Below are positions 1 through 62,801 of a DNA stretch of 62,801 nt, piece after piece. The stretch's first letter is position 1. Each line of letters starts with the position of its first letter. Source of the stretch: a virus; IMG/VR virus record IMGVR_UViG_3300028829_005419, positions 1 to 62,801 of that record; one strand, written 5' to 3'. A model generated the notes under the pieces. It saw nothing but the letters and a program-made list of their open reading frames with translations, had not been told where the DNA came from and made no database searches. The position numbers and the translations under genes were made by a program.

Positions 1-465
1 GATGAACACAACGGCGTTGGAGCCTTGTATACATTCTTTGCTCCCGAGCCTGCAAAAGAATTTGCTTTATTACATTCCGAGCACAATTTTAAATTGAATG
101 GTCGCGAGGGATGGGTATATGAAATCAATCTTAAACCCGGTGCGTCAATAATCGATTTAACAGATTTCTCCGGTTACGAAGAGAAGCACGAATTGATTAA
201 ACAACGCATTATGGCCGGCGAAGGCGCGGGTGATGGGGTTGCCTGGGAAGATCTTGTTGGGTGCAAAGGCTCACCCTGTATGTTCGATCTTCTTGACTAT
301 AACATCGAGTTTGTTCAGTTCCTACAGGATATAGGAGTCGATGGCTTAATCTTTATTGATGGCTTAGACGAAATCGGGATAGACCAGATTAAAGTACTCG
401 TAATGTTTAACACAAAGCCGATCAAGGAAGTCCGGAAAGCCAAAGTGTCAGAGAAGAGAAACTAA
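1..465 (+). CDS. ADP-ribosyltransferase-like protein (5' truncated)
   Basis: The frame is open to the window edge, so the true start lies upstream; only the last 154 residues are visible. The pattern resembles ADP-ribosyltransferase-like domains found in polyvalent and toxin-like phage proteins. It has an N-terminal G-x-LYTFFAPEPAKEFA block, then VYEINLKPGASIIDL, and a C-terminal VDGLIFID followed by VLVMFNTKPIKEV, which matches the usual D-G-[VI] ... V-x-F-[DN]-x-x-x-I-K ending. I could not identify a catalytic glutamate with certainty. The stop overlaps the next start by one base (TAATG), so the two are probably co-translated. It sits at the head of a row of genes with capsid-targeting-like leaders; whether it has one itself cannot be seen. 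The family call is pattern recognition, not a search. Confidence 0.45.
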   Translation, partial: DEHNGVGALYTFFAPEPAKEFALLHSEHNFKLNGREGWVYEINLKPGASIIDLTDFSGYEEKHELIKQRIMAGEGAGDGVAWEDLVGCKGSPCMFDLLDYNIEFVQFLQDIGVDGLIFIDGLDEIGIDQIKVLVMFNTKPIKEVRKAKVSEKRN

Positions 466-977
466 TGAAACTTATTCTTGAAAACTGGCGACAGTATATA
501 ACTGAAGATGTGGGAAATACAAAATATTTCTGGCAGACAAACGGTCCATGGAAAAGTGAGTCTCAAATAGAATTTGGAGTTACTCACGTTCCCAAAGCAA
601 AGCCACGCATGCGAGATGGAGTGGAAGAAATATTTGAAGAAGTGAGAAAAGAAAAGTTTCCAGATCGTCCAAGTCGTTTTAACTGTGTTTATTTATGTGA
701 AAACCTTGATGGATTTAGTGGAAGAAGTTTTTGTCACCGCGATAATACCTCCGGAGGTGAAACCTATATAGTAGAACTCCGCGGAGACTATAACATCTTT
801 AAGACAAATGCCGAGATATGGACCGAGGCTGTTTTTTCAATGGAACGATCCGGAGACATTAATATTATAAAAGGTTATGCCGAGAGTTATTGGAATCCTA
901 CCGGAATTATAACATTTGGTGAGTTGTTGGTCTCGCCACCAGAATCAGCAGTTATTGTTGGAGAATATAAAGAATGA
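465..977 (+). CDS. Leader-bearing protein, possible ADP-ribosyltransferase-like cargo
   Basis: 170 residues. The first 15 residues (MKLILENWRQYITED) form a leader almost identical to those of the next two genes and end in I12-T13-E14, which fits the (I/L)-x-E cleavage rule of T4-type prohead proteases. The body has RPSRFNCVYL near residue 63, a Y-I-V-E strand, and YAESYW followed by ELLVSP near the C-terminus. This layout (R-S early, aromatic middle, E-L-L-V late) recalls small phage ADP-ribosyltransferases, but remains tentative. The ATG overlaps the upstream stop by 1 nt, and the TGA overlaps the next ATG by 4 nt. The role could be a head-packaged effector in the manner of T4 Alt; this is inference. 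Confidence 0.6.
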   Translation: MKLILENWRQYITEDVGNTKYFWQTNGPWKSESQIEFGVTHVPKAKPRMRDGVEEIFEEVRKEKFPDRPSRFNCVYLCENLDGFSGRSFCHRDNTSGGETYIVELRGDYNIFKTNAEIWTEAVFSMERSGDINIIKGYAESYWNPTGIITFGELLVSPPESAVIVGEYKE

Positions 978-1201
978 AACTTATTCTTGAAAACTGGCGA
1001 AAGCTATTGGAAGGAGACGTAATAAACTTTCCTTCTAAACCAACCGCCTCAGAAGACGACATCAAAAAAGTTATCAGTCTTGAAGACGACATTGGAAATC
1101 TTTTAGCATCCATATACGGCAACCAATCTGAGATCCCCATTGATGTAATCGAGATAATGGATTCGCTTGTAGATGCCGTTGAGGAATCTCTCAAAAAATG
1201 A
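974..1201 (+). CDS. Small leader-bearing acidic protein
   Basis: 75 residues. It begins MKLILENWRKLLEGD, sharing nine residues and 27 identical bases with the start of the gene at 465. The probable processing site is L11-L12-E13. The remaining 62 residues are acidic and mostly helical by composition, with no recognised domain. The start overlaps the previous stop by ATGA and the stop overlaps the next start by ATGA, so translation of all three leader genes is probably coupled. I read it as a small internal head protein; the function is unknown. An antisense reading frame over the same bases is not credible. Confidence 0.65.
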   Translation: MKLILENWRKLLEGDVINFPSKPTASEDDIKKVISLEDDIGNLLASIYGNQSEIPIDVIEIMDSLVDAVEESLKK

Positions 1202-1773
1202 AACTCATTCTTGAAAGCTGGAAGAACTTTTTAAACGAAGAAAAGAAAGGCGCTTACTCATTTGATTATGACGAGACCCTTATCAAATATAAGCCAGATC
1301 CAGAAGATCCACAGTTCAGTGCGTTATATGATAAGCCTCACGAAGAGAACATCGCAAAGTTAAAAGAACTCGCTGCTGCTGGTGAGATTGTTTATATTGT
1401 TACATCCCGAGCAAAGCGCACCGGAGAGAAAATGCCTTGGGATACAGCACCAGACCCAGAGGATTTGGTTGCTGACTTAAACCTTCCAGTCAAGTCTATT
1501 CACTACACCAGCGGAGACTTAAAGGCTGAAACTCTTTTATCTCTTGGTGTTGTTGAGCATTGGGATGACGATGAAGAAGAGATCGCTGCCGCAAAAGAAG
1601 CCGGCATCAAAGCAAATCTTGTCCCGGGGGATGTTCAATTGCGTGAAACAATGTTGTCTATGTGGGCAAACAATATTCACGAGGCTGGAATGGAAGTTCC
1701 GGCAAAGATGAAAAAATATCTTAAAACCCATCCTTATATGGAGCCTGATGGTCTTCAAGAGAGACTGTCCTAA
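1198..1773 (+). CDS. HAD-superfamily phosphatase with capsid-targeting-like leader
   Basis: 191 residues. The leader is MKLILESWKNFLNEE, with L12-N13-E14 as possible cleavage site. It is followed at once by an HAD motif I, SFDYDETLI, with nucleophile D23 and acid/base D25. A motif II-like block, IVYIVTSR, lies near residues 61-68, and HWDDDEEEI near residue 120 supplies the acidic motif IV. This matches small HAD hydrolases of the nucleotidase/phosphatase type; the substrate is not evident. Removing the leader would leave the catalytic domain almost exactly intact, which suggests the leader is an add-on module. The ATG overlaps the previous stop. Confidence 0.75.
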   Translation: MKLILESWKNFLNEEKKGAYSFDYDETLIKYKPDPEDPQFSALYDKPHEENIAKLKELAAAGEIVYIVTSRAKRTGEKMPWDTAPDPEDLVADLNLPVKSIHYTSGDLKAETLLSLGVVEHWDDDEEEIAAAKEAGIKANLVPGDVQLRETMLSMWANNIHEAGMEVPAKMKKYLKTHPYMEPDGLQERLS

Positions 1774-1790
1774 AAAATAGAAACTAAAAC

Positions 1791-1816
1791 AAAAAGACTA
1801 TTTAAAAAGACTATTT
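1791..1816 (+). repeat. Tandem 13-bp repeat AAAAAGACTATTT x2
   Basis: Two perfect copies of AAAAAGACTATTT lie head to tail in the 87-nt gap between the HAD gene and the next leader gene. ACTATTTA or close variants also appear at 3990, 8697, 56079 and 59357, at gene junctions. The end of the T4 late promoter consensus (TATAAATACTATT) contains the same ACTATT, so this may be a start-site or regulatory element. No clear TATAAATA box precedes it here. Confidence 0.5.
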
Positions 1817-1860
1817 AAAGAGATATTATTAGCACTCTGCCTATAAGGAAATCGAATAAA

Positions 1861-2466
1861 GTGAAACTTAACAAATCAAAACTACGATATAGGATCAAGA
1901 TCAAAGAAGGGCTTACGTCAGAAGCCCGGACGTATAATTTTATGGTCACACATACCAAATCAGGTGATACGTCCCAAGTTAACGCAGAAAATGGTAATGA
2001 AGCCATCATGAAGGCGCGGACTGGTGAGTTGGAAAAACACGGTGGACCCGAGGGCGATTATAAAGTAAAGAAGTTGACCGAAACCGCGTTAAGAAAGATG
2101 ATCAGGGAAGAACTTGAAGTTATCTTAACAAATGAAGAAGCATCTGATTTCTTCGATATTGATCCAAAAGAATTTCTTGGCGAGTTTGTAGAAGAGGCAA
2201 TGGGCAGAGCATCGAAGACAACTAAAACACCACCTGATGCTACCAAGGATGAAAAGAAGGCAGCAAACAAAAGAGTAAGAAAAGCCGGGAAAGAAGATTC
2301 TAAGAAAGAACTAGACGAGAAGAAGTTAACAAAGCCAGAGAAAAAAGAACTTAAATCCTTAGAAAAGAAAACTCCTAAGAAAGATTTTATAGATCAATAC
2401 GGAGACAAAGAAGGTGAAAGTATTTATTACGCCACATTAACCAAAAAGGCAAAAGAGAAAGCATAA
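1861..2466 (+). CDS. Lysine-rich leader-bearing protein, unknown function
   Basis: 201 residues from a GTG start. GTG is preferred because it gives a leader (MKLNKSKLRYRIKIKEG) like that of the genes at 3169 and 62219, with I14-K15-E16 as possible processing site; AAGGA lies about 11 nt upstream. A second such element, LRKMIREEL, occurs near residue 80 and may be an internal cleavage site. The C-terminal half is very rich in Lys and Glu and ends in FIDQYGDKEGESIYYAT, a short conserved tail I recall from other marine phage proteins of unknown role. No enzyme motif was seen. The stop overlaps the next start by TAATG. It may be an internal, DNA-binding head protein. Confidence 0.6.
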   Translation: MKLNKSKLRYRIKIKEGLTSEARTYNFMVTHTKSGDTSQVNAENGNEAIMKARTGELEKHGGPEGDYKVKKLTETALRKMIREELEVILTNEEASDFFDIDPKEFLGEFVEEAMGRASKTTKTPPDATKDEKKAANKRVRKAGKEDSKKELDEKKLTKPEKKELKSLEKKTPKKDFIDQYGDKEGESIYYATLTKKAKEKA

Positions 2467-3167
2467 TGAGCATTGATTACAAACAACTTCAGCTTCTAGT
2501 AAAAGAAGCAATGTTTACAAATGGAGGCATTAACGAGCCTTCCGCGCCCGAAGGCGTTCCACACAGAATGCCGGCAGCAGATAAGGACACCCCAGAGCAG
2601 GATAAGGGCGATCCAGAAGCAAATGACTTGTATGACCTCGCACTTACCGCAAGAGAAGCCACAGAGCAACTCGTAGAGGCTCTTGACGAGCCCATCTATG
2701 ACGACGCCTATGAGCAGGCTTTCAAGGCGTCTGCGTGCCTTAGAAAGGCTTTAAACAGCCTTGAAGGTTCTGGCGCTCATCCAATGCCTGACCAACGAGT
2801 TGTTGCGGCTCCTGAGTATCAGCAAAGATTTAGTGGAGGCTCCGGAGGAGATTACGCTGGTGGTGGTATGATTGGAATGGGAGGCGGTGACTTTGGTGGC
2901 TTAGAAGAACAGGAAGAGCTTAAGGGTTTTGGTAGCAAAACAGTTACTAAACAGGCTCAAGCTAAAGGAGAGTTAGAAAAATCTAAATCTATTTCCAAAG
3001 GAGATACTTTAGGCGATGTTACTAATAGAGAAAGATCAATGTTAGTACAAATTGAAAAAGTATTGTCTGATATTGCTGAGAAAGATGATTTGGTTAAATA
3101 CAGAACTACGCTTGAAACTATTCTTAAAAAGCTGCTAGCAGCTGCTAATAAGCAACAAGGAAAATAA
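2466..3167 (+). CDS. Probable internal or structural protein with Gly-rich centre
   Basis: 233 residues. The N-terminus MSIDYKQLQLLVKEAM fits the leader pattern, with V12-K13-E14. The middle holds a helical stretch (about residues 45-95) and a glycine-rich linker (about 118-145, GGSGGDYAGGGMIGMGGG). The C-terminal third is Lys/Glu-rich and helical (residues 185-230). No recognised catalytic motif. It is one base-pair coupled to the gene before it (TAATG) and two bases before the next. A scaffold-like or internal head role is inferred only from context and composition. Confidence 0.55.
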   Translation: MSIDYKQLQLLVKEAMFTNGGINEPSAPEGVPHRMPAADKDTPEQDKGDPEANDLYDLALTAREATEQLVEALDEPIYDDAYEQAFKASACLRKALNSLEGSGAHPMPDQRVVAAPEYQQRFSGGSGGDYAGGGMIGMGGGDFGGLEEQEELKGFGSKTVTKQAQAKGELEKSKSISKGDTLGDVTNRERSMLVQIEKVLSDIAEKDDLVKYRTTLETILKKLLAAANKQQGK

Positions 3168-3168
3168 A

Positions 3169-3486
3169 ATGAAGATTACTAAAGCACAACTTAAAGAGAT
3201 GATCTCTGATGAACTAACTGGAACCTCAATCTTGCTTGAGATGCCCGGTGAAACACAGCAGGCGCCAGCACACGACAAGGATCCAGATGGATATGAAGGA
3301 CAGATGGCTCGCAGATCTCTATATCATATGGCTGCGCAGGCACAGCAACTCCACGATATGTTGATGGATGACGAAAATCTTGAGCCTTGGGTTCAGGCAA
3401 AGATCACCAAAGCAGCCGACTATCTTGAAAAAGCATTCAAAGCGATTACTTATGAAAAAGGTCCAGGGCAAGGTAAAATACAGTGA
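3169..3486 (+). CDS. Small leader-bearing protein, unknown function
   Basis: 105 residues. It starts MKITKAQLKEMISDEL, clearly of the same type as the leader MKLTKAKLQKIIKEEI carried by the genes at 62219 and 62468, over 59 kb away in this window. The body contains a helical region, RSLYHMAAQAQQLHDMLMDD, and a conserved-looking AADYLEKAFKAITYE near the C-terminus. No known domain. The stop overlaps the next start by 4 nt. Probably a small internal protein of the virion head. Confidence 0.6.
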   Translation: MKITKAQLKEMISDELTGTSILLEMPGETQQAPAHDKDPDGYEGQMARRSLYHMAAQAQQLHDMLMDDENLEPWVQAKITKAADYLEKAFKAITYEKGPGQGKIQ

Positions 3487-3677
3487 GTTGGGATTGGAAG
3501 CATCTTAAAGGAGAAAGTTGGGTCATACATACTAAGCGATCATCCAAACTTTCAATCTTAATGCTTTTATCAGGTTTTGCTATGATGGTTCATATGCTTA
3601 TACCTTTCTGGCAACAACCAAAATGGTTACAAGGTGATTCAATCAGGAACACTTTGGATAAATCGTTAAGAAGATAG
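3483..3677 (+). CDS. Small protein with one membrane segment
   Basis: 64 residues. A basic N-terminal part (KRSSK) is followed by one hydrophobic segment at about residues 23-43 (LSILMLLSGFAMMVHMLIPF), then a short polar tail. It overlaps the previous gene by 4 nt and ends directly before the next membrane protein, so the two could form a membrane pair. No family recognised. Confidence 0.5.
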   Translation: MSWDWKHLKGESWVIHTKRSSKLSILMLLSGFAMMVHMLIPFWQQPKWLQGDSIRNTLDKSLRR

Positions 3678-3998
3678 ATGCTGAGGAAAATAGTTAGATT
3701 AGTTTATTTTCTGGCTGTTCTTATTGTTGTAGATCTCACAGCAACATTATTTTGGGTAAAAAACGATTTGGCTACGGAAGCCAATCCAATAATGGATTTC
3801 TTTTTACAACATTCTCCAATATTATTTGTTTTAGCAAAGTTAGGTTTAAGTGGAGTTGGTTTATATATTCTCTACTCTTTTAGACAAAGATTTAAACGTA
3901 GAGTATTTTATATTCTTTTAATTTTAAACTTAATATATTTGATTGTTTTTGGATATCACTTATGGGCTGCTCTTTTTCTTCTTTTTTCAACTATTTAA
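3678..3998 (+). CDS. Multi-pass membrane protein, DUF5658-like
   Basis: 106 residues, almost wholly hydrophobic, with three or four likely membrane helices (about residues 5-25, 42-66, 73-90 and 92-106). The pattern D-L-T-A-T near residue 20, then TEANPIMDFFL and an AKLGL in the next helix, matches what I recall of the DUF5658 group of small four-helix membrane proteins. Function unknown. It starts right after the stop of the preceding membrane gene. A holin role was considered, but nothing in the neighbourhood suggests lysis. Confidence 0.55.
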   Translation: MLRKIVRLVYFLAVLIVVDLTATLFWVKNDLATEANPIMDFFLQHSPILFVLAKLGLSGVGLYILYSFRQRFKRRVFYILLILNLIYLIVFGYHLWAALFLLFSTI

Positions 3999-4004
3999 TA
4001 GATA

Positions 4005-4760
4005 ATGCATAAGTGCGTAAACAATACTGCTGGAAATACTCGCCATCTTGAACAGATGGTTGATAACTTTTTTCCTTATTCTCAAAAACAACTTGGCTTT
4101 GATAAAGGCGCCTCGATCGTTTTTCAAAGTGATCAGGATAATGCCGGCAGGATGTTAGGCAAGACTGCTTACTATGACCCACAGAACTACCAGATTGTTC
4201 TTTATACAGATGGAAGACATCCAAAAGATATATTGAGATCTTTATCGCACGAACTAGTTCATCATGATCAAAACTGTCGTGGAGATTTTACAACTGATAA
4301 TGCTACTGGCGAAGGGTATGCCCAGAAAGATCCGCACCTTAGAGAAATGGAGCGAGAGGCATACGAAAAAGGAAATTTAATATTTAGAGACTTTGAAGAT
4401 CTAATTAAAACAGGAAAAATTAATATCGAGATTGATTTCTCGGATTCAGGAGAACCAAAGATGTCACTTAAAGAGTGGAAAAACAATGAAATCAACACAA
4501 AGTTGATGAAGAAATGGGGACTTCTTAGTGAAGGCGCCAAGCCAGACTTCCTTGATGTAGATAAGGATGGCGATAAAGAAGAGTCAATGAAGGATGCTGC
4601 TAAGGACGCCAAGAAAGAAGATCTTGACGAAGCACAGCTTTCCGAGGAAGAGATCGAGGAGACTGTTGATGAAACAACAGCACCAAAGATGATCTCTGTC
4701 CACGAGGCAAAGCAAATCACTCGTAGAATCCTACGAAGAATCAAAAAGGAGAGTAAGTAA
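4005..4760 (+). CDS. Zinc metallopeptidase (HExxH) with EF-hand-like segment
   Basis: 251 residues. A gluzincin-type motif HELVHHDQ (H82, E83, H86) is followed by a glutamate in MEREAYEKGN, a likely third zinc ligand. This arrangement resembles the compact peptidases whose motif is HELTH-x-x-Q with a later E-x-E-A-Y. After the peptidase domain comes PDFLDVDKDGDKEE (near residue 185), an EF-hand-like calcium loop, then a strongly acidic stretch and a basic end ITRRILRRIKK. It has no secretion signal, which fits an enzyme carried in the virion or acting in the host cytoplasm. Its place among the leader genes suggests it is packaged, although its own N-terminus is not a typical leader. Confidence 0.65.
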   Translation: MHKCVNNTAGNTRHLEQMVDNFFPYSQKQLGFDKGASIVFQSDQDNAGRMLGKTAYYDPQNYQIVLYTDGRHPKDILRSLSHELVHHDQNCRGDFTTDNATGEGYAQKDPHLREMEREAYEKGNLIFRDFEDLIKTGKINIEIDFSDSGEPKMSLKEWKNNEINTKLMKKWGLLSEGAKPDFLDVDKDGDKEESMKDAAKDAKKEDLDEAQLSEEEIEETVDETTAPKMISVHEAKQITRRILRRIKKESK

Positions 4761-4761
4761 A

Positions 4762-5100
4762 ATGGTTGCACCGTTTATTAAAAGAAGAAGAAGAGCAGAG
4801 GCCGCTCGCAAGGCAGCAGCAGCGGCTGCAAAGAAGGCAGCAGCAGCGCCAGTTGTAGAGGCTCCGGCACCAGTTGTTGAAGAGGTTGTAGAGGCTCCAG
4901 TTGTTGAAGAGACAGTTGAAGAGGTTGTAGAGGCTCCAGTTGTTGAAGAGACAGTTGAAGAGGTTGTAGAGGAAGTTGTTGAAGAAGCAACTCCCGATCT
5001 TGGATCACTTCGCAAGTGGGAACTAGTTGAACTAGCAGAAGCAGCCGGTCACGATGTTCTAGGTCTTACAAAAAGACAACTCGTAGATCTCCTAAGTTAA
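4762..5100 (+). CDS. Ala/Val/Glu repeat protein with C-terminal SAP/Rho-N-like motif
   Basis: 112 residues in three parts. First is a very basic start with KRRRRAEAARKAAAAAAKK. Second is a Val-Glu-Pro repeat (residues 35-75, two and a half copies of VEEVVEAPVVEET). Third is a C-terminal motif, LRKWELVELAEAAG...LTKRQLVDLL, that resembles the helix-extended-loop-helix of SAP or Rho N-terminal nucleic-acid-binding domains. A basic head, flexible linker and nucleic-acid-binding tail suggest a DNA-condensing or tethering protein. The reverse strand is also open across the repeat, but only because of its composition. Confidence 0.6.
   Translation: MVAPFIKRRRRAEAARKAAAAAAKKAAAAPVVEAPAPVVEEVVEAPVVEETVEEVVEAPVVEETVEEVVEEVVEEATPDLGSLRKWELVELAEAAGHDVLGLTKRQLVDLLS
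4876..4971 (+). repeat. 39-bp in-frame tandem repeat, about 2.5 copies
   Basis: Copies at 4876-4914 and 4915-4953 are identical, followed by a partial copy up to 4971. Each codes for VEEVVEAPVVEET. The exact identity suggests recent expansion by slippage or unequal recombination. It lengthens the acidic linker of the protein at 4762. Confidence 0.85.
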
Positions 5101-5104
5101 GGCT

Positions 5105-5353
5105 ATGGATTATCGTCGGCTAACTCGTCAGTTCATTATGAACGAGGGCAAAGGCCCTGCTACGTCTAGTTATTTAGATTCTATTTCTGAAGTGCTGGAA
5201 AACATAATGCCGCGTTCTAAAAAGGATGCGCGCAGGATTGAGATGGCCAAGGAAAGTCTAAAACAAGTTAGGCGACAGACTAGGCGCCTTCAAGAGCGTG
5301 TTAATGTTCTTGAAGAGCAGGTTTCAGTATTAGAAGAAAATAAGGAGAGTTGA
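5105..5353 (+). CDS. Small coiled-coil protein
   Basis: 82 residues. The start MDYRRLTRQFIMNEGK fits the leader style (hydrophobic residues near 10-12, E14). Residues 35-82 form a heptad-like coiled coil (VRRQTRRLQERVNVLEEQVSVLEE). Such small coiled-coil proteins are often scaffold or core components in phage heads, but no family was identified. It begins four bases after the previous stop and ends just before the large fusion gene. Confidence 0.6.
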   Translation: MDYRRLTRQFIMNEGKGPATSSYLDSISEVLENIMPRSKKDARRIEMAKESLKQVRRQTRRLQERVNVLEEQVSVLEENKES

Positions 5354-5360
5354 AAAGATA

Positions 5361-7499
5361 ATGTTTCTTCTGGATGAAGGAAAAGCGAACACTCACTTAA
5401 CTCACCTTGAAGAACTTGTTTTAACACAAGGTCCAAAAGGTTATGATATGGCTCGGGCATTCTTGCTTGAGTTGTTGGAAGAGTTAAAAGGCAATGTTGA
5501 TTCAAAAGTAAAGACCTCCGTTAAATGGGACGGGGCTCCTGCTATTTTTGCTGGAATCAATCCAGAGAACGGTAAGTTCTTTGTTGGTACCAAATCTATC
5601 TTTAATAAAGTCCCAAAGATAAACTATACCCCCGAAGATGTCCAGAGAAATCACGGGCATGCTCCGGGTTTGGTTGATAAGTTAGTTAAAGCGCTTCGCT
5701 ATTTGCCTGGATTAGGAATCCAAAAGATTCTTCAAGGCGACTTTATGTTTGATGATGAGATGATTAGCACTATTGATGTTGATGGTGAGCCTCATTATGC
5801 TTTCAAGCCAAATACTATTACTTATGCTGCTCCTGTCAACTCCAAGTTTGGTCAAGAGATTGCCGAATCAAAGTTTGGTATTGTATTCCACACAACTTAT
5901 GATAGTTTGGATGGTGGTGCTTCTTTTGGCGCAGACGTAAGTGGTCTAAATAAAGTCCCCGGCGTTTGGGTTGATGATGCTTATTTCACAGATGATACAG
6001 GCACCGTTACTTTAACTGAGGATGAAGAGGCGAAGGTTAAGGAATTGGTTTCAGCCGCAGATCAAATCAAGATTAACTATGATGGTCTGCCGATGGATCT
6101 TCTTAATATCTACATTAACTCTGAGATTAAGGGTGGTCAGTTTATTGAGGATCCCGAGAAGTCTTTTGATGGTTTCAAGCGTTGGTATTCTGGTCGTCTA
6201 GAAAAAAGAATCGATTCTTTGAAGTCTGAAAGAGGAAGATTAAAGGCAACTCAAAAAGGACAGGAAATGCTTTCTTCTATTGATGATAGAAAGGAAGATC
6301 TTCTTAATCTTTTTAGAGTCTCGCGACTTCTATTTGAAGCAAAGAATATCTTTATTCAAAAATATAACAACGCTGTATATAACACAAAGCATTTTATTGA
6401 TGATGGTTCAGGCGATTTGGTCGCAAGCAACCCGGAAGGTTATGTTGCTGTTGATCATATCGGTAATGGCGTTAAGTTTGTTGATCGTTTAGAGTTCAGC
6501 AAAGCAAACTTTGCGGTAGATAAAGGCGCTAAGTTCCAGCAGACAGAGAGTTTATCAGTATATTGGGGAACCGATGGTTATTCTGTATCAAAGACTCTTT
6601 TGGAATGGTCTCGAAATCTTCCTTCTGTTACAAATAAGAATCAAGCACTTTATGAAAATCTTCTTGGTGGGGCTCCAATCACTTCTTTGATCCGCGAAGA
6701 AAGTAAGGTAAAGATTGCTTTGGCTGAGGCAGTTAACTGGGCTTTGAACGAGCAAGACCAAAAAAGAGTTATTGCTATTTACCCCGGACGTTTCCAGCCA
6801 ATGGGTCGTCATCACTACGCAACTTATAAGGCACTTGCCGATCAATATGGTGCCGAGAACACATTTGTTGTGACTTCTAATAAGACAGGACCAAAGTCTC
6901 CCCTAGACTTTGAAGAAAAGAAAAAGATTATGGTGGCTCACGGGATCCCTGCCGATAAGATCGTGATGACCAGAAAACCTTATGTTGCCGAAGAAGTAAC
7001 TCAAAACTTTGATCCAGACGCAACAGCAGTTGTTTTCGCTGTCGGTGGAAAGGATATGCGTGATAGCCCGAGATTTGCGAACCTAGACGGTTTCACGAAG
7101 AAAGGCACTCCTGCTTACTATAAAACTTATAAGCCAGGAGAAGAGCTTGTAGGGCTCGGTAAGCACGGTTACATCGCAGTTGCTCCTCATGTTGAGATTG
7201 ATGTTCCTGGCTTCGGTGAAATGTCGGGCACAACTTTAAGAAAAGCACTTAAAGGTGCGACACCAGAAGACTTTCAAAGTATTATGGGATTTTATAATCA
7301 AGAAATCTATGATATACTTCAAGGAAAACTTGAAGAAATGTCTGCTATGGGCGGTGGCGCCGTAGCAGGATTCTCTGGGCGCGCTCCTGATGTTGTTGGA
7401 TCAGAGAAAAAGAAAAAGAGACATCCAAAAAACTTCATTGCCGAGGATGAGTTGGTTACTGAAGTGATGGACTATTTATTAGGAATATCGGTGGGCTAA
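5361..7499 (+). CDS. Ligase-like (KWDG) and NMN adenylyltransferase-like fusion
   Basis: 712 residues. The N-terminal half carries VKWDGAP (K55-D57-G58), the shape of motif I of RNA/DNA ligases and related nucleotidyltransferases (K-x-D-G), followed by LQGDFMFDD, which could serve as motif III. This resembles the uncharacterised phage family DUF6267. The C-terminal part is a nucleotidyltransferase fold: GRFQPMGRHH at residues 476-485 corresponds to the GRFQPxHxGH nucleotide-binding motif, and MSGTTLRKAL near residue 620 to the ISGTxxR motif of NMN adenylyltransferases. The very N-terminus (MFLLDEG, L-D-E) is a possible short leader. The protein may act on NAD or on nucleic-acid ends. The neighbouring ADP-ribosyltransferase-like genes make NAD metabolism attractive, but that is inference. 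Confidence 0.7.
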   Translation: MFLLDEGKANTHLTHLEELVLTQGPKGYDMARAFLLELLEELKGNVDSKVKTSVKWDGAPAIFAGINPENGKFFVGTKSIFNKVPKINYTPEDVQRNHGHAPGLVDKLVKALRYLPGLGIQKILQGDFMFDDEMISTIDVDGEPHYAFKPNTITYAAPVNSKFGQEIAESKFGIVFHTTYDSLDGGASFGADVSGLNKVPGVWVDDAYFTDDTGTVTLTEDEEAKVKELVSAADQIKINYDGLPMDLLNIYINSEIKGGQFIEDPEKSFDGFKRWYSGRLEKRIDSLKSERGRLKATQKGQEMLSSIDDRKEDLLNLFRVSRLLFEAKNIFIQKYNNAVYNTKHFIDDGSGDLVASNPEGYVAVDHIGNGVKFVDRLEFSKANFAVDKGAKFQQTESLSVYWGTDGYSVSKTLLEWSRNLPSVTNKNQALYENLLGGAPITSLIREESKVKIALAEAVNWALNEQDQKRVIAIYPGRFQPMGRHHYATYKALADQYGAENTFVVTSNKTGPKSPLDFEEKKKIMVAHGIPADKIVMTRKPYVAEEVTQNFDPDATAVVFAVGGKDMRDSPRFANLDGFTKKGTPAYYKTYKPGEELVGLGKHGYIAVAPHVEIDVPGFGEMSGTTLRKALKGATPEDFQSIMGFYNQEIYDILQGKLEEMSAMGGGAVAGFSGRAPDVVGSEKKKKRHPKNFIAEDELVTEVMDYLLGISVG

Positions 7500-7502
7500 A
7501 CA

Positions 7503-8354
7503 ATGATTGATCGTAAAGAATTTGCAGAAGAGCTAATGCTCCGTGAGAATGTGCGTAAAGCTATTCGTCACATAATAAAAAAGAAAGATACAAAAAGACT
7601 GAATGAAGAAAAGAAGCTTCGATCTATTGTTCGAAGTTTACTTGAAGGTCAGTCTGCTGTTGCGTCAGTAGCCAAGCACGAAAATACTGGTATCAATGCC
7701 CTTGAAGACCTTCTTAAGAACTCTAATGTTCTTTCTGTCGTAGAGACAGGATATAAGTCTCTTACCACTGATAAACAACAGAGAGACTCATACCGCAACC
7801 ACATTCTAAGTGCTGTGGAAAAATCTCTTGCCCCCGAAGAGTCTCGTAAGGATGCTGGTTCTGACGCTGAACTTGAGCCAGTAGAAGAAGAAATCGATAT
7901 TACTGTTTCTGATCGCCCTGAGGATGATCCAGCTTTTATCGATGTTAATGATGAAAAGGAAGAAGAGCCAGAAGAAGAACCAGATGAAAGAGATACATTT
8001 GGTCTGGAGGGAGAAGATAAGACCGGTCGCAACAGAGCATATAGTGACTTCCAAAATGTCGAGAAAAACATCTTAACTGCTTTCGACAACCTTGATAACG
8101 CACAAGATATTAGTATGTTCCAAGAATATCTTCTTAAAAACCTTGCTTTATACTTCGATAAGTATGAGAGTGAGCTGCAAGTAAATGTTGAAGAGCCTGA
8201 GGATGCAGCAGAGGCTGTTCCAGATGCTCCGGCTGCTGCTCCAACCGAAACTGATGACCTCGTTGATCCTGAGACAGATGTTCCAGAGTTTGAGTTAGAA
8301 GAAGGCATGGCAATTAATCTTGAAAGCCTTATCGATAAACTTCTAGAGCAGTAA
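7503..8354 (+). CDS. Acidic protein with basic N-terminus, unknown
   Basis: 283 residues. The first 60 are basic (ENVRKAIRHIIKKK), with L13-R14-E15 as a possible processing site. The rest is strongly acidic, with low-complexity stretches at about residues 130-165 and 235-265, and ends with MAINLESLIDKLLEQ. No enzymatic motif. Its composition, and its place behind the leader genes, fits a core/scaffold or internal head protein. A long reverse-strand frame lies over this gene; it reflects the codon bias of acidic residues and is not a gene. Confidence 0.55.
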   Translation: MIDRKEFAEELMLRENVRKAIRHIIKKKDTKRLNEEKKLRSIVRSLLEGQSAVASVAKHENTGINALEDLLKNSNVLSVVETGYKSLTTDKQQRDSYRNHILSAVEKSLAPEESRKDAGSDAELEPVEEEIDITVSDRPEDDPAFIDVNDEKEEEPEEEPDERDTFGLEGEDKTGRNRAYSDFQNVEKNILTAFDNLDNAQDISMFQEYLLKNLALYFDKYESELQVNVEEPEDAAEAVPDAPAAAPTETDDLVDPETDVPEFELEEGMAINLESLIDKLLEQ

Positions 8355-8357
8355 TAT

Positions 8358-8696
8358 ATGGCAAACCCTAATATTGAAAAGGGTTTTAGCAGAAACAAAT
8401 CATTATCTAACACACTTCGTAAAGAAGGAAAATCTTCTGAACCATTCGAAGTAATGTTGTCTGCTTTAACTCTGGAAGAGATTATAGGATTAAAGTTAGA
8501 ATGTTCTATGCGACTTACAAATGGTAAGTTGTATGGATTTAATCTTTGGTCTAACTCAGTTAATATTCTTAAAGAAGCATTGTATAATGCTGTTATTAGC
8601 ATTACCGACACTAATGTTGAGATTAGAAGAATATTAGGGATCAATGCTAGTTCTTGGTTAGAGATAAAAAGAAAGTTCGACACAAACAAAGAATAG
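8358..8696 (+). CDS. Hypothetical protein
   Basis: 112 residues, not recognised. The N-terminal third is polar and basic (NIEKGFSRNKSLSNTLRKEG). The rest looks like a small mixed alpha/beta domain (EVMLSALTLEEIIGLKLECSMRL). It ends 37 bases before the tmRNA, and its stop lies inside an ACTATTTC variant of the recurrent junction motif. It is the last gene of the leader-gene run. Confidence 0.5.
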   Translation: MANPNIEKGFSRNKSLSNTLRKEGKSSEPFEVMLSALTLEEIIGLKLECSMRLTNGKLYGFNLWSNSVNILKEALYNAVISITDTNVEIRRILGINASSWLEIKRKFDTNKE

Positions 8697-8732
8697 ACTA
8701 TTTCTCTTAATGTGTCAAGAAAAATATTTAAA

Positions 8733-9046
8733 GGGGATGACCGGTTTCGACAGGGTAAATAAACTGGATAGTGCAGGTTGTGAAAGCTAACTCAATCACA
8801 TAAAACATTAGTTAGAAACATATAACTGCAAACGAAGCAGATTACGGTCTAGCACTAGCTGCTTAACCCCCGGCTGTTCTTCGCCGGGTGTCCAAGAAGA
8901 ACAAACAAAACAAAAACGCTTTTACTTATCTGAGCGGATCTAATCAGAACTGATATTTTGTTTATTTAGAAAAATAAACTAAACCTGTGAATGACTTGAA
9001 AATGAAGATACTTTGGACGTGGGTTCGATTCCCACCATCTCCACCA
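8733..9046 (+). ncRNA. ssrA: One-piece tmRNA, tag peptide (A)ANEADYGLALAA
   Basis: The tRNA-like ends pair: GGGGATG at 8733 with CATCTCC at 9036, including a G3:U70 wobble that marks alanine charging. The CCA end is encoded (9044-9046). The 5' part has the conserved GACCGGTTTCGAC block, and the 3' end has the T-arm GTGGGTTCGATTCCCAC. The open frame starts with the resume codon GCA at 8828 and reads ANEADYGLALAA, then TAA at 8864, with the ALAA ending recognised by host proteases. Downstream GC-rich inverted segments (around 8866-8891) fit the internal helices and pseudoknots. This is a phage-borne copy of the trans-translation RNA; SmpB would come from the host. Confidence 0.95.
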
Positions 9047-9095
9047 AAATATATTATTTAAGTTTTATTATTATTAGTAATATAGTTATTATAGA

Positions 9096-9641
9096 GTGTA
9101 TAGATTACTAGTATTAATCTTTTTATTATCTGCCTGTTCCCTTACTGAAGAGGAACATCCACAAATAGATTATGGTGAGTATATGTTTCCAATGTCCTGT
9201 TTGTGGGATGATGGAACACCCAACGATTCCAACGACTCAGGTACAATAGTCTATTGTTATGCTCATGATATAACGTCCGAGATTATAGAAGCAAATTTCT
9301 TTTCTCTTTCAGTACAATACCCTGAGAATGCTGATGAAAGAGTTAAAGTATGTGGAGAAAACTTAAACCTATACTCTGGACATTCTTTATATGATAGTAT
9401 TCTTCCTATTATTACTAACGATCAGTTTGGATGTATAAATGCTTTTGATCGAATTAAAAATGATGAGTTTGATTGGTTCTGGTATAATAAAGAAAGAGTT
9501 TTAGAGTTTAAGTGGAAACCTGAGAACAACCCTTCCTTGGATATGTATTTGGTTGTTGAAGAGCCAGAATATGGTCAAGATACTTATATTAATGGGTATT
9601 CCTCAAAAGCAGTTATTTATCTTAAAAAAGAACTTGACTAA
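9096..9641 (+). CDS. Small lipoprotein, unknown function
   Basis: 181 residues from a GTG start. It has a short signal peptide (MYRLLVLIFLLSAC) ending in a lipobox L-S-A-C with C14 as the lipidated cysteine. The mature part is acidic, with several cysteines and aromatic residues, and no recognised domain. A phage lipoprotein is usually a host-envelope protein that blocks superinfection or changes the surface; here this is inference only. An AT-rich 49-nt gap separates it from the tmRNA. Confidence 0.65.
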   Translation: MYRLLVLIFLLSACSLTEEEHPQIDYGEYMFPMSCLWDDGTPNDSNDSGTIVYCYAHDITSEIIEANFFSLSVQYPENADERVKVCGENLNLYSGHSLYDSILPIITNDQFGCINAFDRIKNDEFDWFWYNKERVLEFKWKPENNPSLDMYLVVEEPEYGQDTYINGYSSKAVIYLKKELD

Positions 9642-9661
9642 TATATTATATCTTGTATAAT
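9634..9661 (+). promoter_or_regulatory. Sigma70-type promoter candidate
   Basis: TTGACT (9634-9639) and TATAAT (9656-9661) are separated by 16 nt. The -35 differs from consensus in one base and the -10 is perfect. It overlaps the end of the lipoprotein gene and lies about 55 nt upstream of the next start, so it could drive the small genes, aldolase and tRNAs in early infection using the host polymerase. Confidence 0.6.
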
Positions 9662-9718
9662 GATTACTGAAAGTAACAAAGAAAATAAACTATATAAGTT
9701 ATAACAGGAGGACATAAT

Positions 9719-9919
9719 GTGTCTGAACATAAAGAAAAAAAGATTCCTGCTTTCTTAAAAACAGTTTATCTATCAAACCGAGAGATTCGTCTTATTCTAG
9801 CTGGCTTATATTCACTTGATATGCCACAAGATGAAATTGAAGGTACACTTTGGAAAAAGCTTTTATTTGAAAAGCTTCATAAAAAAACTAGACGAAAGAA
9901 GAACGTTGACAAAGATTAA
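9719..9919 (+). CDS. Small basic hypothetical protein
   Basis: 66 residues from GTG at 9719, seven bases after a strong AGGAGG site at 9706. An ATG two bases upstream in another frame gives only a short peptide, so the GTG is chosen. The sequence has a helical middle (REIRLILAGLYSL) and a basic tail (KKTRRKKN). No family recognised. It overlaps the next gene by 14 nt. Confidence 0.55.
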   Translation: MSEHKEKKIPAFLKTVYLSNREIRLILAGLYSLDMPQDEIEGTLWKKLLFEKLHKKTRRKKNVDKD

Positions 9920-10148
9920 AAAACTATCTAAAAGCCAAAAAGAAGTATTATTGCTAAAAGCACAAACAGAATTTGGAGATTATGCCTTGTATGAAGTTAG
10001 AAATGGAACGCATGGTTTAACTTTGTACGTCTATCCTGATCTAGTAGAAGATGCTCCTAGGCTAAGAAAAGCTGTTCCACTACATTGGAACAACTTATTT
10101 ACTATTGTTTCATATATTGATACGTTTGATAGAAATGAGAACAACTAA
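9906..10148 (+). CDS. Hypothetical protein, TTG start
   Basis: 80 residues if translation starts at TTG 9906, which follows AGAAG by a short spacing. An ATG at 9816 in the same frame would force a 104-nt overlap with the preceding gene and adds a region that is just a shifted reading of it, so it is rejected. The protein starts with LTKIKKLSKSQKE and ends one base before the aldolase start. Unknown function. Confidence 0.45.
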   Translation: MTKIKKLSKSQKEVLLLKAQTEFGDYALYEVRNGTHGLTLYVYPDLVEDAPRLRKAVPLHWNNLFTIVSYIDTFDRNENN

Positions 10149-10754
10149 ATGATAACAGCAATAGGTGATGTAATGAGAGAAAGTTACAAACGTGGTTGGA
10201 TTACAACTCGCGATGGTAACTGTTCTGTTCGAAAAGCTAATGATACTAAGATCTACATCACTCCCACTGCTGTGAGAAAAAATCTCATATATCCAGAGTT
10301 TATTGAAAAGATTGAAATAAAAAATAATAAGTTAGTTCTAAATGCCGATAAGAAGCCTTCGGGAGAACTTGAAATGCATTGGCAACTACTAAAAGATGCT
10401 AAGTCTACAAGATGCGTTCTGCATGTACATCCAACAAATATTATTGCTGCTATGTATGCTGGTTGGGACCTTAAAAAGGTCTCAGCGCATTTTCCTGAGG
10501 TTCATCGCTATACAAGAGTTGGTTCAAATGTCCCAGTATTGCCGGCAGTATCTCAAGAACTCGCTGATGCTACCTCTAACGCATTTGTAATCACAGAAGC
10601 AAATACTGCTTATGATGTTGTTGGACAAGCAAATCACGGTGCTTGCGCCGTGGCTTCAAATCCATGGGACGCATTCGAACACATTGAAAGGTTAGAGCAT
10701 ATATGCCAGATTATTATGACTTCTGGTGTAAGACCCTCTAATATGTTTATATGA
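10149..10754 (+). CDS. Class II (zinc) aldolase family protein
   Basis: 201 residues, the family's usual length. The key positions coincide with those of L-fuculose-1-phosphate aldolase: PSGELEMH with E73, and LHVHPTN with zinc ligands H92 and H94. A third histidine lies in ANHGACAV (H163). The N-terminal R-x-G-N-C-S-V-R matches the G-N-x-S phosphate-binding loop. The family includes sugar-phosphate aldolases, ribulose-phosphate epimerases and methylthioribulose dehydratase, so the exact substrate is open. It could feed a sugar precursor into the glycan island at 15.5-26.8 kb, or serve host carbon metabolism. It follows the previous stop directly and overlaps the next gene by 4 nt. Confidence 0.85.
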   Translation: MITAIGDVMRESYKRGWITTRDGNCSVRKANDTKIYITPTAVRKNLIYPEFIEKIEIKNNKLVLNADKKPSGELEMHWQLLKDAKSTRCVLHVHPTNIIAAMYAGWDLKKVSAHFPEVHRYTRVGSNVPVLPAVSQELADATSNAFVITEANTAYDVVGQANHGACAVASNPWDAFEHIERLEHICQIIMTSGVRPSNMFI

Positions 10755-10956
10755 TGATAGTAAAAAAAGGAACAACAGTTTATCCTTCTGTAATCGGTCA
10801 ATATAACTTTCACTATCCTAATACTAATGATCCGTTTATTCTAACAATGAATATCGAGGTTGAGAAGTTAACTTGGAAAACTACTAGTAAGAAAATACCA
10901 GTAAAGATTAGTAGTCCTGAAAACTACTTACAATATAAAGTACTATGGATAGAACT

Positions 10957-10966
<10 letters not shown>
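10751..10966 (+). CDS. Hypothetical protein ending inside tRNA-Thr
   Basis: 71 residues, no recognised domain; it looks beta-rich. It overlaps the aldolase stop by 4 nt. The last four codons and the stop run into the first ten bases of tRNA-Thr: the TAG stop is formed by tRNA positions 8-10. The gene may have been shortened when the tRNA cluster was joined here. Confidence 0.45.
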
Positions 10967-11032
<66 letters not shown>

Positions 11033-11037
11033 CTTTT

Positions 11038-11113
11038 GGGGATGTAGCTCAGTTGGGAGAGCAGTTGCCTTGCACGCATCAGGTCGTAGGTTCGATTCCT
11101 ATCATCTCCACCA
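11038..11113 (+). tRNA. tRNA-Ala (anticodon TGC)
   Basis: 76 nt with encoded CCA. Acceptor GGGGATG pairs with CATCTCC and has G3:U70, the alanine identity pair. The anticodon loop CTTGCAC holds TGC. The acceptor halves are the same seven bases as those of the tmRNA at 8733. Confidence 0.95.
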
Positions 11114-11118
11114 TTTTA

Positions 11119-11195
11119 GGGCGGCTAGCTCAGTTGGTTAGAGCAGTTGTTTTACACGCATCAGGTCGGGAGTTCGAATCTCTCGCCGCCCACCA
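11119..11195 (+). tRNA. tRNA-Val (anticodon TAC)
   Basis: 77 nt with encoded CCA. Acceptor GGGCGGC pairs perfectly with GCCGCCC; the anticodon loop TTTTACAC holds TAC; T-arm GGGAGTTCGAATCTCTC. Confidence 0.95.
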
Positions 11196-11199
11196 TATT

Positions 11200-11276
<77 letters not shown>

Positions 11277-11293
11277 TTTACTATATACACTAA

Positions 11294-11368
11294 GCGGGTG
11301 TAGCTCAGTGGTAGAGCATCGCCTTGCCAAGGCGAGGGTCGTGAGTTCAAATCTCATCACCCGCTCCA
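11294..11368 (+). tRNA. tRNA-Gly (anticodon GCC)
   Basis: 75 nt with encoded CCA. Acceptor GCGGGTG pairs with CACCCGC; anticodon stem-loop CGCCTTGCCAAGGCG holds GCC; T-loop TTCAAAT. Confidence 0.95.
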
Positions 11369-11378
11369 TATTAATGTT

Positions 11379-11467
11379 AGAGAGGTGTCCGAGTGGCCGA
11401 TGGAGCAGCATTGGAAATGCTGTGTAGTTAATAGCTACCGGGGGTTCGAATCCCCCCCTCTCTGCCA
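11379..11467 (+). tRNA. tRNA-Ser (anticodon GGA)
   Basis: 89 nt with encoded CCA and a long variable arm, as expected for serine. Acceptor AGAGAGG pairs with CCTCTCT; anticodon loop TTGGAAA holds GGA. It is the last tRNA of the cluster, nine bases before the next gene. Confidence 0.95.
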
Positions 11468-11476
11468 TATATTGTT

Positions 11477-11809
11477 ATGAAGCCATATTTTTACAAAGCA
11501 AAAATCATTTCCGTTTATGATGGAGATACTGTAACAGCAATCATAGATTTGGGATTCCAGATCACAAACAAAATAAAAATTAGACTACATGGCATCAATG
11601 CTCCCGAAATAAGAGGAAAGCAGAGACCGGAAGGTTTAAAGAGTAGAGATTATTTAAGATCTTTAATACTTGACAAAGAAGTAATCATACAAACATTAAA
11701 AGACAAGAAAGGCAAATACGGACGATATATTGGAATCATTCACTTAAAAGATGAAAATGTTAATGAACTTCTAGTAGAATCTGGGTATGCCGAAAAGAAG
11801 GAGTATTAA
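11477..11809 (+). CDS. Thermonuclease (SNase-like) family nuclease
   Basis: 110 residues. The motifs of staphylococcal nuclease are in order: YDGDT (D17 for the metal), IRLHGINAPE (R36 and E44) and KYGRYIG (R83). The aspartate that is the second calcium ligand in the model enzyme is replaced by N41. There is no signal peptide, so it should act in the host cytoplasm or in DNA processing rather than outside the cell. It may help degrade host DNA. It follows the tRNAs directly and ends with GAGTATTAA, where the ribosome site of the next gene lies. Confidence 0.85.
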   Translation: MKPYFYKAKIISVYDGDTVTAIIDLGFQITNKIKIRLHGINAPEIRGKQRPEGLKSRDYLRSLILDKEVIIQTLKDKKGKYGRYIGIIHLKDENVNELLVESGYAEKKEY

Positions 11810-11810
11810 A

Positions 11811-12053
11811 ATGAAGAACAACATGATGGCTGAGCAACTAATAAGAGCAGCACTTGCTCGTTTTGAAGCAGATAGACAAGAATCTATCGCAGTAATAGAA
11901 CTTTATCTAAACAATCCAGCCGGCGTAGCAGAGCATCCAAGCATTGTTAATGAGATTACTACGGCGATTACAAGATTATCAGACTCCGAGGAAGCGATTA
12001 GTGCTATTGAAAGAAACTTTCTTTCAACGACCGGACCCCAAGAAGATGAGTAA
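11811..12053 (+). CDS. Small hypothetical protein
   Basis: 80 residues from ATG 11811, chosen because AAGGAG lies 7 nt upstream; an in-frame ATG at 11787 would sit before that site. The chain is mainly helical and acidic (MAEQLIRAALARFEADRQES). No family recognised. Its last eight bases overlap the next gene. Confidence 0.5.
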   Translation: MKNNMMAEQLIRAALARFEADRQESIAVIELYLNNPAGVAEHPSIVNEITTAITRLSDSEEAISAIERNFLSTTGPQEDE

Positions 12054-12561
12054 AGAAAAGCCGACACCTTATACAACAGTATGCGTCTCAGGAGGCTTTG
12101 ATCCAGTTCATATTGGTCATCTTCGTATGATTAAGGAAGCATCAAAGTTTGGACACGTTACTGTGATCGTTAACTCTGATGATTGGCTAATGAGAAAGAA
12201 GGGATATATCTTTATGCCTTTTGAGGAGCGCTGCGAAATCATCGAAGGCTTTACAGCCACAGCAAAAACTACATATGTAGATGATTCCGATGGTACTGTC
12301 TGCGAAGCGCTTCGCCGTATTAAGCCGGATTATTTTGCTAATGGCGGCGATAGAAAGACCAACAATACACCAGAAATGGATGTATGCGATGAGTTGGACA
12401 TCGAGATGCTTTGGAGTGTTGGAGGCGGAAAAATACAAAGTTCCTCGACACTAGTTTCAGACGCCGGCATGGATCCAACTCCTACCGACGATGAAGACCC
12501 CCAGCCTTCTTTGGTTCAAGTGATTCAATCCGGCGATATACCAAAAACCGGAGAATATTAA
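12046..12561 (+). CDS. Cytidylyltransferase-like nucleotidyltransferase (HldE/TagD type)
   Basis: 171 residues from ATG 12046, which gives a start directly before the domain; a longer frame upstream reads through the preceding gene. GGFDPVHIGH holds the H-x-G-H motif (H22-H25), and KIQSSSTL near residue 130 corresponds to the second nucleotide-binding motif. The length and pattern fit heptose-phosphate adenylyltransferase and glycerol-phosphate cytidylyltransferase relatives. Such enzymes activate sugar phosphates for surface polysaccharides, so it may feed the glycan island a few kilobases downstream. About 30 C-terminal residues after the domain are acidic and of unknown role. Confidence 0.8.
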   Translation: MSKEKPTPYTTVCVSGGFDPVHIGHLRMIKEASKFGHVTVIVNSDDWLMRKKGYIFMPFEERCEIIEGFTATAKTTYVDDSDGTVCEALRRIKPDYFANGGDRKTNNTPEMDVCDELDIEMLWSVGGGKIQSSSTLVSDAGMDPTPTDDEDPQPSLVQVIQSGDIPKTGEY

Positions 12562-12595
12562 AAGCCACACTCTACTTATTACAGATTGGATCGTT

Positions 12596-13915
12596 ATGAG
12601 CCCTAAAAAAATATATGTGTTAGATACAAGCGTTTATCTAACGAATGCAGACGCAATATACGCTTTTAAAACCCACGACATTTATGTTCCTTTAAAAGTA
12701 TTTGAAGAGATCGATAAGCATAAGAAGCGCCAAGATTTAGTTGGCGCTCAGGCAAGAAAAATCATTCGTATTTGGGACGAACTCCGTGATAAGGGTTCTC
12801 TCAAGGAAGGAGTCCTTATCCGTGAAGGTCTTGGACTTATACGATCTGTTTCTGCCTCTGATATAGATAGAGATGATCTTCCACCAGATTTGGATATTAA
12901 GATTCCAGATCATCTTATTATTGCTACGGCAAGAACAGTAGCGAGAGAATCCGAAAGACAAGTAATCCTTGTATCACGCGACATCAATATGCGTGTTATT
13001 GCAGACGCGATTGGGTTGCCTTGTGAAGATTTCCAAAACCAACAAATAGTTGATGATAGCGACTCCATTTACACTGGATTTACAGAGATCCTAGTAGATG
13101 ATGAAATCGTAGATCAGTTCTATGAGAAGGAAGACGTTTATCTTGACGGTGTAAATCTTAAAACAAATGAATATGTAATGCTTATCTCAAACGCAAACGA
13201 GAAAAAGACAGCATTAGGTAGATATTTAAATGATCACACACCCATTCGCAGACTACACAAGGATAAGAAGGGTGTATGGGGAATCAAGCCAAGAAACAAA
13301 GAGCAATCTTTCTTGATTGATGCTTTAATGGACCCGGACATTGAGGTTGTTACAGCCATCGGTAAGGCTGGTAGCGGTAAGACGCTCTGTGCGATTGCTG
13401 CTGCCCTTGAACAGACCTTAGACGACCGTAGCAGCACCTATACTCGTGTAATCGTCTCTCGACCGGTACAGCCGCTTGGAAAGGACATTGGATTCTTGCC
13501 GGGAACAATGGAAGAAAAGATGTCTCCTTGGCTGATGCCTATTCAGGACAACTTACAGACTCTTATGGGGAATGATAAGGTAACTCTTGATATGTATATG
13601 GAACAAGGCACAATCGAGATTGAAGCCATCACTTATATTCGAGGTCGATCGATTGGAAAGGCTTTTATTATCATTGATGAAGCACAAAACTTGACAACTC
13701 ACGAATTAAAGACTATCATTACAAGAGTTGGTGAAGGAACAAAGATTGTGCTAACGGGCGATGTGGAACAGATTGATAATGTTTACATCGATGCTACGAC
13801 AAATGGACTTACTCACGCTGTTGAGAAGTTTAAGAATTTTGAGTTAGCAGCCCACGTAACCTTGCTTAAGGGAGAACGCTCAAGAGTTGCAACCTTCGCC
13901 GCAGAAAACTTATGA
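12596..13915 (+). CDS. phoH: PIN domain-PhoH-like ATPase
   Basis: 439 residues. The N-terminal PIN-type nuclease domain begins VLDTSVYL with D10 and contains VSRDINMRV. The C-terminal PhoH ATPase domain has Walker A GKAGSGKT (residues 256-263), a PVQPLGKDIGFLPG block typical of PhoH, and Walker B FIIIDEAQNL (D361, E362). The fusion matches bacterial YlaK/PhoH2-type proteins, thought to unwind and cut RNA. PhoH genes are frequent in marine phages; a link to phosphate stress is not proven. A 34-nt gap precedes it. Confidence 0.9.
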   Translation: MSPKKIYVLDTSVYLTNADAIYAFKTHDIYVPLKVFEEIDKHKKRQDLVGAQARKIIRIWDELRDKGSLKEGVLIREGLGLIRSVSASDIDRDDLPPDLDIKIPDHLIIATARTVARESERQVILVSRDINMRVIADAIGLPCEDFQNQQIVDDSDSIYTGFTEILVDDEIVDQFYEKEDVYLDGVNLKTNEYVMLISNANEKKTALGRYLNDHTPIRRLHKDKKGVWGIKPRNKEQSFLIDALMDPDIEVVTAIGKAGSGKTLCAIAAALEQTLDDRSSTYTRVIVSRPVQPLGKDIGFLPGTMEEKMSPWLMPIQDNLQTLMGNDKVTLDMYMEQGTIEIEAITYIRGRSIGKAFIIIDEAQNLTTHELKTIITRVGEGTKIVLTGDVEQIDNVYIDATTNGLTHAVEKFKNFELAAHVTLLKGERSRVATFAAENL

Positions 13916-13924
13916 GGTTAAGAA

Positions 13925-14161
13925 ATGGAAAACGAGGCGTTAAGAGAAGTTGTAAGTTCGCAAACAGGACTTAAAGATTTAGTCGTCAACTATATTGGTG
14001 AACGACTAGCAGCAGAGGAAGAGATTACAGTTCATATGGCTGTTGAAGTCTTCGCAGCAGAGTTCCCAGAGTTTTTGATGGCTATTGCCGAAGAGAACTT
14101 TTTACGAGGATATGAGCAGGCTCTAAATGATATAGAGCAGATGGAAAAGAAGAATGTTTAA
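13925..14161 (+). CDS. Small acidic hypothetical protein
   Basis: 78 residues, about one quarter Glu/Asp, probably all helical (LKDLVVNYIGERLAAEEE). No family recognised. Its last codons overlap the start of the peptidase gene, so the two are likely translated together. Confidence 0.55.
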   Translation: MENEALREVVSSQTGLKDLVVNYIGERLAAEEEITVHMAVEVFAAEFPEFLMAIAEENFLRGYEQALNDIEQMEKKNV

Positions 14162-14780
14162 CAGAGAATATTACATTCATAATATTCCTGTTTTTGTATT
14201 TGGGGAAACAGAACCCCAAGTTGATATTCCGCTTTTCTGTAATCAAATAGAAGAACTGTTGCCGAGAGCAGTTCTACAAAATGTTGATGTTTGTTATATC
14301 TCGGAAAATCCAAAGTTAGATGGTCGCAACGCTGCTTATAACGACGGTGCGATTTATATGAAGTTAGATGAGCCTACAAACGAGGATATGATTGAGAACT
14401 TTGTTCACGAAGCCGCTCACGCTGCCGAGGTTGTAGATCCTAACTTTATTTATGATGATAGTTTGGTAGCCGAGTTTGCTGGAAAGAGAAGGCGTCTTTA
14501 TCATCTTCTTAATGCTGCTGGGTTCGATCAAGTGCCGCAGAGAAGATATGAGTATTTAGAATACAACGAGGCATTTGATAACTTTTTATCGGATGTAGTT
14601 GGGTATCCTACTTTGTTGTCTATAACAATGGGGCTATTTTGCTCACCATATGGAGCAACCTCTATTCAAGAGTATTTTGCTAACGGATTTGAGAAATACT
14701 TTACAGAGAGCCCACAGTATCTTAGAAAGATAAGCCCGGTGCTATACCAGAAAGTCGAAGCAGTCCTGAATGGCCGATAA
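14154..14780 (+). CDS. Predicted zinc metallopeptidase (HEAAH)
   Basis: 208 residues. FVHEAAHAAEV contains HExxH (H85-H89). A later IQEYFANGFEKYF provides a likely third ligand, in the style of anthrax-lethal-factor-like and related zincins (E-x-F-A-x-x-F). No signal peptide or membrane segment is present, so it should act inside the host or virion. It has no capsid leader. The physiological target is unknown. It overlaps the genes on both sides by about 8-11 nt. Confidence 0.65.
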   Translation: MFNREYYIHNIPVFVFGETEPQVDIPLFCNQIEELLPRAVLQNVDVCYISENPKLDGRNAAYNDGAIYMKLDEPTNEDMIENFVHEAAHAAEVVDPNFIYDDSLVAEFAGKRRRLYHLLNAAGFDQVPQRRYEYLEYNEAFDNFLSDVVGYPTLLSITMGLFCSPYGATSIQEYFANGFEKYFTESPQYLRKISPVLYQKVEAVLNGR

Positions 14781-15555
14781 TAAGAAAACACATATCTCAT
14801 ATTCCGAACTAAAAGACTGGGCACACTGCCCCCACTATCACAAAAAGAACTGGATCGAAAAGGTTGCCTCATTTGAGGGCAACGAATATACCGCATTCGG
14901 CACTGCTATTCACGACGTATGTGAAAAGAAACTTCTTCGCGAGAACATTGATGAAGAAAAAGTATTCCAGATTGGCTTCGATCAAGAACTACAAAAACTT
15001 GCTGAAAAGAACGTTGAAGTAAACAATAAGAATATTGTCCAGATGCGCACAGCAGGACCAGCAATCCTAGCAGAAGTAGAAGACGCACTAGACGACTACT
15101 TTGGCGACTATGAGGTTTACTCTTCCGAAGAACTCTTATATGAAGAGATAGAAAACTTTGGTTATAACTTTAAAGGATTCGTTGATGCGGTAGTGAAGGT
15201 AGGGGACAAATACCATATCTTTGATTGGAAGACTTGCTCTTGGGGCTGGGATTCAAGAAAGAAAGCAGAGAAGTTAGTAACATACCAGTTAACTTTATAC
15301 AAGCACTTCTTCTGCCAGAAGCATAAGTTAGACCCCAAAGATGTAGAGACACACTTTGCTTTATTAAAGAGAACAGCAAAAAGTAAAAGAGTTGAGATTT
15401 TTAGAGTTACTAGTGGACCTAAAAAAACTGAAAATGCTCTTAAACTTTTGTATCAGGCGATATACAATATTAAAACTGGTTTCACAATCAAGAATAGACT
15501 GAACTGTTCGAAGCCATATCCCTGTTCTCTCCGGAATACAGAACATTGTAGATAG
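14770..15555 (+). CDS. PD-(D/E)xK nuclease, Cas4/RecB-like
   Basis: 261 residues. The nuclease core is GFVDAVVK (D139) and YHIFDWKT (D152, K154). The N-terminal YSELKDWAHCPH is the usual start of Cas4/AddB-type domains. Four cysteines, one in HCPH near residue 18 and three at the C-terminus (NCSKPYPCSLRNTEHC), could bind a 4Fe-4S cluster as in Cas4 and AddB. No cas genes or CRISPR repeats are nearby, so it is best seen as a phage recombination or end-processing nuclease. Confidence 0.85.
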   Translation: MADNKKTHISYSELKDWAHCPHYHKKNWIEKVASFEGNEYTAFGTAIHDVCEKKLLRENIDEEKVFQIGFDQELQKLAEKNVEVNNKNIVQMRTAGPAILAEVEDALDDYFGDYEVYSSEELLYEEIENFGYNFKGFVDAVVKVGDKYHIFDWKTCSWGWDSRKKAEKLVTYQLTLYKHFFCQKHKLDPKDVETHFALLKRTAKSKRVEIFRVTSGPKKTENALKLLYQAIYNIKTGFTIKNRLNCSKPYPCSLRNTEHCR

Positions 15556-15563
15556 GAAACTAA

Positions 15564-16814
15564 ATGTCAGAGAAGATTAAGATCTTTACTATCAGTGACC
15601 ACCCACTGTCCCCAAGCGGTGTTGGAACTCAAACAAAATATATGATCGAAGGAATGCTTAAAACTGGTAAATACCAGTTTGTTTCTTTTGGTGGTGCCGT
15701 AAAGCACCCAAATCATGACCCCCAGCATCTTGAAGAGTGGGGAGAAGATTGGGTTATATGGCCTGTTGATGGATACGGTAATCCAGATATGGTCCGCGCA
15801 ATGATCAAGCAGCAAAAGCCTGATATTCTGTGGTTTATGACCGATCCTAGGTTCTATGGATGGCTTTGGAACATCGAGAACGAAATTAGAGCCAATGTTC
15901 CAATGGTTTATTACCATGTTTGGGACAACTATCCTTATCCTACCTATAACCGTAAGTTCTATCTATCCAATGATCACGTTGCTTGTATATCAAAGCTTAC
16001 TCACGATATTGTCGAGACAGTAGCACCAGAGGTTGATTCTTCTTATATCCCTCACGCAGTTGACGGCGAGATCTTTAAGCCTCTTGAAAAGGACGACATT
16101 CTTAAATGGAGACAACAGAAGAATCTAGATAATAAGTTTGTATGTTTCTGGAATAGCAGAAATGCTCGCCGCAAACAATCAGGCACTTTAATCTGGTGGT
16201 TTAAAGACTTCCTAGATAAGGTTGGCCACGAGAATGCGTGCTTGATTATGCACACTGATGTAAAGGATCAGCACGGACAAGACTTGGAAGCGATTATCCA
16301 CGAACTTGGATTAACAGAAGGACAAGTTTTGTTTTCCAGAGAAAAGGTCAATGCGAGAGATCTCGCACTGATGTATAACATTGCGGATGTAACAGCGTGT
16401 ATCTCTGATGCCGAAGGGTTTGGTCTTTCAACGTTAGAATCACTATCTTGCGGAACTCCCATCTTAGTTAATATGACGGGCGGATTACAGGATCAAGTAA
16501 CTGACGGAGAGCAGTTCTTTGGAATAGGATTAAACCCGGTTTCAAAGGCAATCATTGGATCTCAGCAGGTTCCATTTATTCACGAAGATCGTCTAAGTAA
16601 AGATGACTTTGTTAATGCTATGGTTGAACTATATGAGATGGGCGATGAGAAGAGAACAGAACTCGGCGCCAAGGGAAGAGCTTGGACACAAGATCGTTTT
16701 AACTTTGATAAGTATGTTCAAAGATGGGATGAGTTGTTTACTTCAATCCACGAAGAAAAGGGTTCTTGGGAAGACCGTGAAGGTTACAATGCATACGAAG
16801 TGAGGGTATTTTAA
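15564..16814 (+). CDS. Glycosyltransferase, GT4-like (GT-B)
   Basis: 416 residues. N-terminal SGVGTQTKYMIEGML is the glycine-rich acceptor-side loop, and the C-terminal domain has ISDAEGFGLSTLESLSCGTPI, the E-x-G-F-G-L-x-x-L-E nucleotide-sugar signature of GT4 enzymes. It is the first gene of the glycan island and shares its last base with the start of the next glycosyltransferase (TAATG). The donor sugar cannot be told from sequence. Confidence 0.85.
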   Translation: MSEKIKIFTISDHPLSPSGVGTQTKYMIEGMLKTGKYQFVSFGGAVKHPNHDPQHLEEWGEDWVIWPVDGYGNPDMVRAMIKQQKPDILWFMTDPRFYGWLWNIENEIRANVPMVYYHVWDNYPYPTYNRKFYLSNDHVACISKLTHDIVETVAPEVDSSYIPHAVDGEIFKPLEKDDILKWRQQKNLDNKFVCFWNSRNARRKQSGTLIWWFKDFLDKVGHENACLIMHTDVKDQHGQDLEAIIHELGLTEGQVLFSREKVNARDLALMYNIADVTACISDAEGFGLSTLESLSCGTPILVNMTGGLQDQVTDGEQFFGIGLNPVSKAIIGSQQVPFIHEDRLSKDDFVNAMVELYEMGDEKRTELGAKGRAWTQDRFNFDKYVQRWDELFTSIHEEKGSWEDREGYNAYEVRVF

Positions 16815-18097
16815 TGTTAAAAAAAGTATTAATCAAAGGACCAATCCTATCTCGATCAGGATATGGCGAGCAATCACGATTTGCTCTGCGCTCACTACGT
16901 TCAAGACCAGATTTATTTGATATTTATATCGTCAATATTGCCTGGGGAGGCACCGGGCAGATAACAAATATTGATGAAGAAACTAACTTTATCAACGAGT
17001 GTCTCATTAAGACGCAGGTTCATGTACAGCAAAAAGGACAGTTTGATATATCAGTACAAGTCACAGTACCAAACGAGTTTGAAAAGATTGCGCCTGTAAA
17101 CATTGGTTATACTGCCGGCATTGAAACAACAAAAGTAGCACCACAGTGGATCCAAAAGTCAAACGATAATGTAGACAAGTTGATTGTTGTATCAAATCAC
17201 TCCAAGAATGTGTTTGAGCAGACAACTTATGATGTGAAAGACCAACATGGAAATGAGATCAAAGGCTGGGGACTACAGGTTCCAGTAGAAACAGTTAACT
17301 ATCCGGTTAGAGAGTTTGAACCAGAAGAAGTTAACATTGATTTTAAGACGGACAAGAACTTTCTTGTGGTATCACAGTGGGGCCCTAGAAAGAATCTAGA
17401 GAACACAGTTAAGTGGTTTGTCGAGACGTTCAGAGATGAGGAGGATGTAGGTCTTGTATTAAAGACAAACACAGCATCTGATTCTATAATGGATCGAGAG
17501 TTAACACAGAAGCGCCTAGAACATCTTTTAAAGGCTTTTGGTGAGCGCAAGTGCTCGGTATATCTAATCCACGGCGAAGTGTCTCCTGGGAACCTAGCGT
17601 GGCTCTACGAGCACCCTACAATGAAAGCTTTGATTAATATTGGTCACGGTGAAGGGTATGGGCTTCCTTTGTTTGAAGCTGCTTATCACGGTTTGCCTCT
17701 TATCACGACAGCTTGGTCTGGCCAAATGGACTTTATTTGTAAGCCAAACAAGAAAGGCAAGCAAGTTCCAAGAATCGTTAGAGTTGACTATGATGTAAAT
17801 CAAGTTCAAAAGTCTGCTGTTTGGAATGGAGTAATCCAAGCTGATTCAAAGTGGGCATTCGCTCGCGAGAACTCTTACAAGCGCGCTCTAACAGAGTGTC
17901 TGGAAAAGGAGACTCACTATCGTAATGAAGCTGAGGGTTTAAAGAACTACATCCGCGAGAACTTTACGAATGAAAAAGTTTATGCCGATTTCGTTAATAA
18001 CGTTTTGGGATCTGCGGCCGCCGCAAAGAAAAACAATGACCAAGTAGCGCTGGAAGAATCAGCAATGCTTGCAGCGCTAGGAAGTCTGCAAGCGTGA
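16814..18097 (+). CDS. Glycosyltransferase, GT4-like (GT-B)
   Basis: 427 residues. The N-terminus SRSGYGEQSRFAL resembles the acceptor-side loop, and GHGEGYGLPLFEAAYHGLPLI is the donor-binding signature. LVVSQWGPRKNLENTVKWF marks the start of the second Rossmann domain. It is related in layout, though not closely in sequence, to the gene before it; the pair may add successive sugars. The last codons overlap the next gene by 4 nt. Confidence 0.85.
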   Translation: MLKKVLIKGPILSRSGYGEQSRFALRSLRSRPDLFDIYIVNIAWGGTGQITNIDEETNFINECLIKTQVHVQQKGQFDISVQVTVPNEFEKIAPVNIGYTAGIETTKVAPQWIQKSNDNVDKLIVVSNHSKNVFEQTTYDVKDQHGNEIKGWGLQVPVETVNYPVREFEPEEVNIDFKTDKNFLVVSQWGPRKNLENTVKWFVETFRDEEDVGLVLKTNTASDSIMDRELTQKRLEHLLKAFGERKCSVYLIHGEVSPGNLAWLYEHPTMKALINIGHGEGYGLPLFEAAYHGLPLITTAWSGQMDFICKPNKKGKQVPRIVRVDYDVNQVQKSAVWNGVIQADSKWAFARENSYKRALTECLEKETHYRNEAEGLKNYIRENFTNEKVYADFVNNVLGSAAAAKKNNDQVALEESAMLAALGSLQA

Positions 18098-18762
18098 GAA
18101 TAGGAATTGTTCAAATCACCTCTGAATTTAACAGCAATGAGCATCCACGGCTTAAGCTTTTGAGAGATGAAATCATTCCGACTTTTTTGAATACTGTCGG
18201 AGGTGAAAAATACACTCTTGTTTCGCCACCAAATAAAGAACTACAGGCGCTTGTAGAAAGCGGTGGAGGAACTTTTGTGGAGTATACGGGGTGGAAGAAG
18301 GATAAGTCTAGAAAGTTCCGCGAAGGCATGCAGACCCGCTCGGAGCAGTGGGTAGCGTTTTTGGATGACGATATTCTTCCCGATACAGATTGGCTAGAAA
18401 GATCATCTGAGTTTCTTTCTACGACAGTCCCGGGACAATATGGATTCCGCTTAACGGATGCAGACGACAATAGACACGAGTTTGGTGAAGATTGGATGCA
18501 ATTTGCTAGCCCTCGATCTGGTTTAAGACACAGAGGACTTCGATATGATATAAACTCGAACTACATTGAAGAATCACCCACTTCTTATGTTGCTAACTCT
18601 TTTGTCCATAAAGAAGTTTATAGTATGGTTCAACCATTTGGTATTTTCGGAAAAGCACCTGATGTTAGTTGGAGTTTTGCGATCAAAGAAGCAGGATTTC
18701 CAGTGGGATTCATACTTCAAGCAAGAGCATATCATCTTGGAGACAGGAAAGATAATAGATAA
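18094..18762 (+). CDS. Glycosyltransferase, GT2-like (GT-A)
   Basis: 222 residues. WVAFLDDDILPDTDW carries the metal-binding acidic cluster (D91-D93) of inverting GT-A enzymes, and the later SYVANSFVHKEVY and FGKAPDVSWSFAIKEAG resemble the acceptor-side block. It is short for a GT2 enzyme but appears complete. It overlaps the previous gene by 4 nt and is followed after two bases by the next. Confidence 0.7.
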   Translation: MRIGIVQITSEFNSNEHPRLKLLRDEIIPTFLNTVGGEKYTLVSPPNKELQALVESGGGTFVEYTGWKKDKSRKFREGMQTRSEQWVAFLDDDILPDTDWLERSSEFLSTTVPGQYGFRLTDADDNRHEFGEDWMQFASPRSGLRHRGLRYDINSNYIEESPTSYVANSFVHKEVYSMVQPFGIFGKAPDVSWSFAIKEAGFPVGFILQARAYHLGDRKDNR

Positions 18763-18764
18763 AA

Positions 18765-19433
18765 ATGATAAGTCGAGTAGTTGTGTGCGGATCAAAGCCG
18801 TATTTAAACGTTGATTTTGATCCTCTTGCAGACTCAATGCAAATTATAGTCAGAAATAACATGTTATTGCCAGGAGATGGTTATGGGGATAGAGAGTCAG
18901 ACTATCAAGTTTTAAACTCACATGTCTTCAATCATTATAAAAGTGATGCTCCATTAGAGAAATGGATTTCCTTTTATCATAAAAAGTATAAAATGCCGAT
19001 AAAGCATTTAAGTCGATTCAAAAAATACATAACAGAATCCACCAAAACACAGTTTGTAAACTTTCACAATAATAACATTGAAGTTTTTAGAAATCATTTA
19101 GCAAAAAATAATATTAATCTTAAACTGGTAAAAGAGCTGAGATGTGGGTTCTCATTTATTGGAGAATGCTTAAAGGCTCAAAAGATACCGATCTTAATAG
19201 GATTTTCTTTAATAGAGCAAGATTTTAGCCGTCATGCCTACAACAGACATAGCTCCGGAGCATGTCATGATAAAAATCAAGAAATAAAGATGCTAAAGTT
19301 ACTGCACGAAAGGGGAGAAATAGACGCTTCTTTTTGTGCTTTGAGGGATGAAAAAGGTTTTGTGTTTGACACAGAGATTCTTAAACCCACTGAAGCTTCA
19401 AAACAAATCCTTAAAGAAGTGTATAATCTTTAA
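18765..19433 (+). CDS. Unknown glycan-cluster protein, possible sialyltransferase-like
   Basis: 222 residues. The beginning VVCGSKPYL and the following VRNNMLL resemble the nucleotide-binding start of CMP-sialic-acid-using transferases (V-G-N-S-P ... R-x-N). The C-terminal half has an unusual His/Cys-rich block, SGACHDKNQEIKMLKLLHERG. The resemblance is faint, and no family is assigned. A CMP-sugar-using enzyme would fit the CMP-sugar synthetase at 22065. Confidence 0.35.
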   Translation: MISRVVVCGSKPYLNVDFDPLADSMQIIVRNNMLLPGDGYGDRESDYQVLNSHVFNHYKSDAPLEKWISFYHKKYKMPIKHLSRFKKYITESTKTQFVNFHNNNIEVFRNHLAKNNINLKLVKELRCGFSFIGECLKAQKIPILIGFSLIEQDFSRHAYNRHSSGACHDKNQEIKMLKLLHERGEIDASFCALRDEKGFVFDTEILKPTEASKQILKEVYNL

Positions 19434-19442
19434 AGTAAAATA

Positions 19443-19778
19443 ATGAAAATATTTGTAGATATTGATGAAACGATTTGTCGCACACCCGGCGATAAGAGCA
19501 AAGCAAGAGACTATTCAACAGCAGTTCCGATAAACGATAACATTAAAGCTGTAAATGAATACTATGACGCAGGCCATGAAATAACATACTGGACAGCACG
19601 CGGTACAGTGAGTGGTATAGATTGGCATGATATAACAAAGTTTCAACTTGAGAAATGGGGAGCGAAGCATCACAATCTAATATTAGGGAAGCCGGCTTAT
19701 GATCTATACATTGATGATAAATCTATTAATACAAGAACATGGGAGGAGAGTGAAGAATGCTTAGAAGAACTGTTGTAG
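19443..19778 (+). CDS. Small HAD-superfamily phosphatase
   Basis: 111 residues. Motif I is FVDIDETIC (D6, D8), followed by TYWTARGT (motif II) and LYIDDKSI (acidic motif IV). This fits the short HAD phosphatases seen in capsule and LPS clusters. In this setting it could remove the phosphate from the KdsA product, the step of KdsC, although it is shorter than KdsC and the match is only functional. It overlaps the aldolase gene by 22 nt. Confidence 0.75.
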   Translation: MKIFVDIDETICRTPGDKSKARDYSTAVPINDNIKAVNEYYDAGHEITYWTARGTVSGIDWHDITKFQLEKWGAKHHNLILGKPAYDLYIDDKSINTRTWEESEECLEELL

Positions 19779-20623
19779 GAATCCCAGCTTCATATTCTGA
19801 AGACCAAAGTCTAGAAACCGAATCAACCATTAGGTACCTATCTTATCTGGAAGATGAAGGAGTTCACACGGTCATGTCGACAGCTGGAACATCTCATTTT
19901 AATCTTCTTAATATTGACGAAATACATGCTTTAAATAAGGTTGTGTCCAACTCCTTTAAGGGAAATAAGATTATAGGAGTCCCCGCGTTATCAAATCGCG
20001 ATGCTGTAGCTTTTATTGAGAAAGCAAATGATTATATAGATAGTTCCTGCAGGCTAATGCTCTTATATCCTGAAAGATACTATAGCGAGGATGAGATTAT
20101 TGATTACATGTCAAACCTTCGTAGCCATACGAACAATAAGATATACATTCACGGGAAAACGATAAGAAATGCCTCCGGAGGCAACTGGGATTATAATGCG
20201 TCTGTAATCAATAAGTTGTATAACCTCGGGACCCTGCAGGGTATAAAAGAAGAGCACTCTAACTTAAGCAAGTCTTATGATTTTGTTAGTGAAATTCATC
20301 CCGAAGTGGATGTGATTGTGGCTGGTGGAAGCATGCGCCGATATGAATATTTACAGTCAGCCGGCGCCAATAGTTTTCTATCAGGTGTTGGTAACCTTTT
20401 TCCGAAAATAGAACAATCTTACTTAGATGGGGTACTGGCTAAAAAATCATTAGATAAAGAAAAACAACTATTTAGTGTGTTTATGAAGCATGGATGGCAC
20501 AAATCATTGCGTATAGCTCTAAAATATTTAGATCTAACATGTTACTATGATCGAAAGCCCTGGCCCACAACTTCTGCACTAGAAGAAGAAGCCATCAAGC
20601 AAATAGTGGAGAAGATAAGATGA
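19757..20623 (+). CDS. DapA/NanA-family aldolase or lyase
   Basis: 288 residues, the usual size of the family. The barrel shows GIPASYSEDQSLE near the start, STAGTSHFNLLNIDE corresponding to the G-[ST]-T-G-E block, and QGIKEEHSNL with the Schiff-base lysine at K164. The usual G-E-x-x-x-L after the threonine block is altered (TSHFNLLN). Members split or form ulosonic acids, for example N-acetylneuraminate lyase, or act in lysine synthesis. The neighbours favour a sugar-acid substrate. It overlaps the next gene by 4 nt. Confidence 0.75.
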   Translation: MLRRTVVGIPASYSEDQSLETESTIRYLSYLEDEGVHTVMSTAGTSHFNLLNIDEIHALNKVVSNSFKGNKIIGVPALSNRDAVAFIEKANDYIDSSCRLMLLYPERYYSEDEIIDYMSNLRSHTNNKIYIHGKTIRNASGGNWDYNASVINKLYNLGTLQGIKEEHSNLSKSYDFVSEIHPEVDVIVAGGSMRRYEYLQSAGANSFLSGVGNLFPKIEQSYLDGVLAKKSLDKEKQLFSVFMKHGWHKSLRIALKYLDLTCYYDRKPWPTTSALEEEAIKQIVEKIR

Positions 20624-21390
20624 CAAATAAGATATGGATTTTGGGACCTTGTGCAATGGAAACCCGCGATATGTTTTTGGAAACAGCAGCGGCGATTAAC
20701 AAGGTTATGGATGATACCGATGAATGGTATATGAAAGCTAGCTTTGATAAAGCAAACAGAACTTCACTTCATGGCGCCCGCGGCCCAGGAATGGATTACG
20801 CCTCATCGGTTTGGCAGGAGGCTAAGGAACAGTTTCCAAACATGAAATTTATTACGGACGTACATGAGACCAATCAAGTCGAGAGACTAGTTGGACTAAT
20901 AGACGTTATACAGATTCCAGCCTTTTTATGCCGTCAAACTGATTTGATTGTTGAGTGCGCTAGGCACTTTGATAAGATTAATGTTAAAAAAGGACAGTGG
21001 CTTGGTCCTAATAATTTGATTAAATCAGTTGATAAGATTAAGGAAACAAATCCTGACTGTGAAGCATGGATTTGTGATCGTGGAACTAATTTTGGATACC
21101 ATGATTTGTTTGTTAACTTTGGTATCGTAGATGAATTAAAAGCCCACTATGATCGAGTTATTTTGGATTGTACCCACGCCATTCAGAGGTCACGTCAGGT
21201 GTATGGAACACAGGGCGATCGAAATCTCGCAGAGCGGTATTTTGTTGCAGCAGATATTTTTAACTATGATGGCGTTTTTGCTGAGGTTCATCCACAGCCA
21301 GAATGCGCAATATCAGATGGAGATTGTCAGCTAAAGTTGTCTGATCTTGAAGCATTGGTTGGTAGGGCAAAGGCAATAGGGAATGTCTAA
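20620..21390 (+). CDS. kdsA: 3-deoxy-8-phosphooctulonate synthase (KDO-8-P synthase)
   Basis: 256 residues, somewhat shorter than E. coli KdsA. It shows the hallmark blocks in order: KASFDKANRTS, GPGM, FITDVHE, IQIPAFLCRQTDL, INVKKGQ, CDRGTNFGY, DCTHAIQ and EVHPQPE. It condenses phosphoenolpyruvate with arabinose 5-phosphate, or a similar aldose phosphate. GPCAME puts a cysteine at residue 11, the metal ligand of the metal-dependent class (as in Aquifex), with H in DCTHA and E and D in EVHPQPECAISDGD as the other ligands. The classic Kdo pathway would continue through the HAD phosphatase at 19443 and the CMP-transferase at 22065. A 4-nt overlap on the 5' side and an 8-nt overlap on the 3' side suggest one operon. 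Confidence 0.9.
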   Translation: MTNKIWILGPCAMETRDMFLETAAAINKVMDDTDEWYMKASFDKANRTSLHGARGPGMDYASSVWQEAKEQFPNMKFITDVHETNQVERLVGLIDVIQIPAFLCRQTDLIVECARHFDKINVKKGQWLGPNNLIKSVDKIKETNPDCEAWICDRGTNFGYHDLFVNFGIVDELKAHYDRVILDCTHAIQRSRQVYGTQGDRNLAERYFVAADIFNYDGVFAEVHPQPECAISDGDCQLKLSDLEALVGRAKAIGNV

Positions 21391-22072
21391 GTATAACTTT
21401 TCTTTTAAAGAAGAGTCTCCTGTCAAGAGTCTCACCAGTCGGTGGGAAAAGGTCAGTTCAGATCATCGCCATTTAACCCGTCGCGATGCTGTAGTAAAGA
21501 ACGAGCAGATCATCAAGGAGGCTCTAGAATGCATTGGTCCTATAAACTATTCTACTATTGTTGATTGGGGCCCCGGCGGGGGTTTCATTTCTAAATCCAT
21601 ATTGCCCGAGACGGTGCATTATTACGATATTGTTGCATCCCACGAACCTTTATTGCGCGAACTCAATTCACCGACGATCTCGGATATTAATTTCCATCTT
21701 GTACCAGAGGATGTGTCCCAACTAGAAGGAAAAGTTACTAACCCAGATCTGCTGATAGCATATTCAGTTATTTATCACATGCCCGGGCTAGAATATGTAA
21801 ATAAGGTAGCACACTTCTGGAATACAATAATGTGCCCTAAGACGATCGCTATTAGAAACATGTTTAGTGCAGGCAAATCTTGGGAGAGGGAATCAGACGA
21901 GTATTATCGCTCATCAAACTACATAAGAGGAAATCTATACAACCTACAGGATTTTCTTTCGTTGTTTACAAACTATGAATTGGTTTACAAGAAAGATTTA
22001 CCTGTAAGGGCACAGAATATCTCCAATATCTCACAGAGAGATATTAGTCTGGTTTTAACAAGAAATGACTAA
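21383..22072 (+). CDS. SAM-dependent methyltransferase
   Basis: 229 residues. VDWGPGGGFISKSI is motif I of class I methyltransferases, and LLIAYSVIYHMPGLE fits motif IV to post-IV. It may methylate the sugar or a glycan end, to judge from its position between KdsA and the CMP-sugar synthetase. The acceptor is unknown. Overlaps of about 8 nt at both ends. Confidence 0.7.
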   Translation: MSKYNFSFKEESPVKSLTSRWEKVSSDHRHLTRRDAVVKNEQIIKEALECIGPINYSTIVDWGPGGGFISKSILPETVHYYDIVASHEPLLRELNSPTISDINFHLVPEDVSQLEGKVTNPDLLIAYSVIYHMPGLEYVNKVAHFWNTIMCPKTIAIRNMFSAGKSWERESDEYYRSSNYIRGNLYNLQDFLSLFTNYELVYKKDLPVRAQNISNISQRDISLVLTRND

Positions 22073-22760
22073 AAGTTTAGCTGTAATACCCGCCCGCGGC
22101 GGTAGCACCAGACTTAAAGATAAAAATGTTTATCCCCTCGCTGGAAAACCTCTTATACGATGGATGACCGAAGCCGTAGTAGAATCAGGATGTTTTGATC
22201 AGATATTGATTTCTACGGATTCGGATGCTATCTATGATGCTGTATCTGATTTGCCGGTAGAGAGACATTCGCGCCCACCAGAGCATGCAACGGTACAGGC
22301 AACAGCATTAAATGCCATGCTGGATTTAATGGAGAGTGTTGAGGATCCGTCTAATATATTTGCTTATTTTCTCCCTACTTGCCCGTTTGTAAGTTCGGAA
22401 GACATAAAGAATGGATACAAGGTGCTTTTTGATCGATCCGTGGATACAGTCATTAGCATGACTCAGGTTCCGGAGACTATACAACTGGCTTGCAACATGA
22501 AAGATGGCTGGGTGATGCCTATCTTTGATAATCTAGAGGCTGGGCTTACCAATAGCAAATTCATCAAAAAATATTACAAGCCATCTGGGGCTTTCTATAT
22601 GGGGCACTGGAATCGCATATTAGAACAGAGAAACTTCTTTAAAGGTAATGTTAAGGGTGTCCTCATTCCACCAGAGAGGTCTGTGGACATCAACACTTTA
22701 GAAGATATTAAATATGCGGAAAGCATACGGAATAACTTTATTACGGCATCGACGCGCTAG
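22065..22760 (+). CDS. CMP-sugar (acylneuraminate/Kdo-type) cytidylyltransferase
   Basis: 231 residues. VIPARGGSTRLKDKN (residues 7-21) is the CTP-binding motif, PLAGKPLIRW and ISTDSDAIY follow as in NeuA, and FYMGHWNRI and VDINTLEDI close the domain. It activates a ulosonic acid with CMP. The G-G-S form is nearer to NeuA than to KdsB, so the product may be a sialic-like sugar or Kdo derivative. Together with the KdsA homologue it suggests a phage-encoded CMP-ulosonate route. Confidence 0.85.
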   Translation: MTKSLAVIPARGGSTRLKDKNVYPLAGKPLIRWMTEAVVESGCFDQILISTDSDAIYDAVSDLPVERHSRPPEHATVQATALNAMLDLMESVEDPSNIFAYFLPTCPFVSSEDIKNGYKVLFDRSVDTVISMTQVPETIQLACNMKDGWVMPIFDNLEAGLTNSKFIKKYYKPSGAFYMGHWNRILEQRNFFKGNVKGVLIPPERSVDINTLEDIKYAESIRNNFITASTR

Positions 22761-22795
22761 GTTGTTGTAGAAAATAAGAGATAGGAGAGGGAAAA

Positions 22796-23677
22796 ATGAA
22801 ATATCTAGCAATTGACTCACTAGCGCGCAGCGGAACAACTCTTTTGAGTTCGTTGATAAACTCCCAAGAGCGGTGTGCCACATTTATTGGAAACTTTGCT
22901 GAGCCATGGCATGTCGATGGACGCCCGTCGAGGACGATAGATAGTGCCTATAAGCCTATTGCGACTACTGGCAAAACTAAAATAAATATTGATCGTTACA
23001 AAAAAGAGATTTTAAAAATATTTAAGAGCCGACCACGATTAAACGCTGGTAAAACAGTGAAAGAGTGGTCTGATTTATTTGATAAGAAGGATCATCAAAC
23101 ATTTGATGAGTTGTATAACGAAGTTGCTGCGCATTACAATGCTGAGGTTATTGGGTTTCGATGGAATCAGTGTTTATACTATGCGCCTCTGTGGCTTGGT
23201 CGTTCGCCTGATCACTATTGGGTACTACCAATTAGAAATCCTTTAGATCGCATTGTGTCTAACAAGAAGACCCACAATGTACATTTTAACGAAGCATATC
23301 AGATAACCGCTGAGTTAGATCAGAAGTACCAGAGGCTGATTGAGCAATACCCTAACAATATTGTAATCGTTTATTATGAAGACTTAGTATCTGATCCGGT
23401 AACAACGTTGAAAGAATTTTTTGATAAAATCGATTACCCCCTAAGAGATATAGAAACACAAAATATTGTGGGATCAAATGATAAGCCGTATCGAAATCAG
23501 GGCTGGCGCGTTAAGGAAAAAAAAGGTGGTAGTCACACGCAAGGGGAAAAATTTACCAGTCTTTACAGCACCTCTATAGGTCAGTACAAAGAATTTTTAA
23601 GTAAAACCGAAATAGCGCAGACGATTGATTTGATGCGACGAACAGAACTTTTTAGGCGCTACCTAGACGAAGAATAG
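22796..23677 (+). CDS. Sulfotransferase
   Basis: 293 residues. LARSGTTLLSSLI (R11-S12-G13-T14-T15) is the 5'-phosphosulfate-binding loop, and LPIRNPLDRIVSN is the 3'-phosphate-binding block. Both bind PAPS. It probably adds sulfate to a sugar or lipid of the surface glycan. A good AGGAGAGG ribosome site is present in the 35-nt gap before it. Confidence 0.85.
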   Translation: MKYLAIDSLARSGTTLLSSLINSQERCATFIGNFAEPWHVDGRPSRTIDSAYKPIATTGKTKINIDRYKKEILKIFKSRPRLNAGKTVKEWSDLFDKKDHQTFDELYNEVAAHYNAEVIGFRWNQCLYYAPLWLGRSPDHYWVLPIRNPLDRIVSNKKTHNVHFNEAYQITAELDQKYQRLIEQYPNNIVIVYYEDLVSDPVTTLKEFFDKIDYPLRDIETQNIVGSNDKPYRNQGWRVKEKKGGSHTQGEKFTSLYSTSIGQYKEFLSKTEIAQTIDLMRRTELFRRYLDEE

Positions 23678-23686
23678 GATTAGAGC

Positions 23687-24604
23687 ATGTTTAAGAAAAT
23701 AAGGGCGCGTTATGCCATAAGGGCGTTCGGAAGAGATAAATTTCCTCAAAAGCCGCGCCACGAAATAACACCAAATGATATAATACAAAACTTTACCAAA
23801 ACAACTTTGGTTGGCGAGGACACCAAGGTTAGTTCTATTGGTTCGTGCTTTGCGGAAGAAATACTTATTTGGCTGAACCAGAATAATTTCAACACGGTCC
23901 AGCCAGGATGGGGTATGGTTTACAATCCTCGTAATATTAAACTAATAGTAAAAGCTGCACTAGAGTATGAAACATTTGCCCCTTCTGAGAGATTGTGGGA
24001 TTTTGGCGATGGAGATATAAGAACACCGTATATTAAATGCCAATCATTGCAGCCCATGTTTCTCGGGTCGAACGAAAGCGCGGCGCTGAAGAAAGAGGAA
24101 GCGGTATTTCAAAAATTTGCTAGTGTATTAAAGAATATAGATCTTCTTATCATTACGCTAGGACAAACAGAGTATTGGTATTCTGATGGCGATAAGGAAT
24201 ATCCTTTCTACGCAGCGCCCTGGGCAGGCATCGAGGGAGGAAAAGAAAAACATAGATCTTCAAATCTAACTCAATCTGAGGTGTGCTCTGATTTGCGGGA
24301 GACAATAGAACTGCTTAAGAAGCATAACTCAGATCTTAAGATACTAGTTTCAGTATCACCGGTTCCCTTAGTTGCTTCAACTCAAAAGGGATTGAGTGCT
24401 TATGTGTACGCTGGCGCCGCTAAATCATCACTTCACAGTGCTGTTATGGAAGTGGTATCGGATAGTGAGGATGTATTTTATATGCCCTCATATGAAATAG
24501 TTATGGCTGAGCCGCAGAATTCCTTTAAAGATGATGGTCGTCATGTATTAAGGGCTACAGTTGATAAGATCATGAATACATTTAGAGAGCTATATGTTTC
24601 ATGA
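23687..24604 (+). CDS. GSCFA-domain protein
   Basis: 305 residues. SIGSCFAEEI is the signature of the GSCFA family, followed by GWGMVYNPRNI and a later LLIITLGQTEYW. The family is related to GDSL/SGNH hydrolases and occurs in polysaccharide gene sets. The exact reaction is not known; esterase or acyl-transfer activity on a glycan is a reasonable guess. It overlaps the dioxygenase gene by 4 nt. Confidence 0.8.
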   Translation: MFKKIRARYAIRAFGRDKFPQKPRHEITPNDIIQNFTKTTLVGEDTKVSSIGSCFAEEILIWLNQNNFNTVQPGWGMVYNPRNIKLIVKAALEYETFAPSERLWDFGDGDIRTPYIKCQSLQPMFLGSNESAALKKEEAVFQKFASVLKNIDLLIITLGQTEYWYSDGDKEYPFYAAPWAGIEGGKEKHRSSNLTQSEVCSDLRETIELLKKHNSDLKILVSVSPVPLVASTQKGLSAYVYAGAAKSSLHSAVMEVVSDSEDVFYMPSYEIVMAEPQNSFKDDGRHVLRATVDKIMNTFRELYVS

Positions 24605-25284
24605 TTAAAACTTTTACTAAAGACGCATCTACGGAAGAAATGTACGAAGCAGCGCTCGAAGATGGTGTCTTTTTAATAGAGAGATATTTGGAAGGTGAGC
24701 CCCTAGAAGCCCTCCGCAAAGAGGTCCTAAGACAACTCAGAATAAAGGGAATCAACTACAGGCCCGGTCGCGCCCTCCGAGGAAGCCATCTAAAGGCTTA
24801 TGGCAATAATAACGCGATAAGACAGGTCTTCTCGGAGAAATGGATGTACGAGCTTTACCTGATGATTACTGGCGGCGAAGACAGAGGGTATGGAAAAAGT
24901 ATATATGCGAACCACGACTACCTCATGAGCGCCGAACTAGAACGAAATGGCTGGTTGCATTTTGACAGAAACAGTTGCTGGAAGTATTTTGTCTACTTAA
25001 GTGATATCGAAAAAGATGGAGGAGCTTTTAGTATTGTCCCCGGCAGTCACAAGATAGGAAAGACTCTGCATACAGAAGCTTGGAAACTTACCAAGTATTA
25101 TAATGATGTGAAAAATAGAATAGAGATTGATTACCCTGAAATATATGAGAACATTGCGGTCACTCCCATTGAGATGCCTGCTGGAACTTTAATCGCCTTT
25201 GACACAAATTGTTTTCATCGAGGTGGGCTTGTTCTTAAAGAAGGCAAAGAAAGGTTAGTTGTTAGATTAAACAATTTTAAATAA
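24601..25284 (+). CDS. PhyH-type Fe(II)/2-oxoglutarate dioxygenase
   Basis: 227 residues. The facial triad is visible as H120-x-D122 in GWLHFDRN and H206 in DTNCFHRGG, and VPGSHKIGK is the usual loop before the second half. ERLVVRLNN supplies the arginine for 2-oxoglutarate. The family hydroxylates small molecules or sugars. In this position it may decorate the glycan or its lipid or sugar building block. Confidence 0.85.
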   Translation: MIKTFTKDASTEEMYEAALEDGVFLIERYLEGEPLEALRKEVLRQLRIKGINYRPGRALRGSHLKAYGNNNAIRQVFSEKWMYELYLMITGGEDRGYGKSIYANHDYLMSAELERNGWLHFDRNSCWKYFVYLSDIEKDGGAFSIVPGSHKIGKTLHTEAWKLTKYYNDVKNRIEIDYPEIYENIAVTPIEMPAGTLIAFDTNCFHRGGLVLKEGKERLVVRLNNFK

Positions 25285-25300
25285 TAGAAAGATCGAGAAA

Positions 25301-25882
25301 ATGAGTGAAGAGATATACCAAAAAAGAATAAATAAGTTATTGAGCTTCGTCTCGGATATCCCCGGGGATGTGATTGAAGTTGGTATTTTTAAGGGAAAAA
25401 CATCCGAGATTGTATGCAAATACTTACAGTCTGAATCGAATTCCAAAAGGTACATTGGTTTGGATACATTTAATGGTTATCAAGAAGAAGATATGGTTGA
25501 TGTTAATACCGCGGCCAGAAGAAACCACACTTCAAAACGTTGGCATTGTTCTAAGCAAAGTGTGGAAAAAAGATTGAGTTTTTTTGATAGAAAGCGACTT
25601 TCTATTATAGAGGGAGATTGTAAGGTAAAAATACCTCAATTAATAGAAAAAGGAGTACTGCAGTTACTTTCGCTGATCTATATTGATTGTAATCTTTATA
25701 TTCCATCGTTAAAGGCTATGGAAGATTTGTGGCCATTATTGTCAAGTGGTGGTATTTTAGCGATTGACGAGCACTTGGTGGGTGGAGAAACAAAAGCCAT
25801 AAAAGAATTTGCACTTAAAAATAATTTAGTTTTAAAGTATTATGGTGATTCACCTGGACCAAGTTACTACATTTTAAAGTAA
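25301..25882 (+). CDS. TylF-like O-methyltransferase
   Basis: 193 residues. VIEVGIFKGKTSEIV is motif I, YIGLDTFNGY motif II, and LIYIDCNLYIPSLKAMEDLWPLLSSGG the later motifs, as in macrocin-O-methyltransferase (TylF). The chain is shorter than most TylF enzymes because it lacks much of the N-terminal extension. A sugar hydroxyl is the expected acceptor. The ribosome site GATCGAG lies in a 16-nt gap. Confidence 0.8.
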   Translation: MSEEIYQKRINKLLSFVSDIPGDVIEVGIFKGKTSEIVCKYLQSESNSKRYIGLDTFNGYQEEDMVDVNTAARRNHTSKRWHCSKQSVEKRLSFFDRKRLSIIEGDCKVKIPQLIEKGVLQLLSLIYIDCNLYIPSLKAMEDLWPLLSSGGILAIDEHLVGGETKAIKEFALKNNLVLKYYGDSPGPSYYILK

Positions 25883-25938
25883 AGTAAGAAGAAGATATTA
25901 TCCTGGGTAATTTAGTTTAGAATAGATTTAAATAAGTT

Positions 25939-26772
25939 ATGCAAATAGGAATTATTGGAAATGGATTTGTTGGAAGGGCATTATATGAGGGTTTTAGAGA
26001 CTCCTATGAAGTGTATGTTTATGATAATGATCCTCTTAGGACTCTCAATACATTAGAAGACATTAATAGATTAAACTTAATTTTTGTATGTGTGCCTACA
26101 CCTATGTCACTCTCTGGAAAGATAGAAACCTCTATCTTAAAGAACGTCTTAAATAAGCTTAAAAAAGACAAGGTAGTGGTGATCAAGTCAACGATCACAC
26201 CAGCGGCCGCCCAGGAGATAATAAAAGAATATCCCGATCAATATTTTGTATTTAATCCGGAGTTTCTAACAGAAAGAACAGCTGTTGAGGATTTTAAAAA
26301 TCCGAGCAGGATAGTCCTTGGGGGAGAAACAGAAGCAGTTGCCGTAGTTAAAAGCATGTATCTCTCAATATTCCCAGAGGTAGAGTATATTGAAACAGAT
26401 GCCAAGACAGCATGCTTCATAAAGTATATGTCTAACTGTTTTTCTGCAATAAAGATATCTGCTATGAATGAGTTTAGACAGATTGCCGATAAAGACGGCA
26501 TTGATTGGGGTCAAGCATTAAAAGGGTTTCTAGCATCGGGATGGGTTAATCCCATGCACACGATGGTCCCGGGTCCAGACGGTAAACTAGGATTTGGCGG
26601 TAAATGCTTTCCAAAAGACATAAACGCAGTTATAGCATATGCAGAGAGTGTCTCTGTCGATTCTGTACTATTAAAAGCATCATGGGAAAAAAATCTAGAA
26701 GTTCGACAAGAGAAGGACTGGCTAAAAATACCGGGCGCCGTATCATTTACAAGCAAAGAATCACAATCTTAA
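25939..26772 (+). CDS. Short UDP-glucose/GDP-mannose dehydrogenase-like protein
   Basis: 277 residues. IGIIGNGFVGRAL is the NAD-binding loop, VCVPTPM follows, and KLGFGGKCFPKD holds the catalytic cysteine C223. Family members are usually 400 residues or longer. This one ends soon after the active-site region and lacks the C-terminal UDP-binding domain, so it either works with a different partner or is a naturally compact form. It probably oxidises a nucleotide sugar to a uronic acid. It is the last glycan gene. Confidence 0.8.
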   Translation: MQIGIIGNGFVGRALYEGFRDSYEVYVYDNDPLRTLNTLEDINRLNLIFVCVPTPMSLSGKIETSILKNVLNKLKKDKVVVIKSTITPAAAQEIIKEYPDQYFVFNPEFLTERTAVEDFKNPSRIVLGGETEAVAVVKSMYLSIFPEVEYIETDAKTACFIKYMSNCFSAIKISAMNEFRQIADKDGIDWGQALKGFLASGWVNPMHTMVPGPDGKLGFGGKCFPKDINAVIAYAESVSVDSVLLKASWEKNLEVRQEKDWLKIPGAVSFTSKESQS

Positions 26773-26785
26773 AAAGGAGAATAAA

Positions 26786-26983
26786 ATGAAACTATCAAAC
26801 CAAGCAGTAGGAGCCCTAATGATGGCTCTCCAAAGATCATTAATGGAACAAACTGATATTGTTCCTGTCTTACGAGAGATGAACCTTCAAGTAAATCCAG
26901 AAGATCCATCTCAGTCAGAGTTGGTAGTAACTAATCCACCAACGATTAACTTTGATACAGTTGAACTAAACGAGGAAGGATAA
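26786..26983 (+). CDS. Small conserved-looking hypothetical protein
   Basis: 65 residues behind a good AAGGAG site. The N-terminal half is helical (NQAVGALMMALQRSLMEQ) and the rest polar, ending FDTVELNEEG. Its type is common in T4-like marine phages, but no function is known to me. It opens a group of small overlapping genes leading to the late sigma factor. Confidence 0.6.
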   Translation: MKLSNQAVGALMMALQRSLMEQTDIVPVLREMNLQVNPEDPSQSELVVTNPPTINFDTVELNEEG

Positions 26984-26987
26984 TAAA

Positions 26988-27149
26988 ATGTTTAAGAAGA
27001 CTACAGAACCAAGATATTTAACAGAGGGTCAGGCAAGAGAACTGATCGATGAGGTTGTTCGAACCGCGGTTCGACAGCAAGCCCGCGATCTTGAAAGACA
27101 CTTGGGCGACATCGACAGGCGCCTTAAGACTCTAGAGAAAAAGCGTTAA
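26988..27149 (+). CDS. Very short hypothetical protein (53 residues)
   Basis: An ATG at 26988 follows the previous stop by a few bases, and the frame stays open to the TAA at 27147-27149, which overlaps the next start (TAATG). It reads MFKKTTEPRYLTEGQ and ends in a helical, charged stretch with DIDRRLKTLEKKR. The overlap on both sides and the helical character support a real gene. Function unknown. Confidence 0.55.
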   Translation: MFKKTTEPRYLTEGQARELIDEVVRTAVRQQARDLERHLGDIDRRLKTLEKKR

Positions 27150-27397
27150 TGCCTAGATATCAATACCGATGTACAGACTGCGAGGAAGTGTCTACAATAG
27201 ATCATACTTCTGATGAGTTACATACTGTCTGTCCTAAATGCGATGCTGAGAGAGGTTTGATAAAACTTCTAACAAGATTTAGCACAGGCAAGAAATCGGT
27301 AGTGAAGAAAAAGGTTGGCGCCACCACAGAAGAGTTCATAAAGGACTCTCGCAAAGCCTTACGTCAACAGAGAGACGATTTGGACAAGGGTCGTTGA
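27149..27397 (+). CDS. FmdB-like zinc-ribbon protein
   Basis: 82 residues. Two CxxC pairs, CTDC (C8, C11) and CPKC (C28, C31), form a zinc ribbon; the MPRYQYRCTDC start is typical of the FmdB/putative regulatory protein family. The C-terminus is basic (KKSVVKKKV). It may bind nucleic acid or a host protein. The start and stop both overlap neighbours. Confidence 0.75.
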   Translation: MPRYQYRCTDCEEVSTIDHTSDELHTVCPKCDAERGLIKLLTRFSTGKKSVVKKKVGATTEEFIKDSRKALRQQRDDLDKGR

Positions 27398-27765
27398 TGC
27401 TCACGTATATAATCTTAACAAGCTCTCTAATCGCCAATGCTTTGCTGCTGTGGTATGTGGTTAGATTGTTGCGTAAGTTTATCTTTATTTCTGAGAACTT
27501 ATCTGATTTGTTTTTAACAACAAAAGCATTCCAAGTATTTTCTAAGGATATGTATAGTATGAACTCGTATCACGGAGAACCTGTGATACAAGAACTTATT
27601 ACAAGAATCAGAGAAGTTAACGATGAGATCTCAAACTTTAGAGAGATATTCGAACATACAATAGATGAAGAGCTAGAACAAGAACTAGAGGAAGCACTAA
27701 ATGCCGAGGAAGAAGAGCAAGAAAAATCATTACTTTACGCAGGTACACGAAGACGCGATAGTTAA
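27397..27765 (+). CDS. Small membrane-anchored acidic protein
   Basis: 122 residues from ATG 27397, one base overlapping the previous stop; a TTG three bases earlier is less likely. An N-terminal membrane segment (about residues 2-22) is followed by a helical domain and a very acidic tail (EELEQELEEALNAEEEEQE). The tail overlaps the sigma-factor gene by 65 nt in another frame. Function unknown. Confidence 0.5.
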   Translation: MLTYIILTSSLIANALLLWYVVRLLRKFIFISENLSDLFLTTKAFQVFSKDMYSMNSYHGEPVIQELITRIREVNDEISNFREIFEHTIDEELEQELEEALNAEEEEQEKSLLYAGTRRRDS

Positions 27766-28387
27766 ATACGCATCGACAACAGATTACGAACTAAGGTCCA
27801 AGTTATACGAAGAGTATATACAGCCTGCCTTTGAACAGATGGTCGATAAGATTATTTATACTTATCGTTTCACAACACTGCCGAATATTGATTATTTAAG
27901 AGCAGACTGTAAGGTCTGGCTTACAACTATACTAAACAAGTATGATCCAAATAAAGGCTCAAAAGCTTTTTCATATTTCTCGGTTGTAACTAAAAACTGG
28001 TTTATTCATAAGATCAAGAGAACAAAGAAGCGCCTTAGAACAGAGGTGTTTATGGAAGACGTTCTAAATGAGTTAGACGAAGATTTAGTTTCAGACGAAC
28101 CAACCTATTATGAGAAGCGATCAGAGATAGAGTTTTGGAGATCTCTTAATACAGAGATCGATACTTGGGACTCTTTCATGATCAAAGAAAACGAGAAAAA
28201 AGTTCTTATGGCTGTTCGTATTCTTTTAGACTCTGCTGAACAAATAGAAATTTTCAACAAAAAGGCTATTTACTTATACCTTCGCGAACTTACTGGATTG
28301 AATACCAAACAGGTAGTCAATAATCTTAATAAACTTCGTAAGAGATATAGGACGTTTAAAGTAAAATGGGAAAACAGCGAGATTTAA
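27701..28387 (+). CDS. Late-transcription sigma factor, gp55-like
   Basis: 228 residues. DPNKGSKAFSYFSVVTKNWFIHKIKR matches region 2 of T4 gp55-like sigma factors, and YLRADCKVWLTTILNKY precedes it. A basic N-terminus (PRKKSKKNH) and a long helical C-terminal part follow the usual plan. It should direct the host polymerase to late promoters for the structural genes downstream. The gene overlaps both neighbours, by 65 and 22 nt. A sliding-clamp-binding end was not recognised. Confidence 0.75.
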   Translation: MPRKKSKKNHYFTQVHEDAIVKYASTTDYELRSKLYEEYIQPAFEQMVDKIIYTYRFTTLPNIDYLRADCKVWLTTILNKYDPNKGSKAFSYFSVVTKNWFIHKIKRTKKRLRTEVFMEDVLNELDEDLVSDEPTYYEKRSEIEFWRSLNTEIDTWDSFMIKENEKKVLMAVRILLDSAEQIEIFNKKAIYLYLRELTGLNTKQVVNNLNKLRKRYRTFKVKWENSEI

Positions 28388-28674
28388 GTTTAGAGACTTA
28401 TATAGAGAAAACAACAACTAACATTGAAGAGGATCGGGCTATGGCTAAATCATTGTTGATAGATGTTATGACCGATATGAAAGCCTCTACCGCCGATAGA
28501 AGAGAGATGGGACCTATCGCGGCTAAGTATGTAGAAAACCTTCAAAGGTCCAACGAGCAGCTTGTAAAGCTTGCCGCCATCCTTCAAAGACAAAAGACAA
28601 ATCAAGTAGGTCTCACAGAAGACGACAAAGAACAGCTGTTTGATATTCTAAACGAGAATAAAGAAGATGGCTGA
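28366..28674 (+). CDS. Small helical hypothetical protein
   Basis: 102 residues. Helical throughout (RSNEQLVKLAAILQRQKTNQ) and mildly acidic at the end. It lies between the sigma factor and the baseplate hub and overlaps both (22 and 8 nt). I considered a gp33-like co-activator because of the sigma neighbour, but saw no convincing match. Confidence 0.5.
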   Translation: MGKQRDLSLETYIEKTTTNIEEDRAMAKSLLIDVMTDMKASTADRREMGPIAAKYVENLQRSNEQLVKLAAILQRQKTNQVGLTEDDKEQLFDILNENKEDG

Positions 28675-29863
28675 AATAAAGTTATCTGACTTGCCTTATG
28701 GTTCTCTTAATAATCTAGAAGATAATAGTTCCGGAGACTCTGGCGATAGACGGAGAACCGGTGCTACCACCTTCCTGCGCTTTGCTGTGGAAAAAGTCTT
28801 TGGAAAAGACACCCTCGATAACGTCGCAGAACTTAATGGAGTGATTGTAAGCTATCGTCCCGTGGCATATCCGTCATACAAAAACAGAACAGCAATGTTT
28901 GAAGAGTTTGTATATAAGATAAATGAAACCGGTGATGAGGAAAGTGCAGAAGAAAAGCCAAAAAAATATGCTTCTTTTGCTTATAAAGTATATATTCCCG
29001 AGCTTGAATGTCGTCCTGCGCCAAAATCCTTTAATGATCCGGTATTAATAACATATCCAGATATTTATTCCGACGTAGAAGGAACACAAAACTTACCTTT
29101 GGAGTTAGGAACTCTGGTAGCGGTTAAATATGAAGACATAAATAACCTTTTTAATCCAAGAATAGTTAGAAAGGTTGGTGGACCGATTCAAATCGAGAAT
29201 ATCGCGTCAGAAGCGATAAACGAAGCGTTTAGGAAGGGTATACCGGCTCCTTTGGGTGACGGTGCAAATTCCAACTATGTTGCAAAGTCAAAACCCGGAC
29301 CTCCGACCGAAGCCCAACAGGCAGCTGCGGATGCTCTGGGTGTAGAATCGGCGGTTATTCAAGCTATCGAAGCAGTAGAATCCGGTGGCTCTGCGTCAGC
29401 AATCAGATTTGAGCCTCACAAATTTTATGAGAAGGCAGCAGAGTTCGGCGTAAGTAATACGGAACTATCTAAAATCCCATTCACTCGTAATGACAAAGTA
29501 CCTTTTTCACTCGTTGCTAGCGAGACAAATAAAAACGCATTCGACCGCGCATATGCAGTTAACGCCCCACTAGCAATGTATTCTACATCGTTTGGGTTGT
29601 ATCAGGTACTGGGATATAACTTTGAAGGATATCGCTCAAATCCAGAAGGTGAGCTAGCTCGCTTTAAGTCTGATCCAGAAGGTGTTTCATATGAGTTACT
29701 TCTGACGTGGTTTAAAGGTTCTCCCGGTGCAAAGACAGCAGCCAAAAAGAAGGATTGGGAAAAACTGGCTAGCCTCTACAATGGTCCAGCAAATGTTAAA
29801 AAATATGCTCCTCGCTTATCGAAAGAATACGCCGCTATCACTGGGACAACCCCAACAATCTAA
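28667..29863 (+). CDS. Baseplate hub/tail lysozyme with N-acetylmuramidase domain
   Basis: 398 residues. The first half (about 40-180) looks like an OB-type baseplate domain. The second half, from about residue 225, fits the N-acetylmuramidase family PF11860: VIQAIEAVESGG with catalytic E238, FEPHKFYE, TSFGLYQVLGYN and SLYNGP. It would cut the peptidoglycan during injection, the role of T4 gp5. It begins the baseplate module and slightly overlaps the gene before it. Confidence 0.85.
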   Translation: MAEIKLSDLPYGSLNNLEDNSSGDSGDRRRTGATTFLRFAVEKVFGKDTLDNVAELNGVIVSYRPVAYPSYKNRTAMFEEFVYKINETGDEESAEEKPKKYASFAYKVYIPELECRPAPKSFNDPVLITYPDIYSDVEGTQNLPLELGTLVAVKYEDINNLFNPRIVRKVGGPIQIENIASEAINEAFRKGIPAPLGDGANSNYVAKSKPGPPTEAQQAAADALGVESAVIQAIEAVESGGSASAIRFEPHKFYEKAAEFGVSNTELSKIPFTRNDKVPFSLVASETNKNAFDRAYAVNAPLAMYSTSFGLYQVLGYNFEGYRSNPEGELARFKSDPEGVSYELLLTWFKGSPGAKTAAKKKDWEKLASLYNGPANVKKYAPRLSKEYAAITGTTPTI

Positions 29864-29871
29864 CATAACCT

Positions 29872-30858
29872 ATGGCAAACAAGAAAAACCCAGCAATTAA
29901 TGAAAACCTCATTCCCAAATCCGATCGGGCCACTTATGACTCGCTGACAGAAGAAGGAAAAGCACAGTATTTTGGATTTGGAAAAGGAACAAGACGCAAC
30001 TTCGACGTTCCGGTATACATTTCTGTTAAAGAAGAGAAGGTTGTCAATAAAGGAAACTCTTTTATAGTTCTCGGCTTAGACAGACCAAGCAACATATTAT
30101 CAGGATATGGTGGCTCAAAAGATACTCACTGTGCTTCTATTGATATGGTTGCCGGCAGATTAGGATACAGAGCAGTCCATAGAGACAATAAGGGAAAACT
30201 TATAAATGTCGATCCTAACTTTAAGCTTGATGCTGCGCGCGTCTATATTTCACAGAAAGCAAATGTAGATTCATATTTCGGACTTCCAGAGGGCACAGTC
30301 GGTAATACCACCGGAGATAGTCCTCGCAGCACGGTGGCTTTGAAAGCAGATACATTAAGGTTCGTCGCGCGCGAAAATATAAAACTAGTAACCAGAACGG
30401 ATAAGGAAAACTCTCAAGGTGGAGACTTAACAAACGCATCCACCCAGGCTTATGGTATCGATCTAATCGCGATGAATGATGATTCGGATCTACAACCAAT
30501 GGTAAAGGGAGCGAACCTTCAAAGATGTTTAACTGAGACGATTGATGCTATCCACGATTTAAGAGAGCTTTTCAAAAACTTCCTTGAATACAACAGGACC
30601 CTAACGCAGGCTCTACTGACGCACACACACCGTTCGCCTTTTTATGGACAACTGACATCACCTGACTTTGAAAATCTATTACCGAAGGGCACAGAGGCTC
30701 TAATCAATACTCTCACCAATGTAGAGGTACAGTTAATGCTACACATGCAAAAGATGAGCGGCATCAAGCAAAACTATTTAGATACTCCCGCAGGAGCAGA
30801 GGCCACAGAAAATGATAAGGGTCTATTTATATTAAGCAAATATAACAGCACAAATTAA
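29872..30858 (+). CDS. Baseplate protein, probable spike/hub component
   Basis: 328 residues, no family named with certainty. There is a beta-rich middle (VARENIKLVTRTDKENSQG), then helices and THTHRSPFYGQ near residue 245. Directly behind the muramidase hub, the usual position of a spike or hub accessory protein. A virion component seems safe, the exact role not. Confidence 0.6.
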   Translation: MANKKNPAINENLIPKSDRATYDSLTEEGKAQYFGFGKGTRRNFDVPVYISVKEEKVVNKGNSFIVLGLDRPSNILSGYGGSKDTHCASIDMVAGRLGYRAVHRDNKGKLINVDPNFKLDAARVYISQKANVDSYFGLPEGTVGNTTGDSPRSTVALKADTLRFVARENIKLVTRTDKENSQGGDLTNASTQAYGIDLIAMNDDSDLQPMVKGANLQRCLTETIDAIHDLRELFKNFLEYNRTLTQALLTHTHRSPFYGQLTSPDFENLLPKGTEALINTLTNVEVQLMLHMQKMSGIKQNYLDTPAGAEATENDKGLFILSKYNSTN

Positions 30859-30865
30859 ATATATT

Positions 30866-33800
30866 ATGGTTATGTATAAAAATAGCACTTTTAATGTTCC
30901 GTTCTATGAAAAAGAAAGCGGACTTTACAAAGTAAAGATTAAAGTTAATAAGGATCTGCTTCCTCTTGCTCCGTTGGATGATGGAATAAAGGAGGCTGCT
31001 GTCCAAGAGTTCATAACCTCATACTTGCCAGAGTTTTATTCATACTTATTTGATGTTCAGTATTTCCAGACTAACTGCGATCCAAACTCTAATAAGCCTA
31101 GTTGTGATATTAGTATCATAGATGTTGCTTCTGAAATAAAAGATGAGTTAAAGAATCTGGTCAGGGTTGACACGAGCTATGAAACGAGCCCCCCTGGTCC
31201 AAAAATCGTTGTTGTATTAAACCTTAGATATGACTTCGACAGCAAAAGAGAAGAACTAGAAGCTGACAGCAAGATGCCGCTCTATGAGCCTAACTTAGAT
31301 TTCTTTAATGAGAGAGAAGGTATAGGAAGCTCTATTGCTGAGACGACGCTCACAGTAGGAACAATCGGTACTGAGAACAAGCTTTTAAATAATGGACTAA
31401 AGACTTTTGATTCTCAGTATAAAGGCTTTGAGGGTCAAATAGACTTAAATGTTGACTTTGGATATATGAGTATCGCCGCGACAAAGATACTCAACCTGTT
31501 AGTAACAGAACTTACAAGACAGCTGCGGATCCAGTCTCCAAGTTATGACTTTTCGGAAGCAGATACTTTAACTCTTTTGTTCGGCAAGAAGAACGGAAAG
31601 ATAGCGATATCTGGAATAAACTATCTTTTGATAGAAAAATCGATTCAAAGCGAGCCACTCAAGATAGGCTACTTCTCAATCGCTAAATATAACAAACTCT
31701 TACAGGATCCGCTTACATTGGCGCTCCTAAGAAACTACCGGAATGTCCTAACATCCATTCAGGGCGCGAACAACTCAGGAACAAGTTATTCATTTTTTGA
31801 TTTCTTGGACGATGATACAGTAAAAGATTCTCTTAACCGTCCCCCCGGCACCGTTTTCGACAACTTTAATCCGCAGCCTAAGAAAGAACTAGATAATATA
31901 CTACTAAAAGTAGCTAATGAATATGGTCTCATAGATGTCAATAATGTTGATTCGTTAGAAAAAAGCTTTAAAGATTACTTTGATACAGATGAACTACAAA
32001 AACTAAAACAAGAAGTAGCGGATAACCCAGATGTTTACAAGAGAGTGGCAGCAGCCCAGAAGGCTAAAGTATTAAATACCGGTGTTGAGGTAACTAAGGT
32101 AATAGGAAGAGTTCTAGAAGACGGCCCTTTTGGTTTTATGGATCAAAACCCGGAGCTTAAATATCTTTTTAGACAACTGGGAATAGATGAACTAGCCAAA
32201 GAAGCTTTTATATGTATGACATTTGGCATGAATGTAGAGCTAGGTAGAATCAATAAAGCTGTACAGAATGCGCTAGTTAGGTCCTCATCGTCCATATACT
32301 ACCCTCCCGATAAGCCAAAATCATCCCCAATCAATCAACCAAGTATTGATCTGGAAATGTTTAAGCCTTTTACTATTTCTGGGGACTTATGGAAAGAGAT
32401 AGAGAAGACGATCATCGACACAATCCAGCAAACTGTATTGGAAGTTATTAAAAAGGTTGCCGAACTACTAAGAGAAAACTGTAATCTAAATACGCCAAGA
32501 TCCTCAGACTATGGAGCCAATGACTTAGTTGATTTTATAGATAACAATCCTAATCCGGAAAACAGTTTGCTTCCTACTGTTGGCGCCGGTTCTCAACTAG
32601 ACCAGTTATCAAGCAAAAATGGGTTGTCAAACGAACAAATATTACAATATTTAAGTGATCTATCAGTTATATTAAGTTCAATCGATATATGCATCCTTCT
32701 TCTTAACCGCGAAGACGCGCCGGACAGCTTATTGGACAACATTTTAGAGTTCAACCAAGACTACTCATTGGATGTTGTAAGAAATAACCTTAACTCAACA
32801 TCAGATATACTAGGCTTTTTTGCTGATTTATCAGCAGTTATAGACGCAACATCTTTATGTAATCAAATAGCAAATGAACTTTACGAGATAAACCAAGATA
32901 ATGTTTGTTTGAATGAGGGAGATTTAGCAGACGAAAATCTACAAGAACTTTTGGATCTTATTGAGAATGGCCTAACGGTTAATCCTCCGAATTTTGATTT
33001 AGAGTGTCCGGATAGCGAGTTTGTTGACCCAACAATCTCTAAGTCAATCCCCGAGACGTTCAATGTTTTGGCAGAAACTGTTCAGTTACAGTTTATATCA
33101 TCAGCAGATTCGGCAAAAGAGATTTTGTTGGAACCGGTTTTACAAAACCAGTCACCGGTTCTGGACTCTTTCGTGAACGCAGGCATTGAGCCTTCTGGTT
33201 CTGCTATCAACTTGGACTTCTTGACAGCGATTATAACTGCTCTCGAAGGAGTAGGTAATACAATAGATTTAGACAACTGCCCCGTAGATCTGCCAAGTGC
33301 CTTAGGGTTTGACCTAAATACTTTGGAAGACGGTGGCGCCGCAGTTCTCGGGATATTGTCGGATACGTTAAATGATCCTGAGTTTACAAATGGAATCACC
33401 GGAATAGCAAACAAACTAGAACAACTAAATGATCCACAGGCAGCTGCGAACCCGGTATTTACAACATACAAGTTTAACCAAGAGTTCATAAACAGGTTTA
33501 GAGATTACATACAGCCAGACACATTCAGTTATAATGCCACTGAGTTGTCAACCACGACACAAAAATTTTATAGTTCTAGAATCACAGTTCAAGGAGTTGA
33601 AGGTGCTAATCAAGATTATGAAGATTTAGAGCTATTATTTAAGTTTGATAATCCTACTGATGTTCCATTTTATCAAGAACAGTCTCTGATTGGTTCAGGA
33701 CCTAGCCCCGATGCGCAATCGACACTGCCAGTTATCGGTGGTGACTCTGGCACCATTCCGTTTTTTGAAGCACAATCCGACATAGACTCTGGTCCTAATC

Positions 33801-35659
33801 CGGATGAGGAGGATATATTTGAGAGTATTACAGATATTGAGGATGAAGAGATTTCAGATGTAGCACAAGACCAAGCACAATCCGGTCTTGCCCGCGATAT
33901 TGAGCCGATAACGAGAACTCCAAACAGTCTTTCCTTGATATACCCAGCCAGAGGAGAAACACAAAACGACTCACAGTTAAAAATAGATTTCAATCTGGAT
34001 CGGTTCTATCAAAACAATGCGGAAGATGAAATCCTAGGAGGTGAAAAGTTTGCGACAGCAGCAGAATGGACCACCTCAGAACCACAGGAACAGGAAAATG
34101 TTTTAGAGAATGTAAATGTTTTCGCACAGAAGTTTGCCCAACCGTTCCTAGATTCTCTTAGCGAGCAAACTCTAGATATGGATAAAGAAGTCTATTACAG
34201 TGACTTCCCGAGAGTATACGGACAGTTGGTAGAGAACGCCTTTGAATATATCTTGGACAACGGAATATTTGACGCAGCAACATTACAATCCTTAAACTTT
34301 TTTAGCCAAACAGATAACTGTCCTCCTGATGAACTAGGAGATTTTCTAGATATCCAAGGTATCATCAATCAAATGATTGAGGAATATAAAGAATCAGCTT
34401 GTAGTGGCGAGGATGTTCCATTAAGTTCAAAGGTTAGAAATGTTATAAAGTATGGAATGTATCTGCTAATGGTTCAAATACACATAGCAGAAACTATCAT
34501 CAAGAATATTTTTGTTATGTCGGCGTATAACATCGACAACATTCTTGACAGAAACAGTTTTGTGTTCACCTTTATAAGATCACAAATATTACAATCGCTA
34601 TTAACTTACTTTGATAATATTGAGCCATCAGCAGAAAATAGAATACGAATGGACTTAACTTCCTATTTCAACTTAAAGTCGCAAAGATCAGTTGTTGTTA
34701 ATAGGGGAGGTATACTATATCTCGATGGTTCCGTCGCGATCCCTGCCGGCACACAGTTTTCGGTAACAGATGAAGACACCTTCTTTGGGTTTGATGAGAT
34801 ACTGGACTTCCTAATAACAGATAGGATTGATAGAAGCAGGCAAGCAATCAACAATGCGTTGCGAAAAGCGCTCCCGAATACAAATCAAATGTCGTTTAAC
34901 GAGTCTATATTGAGAACTCTCCCGGGAATAACAGTTGGGAACGATGATCCTGCTGCTATTTCTAGCGCGCTGTCTCAACTGACTCCATCATCAATAGAGG
35001 TCCTAAATATTCCAGAAACTGGCTTAATGATGACAATGAAACTTTCGGGAGAAAATGCTGCGGTTGCTGCGGAAGAGCAATATGAGAATCTATTAACCTC
35101 TGAAAGACAAGATAGAAATCTAGATCCTCTGCCCGTTTCCGCATCTGATTTTGGGAATGTTATATATCCAAGCCAGCAAAATCCATTAACGCAAGTACAA
35201 CAAAGATACGTTAATGAAACAGTGATCGAGAATACAAATACAAATAGAATCTTTGTTCATATATCTAGCACATCCACAGAGGATGAGTATTGGGCACTTA
35301 ACACAGCCAGAAGCCTTATTCAGTCAGATTATCCGAATGCTGTTTTAACAGAAGCAATACCCGGAGTTGCTATATTACTCGGAGGAGCAGAAAATCCAGT
35401 AATAAGATATGGGTGGCAAGTTAAGGGAACTTTAGATGAAACACAACAAACCGATAATGATTCTGGGTTTTCTGAGCCAGTCAGCGAAGAAGACATTACA
35501 GGACGCCGTTATTTTAAGTTATGGTTTAAACGAGGGACAAATGTTTATAGATTGTTAGATTTAGGATACAGAAACGAAGGGTTTGCTCCTGTTTCATCAG
35601 ATAGTCAACAGACAAGTGGAGGGATCCCTGTGGGTGGTTTGCCATCTATACCATCATAG
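30866..35659 (+). CDS. Large virion structural protein (1597 residues)
   Basis: A very long acidic protein with no recognised enzyme motif. Helical and beta-rich regions alternate. A low-complexity Pro/Asp/Glu-rich linker lies at about residues 930-1010, with a duplicated FYEQ/FFEAQS..SGP.P motif near 935-970. It sits between the hub and the gp25-like gene, so it should be a baseplate or tail protein. It is far larger than any T4 baseplate gene in this position. Confidence 0.6.
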   Translation: MVMYKNSTFNVPFYEKESGLYKVKIKVNKDLLPLAPLDDGIKEAAVQEFITSYLPEFYSYLFDVQYFQTNCDPNSNKPSCDISIIDVASEIKDELKNLVRVDTSYETSPPGPKIVVVLNLRYDFDSKREELEADSKMPLYEPNLDFFNEREGIGSSIAETTLTVGTIGTENKLLNNGLKTFDSQYKGFEGQIDLNVDFGYMSIAATKILNLLVTELTRQLRIQSPSYDFSEADTLTLLFGKKNGKIAISGINYLLIEKSIQSEPLKIGYFSIAKYNKLLQDPLTLALLRNYRNVLTSIQGANNSGTSYSFFDFLDDDTVKDSLNRPPGTVFDNFNPQPKKELDNILLKVANEYGLIDVNNVDSLEKSFKDYFDTDELQKLKQEVADNPDVYKRVAAAQKAKVLNTGVEVTKVIGRVLEDGPFGFMDQNPELKYLFRQLGIDELAKEAFICMTFGMNVELGRINKAVQNALVRSSSSIYYPPDKPKSSPINQPSIDLEMFKPFTISGDLWKEIEKTIIDTIQQTVLEVIKKVAELLRENCNLNTPRSSDYGANDLVDFIDNNPNPENSLLPTVGAGSQLDQLSSKNGLSNEQILQYLSDLSVILSSIDICILLLNREDAPDSLLDNILEFNQDYSLDVVRNNLNSTSDILGFFADLSAVIDATSLCNQIANELYEINQDNVCLNEGDLADENLQELLDLIENGLTVNPPNFDLECPDSEFVDPTISKSIPETFNVLAETVQLQFISSADSAKEILLEPVLQNQSPVLDSFVNAGIEPSGSAINLDFLTAIITALEGVGNTIDLDNCPVDLPSALGFDLNTLEDGGAAVLGILSDTLNDPEFTNGITGIANKLEQLNDPQAAANPVFTTYKFNQEFINRFRDYIQPDTFSYNATELSTTTQKFYSSRITVQGVEGANQDYEDLELLFKFDNPTDVPFYQEQSLIGSGPSPDAQSTLPVIGGDSGTIPFFEAQSDIDSGPNPDEEDIFESITDIEDEEISDVAQDQAQSGLARDIEPITRTPNSLSLIYPARGETQNDSQLKIDFNLDRFYQNNAEDEILGGEKFATAAEWTTSEPQEQENVLENVNVFAQKFAQPFLDSLSEQTLDMDKEVYYSDFPRVYGQLVENAFEYILDNGIFDAATLQSLNFFSQTDNCPPDELGDFLDIQGIINQMIEEYKESACSGEDVPLSSKVRNVIKYGMYLLMVQIHIAETIIKNIFVMSAYNIDNILDRNSFVFTFIRSQILQSLLTYFDNIEPSAENRIRMDLTSYFNLKSQRSVVVNRGGILYLDGSVAIPAGTQFSVTDEDTFFGFDEILDFLITDRIDRSRQAINNALRKALPNTNQMSFNESILRTLPGITVGNDDPAAISSALSQLTPSSIEVLNIPETGLMMTMKLSGENAAVAAEEQYENLLTSERQDRNLDPLPVSASDFGNVIYPSQQNPLTQVQQRYVNETVIENTNTNRIFVHISSTSTEDEYWALNTARSLIQSDYPNAVLTEAIPGVAILLGGAENPVIRYGWQVKGTLDETQQTDNDSGFSEPVSEEDITGRRYFKLWFKRGTNVYRLLDLGYRNEGFAPVSSDSQQTSGGIPVGGLPSIPS

Positions 35660-35668
35660 GGATTTATT

Positions 35669-37228
35669 ATGACAACTTATTTTATCGGCCAAAACACAAC
35701 AGATCGCAATGCTGCAATCAGCAGCATAAATGAACTACATAGCGAGTTAGGATTGCCTTTATCTGACGCTGGAAATGGAGGTCCCGGTTTTAGTTTTCAG
35801 CCTGATGAGCCTGAGCCTGTTACTCCTACAAAAGGAAACCTAGGTGATGCCAACTCTTCGCGTCGTGAGTTATGGTTGGAGTTGTTGGAAGATTCAAGTC
35901 GGACAATCCAGAGAGCAGCAGACTTATTTAGCAATACTCCGCTAGACTTTAAGCAGCAAATATTCCCAGAGTTTAATATAGATCAATGGTATACAGACTT
36001 AAATTTTCAGACAACTGACTTGACAAACTTCCTCTCATACACACGCGCAGATGCCGAGAGATTCTTTTGGAGCCAGTTAGTCCAGCCCCCCGATGACGTT
36101 CGTACCTATACAGTTCGAAACCTAATCTTAATATATCAGGTTCTTCTTGGAGATTTTTCCTATGATGTTTTCCCCAGGCCCCCGGGTCCCCCCAGCGGAC
36201 CTTCACTAAATGGCAGATTAGGACGATGGACACCCACTCGCGTCGAGAACCTGTTGTTTGTTCTTAATCAAGAGTTAGATTTAAGACAAGAAGCTGTTTC
36301 TACTGCTGTATCCACACAAGAACATCTTATTAAGACTCTTGGGATTGATTATAAAGATGATGATATAAGTTTTATTCTTAATAATCAAAACTTTGACAGG
36401 TTCTTCTCAACTACATTTGATTCAGATACGATATCTTTAATACCCTTAATACATAACTTTTATCTTACATCAGAGTATTTTCAAGGCATTAACAACGCCT
36501 TTGTCGCGCCAAAAGATAGGGTATTAAGTATATTATTATCTACGATCGCAAATGATAATAACTTTGATTCAACACCAGACTTATCTAGACCTGCCTCCAA
36601 TGCGGCAGTAGCAAGTTCAACCGGGCAAGATCAGAATGCTGCCTTTAACTCGGCAGCAAGAGACTTTATTCTCAAGATGATTATTAAGACACCGATTGAC
36701 ATCTTGAAGGGACTCACAGAACTGATCGATCCACACGTTGCGATATCCAAAGTGATTAAGACCGGAACGGGATTTGCTTTCAATGAACTAGCAGCCGCAA
36801 TAGATCCTGCTGTAAGAGCTGCCAATGAACAAATAGCTGCAGCCACAGAAGAACTTCTTATACCTATTGAGCCAAACTTAACAGGCGAAGATCTATTATC
36901 AATTCTTTTCTGCTTGGTCGAGAATGGAATGAATGCTGGACTCGAAGGTACCGACCGCCCCACGGCAGAGATACCAGAGAACTTCTTCCCGCGAATATCG
37001 ATAGATGGTGTAGATTTTACAGGCACTGTATCTGGAATGCTAATGATGCCGCCGAGTCCTCTGGGATTGATTTATTTGCTATTGGAACTACTTAAAAATG
37101 ATATTACAAACCAAACGCAAAATGTTGTTGATGCTAGCGCCCAAAATGCTAACGAAAACGAGTGTAGTGATCAAGTAGACCCAGTTACCGAAGAATCTCC
37201 ATGTGGGGATACTGAGGAACAAACTTAG
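35669..37228 (+). CDS. Baseplate-region structural protein
   Basis: 519 residues, unknown family. The N-terminal half is Pro-rich (residues 30-60) and helical; a long helical segment follows at about 320-400 (DILKGLTELIDPHVAISKV). The C-terminus is acidic and cysteine-containing (ENECSDQVDPV). Located immediately before gp25, it is probably part of the baseplate. Confidence 0.55.
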   Translation: MTTYFIGQNTTDRNAAISSINELHSELGLPLSDAGNGGPGFSFQPDEPEPVTPTKGNLGDANSSRRELWLELLEDSSRTIQRAADLFSNTPLDFKQQIFPEFNIDQWYTDLNFQTTDLTNFLSYTRADAERFFWSQLVQPPDDVRTYTVRNLILIYQVLLGDFSYDVFPRPPGPPSGPSLNGRLGRWTPTRVENLLFVLNQELDLRQEAVSTAVSTQEHLIKTLGIDYKDDDISFILNNQNFDRFFSTTFDSDTISLIPLIHNFYLTSEYFQGINNAFVAPKDRVLSILLSTIANDNNFDSTPDLSRPASNAAVASSTGQDQNAAFNSAARDFILKMIIKTPIDILKGLTELIDPHVAISKVIKTGTGFAFNELAAAIDPAVRAANEQIAAATEELLIPIEPNLTGEDLLSILFCLVENGMNAGLEGTDRPTAEIPENFFPRISIDGVDFTGTVSGMLMMPPSPLGLIYLLLELLKNDITNQTQNVVDASAQNANENECSDQVDPVTEESPCGDTEEQT

Positions 37229-37238
37229 GAGAGGATAA

Positions 37239-37637
37239 ATGCCGTCCGGACTTTCGCCAAAACTTCCATTAACTGTAAGTGAAGTATTTGGCCCATATAA
37301 CTTAAATACAAATTTTGAAGATTTAGCAAAGCAGAATCTAAAAATGCTTATTCTTACCATCCCGGGTGAAAGGATAATGGATCCAAACTTTGGCGTAGGT
37401 TTGCGCAGGTATTTATTTGAGTTAAATGATAGTAATACCTACTCTAATATATCTTCAAGAATAAGAGAGCAAACGCAGAGATACTTAAGATACATTCGCA
37501 TTGACGATATACAGTTTCAGATACCAGAAGACAATCCAGATATATTTCCACATAACTTATCTGTTTCAATATTATTTACAATATTGCCACTCCAACGTTC
37601 AACAGCACTGCAAATTGATGTCGACCAACCTATTTAG
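37239..37637 (+). CDS. Baseplate wedge protein, gp25-like
   Basis: 132 residues, the normal length. Residues 25-65 show the gp25/GPW signature: NTNFEDLAKQNLKMLILTIPGERIMDPNFGVGLRRYLFE. These residues form the short protein that helps start sheath assembly in contractile tails. The next gene is the gp6-like wedge, the same order as in T4 and in many contractile phages. Confidence 0.85.
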   Translation: MPSGLSPKLPLTVSEVFGPYNLNTNFEDLAKQNLKMLILTIPGERIMDPNFGVGLRRYLFELNDSNTYSNISSRIREQTQRYLRYIRIDDIQFQIPEDNPDIFPHNLSVSILFTILPLQRSTALQIDVDQPI

Positions 37638-37648
37638 AGAAGTAAACT

Positions 37649-39448
37649 ATGCCTAAGAAACTACAACCAATCGATTACACAAGTCGCGACTTTGATTCTA
37701 TTCGTAGGGATTTAGAGAACTACGCTAAAAGATATTACCCCGATAACTATAAAGATTTCAACAAGGCATCTTTTGGTTCATTGATGCTGGATACGGTTTC
37801 GTATATTGGCGACATCTTATCTTTTTATCTAGATTATCAAACAAACGAGTCCTTCTTAGAAACATCGATCGAATATAACAATGTAGTGCGCCTTGCGCGC
37901 CAGATGGGGTTCAAACTAAACACTAGCCCCTCATCTTATGGCTTGCTTACTTTTTATGTCCAAGTGCCGTCTGATAACAACACTGCTGGTCCAAATCTAG
38001 ACTATGCTCCGGTGTTACGGGCTGGATCCATTTTCTCTTCAACTGGTGGAGGTCTGTATACTTTACTAGAAGATGTTGACTTCGCTGTCTCTACAAACCA
38101 AGTTGTCGTTGGAACTGTTGATTCTACAACCGGAAACCCAACAAACTATGTGATTCGATCACAAGGTAGAGCAGTTTCAGGACGAACCTTATTTAAAGAG
38201 ACCACGGTAGGACAGTTCCAGAGATTCTTACGTGTAGATCTAGAAAACAGTAGAGTAGCAGAAGTACTCTCTGTTACTGATACAGAAGGTCACGAATACG
38301 TTGAAGTAGATCACCTATCTCAAAACGTTGTATACAAGGCAATAAGAAATACGAACACATCAACTAACTCTACTGTTAGAAACATTCTCAAAGCAGTCCC
38401 GGTTGCCAGAAGGTTTACAGTCGAAAGAGAAGGAAACAAAACATACTTACAGTTTGGGTATGGTTCTGATTCAGAGTTGTTGTCCAACTCGGTAGCGGAT
38501 CCTAGCAATCTTGTTTTGGATTTGAATGGCAGAACTTATATAACTGACTTGGATTTTGATCCAACAAAACTTATAAGCACCGATAAGTTTGGAATCGCAC
38601 CAGCAGATACATCCCTAAGAATAGGTTATAGAGTCAACTTAACAAATGATGTTAATGCTGCTGAAAACACCATAGTCGGTGTCGATCGCCCGATATTTAG
38701 GTTTGCCTCGCAAGGGTCACTATCGCAGGCATTAAGAAATGGTGTTGTATCATCCCTGGAAGTGCTAAACGAGGAGCCTTTTGTTGGCGATGTCTCGCTA
38801 CCTTCCACATCAGAGGTTAAACAAAGAGTATTTGGATTTTACGCAACTCAAAATAGAGCAGTCACAATCCAAGATTACCAGTCCATTTGTTATGGAATGC
38901 CAGCCAAGTTTGGTTCTATTAAAAGAGCAGCCGTAGTTAGAGACTTTGATGAGTTTAAGAGAAATCTTAACATCTATGTTATATCACAAAACACTAGTGG
39001 AAAGTTGCTACCTGCCAACACAACACTTAAAAACAACTTAAAAAACTGGCTTATACAATATAAGGTAGTTAATGATACTATTGATATATTGGATGCGGAG
39101 ATAGTAAACTTTGGGATTAACTATTCCGTTGCGATAGATCTAAACACCAACCGATATACTGTTATTAGCCGAGCAAACAACGCGATTAGAGATTTTCTAA
39201 TAAAGAATCAGTATGATATAGGCGAGTCTATCCTAATAACAGATTTCTATAAAGTTCTTCAAAAGGTGAATGGGATTATTGATGTTGTTGATTTGGAAAT
39301 CGTTGGGAAATCCGGCGCATCGTATGCGAGCACATCATTTAACTTTACAGATAACCTATCAGCAGATGGCAGAAGAATAGAAGGCAAGAACAATGCTGTG
39401 TTTGAACTTAAGTTTGCCAACATTGATATTAAGGGAGCTATTAGATAA
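37649..39448 (+). CDS. Baseplate wedge protein, gp6/baseplate J-like
   Basis: 599 residues. It starts LQPIDYTSRDFDSIRRDLENY and continues with FGSLMLDTVSYIGDILSFYLDYQTNE, the known start of gp6-like wedges. AVTIQDYQSICYGMP near residue 405 and the C-terminal LQKVNGIIDVVDLEI correspond to the baseplate J-like core. It builds the wedge ring that opens on contraction. It shares one base with the next gene (TAATG). Confidence 0.85.
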   Translation: MPKKLQPIDYTSRDFDSIRRDLENYAKRYYPDNYKDFNKASFGSLMLDTVSYIGDILSFYLDYQTNESFLETSIEYNNVVRLARQMGFKLNTSPSSYGLLTFYVQVPSDNNTAGPNLDYAPVLRAGSIFSSTGGGLYTLLEDVDFAVSTNQVVVGTVDSTTGNPTNYVIRSQGRAVSGRTLFKETTVGQFQRFLRVDLENSRVAEVLSVTDTEGHEYVEVDHLSQNVVYKAIRNTNTSTNSTVRNILKAVPVARRFTVEREGNKTYLQFGYGSDSELLSNSVADPSNLVLDLNGRTYITDLDFDPTKLISTDKFGIAPADTSLRIGYRVNLTNDVNAAENTIVGVDRPIFRFASQGSLSQALRNGVVSSLEVLNEEPFVGDVSLPSTSEVKQRVFGFYATQNRAVTIQDYQSICYGMPAKFGSIKRAAVVRDFDEFKRNLNIYVISQNTSGKLLPANTTLKNNLKNWLIQYKVVNDTIDILDAEIVNFGINYSVAIDLNTNRYTVISRANNAIRDFLIKNQYDIGESILITDFYKVLQKVNGIIDVVDLEIVGKSGASYASTSFNFTDNLSADGRRIEGKNNAVFELKFANIDIKGAIR

Positions 39449-40977
39449 TGGCGATTCTCAGATATACTGCTAGCGCAGATAATACGATTACAAATGCTTA
39501 TGAAGCCAATCTTGTAACTAGAGGTTCTGGCTCGAACATGGGTTATGCCGATTCTTTAGAAGTGTTTTCTATTTACGGACAAGAGTCAGGATCTGCCGGA
39601 CAATCACAGGAACTATCCAGAATCTTGATTGACTTTCCGGTTTCTAAGGTTTCTGCCGATCGAACGGCAGGTACAATACCGGCATCTGGTTCAGTTTCAT
39701 TCTTTTTAAAAATGTTCAACGCAGAACATCCCTTTACTTTACCACAAGACTTTAACTTAGTTGTTGCTCCAATCTCGCAGTCTTGGAATGAAGGCACCGG
39801 TCTTGATATGGATGAGTATCAAGATCTTGGAACATCCAACTGGATTAAAACTAATAGCAGCACATCTTGGACTAGTGTTGGTGGCGATTACTTATCTCAA
39901 GACAACTATAATGTTAGATTTGAGAAAGGGTATGAGAATCTAGAGTTAGATGTTACTACTGTTGTAGAGAACTGGATTACTGGCGCCACTGGCGGCGAGT
40001 ATAACAACTATGGATTCGGTATTCGTCTAACAGCATCTCAGGAAGCTTATTTTTCATCTTCTTTGGGAACAAACTCTGGTTCTATAATCCAGAATACTGT
40101 CGGGGCAACTCAATCATATTACACAAAGAAGTTCTTTGCCCGATCGAGTGAGTTCTTTTTTAAGCGTCCTGTTTTGGAAGCGCGCTGGGACTCGCGTGTC
40201 CAAGACGACAGAGAGAACTTTTACTTCTCTTCATCCCGGGCGCCGGCAGAATTTAACTTAAATAGCCTGTATTTCTACAACTATGTAAGAGGCGGATTGA
40301 GAAACCTCCCATCAGTTGGCACAGGAGACTTATCAGTATCTTTCTACTCAAGTTCTTTTGGAACACCAACCGGCTCAGCAATCGCATTATCAGCAGGAGG
40401 AAGCACGGTCTCTGCCGGCGATACAAACGCTACGGCAAGTTATGTGAGTCCTGGCATCTATTCTTGTGATGTGGCTCTTACGGCGGCTTCTACACCCCTT
40501 CAAGAGATACACGATGTATGGCACTCCGGGGGAGTAGAGTTCTTTACTGGCTCATTCTATCCAGAGTTGATGCCAACTTACGATAGTGCCCCAACATTCA
40601 ATAGGATTACATCTTGTAGAAATCTTAAAAAGAAGTATTCGAGACAAGATACAGCAAGATTTAGGTTCTTTGTTCGCGATAGGAACTGGTCTCCAACGAT
40701 CTATACAGTTGCGACAGCAAACAATCCAACTGATATTATTGAGAGTGCTTCATACGGTGTATATCGCGTAACAGATAATCTGTCAGCAGTCCCTTACGGA
40801 ACTGGTTCGGATTACAGCACTTACTTATCCTACGACAAAGAAGGCAACTACTTTGATTTAGATATGTCTCTTTTGGAAGCAGACTATATGTATGAGATAA
40901 GATTATCTTATTATAATGACAGCATTAATTCTTGGCAAGAGCAACCTCAAACGTTCAAATTTAGAGTTGAAGAATAG
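39448..40977 (+). CDS. Virion protein with DNRLRE-like beta domain
   Basis: 509 residues. The N-terminal 190 residues resemble the DNRLRE-type beta-sandwich (YADSLEVF ... LDVTTVVENWITG), found in surface and adhesion proteins. The rest is beta-rich with many Ser and Tyr. As it follows the wedge gene, it is likely a tail or baseplate component that could bind a surface sugar. Confidence 0.6.
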   Translation: MAILRYTASADNTITNAYEANLVTRGSGSNMGYADSLEVFSIYGQESGSAGQSQELSRILIDFPVSKVSADRTAGTIPASGSVSFFLKMFNAEHPFTLPQDFNLVVAPISQSWNEGTGLDMDEYQDLGTSNWIKTNSSTSWTSVGGDYLSQDNYNVRFEKGYENLELDVTTVVENWITGATGGEYNNYGFGIRLTASQEAYFSSSLGTNSGSIIQNTVGATQSYYTKKFFARSSEFFFKRPVLEARWDSRVQDDRENFYFSSSRAPAEFNLNSLYFYNYVRGGLRNLPSVGTGDLSVSFYSSSFGTPTGSAIALSAGGSTVSAGDTNATASYVSPGIYSCDVALTAASTPLQEIHDVWHSGGVEFFTGSFYPELMPTYDSAPTFNRITSCRNLKKKYSRQDTARFRFFVRDRNWSPTIYTVATANNPTDIIESASYGVYRVTDNLSAVPYGTGSDYSTYLSYDKEGNYFDLDMSLLEADYMYEIRLSYYNDSINSWQEQPQTFKFRVEE

Positions 40978-40984
40978 TTAAAGT

Positions 40985-43900
40985 ATGAGCTTAAAAAAGT
41001 ATTTTGAGATAACAGAAGACATAAAGTCTCTGTCAGGTAAAACAGCAGAAGAAATCGGCTCTCAAGTAGAGTCGGCTGAATATCATGTACAAGACATTAT
41101 CGAGGAAGAAAGGTATATCCCTAGGGTAGACTTTTCTGATCCTGCTAACTTTGCTCGTTATGGTTCGGCTGTTGAATACTATGATCAAGCCATTAAAAGA
41201 ATATATAATGAATATCCATACGATGGTTCATTAAGAGAGCGCCTTGAATGGCAAAACGCGTCCACTTACATTGATTTACATATCTATGACAACCTATACC
41301 CTAGAACAAACGGGTATGCGATTATGTCCGCAGACGGCTGGGGAACACAGACTTCCACCGCTGATGGGTATGGATTATCTGGCGATCTAGAATACATTTA
41401 TGTAAAAGGTGGCCCGAACCCTAATCCAAATGGCTCTACACCACTTTCTACACAGTTCACAGGTTCTAACTATTATGAGCCAGATAAGAACAGGGGCTCC
41501 AACTTAGAGATCGATTTAGCAACTCAAGGTGCTTCCTTAGAGTTCTGGCTTAATAAAGCCAGTTTTATAACCAGTTCCACAGAAAAAGAAGTTCTCTTCG
41601 ATCTTTGGAATGGCGAAAACTCATCTTCTGCTGATTATGTTAGATTTAGATTAGAACTCTCCGGAGCCGCAGATGGTTTAGATCCATTTCTTCTTACGAT
41701 CTACTCTGGCTCAACAGGATTCTACCAGCAATCTATTGCAGCATCTACATTTACAACAGCATCGGTTGCTGATAGTAACTGGCACCATTATGCTGTAACA
41801 GCCAAATCAGCATCAAGTGGCGTAACTACAAGATTCTATGTAGATGGAGATTTAAATAACGAAAGCACTCTTGGAACTGCCGGCATTAATGATACGGATA
41901 GTTCAAGCCTGAGAGCATACATTGGTGCTCTTATTGCTTCGCCTTCCGGCTCAACAGCAGCAGTAGGCGCCGGTAAGTTATCTGGATCAGTAGACGAACT
42001 TAGGTACTGGAAAACGCAGCGTTCTTCTAAGGAAATAGGTCGCTTTTGGTTTACTCAAGTTGGAGGTGGAGTCAACACCGATCCAACTCCATTTACAACA
42101 ACAGAAGAGTCTGCCAATGTAGACTTGGGAGTTTACTTTAAGTTTAACGAAGGAATCACGGGAGTTACAGCAACTGATAGTTCAGTTTTGGATTACTCTG
42201 GTCGTTTCTCAAATGGCGCCTGGACAGGTTACACCACTAACTCTAGAAACACCGGCTCTGCGATTGTTCTTTCAAACGCAGCCATAAGTGAGTTCAAAGA
42301 TCCTATCATTTATTCTTTCCACCCAGAGGTGGTGTCATTATCTTCGGGATTGGAATCCTCTGGATCGGCTCACGATGTTAATAACAATGCGTCCATATAC
42401 AACTCGATTCCTTCATGGATTACAGAGGAAGATATTGAGGGATCAAAGAATGTTAAGTATCTAACACAAATAATCTCCAGTTATTTTGATACATTACATC
42501 TTCAGATCGAGAACTTAAACCAACTTAAGAATATCCAATACCTTAGCGGAAGTGATAAGCCACTACCATTTGCTGAAAAACTATTATCCTCATACGGTTT
42601 TGTGGCACCAGAGATCTTCTTAGATGCTGATGTTCTTGAGAAACTAGCCGATAGAAGTGAAGATCTTGTATACGAAAAGTCTTTACACGATACAAAGAAC
42701 ATTATCTACCAGAACATTTACAACAACTTAAACTACATTTACAAATCCAAGGGAACAGTAAAGTCGTTTAGAAACTTGATTCGCTGCTTTGGTATTGATG
42801 ACGAACTTATAAAACTTAACATGTATGCTGACAACGTTCAGTATGAAATGCGAAACAACAGAAGAAACGTCGTCGTCGCAGATAAGTTTGCTAACTTTAA
42901 TACTGCCGAGAACAAATCTGCGACAGTATACAACTATGCTGATTCTTCAAATGCAAATTCTGTTGGCTATGTAACGTCTAGCACAAGTTTGTCCGATGGG
43001 TATGCTACTACATTGGAAGCAGACATACTCTTTCCCCTTAAGTTGGACAAATCTTCAACTGTTTATGTTAATACTAATACTATAAGCGCATCACTATTCG
43101 GCGTCCACACAGCAGTAAACACAGCATCTGATACAACGTGGGCTGCATCTGACGCATCAAACTTCCAAGTTTATGCCGTTAGAGATGAGTTGGATTCTAC
43201 AAATGTTAAGTTTGTATTAACCGGCACTGCTGGTGGATCCGTGCCGGAAATATCGTCTGTCCTATATGAGGATGTGTATAACAACACAACTTGGAACCTT
43301 TCAGTTAGAATAAGACCAGAACAATATCCATTAAGAGGTTTGGTCGACGGCACTAACACAAACTACGTTGTTGAACTTCACGGCGTTGAGACCGATTCGG
43401 GAGAGATTCTAGAGCAGTTCACAGTTTCTGGAACTGTAACGAATCCTCCAGCAGCATTCGTTACCGACAACAAGAGATTTTATATTGGAGCACACAGAAC
43501 AAACTTTACCGGTTCTGTGTTAGAGACATCGGATATAAAGGTTAATGCTTGTAGATATTGGCTCGATTATATTCCAGATGAAGCATTAGCAGCACACTCG
43601 CTAGATACTGAAAACTATGGAGCACTGCAGCCTCATCTTTATGCCTTCCCGTTTAATCCATCAGCTTCTTTTGGAGACGTAACACAGTTCGATACTCTAA
43701 CATTTAACTGGGAGTTCTTAACTAATACTGGCTCTAATACGCTAGGACAACTAGTAGTTGATGACATTAGTTCTGGGTCAGCCGATTTTACAAGATTTGG
43801 TGATTTAGGAAATATCCTAAACAAGCAGCATACTGCTAGGGGTGACTTCTTTAAGGTATCCTCCACCACAGCAATAGATAAAGATTACGTTGTATCTTCT

Positions 43901-46900
43901 AAACTTAATCTACCAGAGAACATGCAATCGGAGGATATGGTCAAGGTTCTATCAACCGAAGACCAAGATGTCTTTACAACTGAGTCAAGACCGATAAACT
44001 ATTACTTTGCTTTTGAAAAGAGCATGTATCAGACGATCTCTGAGGAGATTATCAACTACTTTGCAAACCTTAAAGATCTTCACAACTTAATAGGAGATCC
44101 CGTTGAAAGGTTCCGTCCTGAGTATAAACAACTTAAGTTTATGCGACAGAAGTTCTTTGAGAAAGTTGGCAACGATGAACTAGACTTTGACAAGTTCTAT
44201 GAGTTCTATAAGTGGTTTGACTCTTCTTTGTCAGTGATGCTCGGTCAGCTTGTTCCAGCATCAGCCGATTTCTCCGATAACATAAAAACTATTATAGAAA
44301 ACCACATTCTAGAGAGATCAAAATACAGAAATATATTTCCTTTCCTTGAGAAAAAGGGAACAACAGATATATCTGGGATTGTTGATACGCCTAACGGGGA
44401 ATATCCATCAGATTCGAGTCATCATGATTTAGCAGCAGGCTCTGGGATAAACTCTACCACTAAACTGACAAAGAGACAGGTTGGGTCATCCAACTATCTT
44501 CAAACTAAAAGGTGGAAGTTCTTACACTCCCCGGATGAATCAGCAGATCAAGAAAATGCTAATCTACCATGGCAAAGATATCGCAAAGAATCGACATCCT
44601 CAGATAGAACTGGCATTCTAGACGCAGTACGTTCTGGTTATAACAGAAGGATTGGATCACCAGTTAAACTGTCTGTACAAGCACAGACGGCACTTGCTGG
44701 TACATCGCGCCACCAAAGTAACAAGCCTGATTTTGCTTTCGCAGCTACACAGCCTTATGGTCCTCTTGTAGCGACATCTAATATTCCAAAAAATATTATG
44801 TTGTCCTTTGATACGGATGTGGAAGAGTTGATTGATACACCAGACGTATACTCTCCGGAAGCCAAGCAAAGACTAGGCTTTGGATTGAACCCGTCAATCA
44901 ACAGAGGCGACAACGATAAGTTAAAATTTGATGGCAACATGTATGCCCCATTTAGCTTATATAGTTCTTCTGTTACAACAGGATACAACTCAGTAGTATC
45001 CGCAGGATATAAGTCAGGCGTAACTGTCACAAACTTACACAATGACTTTGTTAATAATACTGACACCCCATTACAGGGTCCATTCACAGAGAAGTTTGTT
45101 GGCGGAAGATATTATCGACATACAGAGTTAAATGCCGGCACTGACACTCGCGAAAATAGAGCAGAAGGCTTCCGCCTAACTCTGGGATTAGACACTGGAA
45201 GCGCTGAGATACCGTCTGGTGCGGTTGGAGCATTAGGCATAGTTCCACCAAACTATCCGTTTGCGGACTCTCCATCGGGCTCTGCTCCCCTAGGATGGCT
45301 GGCTGATCTACCAACAGCCCAGAGGTTCAGAGATGAAACGGCAAAACGTGCGGTTAACATTAAGAATATCTTAATGACAACTGCCTCTGTCGGAACAAGA
45401 TTGTCGGGAACAATAACCCACAACGCAATCGGTAACTACCAGAAAAACTATCAAGTCATTCAGACGGCAGGCCGTTCTATCAATGATCCGTTTTTCCAAG
45501 ATCAATCATTTGATTTTGCTCTTTATCCAGAGACACTAGCGACAAGAGGGCGCTTTCCGCTTTATTACGCAGTATCGTCACCGGCTGTAAAAGCGACAGG
45601 TACTATTGGACTTCTCAATAATCCTCCATCATCATCCGTTCAAGCCTTTGATATACCGTTTTTAAGAAATGATGGAGTTGTTCAAAACATAGCAATCTTT
45701 TTTACAACAGCGTCTACTGATTTCTCAGGTTATCCAACCATACTTGTGCAGGTTAAAGGCTCACTCACGGTTACCCGTGATATTCTTCAGGACGCTTTAG
45801 ATGACTCTCCTTTTGGAACTGTTTACGGCGGCACCACGAGCGCTAACGGCGCCGATACGATTGATATAGTACAAGGGGCTGGTGGCGTATTAGGTAATGG
45901 AACTATCACAGATGACAGCTCTGGAAACTTAAGGGCAACCGGATTCACTGGCGGCGCCGATGCTATAATAGATACCGGAGAAGATAACGCAAACACAGGA
46001 GGCAACCTAAACTACGAGCTTCCAAACAGAACCGGCGCGAACTCAAATGAAACTGTCATTGTTAACCGGTTCGCTGGTTGCGGCTACGAGGTGATGTCCC
46101 GGGGCTATATGGATCCTGCTCATGAAGAGTTATCTGTATACAATGTATTACCTTACCGAAATCTTTCCGTTAGAAACTATGGCTTATCCGGTTCTGCGTC
46201 AGTTGATCCAACTGCTGGAAGAACTATCACGATCGTTGATCAGATTGGAAAGAATCGAGGGCTCGATCAAAGAGCCACACTTCACGCTGGTCCATTTGGT
46301 TCTGATGCAGCGTATGGCTCCGTACCGGCTAACACATATGTTACAACTCCTTCTTGGCACAAGACTAACAGAAACCGACGACGACGTATTGCCTCTGCCT
46401 CTGCGGGATACTTCACGCAAGAAGTATTTGACAACTTATTCGTTCAGCACGCTATCCCACGTTCTACACAGCAGTATTCCTGGGTTACAGCTTCTCTGGC
46501 AGTGGGACAGATTATCTATGGAAATGATAGACCATCTTGTTTTAGCGCGAGCACTTTAAGTCAACTAATCATATCAGGAACATATGAAGATACTACATTT
46601 GTTGGATTAACAACTGCTTTGGTAGATCCAATAACCGCTTCTTCTCACACAATAGGTTTCCCACTTGATTCAAACTCTGTATCGGTTTATGTTAACGCAG
46701 ACTATTGGCACGGATCAGCATTAGATAACGATGCTGATTTGTTGAATGTTCTAACTACAATGCGTAACGGACCATATGGATATCCAACTTGGAAGCAAAT
46801 CCGTGCTGGTGAGACAAAGGTCGCGAGAAACTTAAGAGAAACAAACCAGATTGGTTATCTAGTCCCGCCAAAACGTTTGCTTGATTTGAAAGATGGACCA

Positions 46901-49813
46901 AGTTTAGGGTTGAAGCCAAACACGTTTGTTGACTTCACAGAAGCTCCTATCTCGATGAACTCTTCTCCAATAACCTTTATGTTGGAAGACAACACATCAG
47001 ATTCTAATGTAGCAAACAATGTTATTGTTGATGCTCCGTTTAGAAACGAGATCGATTACTTCTCACACAATGAGTTAAATAACTTCTATGGATTAAAGTC
47101 TAATGTCGACAGACTTAAATCTTATCGCTCTATACTTGACTTCACTTTAAGTAGCAGCATGAGCGTAGCAGTTTCATACACAGAAAATCTATATCCATCA
47201 GATATCAATATGTTTGATGATATAGTTCGTAGAAGAACAAACTTTACTATCACAAACATTTGGGATGATGATAGAACCAAGCGCTCTGCCACATATGGTG
47301 GGAAAGATAACTCACAGGGAGTAGCCATTAATTCTAGTTCAACATGGCCTCTTGATGGTCACTTAAACTTTGCTACAACATCGTCTGTTAGGACTGATGA
47401 TGGTGCTGGCGAACTGATGAACTCTTATTCTAGATTTGGTCTCCAAACTGTAGCAAACATTAGACCAGCGGCAACCTATGCTGCCCGCGTCCCTGCGGGA
47501 TCATCGAGTGCAGGGGGCGATAAAGTTTATGCCGGCGATGCTCTTTGGGAAGCAGGAACACAATCAGGTAAGAAGCCATATGAAGATTATTCTACATATG
47601 CTGAAAAGATTGCTTTGGTAGGAAAGGATCACTCAATAGTCCCAGAGTTTAGAATCAGTGAACTTATAGAGACTTATGTAGAAGATAATGAGGGTGATTT
47701 CTTAGTTGATATTGATAATGTGTTTAGCCTGACTGGGGCTGCTATCAGTGATAGTTCACATACTGATTTCTATAAGACTTATTCAAACTCTGATTTCTTA
47801 AAGTATTTCTCTGTTATTGATGAGGATCTAAATGAGCAACGTTCTGGGATTCTTAAGATCGAAAGAGATAAGGTTTCTCTTCGCTGTAATGCTCTTCTTA
47901 AGTTCCTTCCATATAAGGGATTCTACCCGGCAGAAAGAACAGTAGAGTTGGCGTCCTTATTCTCACGGTCTTATGCTCCGTATGCTGAGGTGTCTGATGC
48001 CGGCAGCGCAATTCGCTCTCAATCTTATAGAACACTTTTAGAACCATTATTTTCCCCGGGTATTTTGTTTAATACTATTAAGTCTGGCATTGGTGTAAGC
48101 AGTTACGTCCTAGCCAATACCGGTACTATCGCAAAAGATGTTACTGCGAATGAATCAATTCCGGTTGTGCCTTGTACTGCCTCATACTTGTTTGAAGGTA
48201 CAGTTAACTATGGCGCACAAATTTCTCTCTCATCGAACAATCCAGCCTATCCCGGCGCCAATGGCTATTACATCCAAAAGATGCCTTTTGAGTCCCTATA
48301 TCGTCCTTTGAACTATTTTAACGAGAACTTTATAACCGGCTCAGGAGCGTGGTATGACACAGGTGTAGCAAATGACGAACTTCTTGATAGTGGCGGCTCC
48401 GGAAATGTATACATGAAAATCAATGCTGGCAAGAAGTTCTACGAGCTAGCAATCGACAACTTCTTATGTGAGACAACTAACTTTTTCACAAATGGAATGT
48501 CGGGCATGTCCTCCAAAAGAGAGGACCAATTTGAGCCGGTTGTATCGGGATCAGAATACAGAATGCGTCTAAAAATGTTTAGAACTTTGACTACTGATCT
48601 AAAAGTAGATACGAGTTCTTTTGATATGTATTCCCGCGAAGGTGCCTTTGGGTACCCACTAGGTGGGAACACTCCGCACACGGCAAGCTCGTACTTTACG
48701 CATGTAACTGCCCCTTACTGGTCTGGTTCGGCAGATATAGAGTTTGTATACACAGCACAAACTACGGGTGTACCGACTCTAGAAGAGATATTATCAAACA
48801 CATACTTTGTATATTCTAGACAAGCAAGAGATGGATATCCCAATAGAACAGCGATGTACATGGATTCATGTTTTGATTTTAAACAGTATTATTCCGAAGT
48901 TCCCCGAGGCACAGTTTCTCCTCAAAAGCGCTGGCTAATCCAGCCGAAGTTTGAAACCCCAATATTAAACTTTGCGAATGTTGACAGCACAAGAACAACG
49001 GGAAGTTTTGTCAATGGAGCACTTTCAACAGCAGAGCAGATAAAAGTGAAAGGAATGTGGCATCAATACGGCATAATCCCGACCGGTTCACAAGAAGGCG
49101 TATTCTATGTGGTTGAAAAAACCGATGGAACTGCCGGTATATCCAATGCTACATTTAACTTTACTGATTTTAAATCTTTGGCTGATGTAGTTGGAATAGA
49201 CACGGGAATCCCACAACGAGTAGGGGAAGTTAAGAAGCAAAACGTTCTTGAAGAAGCAGTGGTTGCGATTCCATTCAAGACAGTAAACAATAGAAGAAAG
49301 TTCTTTGGCATCAAGAAAGATAATGCCGAGTATGAAAACATTAGTCAAAAACTAGAGAAATATGTATTCCCACCAAAATTTGACTTTGTAACGAATGCGA
49401 CAGTTAAACCAATATTGATGTATGCTTTCGAGTTCTCGGCAACGATCACACAGCAAGATATCGCTGATATGTGGCAAAACTTGCCGCCAAACATTAATGA
49501 AAAGTTTGAGCAAAAAGAAGTAGTTATCGATGATAAGCAAGTTCTTGATTTACTCGTTGACAACTCTGAGGATATTCAGTGGCTTGTTTTCAAGGTTAAG
49601 AAGCGCGCCAAGAAATCTTTCGAGAAGTACAGAAGATCATTAGTAACAGAAGATACTTCTGCTTTCGAAGACAACATTGGCGATTATTCATATAACTGGC
49701 CCTACGATTACTTCTCATTGGTCGAACTAGTTAAGTTGGATGAAACAGTTCAGTATGCTTCTAAAGATGTTGCTGGCGGTCCCCCAGTAGTAGCTGTAGG
49801 AAATGATACATAA
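40985..49813 (+). CDS. Giant tail/baseplate protein with LamG domain (2942 residues)
   Basis: The largest gene in the window. A concanavalin A/LamG-like domain is visible at about residues 170-350 (GASLEFWLNK, DSNWHHYAVTA, RFYVDGDLN, GSVDELRYWKTQ), a fold that often binds glycans. Further regions alternate helical blocks (about 480-620 and 1010-1120) and beta-rich, Ser/Gly-rich segments. One uninterrupted frame of 8.8 kb shows no frameshift. Position after gp6 suggests a wedge or baseplate-periphery protein, comparable to gp7 but nearly three times longer. No peptidase or glycosidase motif was recognised. Confidence 0.75.
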   Translation: MSLKKYFEITEDIKSLSGKTAEEIGSQVESAEYHVQDIIEEERYIPRVDFSDPANFARYGSAVEYYDQAIKRIYNEYPYDGSLRERLEWQNASTYIDLHIYDNLYPRTNGYAIMSADGWGTQTSTADGYGLSGDLEYIYVKGGPNPNPNGSTPLSTQFTGSNYYEPDKNRGSNLEIDLATQGASLEFWLNKASFITSSTEKEVLFDLWNGENSSSADYVRFRLELSGAADGLDPFLLTIYSGSTGFYQQSIAASTFTTASVADSNWHHYAVTAKSASSGVTTRFYVDGDLNNESTLGTAGINDTDSSSLRAYIGALIASPSGSTAAVGAGKLSGSVDELRYWKTQRSSKEIGRFWFTQVGGGVNTDPTPFTTTEESANVDLGVYFKFNEGITGVTATDSSVLDYSGRFSNGAWTGYTTNSRNTGSAIVLSNAAISEFKDPIIYSFHPEVVSLSSGLESSGSAHDVNNNASIYNSIPSWITEEDIEGSKNVKYLTQIISSYFDTLHLQIENLNQLKNIQYLSGSDKPLPFAEKLLSSYGFVAPEIFLDADVLEKLADRSEDLVYEKSLHDTKNIIYQNIYNNLNYIYKSKGTVKSFRNLIRCFGIDDELIKLNMYADNVQYEMRNNRRNVVVADKFANFNTAENKSATVYNYADSSNANSVGYVTSSTSLSDGYATTLEADILFPLKLDKSSTVYVNTNTISASLFGVHTAVNTASDTTWAASDASNFQVYAVRDELDSTNVKFVLTGTAGGSVPEISSVLYEDVYNNTTWNLSVRIRPEQYPLRGLVDGTNTNYVVELHGVETDSGEILEQFTVSGTVTNPPAAFVTDNKRFYIGAHRTNFTGSVLETSDIKVNACRYWLDYIPDEALAAHSLDTENYGALQPHLYAFPFNPSASFGDVTQFDTLTFNWEFLTNTGSNTLGQLVVDDISSGSADFTRFGDLGNILNKQHTARGDFFKVSSTTAIDKDYVVSSKLNLPENMQSEDMVKVLSTEDQDVFTTESRPINYYFAFEKSMYQTISEEIINYFANLKDLHNLIGDPVERFRPEYKQLKFMRQKFFEKVGNDELDFDKFYEFYKWFDSSLSVMLGQLVPASADFSDNIKTIIENHILERSKYRNIFPFLEKKGTTDISGIVDTPNGEYPSDSSHHDLAAGSGINSTTKLTKRQVGSSNYLQTKRWKFLHSPDESADQENANLPWQRYRKESTSSDRTGILDAVRSGYNRRIGSPVKLSVQAQTALAGTSRHQSNKPDFAFAATQPYGPLVATSNIPKNIMLSFDTDVEELIDTPDVYSPEAKQRLGFGLNPSINRGDNDKLKFDGNMYAPFSLYSSSVTTGYNSVVSAGYKSGVTVTNLHNDFVNNTDTPLQGPFTEKFVGGRYYRHTELNAGTDTRENRAEGFRLTLGLDTGSAEIPSGAVGALGIVPPNYPFADSPSGSAPLGWLADLPTAQRFRDETAKRAVNIKNILMTTASVGTRLSGTITHNAIGNYQKNYQVIQTAGRSINDPFFQDQSFDFALYPETLATRGRFPLYYAVSSPAVKATGTIGLLNNPPSSSVQAFDIPFLRNDGVVQNIAIFFTTASTDFSGYPTILVQVKGSLTVTRDILQDALDDSPFGTVYGGTTSANGADTIDIVQGAGGVLGNGTITDDSSGNLRATGFTGGADAIIDTGEDNANTGGNLNYELPNRTGANSNETVIVNRFAGCGYEVMSRGYMDPAHEELSVYNVLPYRNLSVRNYGLSGSASVDPTAGRTITIVDQIGKNRGLDQRATLHAGPFGSDAAYGSVPANTYVTTPSWHKTNRNRRRRIASASAGYFTQEVFDNLFVQHAIPRSTQQYSWVTASLAVGQIIYGNDRPSCFSASTLSQLIISGTYEDTTFVGLTTALVDPITASSHTIGFPLDSNSVSVYVNADYWHGSALDNDADLLNVLTTMRNGPYGYPTWKQIRAGETKVARNLRETNQIGYLVPPKRLLDLKDGPSLGLKPNTFVDFTEAPISMNSSPITFMLEDNTSDSNVANNVIVDAPFRNEIDYFSHNELNNFYGLKSNVDRLKSYRSILDFTLSSSMSVAVSYTENLYPSDINMFDDIVRRRTNFTITNIWDDDRTKRSATYGGKDNSQGVAINSSSTWPLDGHLNFATTSSVRTDDGAGELMNSYSRFGLQTVANIRPAATYAARVPAGSSSAGGDKVYAGDALWEAGTQSGKKPYEDYSTYAEKIALVGKDHSIVPEFRISELIETYVEDNEGDFLVDIDNVFSLTGAAISDSSHTDFYKTYSNSDFLKYFSVIDEDLNEQRSGILKIERDKVSLRCNALLKFLPYKGFYPAERTVELASLFSRSYAPYAEVSDAGSAIRSQSYRTLLEPLFSPGILFNTIKSGIGVSSYVLANTGTIAKDVTANESIPVVPCTASYLFEGTVNYGAQISLSSNNPAYPGANGYYIQKMPFESLYRPLNYFNENFITGSGAWYDTGVANDELLDSGGSGNVYMKINAGKKFYELAIDNFLCETTNFFTNGMSGMSSKREDQFEPVVSGSEYRMRLKMFRTLTTDLKVDTSSFDMYSREGAFGYPLGGNTPHTASSYFTHVTAPYWSGSADIEFVYTAQTTGVPTLEEILSNTYFVYSRQARDGYPNRTAMYMDSCFDFKQYYSEVPRGTVSPQKRWLIQPKFETPILNFANVDSTRTTGSFVNGALSTAEQIKVKGMWHQYGIIPTGSQEGVFYVVEKTDGTAGISNATFNFTDFKSLADVVGIDTGIPQRVGEVKKQNVLEEAVVAIPFKTVNNRRKFFGIKKDNAEYENISQKLEKYVFPPKFDFVTNATVKPILMYAFEFSATITQQDIADMWQNLPPNINEKFEQKEVVIDDKQVLDLLVDNSEDIQWLVFKVKKRAKKSFEKYRRSLVTEDTSAFEDNIGDYSYNWPYDYFSLVELVKLDETVQYASKDVAGGPPVVAVGNDT

Positions 49814-50724
49814 TGGAGTTTTTTAACAAAAAAGAAGAAGTTCTTGAGGTTATGCTCACCAACTATGGACGAGATCGTCTCGCGGCCGGCCAACTAAATC
49901 CAACTTATTACGCCTTCTTCGATGATGACGTAATGTACGATGTTAGTGGATCTGGGTATACAGAGGATCAGAACGATGCCGAACCAAGAATCCAAAGCAA
50001 CACTCCAAAGTTAAAAATCAATCCAACCAGGGAAGGCGCAGAACTTCGTGTAGGAAGGTTTGTAGATTCTATTTCTTCTTCATTTAACTCATCTATTGGA
50101 GGGCACACGTCAGATCCTGCTAATAATGTCGAGTTCTTTAAGAGCCAGCCCTATGGTGATAAAGGATCCATCGATGCGTATCCATTAGGTCGCTCTTCTT
50201 TGAGCATCAAGTATGCTCCCGCTTGGAATCTACAGGTTTTATCAAACCCGACAGCCTCCCAGGCACAAAGATATTTAAGTGATGAAGGATATATCGAGCA
50301 CATTCCACAGATTGATATAAGCATTGATTATGAAACTTATTTTAAGCAGGGGGAAATAACTTCTGATTCTATTACCGGATACTTGGGTGATGAGAATATC
50401 TTTTTGGCATTAAAAGAAAACTATTTAATGATAGAATTGCTTGAGGAAAATACTAATTTTGAGAAAAAGAACTTTGAAATAGAAGTATTTCAATCAAGTT
50501 CTACGGGATATACTCAAATGTCCTTTACCGCTGAAAGCGACACAGAGATAGTTAGCTCAACTCAGGATAATGTTGAATACTTTATGAATGTTTTATTTGA
50601 CAGCGAGATTCCTCTAGAAGTCATTCAAGAACTAAATATCAATGATTCGGCAATAACAACGAATGCCAGCAGGATTAAGCTAAATAGAGACCTATACTCT
50701 ACTGAGAATGAGGAGCCGTGTTAA
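49813..50724 (+). CDS. Tail structural protein, LTxxGRxRLAxG family
   Basis: 303 residues. The start EVMLTNYGRDRLAAGQLNPTYYAFFDDDVMYD matches the start of the gene at 56105 (VLTDLGRKRLAEGNG...ALGDDEIDY). The bodies differ, so they are probably distant copies that share a docking end. The start shares one base with the giant gene's stop; AGGAG near its end serves the next gene. Confidence 0.6.
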   Translation: MEFFNKKEEVLEVMLTNYGRDRLAAGQLNPTYYAFFDDDVMYDVSGSGYTEDQNDAEPRIQSNTPKLKINPTREGAELRVGRFVDSISSSFNSSIGGHTSDPANNVEFFKSQPYGDKGSIDAYPLGRSSLSIKYAPAWNLQVLSNPTASQAQRYLSDEGYIEHIPQIDISIDYETYFKQGEITSDSITGYLGDENIFLALKENYLMIELLEENTNFEKKNFEIEVFQSSSTGYTQMSFTAESDTEIVSSTQDNVEYFMNVLFDSEIPLEVIQELNINDSAITTNASRIKLNRDLYSTENEEPC

Positions 50725-53369
50725 TGACTATATCTATTGGTCCATACAAAAATAGCATACCTTTCATTAACATACAGGATGTTAGATTTAACACGGATTC
50801 GAACGGCGACTACGCTGTAACTCTAGGGATCTCTAATGAGCAGAAAACCCTATTAAGAAAGAAAAACAAAAAGTTTAATAATTTTATATATTTTTCTAAC
50901 GCTAAAGCAGAGATTGAGTTGTTAGCATCAGATCGAGATCTACTAAAACAGACAATAAAAAACAACTCCCAAAACAACTATGCTTTTGCGCCCTCGTATA
51001 AGGACTACACAGTCAAAGCCAGAACAGAAAAAAGCAAAGATATCTACAGCTTTTTTTACCAAAAGAACTTTGTCATACCGCAAGCTAGTGATTTATATGT
51101 TTTAGTTTGTTCAACGTTGGAAGTTGGGCAGACAATCTTGGTAGGCAATGTTGTTAAAGAAACGATAGTATCTGGAAATCAAACACTTTTGAACTCAACA
51201 GTGTATAGATTAGCGGAAACCAACCCCATATACGGAACGCAGGGAACTATTTGGCCTGGATCCGCTCATATACAAAACAATAACTTTATGGTCGGGAACA
51301 CTCACATTGAAGGCTCACACCCCAATCTTGATATAACACAGGTTCCAAATATCAGAGTTAAAGATTTACGAATCATACGAACCATAGATTCTTTAAACTT
51401 TCGATATACAAAGATGAATAATAGCTATTTCTCTCCGATAACCTTGTCTCGGGGAAGCAATGGCAAAGTTAATGGCTCATTTACATTCAATATATTAAAC
51501 TTCGCTAAAAACAACACTAGATTTGGAGGACTAATAGAAAATAATCAAACCCTCCTAACAGCCGTAAACATTAAGGATATAATCATCTACCAAAAATCAT
51601 CCGGCTATGAAGCAGCAGGAAACTCTTTGACTCCCGGGCGCTCCCAAAAGTGTGGCTTAAAAGAGGACAGCAGATATAAGAGAGTGGCTAGTTTGAGAGA
51701 CGGATGCTCTATCGTTGATAACATTCTAAATGACGGCAATCTAGGTCAAGTATTTTTTGTTGATCAGACAACAGAGGGCATAAACTCTGGTGTGGCTGAA
51801 TACAAAGCAGAGATTATTCTTGAAGACAATACAAAAGAACTAATAGAAAGCTTATTGGCTCCACTCCGCGCAAGTATGAGAAAGATTTCTTCGATTAGAG
51901 AGATTCCCGATTTACAATCATCCTATATGGAGATTATCAATGATTTTCTTTCTTCTGTTCAAGTAATCCTTGGAGCACAACCATTCAGCACTTACTCAAG
52001 AAGACAGTGGAAGAAAAACTTATTAGCATTTATTAACAGATTTAATCCAAGTTATGACTCGGATAAGCAGATGTTTTTATCTATTATGAATGACTACATT
52101 AGTAAGTTAGAGAGCATTCTGCATCCAAAGAAGAAAAAAGATGAAACCTTTAGCGTTGACTCAAAAATATACATGTCAACTCACGATCCAACATTGAGAG
52201 TAGAATATATTTTCGGGGAAGTATATTACTTTACGGGGACTAAAGATTTTGGATTAAACTATCTTGACGATAACGTGACGGAAGTTACGCCGGCACTACC
52301 AAGCATCTCCTTTTCTGACTATACAACGCGCGCCAATAGTGAAGTATCAAAATATAATATAACGAATACTCAAGCTGATGTGCTGAATCCATTTGGTTAT
52401 TTAACCGCTAACAGCATAAACTTGTTACCTAACCCTTTAAGTATTAATACCAGAGATATATCTGTACAAACAGTTAGCGCGCTCCCACTGATAGAGTCGC
52501 GAACTAATAAGGACAGAGTGTTTAAAGCCAACAAAAGCCAGAAAGCTTCAAGCGCTGTTGACAACATTCTCGCAGGACTAAATATCTCTGCCAGAAGAAA
52601 CAAGAGGCCCCTTAGAGAAATAGCCGGCTCAAAAAAGATGTTTAAAAGCATTGTTGATGCAGAGGATTACCTCTCTGCTACATCTGACTTTATCTTTGAG
52701 AAAGGCTCGGGAACCACTCAATCTGGCTCAACGACCTCAAATGTTACAGCAACGCCGTCTGTTGATATATATTCAAACTCTCTAATAGGAAATATTGTAG
52801 AACAAAGTGTAACTTCCTTCGTTCCTGTTACAACAATAACAAACCAAGAGGCACTTGCAGGATCCCCAGCCTTACAGAAGTTTAATGAGGACAATACAGT
52901 CTTACAAAGTGGCTCGGCTCTATCAAATGCTATAAACTATAACTCTGTGGCGCAAGTTCAGTATTTAGATTCATACGATGTTACGGTAGGTGTGGCAAAT
53001 CAAAACTGGAAACTACTAAATAAGGAAAAGTTTAGCAAAGCTAGCACAGAGGATAAGCCGCTTATGTGTAGATTGGTTAAAGTATCTGACGCCGTGGGAA
53101 CTTCTGACATTTTAAACATGGAGCCTATGACTAGTATGTTTATTGTAGGAACGCCAAGTGTTTCTAATAACAAAAGAAGTATCTCGGGTAACACAAATAA
53201 AGTAAAGAGAAGCGTTGCAAACGAAATGCCCAGCATAGATTTGGATGATGTTGGGATCTTGTATTCAAAAAACATTACTTTGAGTCGATCAACCTCACGA
53301 AACACGCGCTCGACTTCACAGTCTAACCAAACCCGTGAACTATCTATAGAAACAAATACGGATTATTAG
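50724..53369 (+). CDS. Large tail structural protein
   Basis: 881 residues from ATG 50724, preferred over a GTG six bases earlier because AGGAG is 8 nt upstream. The sequence has a beta-rich N-terminal half, a helical part at about 370-470 and a Ser/Thr-rich C-terminus. No family recognised. It is part of the uninterrupted tail block. Confidence 0.6.
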   Translation: MTISIGPYKNSIPFINIQDVRFNTDSNGDYAVTLGISNEQKTLLRKKNKKFNNFIYFSNAKAEIELLASDRDLLKQTIKNNSQNNYAFAPSYKDYTVKARTEKSKDIYSFFYQKNFVIPQASDLYVLVCSTLEVGQTILVGNVVKETIVSGNQTLLNSTVYRLAETNPIYGTQGTIWPGSAHIQNNNFMVGNTHIEGSHPNLDITQVPNIRVKDLRIIRTIDSLNFRYTKMNNSYFSPITLSRGSNGKVNGSFTFNILNFAKNNTRFGGLIENNQTLLTAVNIKDIIIYQKSSGYEAAGNSLTPGRSQKCGLKEDSRYKRVASLRDGCSIVDNILNDGNLGQVFFVDQTTEGINSGVAEYKAEIILEDNTKELIESLLAPLRASMRKISSIREIPDLQSSYMEIINDFLSSVQVILGAQPFSTYSRRQWKKNLLAFINRFNPSYDSDKQMFLSIMNDYISKLESILHPKKKKDETFSVDSKIYMSTHDPTLRVEYIFGEVYYFTGTKDFGLNYLDDNVTEVTPALPSISFSDYTTRANSEVSKYNITNTQADVLNPFGYLTANSINLLPNPLSINTRDISVQTVSALPLIESRTNKDRVFKANKSQKASSAVDNILAGLNISARRNKRPLREIAGSKKMFKSIVDAEDYLSATSDFIFEKGSGTTQSGSTTSNVTATPSVDIYSNSLIGNIVEQSVTSFVPVTTITNQEALAGSPALQKFNEDNTVLQSGSALSNAINYNSVAQVQYLDSYDVTVGVANQNWKLLNKEKFSKASTEDKPLMCRLVKVSDAVGTSDILNMEPMTSMFIVGTPSVSNNKRSISGNTNKVKRSVANEMPSIDLDDVGILYSKNITLSRSTSRNTRSTSQSNQTRELSIETNTDY

Positions 53370-53372
53370 AAT

Positions 53373-56063
53373 ATGGCTATCATACAAGACAAATCATTAA
53401 AAGATCAGCTACTTCTAGTAGATTATCGATTGGATGGACCAAAGGATCGCGGCATTGATACCCCAAATACCGCCAGAGTTGATGGAAAGACTGTGGATTT
53501 TCACCCAATGGTAAGAGACAACTGGGGAACTGCTGATTCTCTTAGAGGTCTTATGGCTTCATATTATACTGCGTATAATGGCTCTAATGGACCAGCGCTA
53601 TATAACTATGAGAATTCTCTATTGCACCTAATCACTGGGGGGAATATTGCTGCTGGGGCTTTCGATGAGGAACCTGATGGAATAGGAAGATTAAATAAAC
53701 AAGTTGCTGATCCCGCGGGAGGAACCAACATAATCCTATCAGCCCTATTTCTGGATGATGACCAATCCATATCGTTTACTAGAAAAGTGCGAGCTTGGAA
53801 CTCTTACAATGCGGCACCTTATAGTTGGTATCGAGATAACTTTGAAGAGTATATAATAGGACCAAATGTTACGATTGTGGATCGCGTAACAGAAGAAGAA
53901 GCTACTTACGGAGGTCTCTTAAACGGAGGTCTTAATAGAGCTTACTTCGATCACACATCAAACTATTATTTATTTTCCCCAATCAAGAATGTAAGACAGG
54001 CATCTGGACTCACAACTAACGTAGAACCAGTCTATAACTATTATGTTAACTCAAATCCAGATTACGAAGATGTAGTAGAAAAGCTCCAAGAATACTTTAT
54101 TCCAAATGCTTATTATCTTCAGTTAGAGCTTCAAAATACTTCATCGGAGTTTTTGGCACCTTATCATAGGATAGCCATAACGATGGATGGAATGATTCCT
54201 TGGTTTAATACAACAGGGTTTGGCTCTGCTCTGGAAACAAATAGCGGCGTATATTACAATCTCTACTCGGATAATATGACATCTATCCCGACAGGATTTG
54301 ATCCGTCAATAGTAAAAAGCAACAATGGCGATACTGCTGTTTTGTATTCTGATTTAGCCGTTTTAAATGAGGATTCAATCATTGATGAAAGTTTGCCTTA
54401 CTATAATAAGCTAACGATTGGGTTTGAGACAGACAGAACAACTGGGGATATTTCTAGTAACGCGTCCTTAATGACACAACTGATTCAGAATGAGGATACT
54501 AAAGATTTTGTAGATATCTTACAAGCTTACGCGATCATCAAAGATAAGACAACCAATGCTAGTGCTCGCTTTTCAACACGAAAGAAAGTGGTATCAAACT
54601 CTACTACTGGGGACTTTGCATTTAGCACTTCCGATACAGACTACAAGGAGTTGTTCACTTTACACCCAGATAACCAAATCCTATTTACTGCCATGCTGGC
54701 ACCAAATGGCAACAATATTGATGTTGATATTTCTGGGATCGCAGATGGTCCAAACAAGATTCAAGATAAATATGGGGTAAGATTTCTTAGAGATTATTTT
54801 GGAAAAACCGAAGAAGGCGCGCTAGAACTGGATACCATGTCTGCTCTTCATACATTTGGTTTCCTATCCGATAATGACAAACTAGAATCATTTAAAAGAA
54901 CACTCAAAGAAGTTTATGAAAATAAGTCTTGCGATACTGAAACTTTATTGTATATTGTAGAGAAGTATAGAGGCTCTGCGGAGGAAGGTCTATCAGAAGA
55001 GCCAGTTCAGACATTTTACATATCACCAAAGTTTCTTCCCTCTCCTCCGGTAGATACAACCTATTATGACACTCAAATCAAATACGGTCAAAAATACACA
55101 TATGTATTTAAAAAGGTTATATTAGTATTTGGAAATGAATATAAGTACAATAACGTTGAGTTTGATGAACCTCAGGTGATTTATGAATCTCAAGGAACTG
55201 GCGTCATATATGGACCAACTCAAGGATTTAACTTAGAGTTTGAAAATAAGATATCCATAAAAGCATTGGTCGTCCCGTATTCCTTTGAGGGATTGACTGT
55301 ATCAGTTGTCGATAAGCCACCGGTATCCCCAGATATATCTTTCTATCCTGTAAAGGGCGTTAGAAATAAAGTTAAGATTTTATTAAACACAAATTTTGGT
55401 GACTTTTACGACAAGCCAGTTGAAATATTAGATTCAGATAGAGGATATATCGAAGAAGAATATTTCGGACAGACTGGGGAAAACTTATCCTACAACCAGA
55501 TTATTTCACAAAATAAAAAAATCAGGTATAAATCAGACGATATGATTGATCGGTATGAGTTATTCCGTATTAGCGAGAAACCGAAATCTTATAAAGACTT
55601 CAACAATAATGCTATCACGGTAGACCCTAATATAGGAACCCCGGGATACTTTGAAGATGCAATATCAACAAATCAGAAGTATTACTATTGCGCCCGGGCC
55701 ATAGATATTCACAATAATATATCAAACCCAACTTATATTTTTGAACTTGAAATGGTTGATAACAATGATCAAATCTATTTAAGACAGAGTGTTTTTGCTT
55801 TCAAAGCAAGCAAGCCAACGTATCTTAAGGACGGAAGAAGATTTATTTATATTGAACCAAGTTTTCAGCAAGTCGCTCTGGAGTCTGAAGTCAACCCTCC
55901 ATCCAACATAGACGAAACCCCGGAAGACAGTATATTAGGGGTAGATGGGGTTAATAAAGTTTGGACTAAAACCTTCAAACTAAGAGTGACAAGCAAGAAG
56001 ACTGGAAAGAAAATGGATCTTAACTTAACGTTTAAGAACCCCGGGGTCACAAATGCAAGTTAA
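53373..56063 (+). CDS. Large tail structural protein
   Basis: 896 residues. Rich in Tyr, Asn and Asp, as tail proteins often are; YSWYRDNFEEYIIGP and YCARAIDIHNNISNPT (near residue 770) recall fibronectin type III-like beta domains. No enzyme motif. A 41-nt gap with an ACTATTTA motif follows. Confidence 0.6.
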   Translation: MAIIQDKSLKDQLLLVDYRLDGPKDRGIDTPNTARVDGKTVDFHPMVRDNWGTADSLRGLMASYYTAYNGSNGPALYNYENSLLHLITGGNIAAGAFDEEPDGIGRLNKQVADPAGGTNIILSALFLDDDQSISFTRKVRAWNSYNAAPYSWYRDNFEEYIIGPNVTIVDRVTEEEATYGGLLNGGLNRAYFDHTSNYYLFSPIKNVRQASGLTTNVEPVYNYYVNSNPDYEDVVEKLQEYFIPNAYYLQLELQNTSSEFLAPYHRIAITMDGMIPWFNTTGFGSALETNSGVYYNLYSDNMTSIPTGFDPSIVKSNNGDTAVLYSDLAVLNEDSIIDESLPYYNKLTIGFETDRTTGDISSNASLMTQLIQNEDTKDFVDILQAYAIIKDKTTNASARFSTRKKVVSNSTTGDFAFSTSDTDYKELFTLHPDNQILFTAMLAPNGNNIDVDISGIADGPNKIQDKYGVRFLRDYFGKTEEGALELDTMSALHTFGFLSDNDKLESFKRTLKEVYENKSCDTETLLYIVEKYRGSAEEGLSEEPVQTFYISPKFLPSPPVDTTYYDTQIKYGQKYTYVFKKVILVFGNEYKYNNVEFDEPQVIYESQGTGVIYGPTQGFNLEFENKISIKALVVPYSFEGLTVSVVDKPPVSPDISFYPVKGVRNKVKILLNTNFGDFYDKPVEILDSDRGYIEEEYFGQTGENLSYNQIISQNKKIRYKSDDMIDRYELFRISEKPKSYKDFNNNAITVDPNIGTPGYFEDAISTNQKYYYCARAIDIHNNISNPTYIFELEMVDNNDQIYLRQSVFAFKASKPTYLKDGRRFIYIEPSFQQVALESEVNPPSNIDETPEDSILGVDGVNKVWTKTFKLRVTSKKTGKKMDLNLTFKNPGVTNAS

Positions 56064-56104
56064 TAAAAACATTTCAATACTATTTATAGGAAGAGGATAA
56101 TAAT

Positions 56105-57046
56105 ATGGGATTCTTAGACAACTCAGGTGATATTATCTTAGATGCTGTTTTAACAGATCTAGGAAGAAAAAGATTAGCAGAAGGAAATGGAAGATTTAAC
56201 ATTTCCAAGTTCGCTCTTGGCGATGATGAGATTGATTACGGACTGTACGACAAGAACAACACAAGCGGTTCTGCGTACTACGATATCAATATTCTTCAAA
56301 CACCTGTTTTGGAATCATTTACTAATAATATGTCAAGTATGAAATCTAGATTACTTTCATACTCTCGCAACGATTTGTTATATCTTCCTGTGATACTAGC
56401 AAACACTAACGATGATGCTCAACCATTTTACACAGGCTTAAGCTCCTATATTAACTTGGTCGACTCGACCACGGTTAATGCTTTGACTAATGAAAAAACC
56501 TCCTTGACAGCCGGAATCTTTAATGGTTTCAACCCGGCTCAGGGATTAAATCATGTTCAAGCCGATCAGGGATTAGATACGACCGAGCTTTCAAATGAGA
56601 TTTCGTTAGTTGATGAGGATGATACACTAGTAGAGACGCAGTATTTTGTTCAGATTGATAATCGTCTTGGACAACTTCGCGACCCTACGAACGCATCAGT
56701 ACAAAGTATATCTCCCTCTTCTATTGATGATGATAATATTGCTACATACATTTTTTCCATAAACGATGGTACTAATGTAATAGGAAATATACCCACCGGC
56801 GCCTCTTCTATCATTCGAGGACCACGCGGTACTAGAATCCAGTTTAAGGTGGCAGCATCTTTGGATCTAAGGACAAGTGCTTTCTTGTTTAATCAACTCG
56901 GAAGTGCCGGCGCCTCAAACATTACAAGCGGTGGCAATACTTTGCTAGCCGCAGATTATAAGTTTATCGATTCAACAGTTAGAATCTCTGGTGTTTCAAC
57001 TGGTTACACACTTGATATTCCAATCCGGTTCGTTAAGAAAAACTAG
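56105..57046 (+). CDS. Tail structural protein, LTxxGRxRLAxG family
   Basis: 313 residues. LDAVLTDLGRKRLAEGNGRFNISKFALGDDEIDYGLY at the start is the conserved part shared with the gene at 49813; I recall similar starts in structural proteins of other large marine phages. The C-terminal half is beta-rich (RTSAFLFNQLGSAG). A good AGGA ribosome site and an ACTATTTA element at 56079 precede it. Confidence 0.65.
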   Translation: MGFLDNSGDIILDAVLTDLGRKRLAEGNGRFNISKFALGDDEIDYGLYDKNNTSGSAYYDINILQTPVLESFTNNMSSMKSRLLSYSRNDLLYLPVILANTNDDAQPFYTGLSSYINLVDSTTVNALTNEKTSLTAGIFNGFNPAQGLNHVQADQGLDTTELSNEISLVDEDDTLVETQYFVQIDNRLGQLRDPTNASVQSISPSSIDDDNIATYIFSINDGTNVIGNIPTGASSIIRGPRGTRIQFKVAASLDLRTSAFLFNQLGSAGASNITSGGNTLLAADYKFIDSTVRISGVSTGYTLDIPIRFVKKN

Positions 57047-57065
57047 TTAATAAAAGGATATTATA

Positions 57066-58112
57066 ATGGCAACTTCATTTAAAGCGTTAGAGACAGCAAA
57101 AGACTCGGTAGTAACAAGAAACTTACTACATGAGGCAATACCGATTACGGGATCAATAGTATCCGGAACATATGCGGACAACAACATTAAGAACTTTTCA
57201 CACGGAATGTTCCAGTCAGTTTATGATTACCCATACTTAAGTTCTTCGGCAAACCACATTTTTGATTTAACTTGTGGATATACTGCGACTTCTGGCTTGT
57301 CCGGTGCAGCATCGACCCAGAATGCTAAAAAGATTAACATCTATAATCAGATGGCTCAGGTGCTTGTCGGTTTTGATGAAAACAGTGCCGTTCGACCTTT
57401 TGACGAAGATGGAGATCTTACCGGTGGAACAAAGATTAATGAAGCTTATTTCATTAACTTTACAAGACTGCTTGCCAAAGATGAGGTTAAGAAGGGTTCT
57501 TTCACCCTAACACTTGGTGCGGGAACCTCATATGCCTCCCCATTCGGAGCAAATACAATCGATTTGGTAGACTTTAGCGGCTCCAACGGTTACAAGGTCA
57601 ACTCTCCAGCAGGAGAGTATGGTATCTTGTATGCCACCGGCTCTGCATTGGCGGGTGCTGGATATCAGAAGGCGGGACTTCTTTATTACCAAGCCGGCAT
57701 TGCTGTTGTAACAGCATCGGTATTTGGAGATCTCTTAACAACATCAGCGGAAATGGACTCATCTGGAAATGAGATTGATGATATCTTGACAGGTTCTACT
57801 ATTACTGTTTGTTCCGATGATCTTCGTCACCGCGTTCAGAACATTTCTTTCAACAACACAACAGAGTTGAACTCCACGATTTATTTCTGCCGCGTGAATA
57901 ACACAGACTTTAATTATTCATCAAACCAGACATATCTCTCAGCGAGCAAGATGGTAGTGAAAACTAACTCTCAGGATCTTCCAGTATCTTACATAACATC
58001 AGTTGGTCTATACTCACCTGATAATGAGTTGCTGGCGGTTGCTAAGTTGTCTGAACCTTTGAAGAACGATCCATCAACAGAGCTTACTATTCGCGTGCGC
58101 TTGGATTACTAA
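57066..58112 (+). CDS. Tail structural protein, paralogue of the next gene
   Basis: 348 residues. Its C-terminus (SYITSVGLYSPDNELLAVAK...IRVRLDY) matches that of the next gene (TYISKIGIYDEDRNLIGIAK...FKIKLDI), and both carry a N-Y/H-S-x-N-x-T-Y element before it. It probably forms a repeated subunit of the tail or fibre. Translation start has AAGGA upstream. Confidence 0.65.
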   Translation: MATSFKALETAKDSVVTRNLLHEAIPITGSIVSGTYADNNIKNFSHGMFQSVYDYPYLSSSANHIFDLTCGYTATSGLSGAASTQNAKKINIYNQMAQVLVGFDENSAVRPFDEDGDLTGGTKINEAYFINFTRLLAKDEVKKGSFTLTLGAGTSYASPFGANTIDLVDFSGSNGYKVNSPAGEYGILYATGSALAGAGYQKAGLLYYQAGIAVVTASVFGDLLTTSAEMDSSGNEIDDILTGSTITVCSDDLRHRVQNISFNNTTELNSTIYFCRVNNTDFNYSSNQTYLSASKMVVKTNSQDLPVSYITSVGLYSPDNELLAVAKLSEPLKNDPSTELTIRVRLDY

Positions 58113-58118
58113 AAACTG

Positions 58119-58133
58119 GCTCTCTTTGAGAGC
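58119..58133 (+). terminator. Hairpin between paired tail genes
   Basis: GCTCTC-TTT-GAGAGC forms a perfect 6-bp stem with a 3-nt loop in the 32-nt gap after the first paralogue. No T-run follows, so it is a weak terminator at best; it may be an RNA processing or stability element. Confidence 0.35.
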
Positions 58134-58144
58134 AGATTCTCATT

Positions 58145-59353
58145 ATGCCGTATTATCGTTTTAAACAAAATGAGATATTTAACAACACATTAAAGACATA
58201 TCCAAGTGTTAAGTTTTTGGTATATAGTGGTTCATCTTACTATAATAGCGCTCCTAATATCTCTGGTGCTTTTGCCGATCCAATCAGACTAACTGATGCC
58301 GGCAAGGTATCTTTATACGAACTAAATATTGACAGAGCATCTACCTCAACCGGTCGCAAAATCGGAGAAGTTGATGATACAGGTCTTATTTTCCCTTTCG
58401 TTGTTAAGAACGGAACAAGAATAGATTTTAGAACTTCCACAGAAGCATCGTTTAACTCGGCATCATATGGAGATGTTATAGTAAGTTCCTACCCATTTGC
58501 TTCGGGGATCACAAAAGAATACTATGACACCTCAACTGCGCGAGTAGGAACAGTCTCTTCTTTAACAAGCGGGTATGTATCTCACCTACGCGCTCTTAAA
58601 AATACTATCAATCACTATAACTATGTGAATACACACTTTGAATATTCATCATCATTACATCAAAGAGATTTTGACACAGCCGAAGTTGGTCTAGTAAACA
58701 TACCATCTATTTTTTATGGGTCTCAAATCAAAAAAGGATCGGTAAACCTAGAATACTACTTTACAGGAACCTTGATTGCGAGAGCACAAGACACGAATAG
58801 AGACGGAGTTCTGTATTCTACCTATGGAGCCGACTCCGGCAGCGCTGTTGGCTTGACACTCTACAACGAAGGCTTTGTCATACTGACAGGTTCTACGGCT
58901 CTAAACTCAAGCACAGACACATACAAGCCTGCTAGTGATAATCCAAAGTGGATATACTTTGCCCAGTCTATTTCCGGGTCAATCACAGCACCAAACTCTT
59001 CTTACATAATGGAAATGAGTGGAACGTCTTATACACAAACTCTTACGATGTTTGCGACAGCCCAGAAGGGCGATTTAAACCACTCAAATAACCCAACATA
59101 TGTTGAATATTCAACTGGGGATTTTGCGGCAACCAGTTCTCACGCATATCAAGAGTTGACGACAAGACAAATAAAGAATATAGTTAACTCTCCTTACCCT
59201 GACCCAACCGGATCATTTGAGAAAACAACATATATCTCAAAGATCGGCATCTACGATGAAGACAGAAACCTTATTGGAATCGCAAAAGTCGCAACACCAG
59301 TAAAGAAAACCGTAGAGCGAGACTTCACATTTAAGATTAAGTTAGATATATAG
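58145..59353 (+). CDS. Tail structural protein, paralogue of the previous gene
   Basis: 402 residues. The C-terminal 45 residues align with those of the gene at 57066, but an extra region at about 90-180 makes it longer. Ser/Thr/Tyr-rich, with no enzyme motif. Last gene of the tail block; an ACTATTTA element begins four bases after its stop. Confidence 0.65.
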   Translation: MPYYRFKQNEIFNNTLKTYPSVKFLVYSGSSYYNSAPNISGAFADPIRLTDAGKVSLYELNIDRASTSTGRKIGEVDDTGLIFPFVVKNGTRIDFRTSTEASFNSASYGDVIVSSYPFASGITKEYYDTSTARVGTVSSLTSGYVSHLRALKNTINHYNYVNTHFEYSSSLHQRDFDTAEVGLVNIPSIFYGSQIKKGSVNLEYYFTGTLIARAQDTNRDGVLYSTYGADSGSAVGLTLYNEGFVILTGSTALNSSTDTYKPASDNPKWIYFAQSISGSITAPNSSYIMEMSGTSYTQTLTMFATAQKGDLNHSNNPTYVEYSTGDFAATSSHAYQELTTRQIKNIVNSPYPDPTGSFEKTTYISKIGIYDEDRNLIGIAKVATPVKKTVERDFTFKIKLDI

Positions 59354-59368
59354 CAAACTATTTAAAAT

Positions 59369-60790
59369 ATGATCCGCATCAAAATAATCAAAGAATCAAA
59401 ATCTCTTCTTCAAGAACTTGATTACGAACAAGTTAAACAAAGATTTGATTCCAAGAAGTTTAAAAGGGCCGCAGCAAACCCTGGACCCCGCGCTCCGATC
59501 CCTACATATGTCTCCCCACCATGGTCTCCTGAGGAGACGCAAGACCATTTGGCTAAACAAGTGCTGAATGCAGTCCCGGCAGATATTACGGAAAAAGACA
59601 AAGCAACTGCCCTTAACTGGCTAATATCCACAGCGATCGCAACTCGCTTTACTGGACTGGGACCTGAGATTCGCAGCCAACTTGAAACCTTCTTTCAGAT
59701 TAAACAGCAAAAACTAGATCGCCTTCTTAATAAAAAAGATATTAACCAGATTAAAGACTTCGCTGAGTTATATAACATTGTTAATAAGGCCCGCGGCCCC
59801 TACAAAGATCATCTAGCATCTAAGGTAAATCCAACGCAAGCAAAAGCAGGCGAAAAACTTATTCACTCTGACAACGAATGGGACGTTTATATCCCTGAAA
59901 CAAAAGCAGCCGCTTGTTCTTTGGGCAAAGGCACCGAGTGGTGTACTGCTGCGCCAGGATTGGACTATTATGACCAGTACCACGAGCCAGACGATCCACT
60001 TATCATCTTCAAGCATAAAAAAGATTCCTCCAAAGATGTTCAGATCCACTTTGGAACAGAACAGTTTATGGATGTTACTGATGACGAGATTGGTGCTTTC
60101 ATGGAGGCCAAACTTGTTCTCTTACTTAAGGGAAATAAGTTTCTTCCAGAAAAGATACTTAATATAGTTAACACTTATGATTACAAAGATTTAGGCGATG
60201 GACGCACTTTCATCAAGGCTGGCGCCGCCAAAGGTGAGTTTTGGCTTCTGAATGGCAAACTTCACCGTGAAGACGGCCCCGCGGCTGTATATGCTAGCGG
60301 CAACAAATCTTGGTATCTGAACGGCATACCTCATCGCGTCGATGGCCCTGCGGTTGAAGAAGCACATGGCTCCAAATATTGGTATCTAAACGGCAAACTT
60401 CACCGTGAAGGTGGACCTGCTATTGAACATCCCACCGGCCAAAAAGAATGGTATTTAAACGGCAAACACCATCGCGTAGACGGTCCTGCTATTGAGAATC
60501 CACACAAAGGCCAAAATTCTTGGTATATAAAGGGCAAACTTCACCGTGAAGATGGACCTGCTGTTATATATCGCCGCCACGGACTCGTCCAAAAAGAATG
60601 GTATTTAAACGGCAAACACCATCGCGTAGACGGTCCTGCTATTGAATATGCCGGACGACGCAGAGAATGGTATATAAAGGGCAAACACCTAGGCACCACC
60701 ACCCGCGGCGACTCGCCCCCGCCCGACTTCATCGCCGCAACCGGTGGAAAATCTTCTTTAAAACAGATCTTTAAAAAGTATCTTAAATAA
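59369..60790 (+). CDS. Two-part repeat protein: WCTA domain and HRxDGPA repeats
   Basis: 473 residues. The start MIRIKIIKESKSLLQEL has two (I/L)-x-E sites (I7-K8-E9 and L14-Q15-E16), like the leaders of the cargo genes. Residues 165-250 hold a conserved-looking block with GKGTEWCTAAPG and QFMDVTDDE that I recall from uncharacterised phage proteins. Residues 285-435 are about seven copies of a 20-24-residue unit W-Y-[LI]-[NK]-G-K-x-H-R-x-[DG]-G-P-A, as in YwqK-type antitoxin-like and MORN-like repeats. Function unknown; the form is that of an effector or a toxin-immunity-like protein that may be packaged. Confidence 0.6.
   Translation: MIRIKIIKESKSLLQELDYEQVKQRFDSKKFKRAAANPGPRAPIPTYVSPPWSPEETQDHLAKQVLNAVPADITEKDKATALNWLISTAIATRFTGLGPEIRSQLETFFQIKQQKLDRLLNKKDINQIKDFAELYNIVNKARGPYKDHLASKVNPTQAKAGEKLIHSDNEWDVYIPETKAAACSLGKGTEWCTAAPGLDYYDQYHEPDDPLIIFKHKKDSSKDVQIHFGTEQFMDVTDDEIGAFMEAKLVLLLKGNKFLPEKILNIVNTYDYKDLGDGRTFIKAGAAKGEFWLLNGKLHREDGPAAVYASGNKSWYLNGIPHRVDGPAVEEAHGSKYWYLNGKLHREGGPAIEHPTGQKEWYLNGKHHRVDGPAIENPHKGQNSWYIKGKLHREDGPAVIYRRHGLVQKEWYLNGKHHRVDGPAIEYAGRRREWYIKGKHLGTTTRGDSPPPDFIAATGGKSSLKQIFKKYLK
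60439..60645 (+). repeat. 57-bp exact direct repeat inside the repeat protein
   Basis: Bases 60439-60495 and 60589-60645 are identical, 150 nt apart, each coding for a QKEWYLNGKHHRVDGPAI unit. Other units of the protein are less alike at DNA level, so this pair was duplicated or converted recently. Confidence 0.85.
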
Positions 60791-60803
60791 TATATCATTG
60801 GTA

Positions 60804-61325
60804 ATGATTTTAGGACTAGACATTTCAACCAGTATTACTGGTATAACAATATTAGATAATAACGGCTCAATCATTTACTGCGATCACGTTGATATGCGTA
60901 AAGAAAAGAACTTCTTTAAGAAAGCCACTATGATCGAAGATAAGTTAGGTTTAATATACCATAACTTTGAGATCAGTAAGGTTTACATTGAGCAATCCCT
61001 TCAATCGTTCCGCTCAGGCTTTTCATCAGCACAAACTCTCTCGCTTTTATCAAAGATTAATGGTATAGTCTCTTGGCAATGCTACAAGATCTTTGGAAAA
61101 GAGCCACAATACCTCGCCGCCATATCAGCAAGAAAACTGGTAGGCATTAAAGTTCCAAAAGGACAGAAGGCGAAAAAGGTTGTTATGAAGTTTGTAGTTG
61201 ACAACCTAGAAGACTTTGAGGTAGAGTATACTCGTCACGGCAATCCACGACCCGGTTATGAAGACCGGGCAGACAGTTATGTGATTGCGAAGGCGGGTTA
61301 TATTAATGAAAGACAAAAAACTTAA
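60804..61325 (+). CDS. RuvC-like Holliday-junction resolvase/RNase H-fold nuclease
   Basis: 173 residues from ATG 60804; a TTG six bases earlier is possible. ILGLDISTSITGITIL with D6 is the first RNase H-fold strand, VYIEQSLQSF carries the second acidic residue and YEDRADSYVIAKAG the last. Members resolve branched DNA in recombination and packaging. The final codons overlap the start of the primase gene. Confidence 0.8.
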   Translation: MILGLDISTSITGITILDNNGSIIYCDHVDMRKEKNFFKKATMIEDKLGLIYHNFEISKVYIEQSLQSFRSGFSSAQTLSLLSKINGIVSWQCYKIFGKEPQYLAAISARKLVGIKVPKGQKAKKVVMKFVVDNLEDFEVEYTRHGNPRPGYEDRADSYVIAKAGYINERQKT

Positions 61326-62206
61326 AAAATAGCGAATATCTTTTTTCCTGCCCTTATTGCGAGCATCATAAACGAAAGTTTTCCGTAAACCTTGAAAAGG
61401 GATATTACAAGTGCTGGGTTTGTGATACTCGGGGTAAGAACATTTACCGTGTTATTCGTCGCTTTGGAACAAGCCACGACAAATCTCAATGGCGAGAAAT
61501 CACAGGCACAGTAAACTACGATAAACTTGAAGATTTATTTGCCGAGCAAATAGAAGAAAAACAAATACTTGAAATGCCTGAGGGTTTTATATCCTTAGCA
61601 AATAAAGATATTCCTACTACCGGCTTCGCTGCTAGAAACTATCTACGAAAGCGCGGCGTTACTAAGCAAGATATTGTTTGGTGGAAAATGGGCTATTGTA
61701 GCAAGGGAGATTATGAAGGTCGCATCATCATTCCATCGTTTGATGACGAAGGTGATTTAAACTATTTCGTATCTCGCTCCTATGATAGGAAGGCATACCC
61801 GAAATATAAGAATCCGCCCGCAAGCAAGAATATTGTATTCAACGATTTGTTTGTGGATTGGAGTTCCGACATTATTCTTGTAGAAGGAGTCTTTGATGCT
61901 GTGGTTGCCGGTCGTAATACTGTACCTCTTCTTGGATCCACACTAAAACAACACTCGGGATTGCTTCAAAAGATCGTAAAAGAAGACGCCGGAGTTTATA
62001 TTGCTTTGGATCCTGACGCAAAGAAGAAAGAGTTGGAGATTATCAAAACTTTATTGGATTTTGATATTGAAGTTTGGAAAGTTGATATTGGCGACAATGA
62101 AGATGTCGGCTCAATGAGTAAACAAAATTTCCAGAAGTGCTTGAATAATGCTACTCTTATCACAACAGACAACTATTTAATGCTGACACTCTCGATGTCG
62201 GTATAA
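61306..62206 (+). CDS. DNA primase with Toprim domain; apparent +1 frameshift near start
   Basis: ATG 61306 follows AAGGCGGG and reads MKDKKLKK, then hits TAG at 61330. Removing one A from the run of six at 61324-61329 continues it as KNSEYLFSCPYCEHH in frame with the rest. That rest has a zinc finger (CPYC and CWVC) and a Toprim region (ILVEGVFDAVV and YIALDPDAKKKE). The downstream frame is open from 61310 but has no ATG, GTG or TTG before the zinc finger; the first ATG (61574) would lose it. About 300 residues if joined. It primes phage DNA synthesis. Either a base-calling error, a real mutation or programmed slippage on the A-run. Confidence 0.75.
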
Positions 62207-62218
62207 AGGATAAGCAAA

Positions 62219-62464
62219 ATGAAACTCACAAAAGCAAAACTACAGAAGATTATTAAAGAAGAGATAGCCGAGATGACTGGTATGGGAGAGGATTACCCAA
62301 AAGTAAGGCAACTTCTTGGTGACGACCTTTATCATAAGGTTTTTGCTAAGATGGAAGAGTTGCAAAATGTAATGAACAGAAATCACGAAATGGCTGGGAA
62401 TATGGGAGGACCATACCCCAAAGATTCAAGCTTGTTCCTAAAAGCACTAGAAGAGGTGTTATAA
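62219..62464 (+). CDS. Small leader-bearing protein
   Basis: 81 residues. The leader MKLTKAKLQKIIKEEI is identical to that of the next gene; I12-K13-E14 gives the expected protease site. The body (DYPKVRQLLGDDLYHKVFAK) is acidic and helical, no family recognised. Four bases separate it from the next start. A candidate internal head protein like those at 465-3486. Confidence 0.65.
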   Translation: MKLTKAKLQKIIKEEIAEMTGMGEDYPKVRQLLGDDLYHKVFAKMEELQNVMNRNHEMAGNMGGPYPKDSSLFLKALEEVL

Positions 62465-62515
62465 GTTATGAAACTCACAAAAGCAAAACTACAGAAGATC
62501 ATCAAAGAAGAGATC
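62219..62515 (+). repeat. Repeated leader-coding DNA, type 2 (two copies)
   Basis: Copies at 62219-62266 and 62468-62515 differ in only three of 48 bases, all at third positions of isoleucine codons, so 16 residues stay identical. Similarity stops directly after the leader. A third copy probably begins at 62791. Confidence 0.85.
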
Positions 62516-62785
62516 GATGCTGTCAGAGAGGAAGCCGAGCAACTTGAGCTTCCGTTCAAGGACACCCGGATAGCCCAAGCCGCAAAGTTCTTTTCACTTC
62601 CGACAGATGAACTAAAAGCTGCCGTTGACCCTGATGGCCAAGCAACTATTGAAGACATAACTCAGCGTATTGAAGATGCGATGGTTAAGGCTCACAGATC
62701 TATGACTTTTGATGAGAAGTATGATAACCCAGACAAAGACGCCACAATGGGTCAATACGTTATTAAAATTTTACAACAAAGGTAA
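62468..62785 (+). CDS. Small leader-bearing protein
   Basis: 105 residues. The leader is identical at protein level to that of the gene before it. The body includes EQLELPFKDTRIAQAAKFF and a C-terminal KYDNPDKDATMGQYVIK; unrelated to the body of its neighbour. Helical and acidic, no family recognised. A candidate head cargo protein. Confidence 0.65.
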   Translation: MKLTKAKLQKIIKEEIDAVREEAEQLELPFKDTRIAQAAKFFSLPTDELKAAVDPDGQATIEDITQRIEDAMVKAHRSMTFDEKYDNPDKDATMGQYVIKILQQR

Positions 62786-62790
62786 ACAAA

Positions 62791-62801
62791 ATGAAGCTCA
62801 C
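62791..62801 (+). CDS. Start of a further leader gene (truncated)
   Basis: ATGAAGCTCAC reads M-K-L-T at the window end, the first residues of the same leader, five bases after the preceding stop. It suggests that the run of leader genes continues beyond the window. Only four codons are visible. Confidence 0.4.

Follow-up and report, generated by a model that had tools for sequence, protein, structure and literature searches.

Comparison of related phage sequences demonstrated a locus at which whole cassettes of glycan-type genes are swapped within a group of lytic, distantly T4-like and mostly uncultivated phages. The cassette most likely serves cytoplasmic glycosylation of the virion, the putative target, a reading to which we give a probability of about 0.6. 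The window, that is, the whole 62,801-nucleotide stretch of viral DNA analysed, is a fragment without head genes that shares baseplate, sigma and nuclease genes and a pair of glycosyltransferase (GT) genes with the clade of the phages immuto, Mel-JY01 and RM378. A 165-kb relative, G006, shares with this clade homologues of gp17, gp20, gp21, gp23 and gp18.

Results

Fourteen ORFs, every one on the plus strand, occupy positions 15564-26772, with overlaps of 1, 4, 22, 4, 8, 8 and 4 nt between successive ORFs (Table 1). The co-directional, surface-glycan-type island described in the first-pass annotation is therefore present, and its placement in a hypervariable slot, flanked by core genes for nuclease/PhoH on one side and the late sigma factor on the other, held when about 130 related loci, fetched via the nuclease (n = 80) and via the late sigma factor (n = 57), were compared. 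Dozens of contigs show these same junctions, indicating that the island is phage-borne and excluding the artefact the annotation had warned of, host genes joined to a phage-unrelated flank; an assembly chimera was accordingly rejected as the origin of the island. That the genes are of bacterial type and vary among contigs would fit functionless host genes in transit as well as a chimera, but for the locus as a whole we regard both as refuted, given the identical junctions, the same arrangement in isolated phages, dN/dS values of 0.02-0.11 for shared cassette genes, and a KdsA whose closest bacterial relatives in a profile scan are only about 36-43% identical and spread over many phyla. No recent host donor of KdsA was found in a first scan of genome contigs.

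Table 1. Features of the exchange locus and its flanks in the window
Feature	Position	Strand	Basis or remark
PD-(D/E)XK nuclease, conserved left flank	14770..15555	+	PF12705 4.6e-14
GT4a, core GT4-type glycosyltransferase, outside swapped cassette	15564..16814	+	PF00534 2.7e-14
GT4b, second core GT4-type glycosyltransferase	16814..18097	+	PF00534 2.6e-5
Swapped glycan cassette	17974..26770	+	no DNA similarity to sister's 15.8-kb cassette
GT2-like glycosyltransferase (weak)	18094..18762	+	PF00535 9e-5, slightly under cut-off
Unknown protein, candidate CMP-ulosonic-acid transferase	18765..19433	+	confined to KdsA-bearing islands
HAD phosphatase, EcbF-like	19443..19778	+	phrog_1238 2.9e-26; TIGR01689 9e-6
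DHDPS/NanA/KDG-type aldolase	19757..20623	+	PF00701 5.3e-12; keto-deoxy-acid aldolase models
KdsA, KDO-8-phosphate synthase	20620..21390	+	PRK05198 1e-73, above cut-off
Unassigned ORF	21383..22072	+	no family above cut-off
CMP-ulosonic-acid synthetase (PseF/NeuA/KdsB-like)	22065..22760	+	PF02348 2.3e-23; TIGR03584 5.8e-37; NeuA 9ftb 5.7e-27
Sulfotransferase family 3 (Sulfotransfer_3)	22796..23677	+	PF13469 2.3e-11
GSCFA family protein	23687..24604	+	PF08885 7.5e-41
PhyH-type dioxygenase	24601..25284	+	PF05721 6.3e-11
TylF-type O-methyltransferase	25301..25882	+	PF05711 6.6e-13
NDP-sugar dehydrogenase, N-terminal and central domains only	25939..26772	+	PF03721 2.8e-18; PF00984 6.2e-17
p65, conserved right flank	26786..26983	+	RBS/start codon is the right exchange point
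Late sigma factor, right flank	27701..28387	+	phrog_234 6.6e-7

The slot had been taken to start at 15564, but comparison with a sister phage and the breakpoints place its start inside the second GT gene: similarity to the sister stops at 17973, and the true slot spans 17,974-26,770. The sister is 96-97% identical on both sides, to the right unbroken for 33.8 kb including baseplate and other tail genes, yet holds an unrelated cassette of 15.8 kb. Left breakpoints recur within the last 50-200 nt of GT4b, and right breakpoints lie at the RBS/start of p65, 165 of 196 pairwise similarities beginning between -25 and +50 nt of the p65 start. The cassettes, roughly 7-17 kb across the clade, together hold 830 ORFs at the about 130 loci, and these fall into 353 gene clusters. 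Sharing of island clusters is 88% for pairs with at least 99% nuclease identity and 17% for pairs at 95-99%, and 83% of the latter pairs have no island cluster in common. Synonymous divergence (dS) of shared cassette genes is 0.30-0.79 (1.7 for KdsA) compared with about 1.5 for the backbone. By these sequence measures, the cassettes move horizontally and their genes are under purifying selection.

The first-pass annotation had counted three, possibly four, glycosyltransferases as part of the island. The genes are there, but the first two, GT4a and GT4b (15564-18097), belong to the clade core outside the swapped slot. GT4a follows the nuclease in 77 of the 80 loci and GT4b in 76, and the catalytic EX7E motif is intact, as would be required of a phage-encoded virion glycosylation system, in 76/76 GT4a and 73/76 GT4b sequences. 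Both genes track the backbone (Mantel r of 0.90 for GT4a against the nuclease) and are adjacent in cultivated phages of Flavobacterium, Microcystis and Rhodothermus, hosts from three phyla. GT4a is present in immuto, Mel-JY01 and RM378, the last of which has the pair without an island, and is one of the few genes, with terminase, portal, gp21, gp23 and sheath, common to these three phages and G006. Judged by its phylogenetic behaviour, the pair is a vertically inherited clade core and not part of the variable slot. Such a density of sugar genes had been called rare in a phage; this fails within the clade, where the GT pair is present in almost all relatives that have room for it beyond the nuclease.

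Profile matches upheld the earlier calls of KdsA, HAD phosphatase, aldolase, CMP-sugar synthetase, sulfotransferase, GSCFA protein and dioxygenase. KdsA aligns with the Aquifex-type KDO8P synthase 1fwn (1e-51), and the EcbF-like phosphatase also occurs in many related islands; KdsA, HAD phosphatase and CMP-synthetase together give the window a soluble ulosonic acid pathway with CMP activation. Two methyltransferases had been proposed, of which the TylF-type one stands and the other is unsupported, the best match of the unassigned ORF being RrnaAD at E = 0.14. For the nucleotide-sugar dehydrogenase the family assignment is sound, with matches covering only the N-terminal and central domains; the gene is not simply broken, because related islands carry equally short forms.

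The ORF at 18765-19433, previously a possible GT, matched nothing in Pfam, PHROGs, NCBIfam or PDB, and AlphaFold modelled it poorly (pLDDT 51; no Foldseek match). Its homologues in viral contigs come from already known loci only, and none was found in 80 bacterial KdsA neighbourhoods. Because it occurs solely in KdsA-carrying islands (only three, two of them close relatives), it is perhaps a CMP-ulosonic-acid transferase. Its N-terminus, which we took to resemble sialyltransferase-like proteins, found no support from Pfam or PDB profiles.

The locus adjoins nuclease and replication genes, and phage transferases can act on DNA, as in T4; both would suit a role of the cassette in glycosylating phage DNA, or in making a small metabolite, to evade host nucleases. 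We consider this very improbable, as PF00303, the family to which dCMP hydroxymethylase belongs, was found neither in the window nor in eight contigs of 148-191 kb, Mel-JY01 or RM378, and the GT pair with sulfotransferase, GSCFA, PhyH, epimerase and CMP-sugar genes is unlike a DNA-modification set.

None of the 830 island ORFs had two or more predicted membrane helices in a hydropathy scan, nor did any of the 23 ORFs in the immuto and Mel islands. The scan is crude; the O16 control gave 6 helices for Wzy and 9 for Wzx, and an out-of-frame wzxC part of the control was disregarded. Families of the initiating transferase, flippase and polymerase (PF02397, PF01943 and PF04932) were absent from all 50 contigs searched, with positive controls, and ABC export was not found, as judged from the membrane-helix count alone. 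The integrase family PF00589 was absent from 12 records (the eight contigs of 148-191 kb and three complete genomes included, the window being a fragment). The locus thus has neither the polytopic membrane enzyme nor the integrase of serotype-conversion clusters (gtrABC, oac, wzy type), and neither Wzx/Wzy nor ABC export with an initiating transferase, which define O-antigen/capsule loci. NeuB was found in 14 of 50 related contigs and the Maf-type family PF01973, to which flagellin transferases belong, in nine; a Pfam scan of the window found neither.

A megablast search against the phages collection gave no match, the tmRNA and six tRNAs yielded no host clue, and the T4-type late promoter TATAAATA was not enriched (5 matches vs 5.7 expected).

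Discussion

Our results suggest that the locus functions as a phage-borne counterpart of the bacterial loci that set O-antigen or capsule type. GT4a and GT4b are its constant, vertically inherited part, and the adjoining slot, replaced blockwise by recombination, would bring in enzymes for making sugar nucleotides, additional transferases, and decoration with sulfate, methyl or other groups. The product of this phage's cassette is most likely an acid sugar resembling KDO or a nonulosonate, formed by a route that may run from KdsA or the aldolase through the HAD phosphatase and CMP-synthetase to a transferase, perhaps the 18765-19433 protein; the sugar would be joined to a short glycan, then sulfated and methylated. 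Because the clade's cassettes have no flippase, polymerase, initiating lipid-linked transferase or polytopic protein, the glycan is most likely assembled in the cytoplasm directly on protein. The likeliest acceptor is a conserved virion protein that GT4a/GT4b would prime, in which case the cassette would set the "serotype" of the particle. That these are phages with serotypes, with a clade-wide particle-glycan locus, an ancestral GT pair priming a virion protein and an exchanged cassette setting the glycan type, is a proposal to which we give even odds. The Ser/Thr content of structural ORFs gave no decisive signal.

The first-pass annotation had offered both virion glycosylation and remodelling of the host surface. 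In the latter, the enzymes would redirect host O-antigen or capsule assembly during infection, so that competing phages fail to adsorb or the cell is disguised. This is the usual reading of such genes and the main rival. The cassette genes are indeed of LPS/capsule type, and earlier studies of marine phages read such genes in this way: LPS-type clusters lie in hypervariable regions of pelagimyophages (PMC7029224), and a marine T4-like genome carries KdsA, NeuA, WaaG, Gmd, WcaG and ManC (PMC5332604), the genes being described as host-recognition clusters or auxiliary genes. Soluble transferases could use host lipid-linked intermediates, and the lack of export genes is not decisive, because lipid-carrier initiation, flippase and polymerase could all come from the host. 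We nevertheless consider host remodelling the less likely reading. Long-lasting conversion is improbable because no integrase was found, the GT pair is conserved in phages whose hosts span three phyla with differing envelopes, and cassettes are exchanged between phages whose structural modules remain 96-97% identical. Together with the missing export and polytopic proteins, these observations favour the virion as the target.

The locus can be set beside several known systems. In bacterial O-antigen and capsule (Wzx/Wzy) loci, too, genes for sugar nucleotides, transferases and decoration are enclosed by constant flanks and exchanged as a block between near-identical backbones; unlike them, the present locus lies in a lytic phage and has no Wzx, Wzy, initiating transferase or polytopic protein. 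Flagellin glycosylation islands (NeuB/PseI, CMP-synthetase, Maf) share soluble cytoplasmic nonulosonate pathways with relatives of the window that carry NeuB or PF01973, but the locus is phage-borne and anchored on a GT4 pair, and the window has KdsA instead. Glycosylating mycobacteriophages carry few transferases, unlike the clade-wide replaceable cassette, for which glycosylation of the virion is putative. Phage-encoded glycosyltransferases without export genes are common to both, as far as the available text on mycobacteriophage virion glycosylation goes (Freeman 2023, cited in PMC10955285 and PMC12894461). The marine LPS-type clusters (PMC7029224, PMC5332604) have the same kinds of genes in hypervariable regions of marine T4-like phages, whereas a conserved GT pair, fixed breakpoints, whole-block exchange and the lack of export genes set our locus apart from their description in the available portions. 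A prasinovirus hypervariable region flanked by core genes contains glycosyltransferases for which capsid glycosylation was proposed (PMC12906663); it too is a core-flanked variable region of a marine virus, but an algal, eukaryotic one with an unrelated genome, and its region also includes capsid and adhesion genes.

Should the virion carry the glycan, protein-based typing would overlook the group's main variable surface, particles with near-identical proteins would bear completely different sugar coats, and the phages would undergo serotype switching like their hosts. Whether LPS-type genes of lytic marine phages act on host or particle becomes testable on the cultured immuto, Mel-JY01 and RM378. 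The cassettes also constitute a large reservoir, as yet untapped, of soluble enzymes of glycan synthesis, among them some that, like KdsA, are distant from bacterial ones.

Gene content and order of the island

The first-pass annotation had described a surface-glycan island of 14 ORFs at 15564–26772 of this linear 62.8-kb virus record, and its layout, all on the plus strand with 1- to 22-nt overlaps, was borne out. Family searches supported two GT4 glycosyltransferases (GT4a and GT4b), the KDO-8-phosphate synthase KdsA, a CMP-sugar synthetase, a DHDPS/NanA-type aldolase, an EcbF-like HAD phosphatase, a sulfotransferase, GSCFA, PhyH, a TylF methyltransferase and an NDP-sugar dehydrogenase, the last without its C-terminal domain. 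Of the remaining glycosyltransferase calls, a GT2 stood with a weak match, but the fourth, for ORF 18765–19433, failed, a search for relatives finding them in three phage islands only; a methyltransferase call for 21383–22072 also failed, being unsupported.

Features of the window
Feature	Coordinates	Remarks
tmRNA gene	8733–9046	complete, phage-borne; tag ANEADYGLALAA
Small stretch missing from G001	10155–10753	sister record otherwise 96% identical
Six tRNA genes	10957–11467	near tmRNA gene
Weak peptidase M90 match	14154–14780	adjoins nuclease on upstream side
Nuclease	14770–15555	left flank
GT4a	15564–16814	core pair
GT4b	16814–18097	core pair
Exchanged cassette	17974–26770	GT4b 3′ end to p65
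p65	26786–26983	
Late sigma	27701–28387	
Structural-module protein	40985–49813	2942 aa (4325 aa in G006 homologue); no match in PHROG search
Virion-module protein	57066–58112	Ser/Thr-rich; weak Ig-domain match
Virion-module protein	58145–59353	Ser/Thr-rich; adjoins the preceding protein
Repeat protein	59369–60790	C-terminal tandem repeats of type 'WYLNGKLHREDGPA'; self-matches arise from repeat DNA

Related loci were fetched with the upstream nuclease (80 loci) and the downstream late sigma gene (57 loci). Contigs joinable at both ends had the order nuclease, GT4a, GT4b, variable stretch, p65, Zn-ribbon, p123 and sigma, p65 not being recognised in the most distant of them; nuclease and sigma lay 11.4 to 20.8 kb apart, with a longer stretch in four contigs. 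Of the 80 nuclease loci, 77 had GT4a next; in the remaining three the contig ended shortly past the nuclease. The variable part, a single slot, was the whole GT4b–p65 interval.

Cassette exchange

The slot has sharp breakpoints and is replaced as a block. The sister record G001 (IMGVR 3300023278_002646) was 96–97% identical to the window over 5105 to 17973 and 26771 to 60539, the latter an unbroken 33.8 kb spanning baseplate and other tail genes, with no DNA similarity across the intervening sequence, which measures 8.8 kb on the window's side and 15.8 kb on that of G001. In nearly all pairs aligning over GT4b, the match either continued, the cassette being shared, or ended 50–200 nt upstream of the GT4b stop; on the right it restarted at the p65 ribosome-binding site or start codon in 165 of 196 pairs. 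That the island is an artefact of assembly is unlikely.

Island content changes more quickly than the backbone. Pairs with a nuclease identity of at least 99% had 88% of island clusters in common; at 95–99% the figure was 17%, the majority of pairs sharing none. The 830 island ORFs formed 353 clusters, whose representatives belonged most commonly to epimerases, GT2, aminotransferases, cupins, methyltransferases, cytidylyltransferases and NeuB.

Cassettes have also moved horizontally. Record 3300025687_005582 carries seven of the window's cassette genes (GT2, ORF 18765–19433, HAD, aldolase, KdsA, CMP-synthetase and GSCFA) at 89–95% protein identity. Their dS was mostly 0.3–0.8 (KdsA, at 1.7, was the exception), compared with about 1.5 for nuclease and sigma, indicating that the block was transferred between backbones that had diverged earlier. 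Purifying selection acts on these genes, as their dN/dS of 0.02–0.11 shows. LPS-type genes in marine phages and the glycosylation of phage virions are already known; a clade-wide swappable glycan cassette with fixed junctions and a core glycosyltransferase pair was not found in the literature searched, whose coverage is incomplete, and we do not claim priority.

The GT4 pair is inherited vertically: both genes covary with the backbone (Mantel r 0.90 for GT4a, 0.82 for GT4b), and the EX7E motif is retained in 76/76 and 73/76 contigs, respectively. Two cultivated phages, immuto (Flavobacterium) and Mel-JY01 (Microcystis), have nuclease–GT4a–GT4b ahead of a sugar island, one small gene separating nuclease from GT4a; in a third, RM378 (Rhodothermus), the pair is adjacent, without an island, and followed by ribonucleotide reductase. 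These three phages and G006, a 165-kb relative of the window, have terminase, portal, gp21, gp23 and sheath in common and therefore form one distantly T4-like clade. GT4a is one of the few genes found in all four. Since it is kept in phages whose hosts are Bacteroidota, Rhodothermota and Cyanobacteria, its target is more likely to be something common to the phages than host envelopes.

Proposed function

Initiating sugar transferase, flippase and polymerase were each found in 0 of 50 contigs by profile searches that were positive in 9 to 13 of 14 control genomes. Two or more predicted membrane helices occurred in none of the 830 island ORFs, nor in any of the 23 proteins that the islands of immuto and Mel-JY01 encode (E. 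coli O16 control: Wzy 6, Wzx 9). A change of the host surface, preferred in published work on similar marine-phage genes (PMC7029224; PMC5332604), is possible if the host provides the entire export line; however, the cassettes hold nothing that serves export, and without an integrase (none in 12 records) the commonly invoked lysogenic benefit falls away. DNA modification by the cassette enzymes is also unlikely; the thymidylate synthase/dCMP hydroxymethylase family is missing from every record examined except immuto, and this absence counts against T4-type glucosylation.

We infer instead that the glycan would be assembled in the cytoplasm on a protein that is part of the virion, the GT4 pair priming and the cassette elongating and decorating. 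The likely signature of this phage would be an acid sugar, made by KdsA (or the aldolase), from which HAD removes the phosphate before activation with CMP. ORF 18765–19433 is a candidate transferase for it because it is confined to islands carrying KdsA (three islands, two of them close relatives). The last steps on the glycan would be sulfation and methylation. NeuB in 14/50 relatives and a Maf-type domain in 9/50 are consistent with cytoplasmic protein glycosylation. The two Ser/Thr-rich virion-module proteins (20–23%) are possible surface proteins and glycan acceptors; both have relatives at the corresponding position of RM378.
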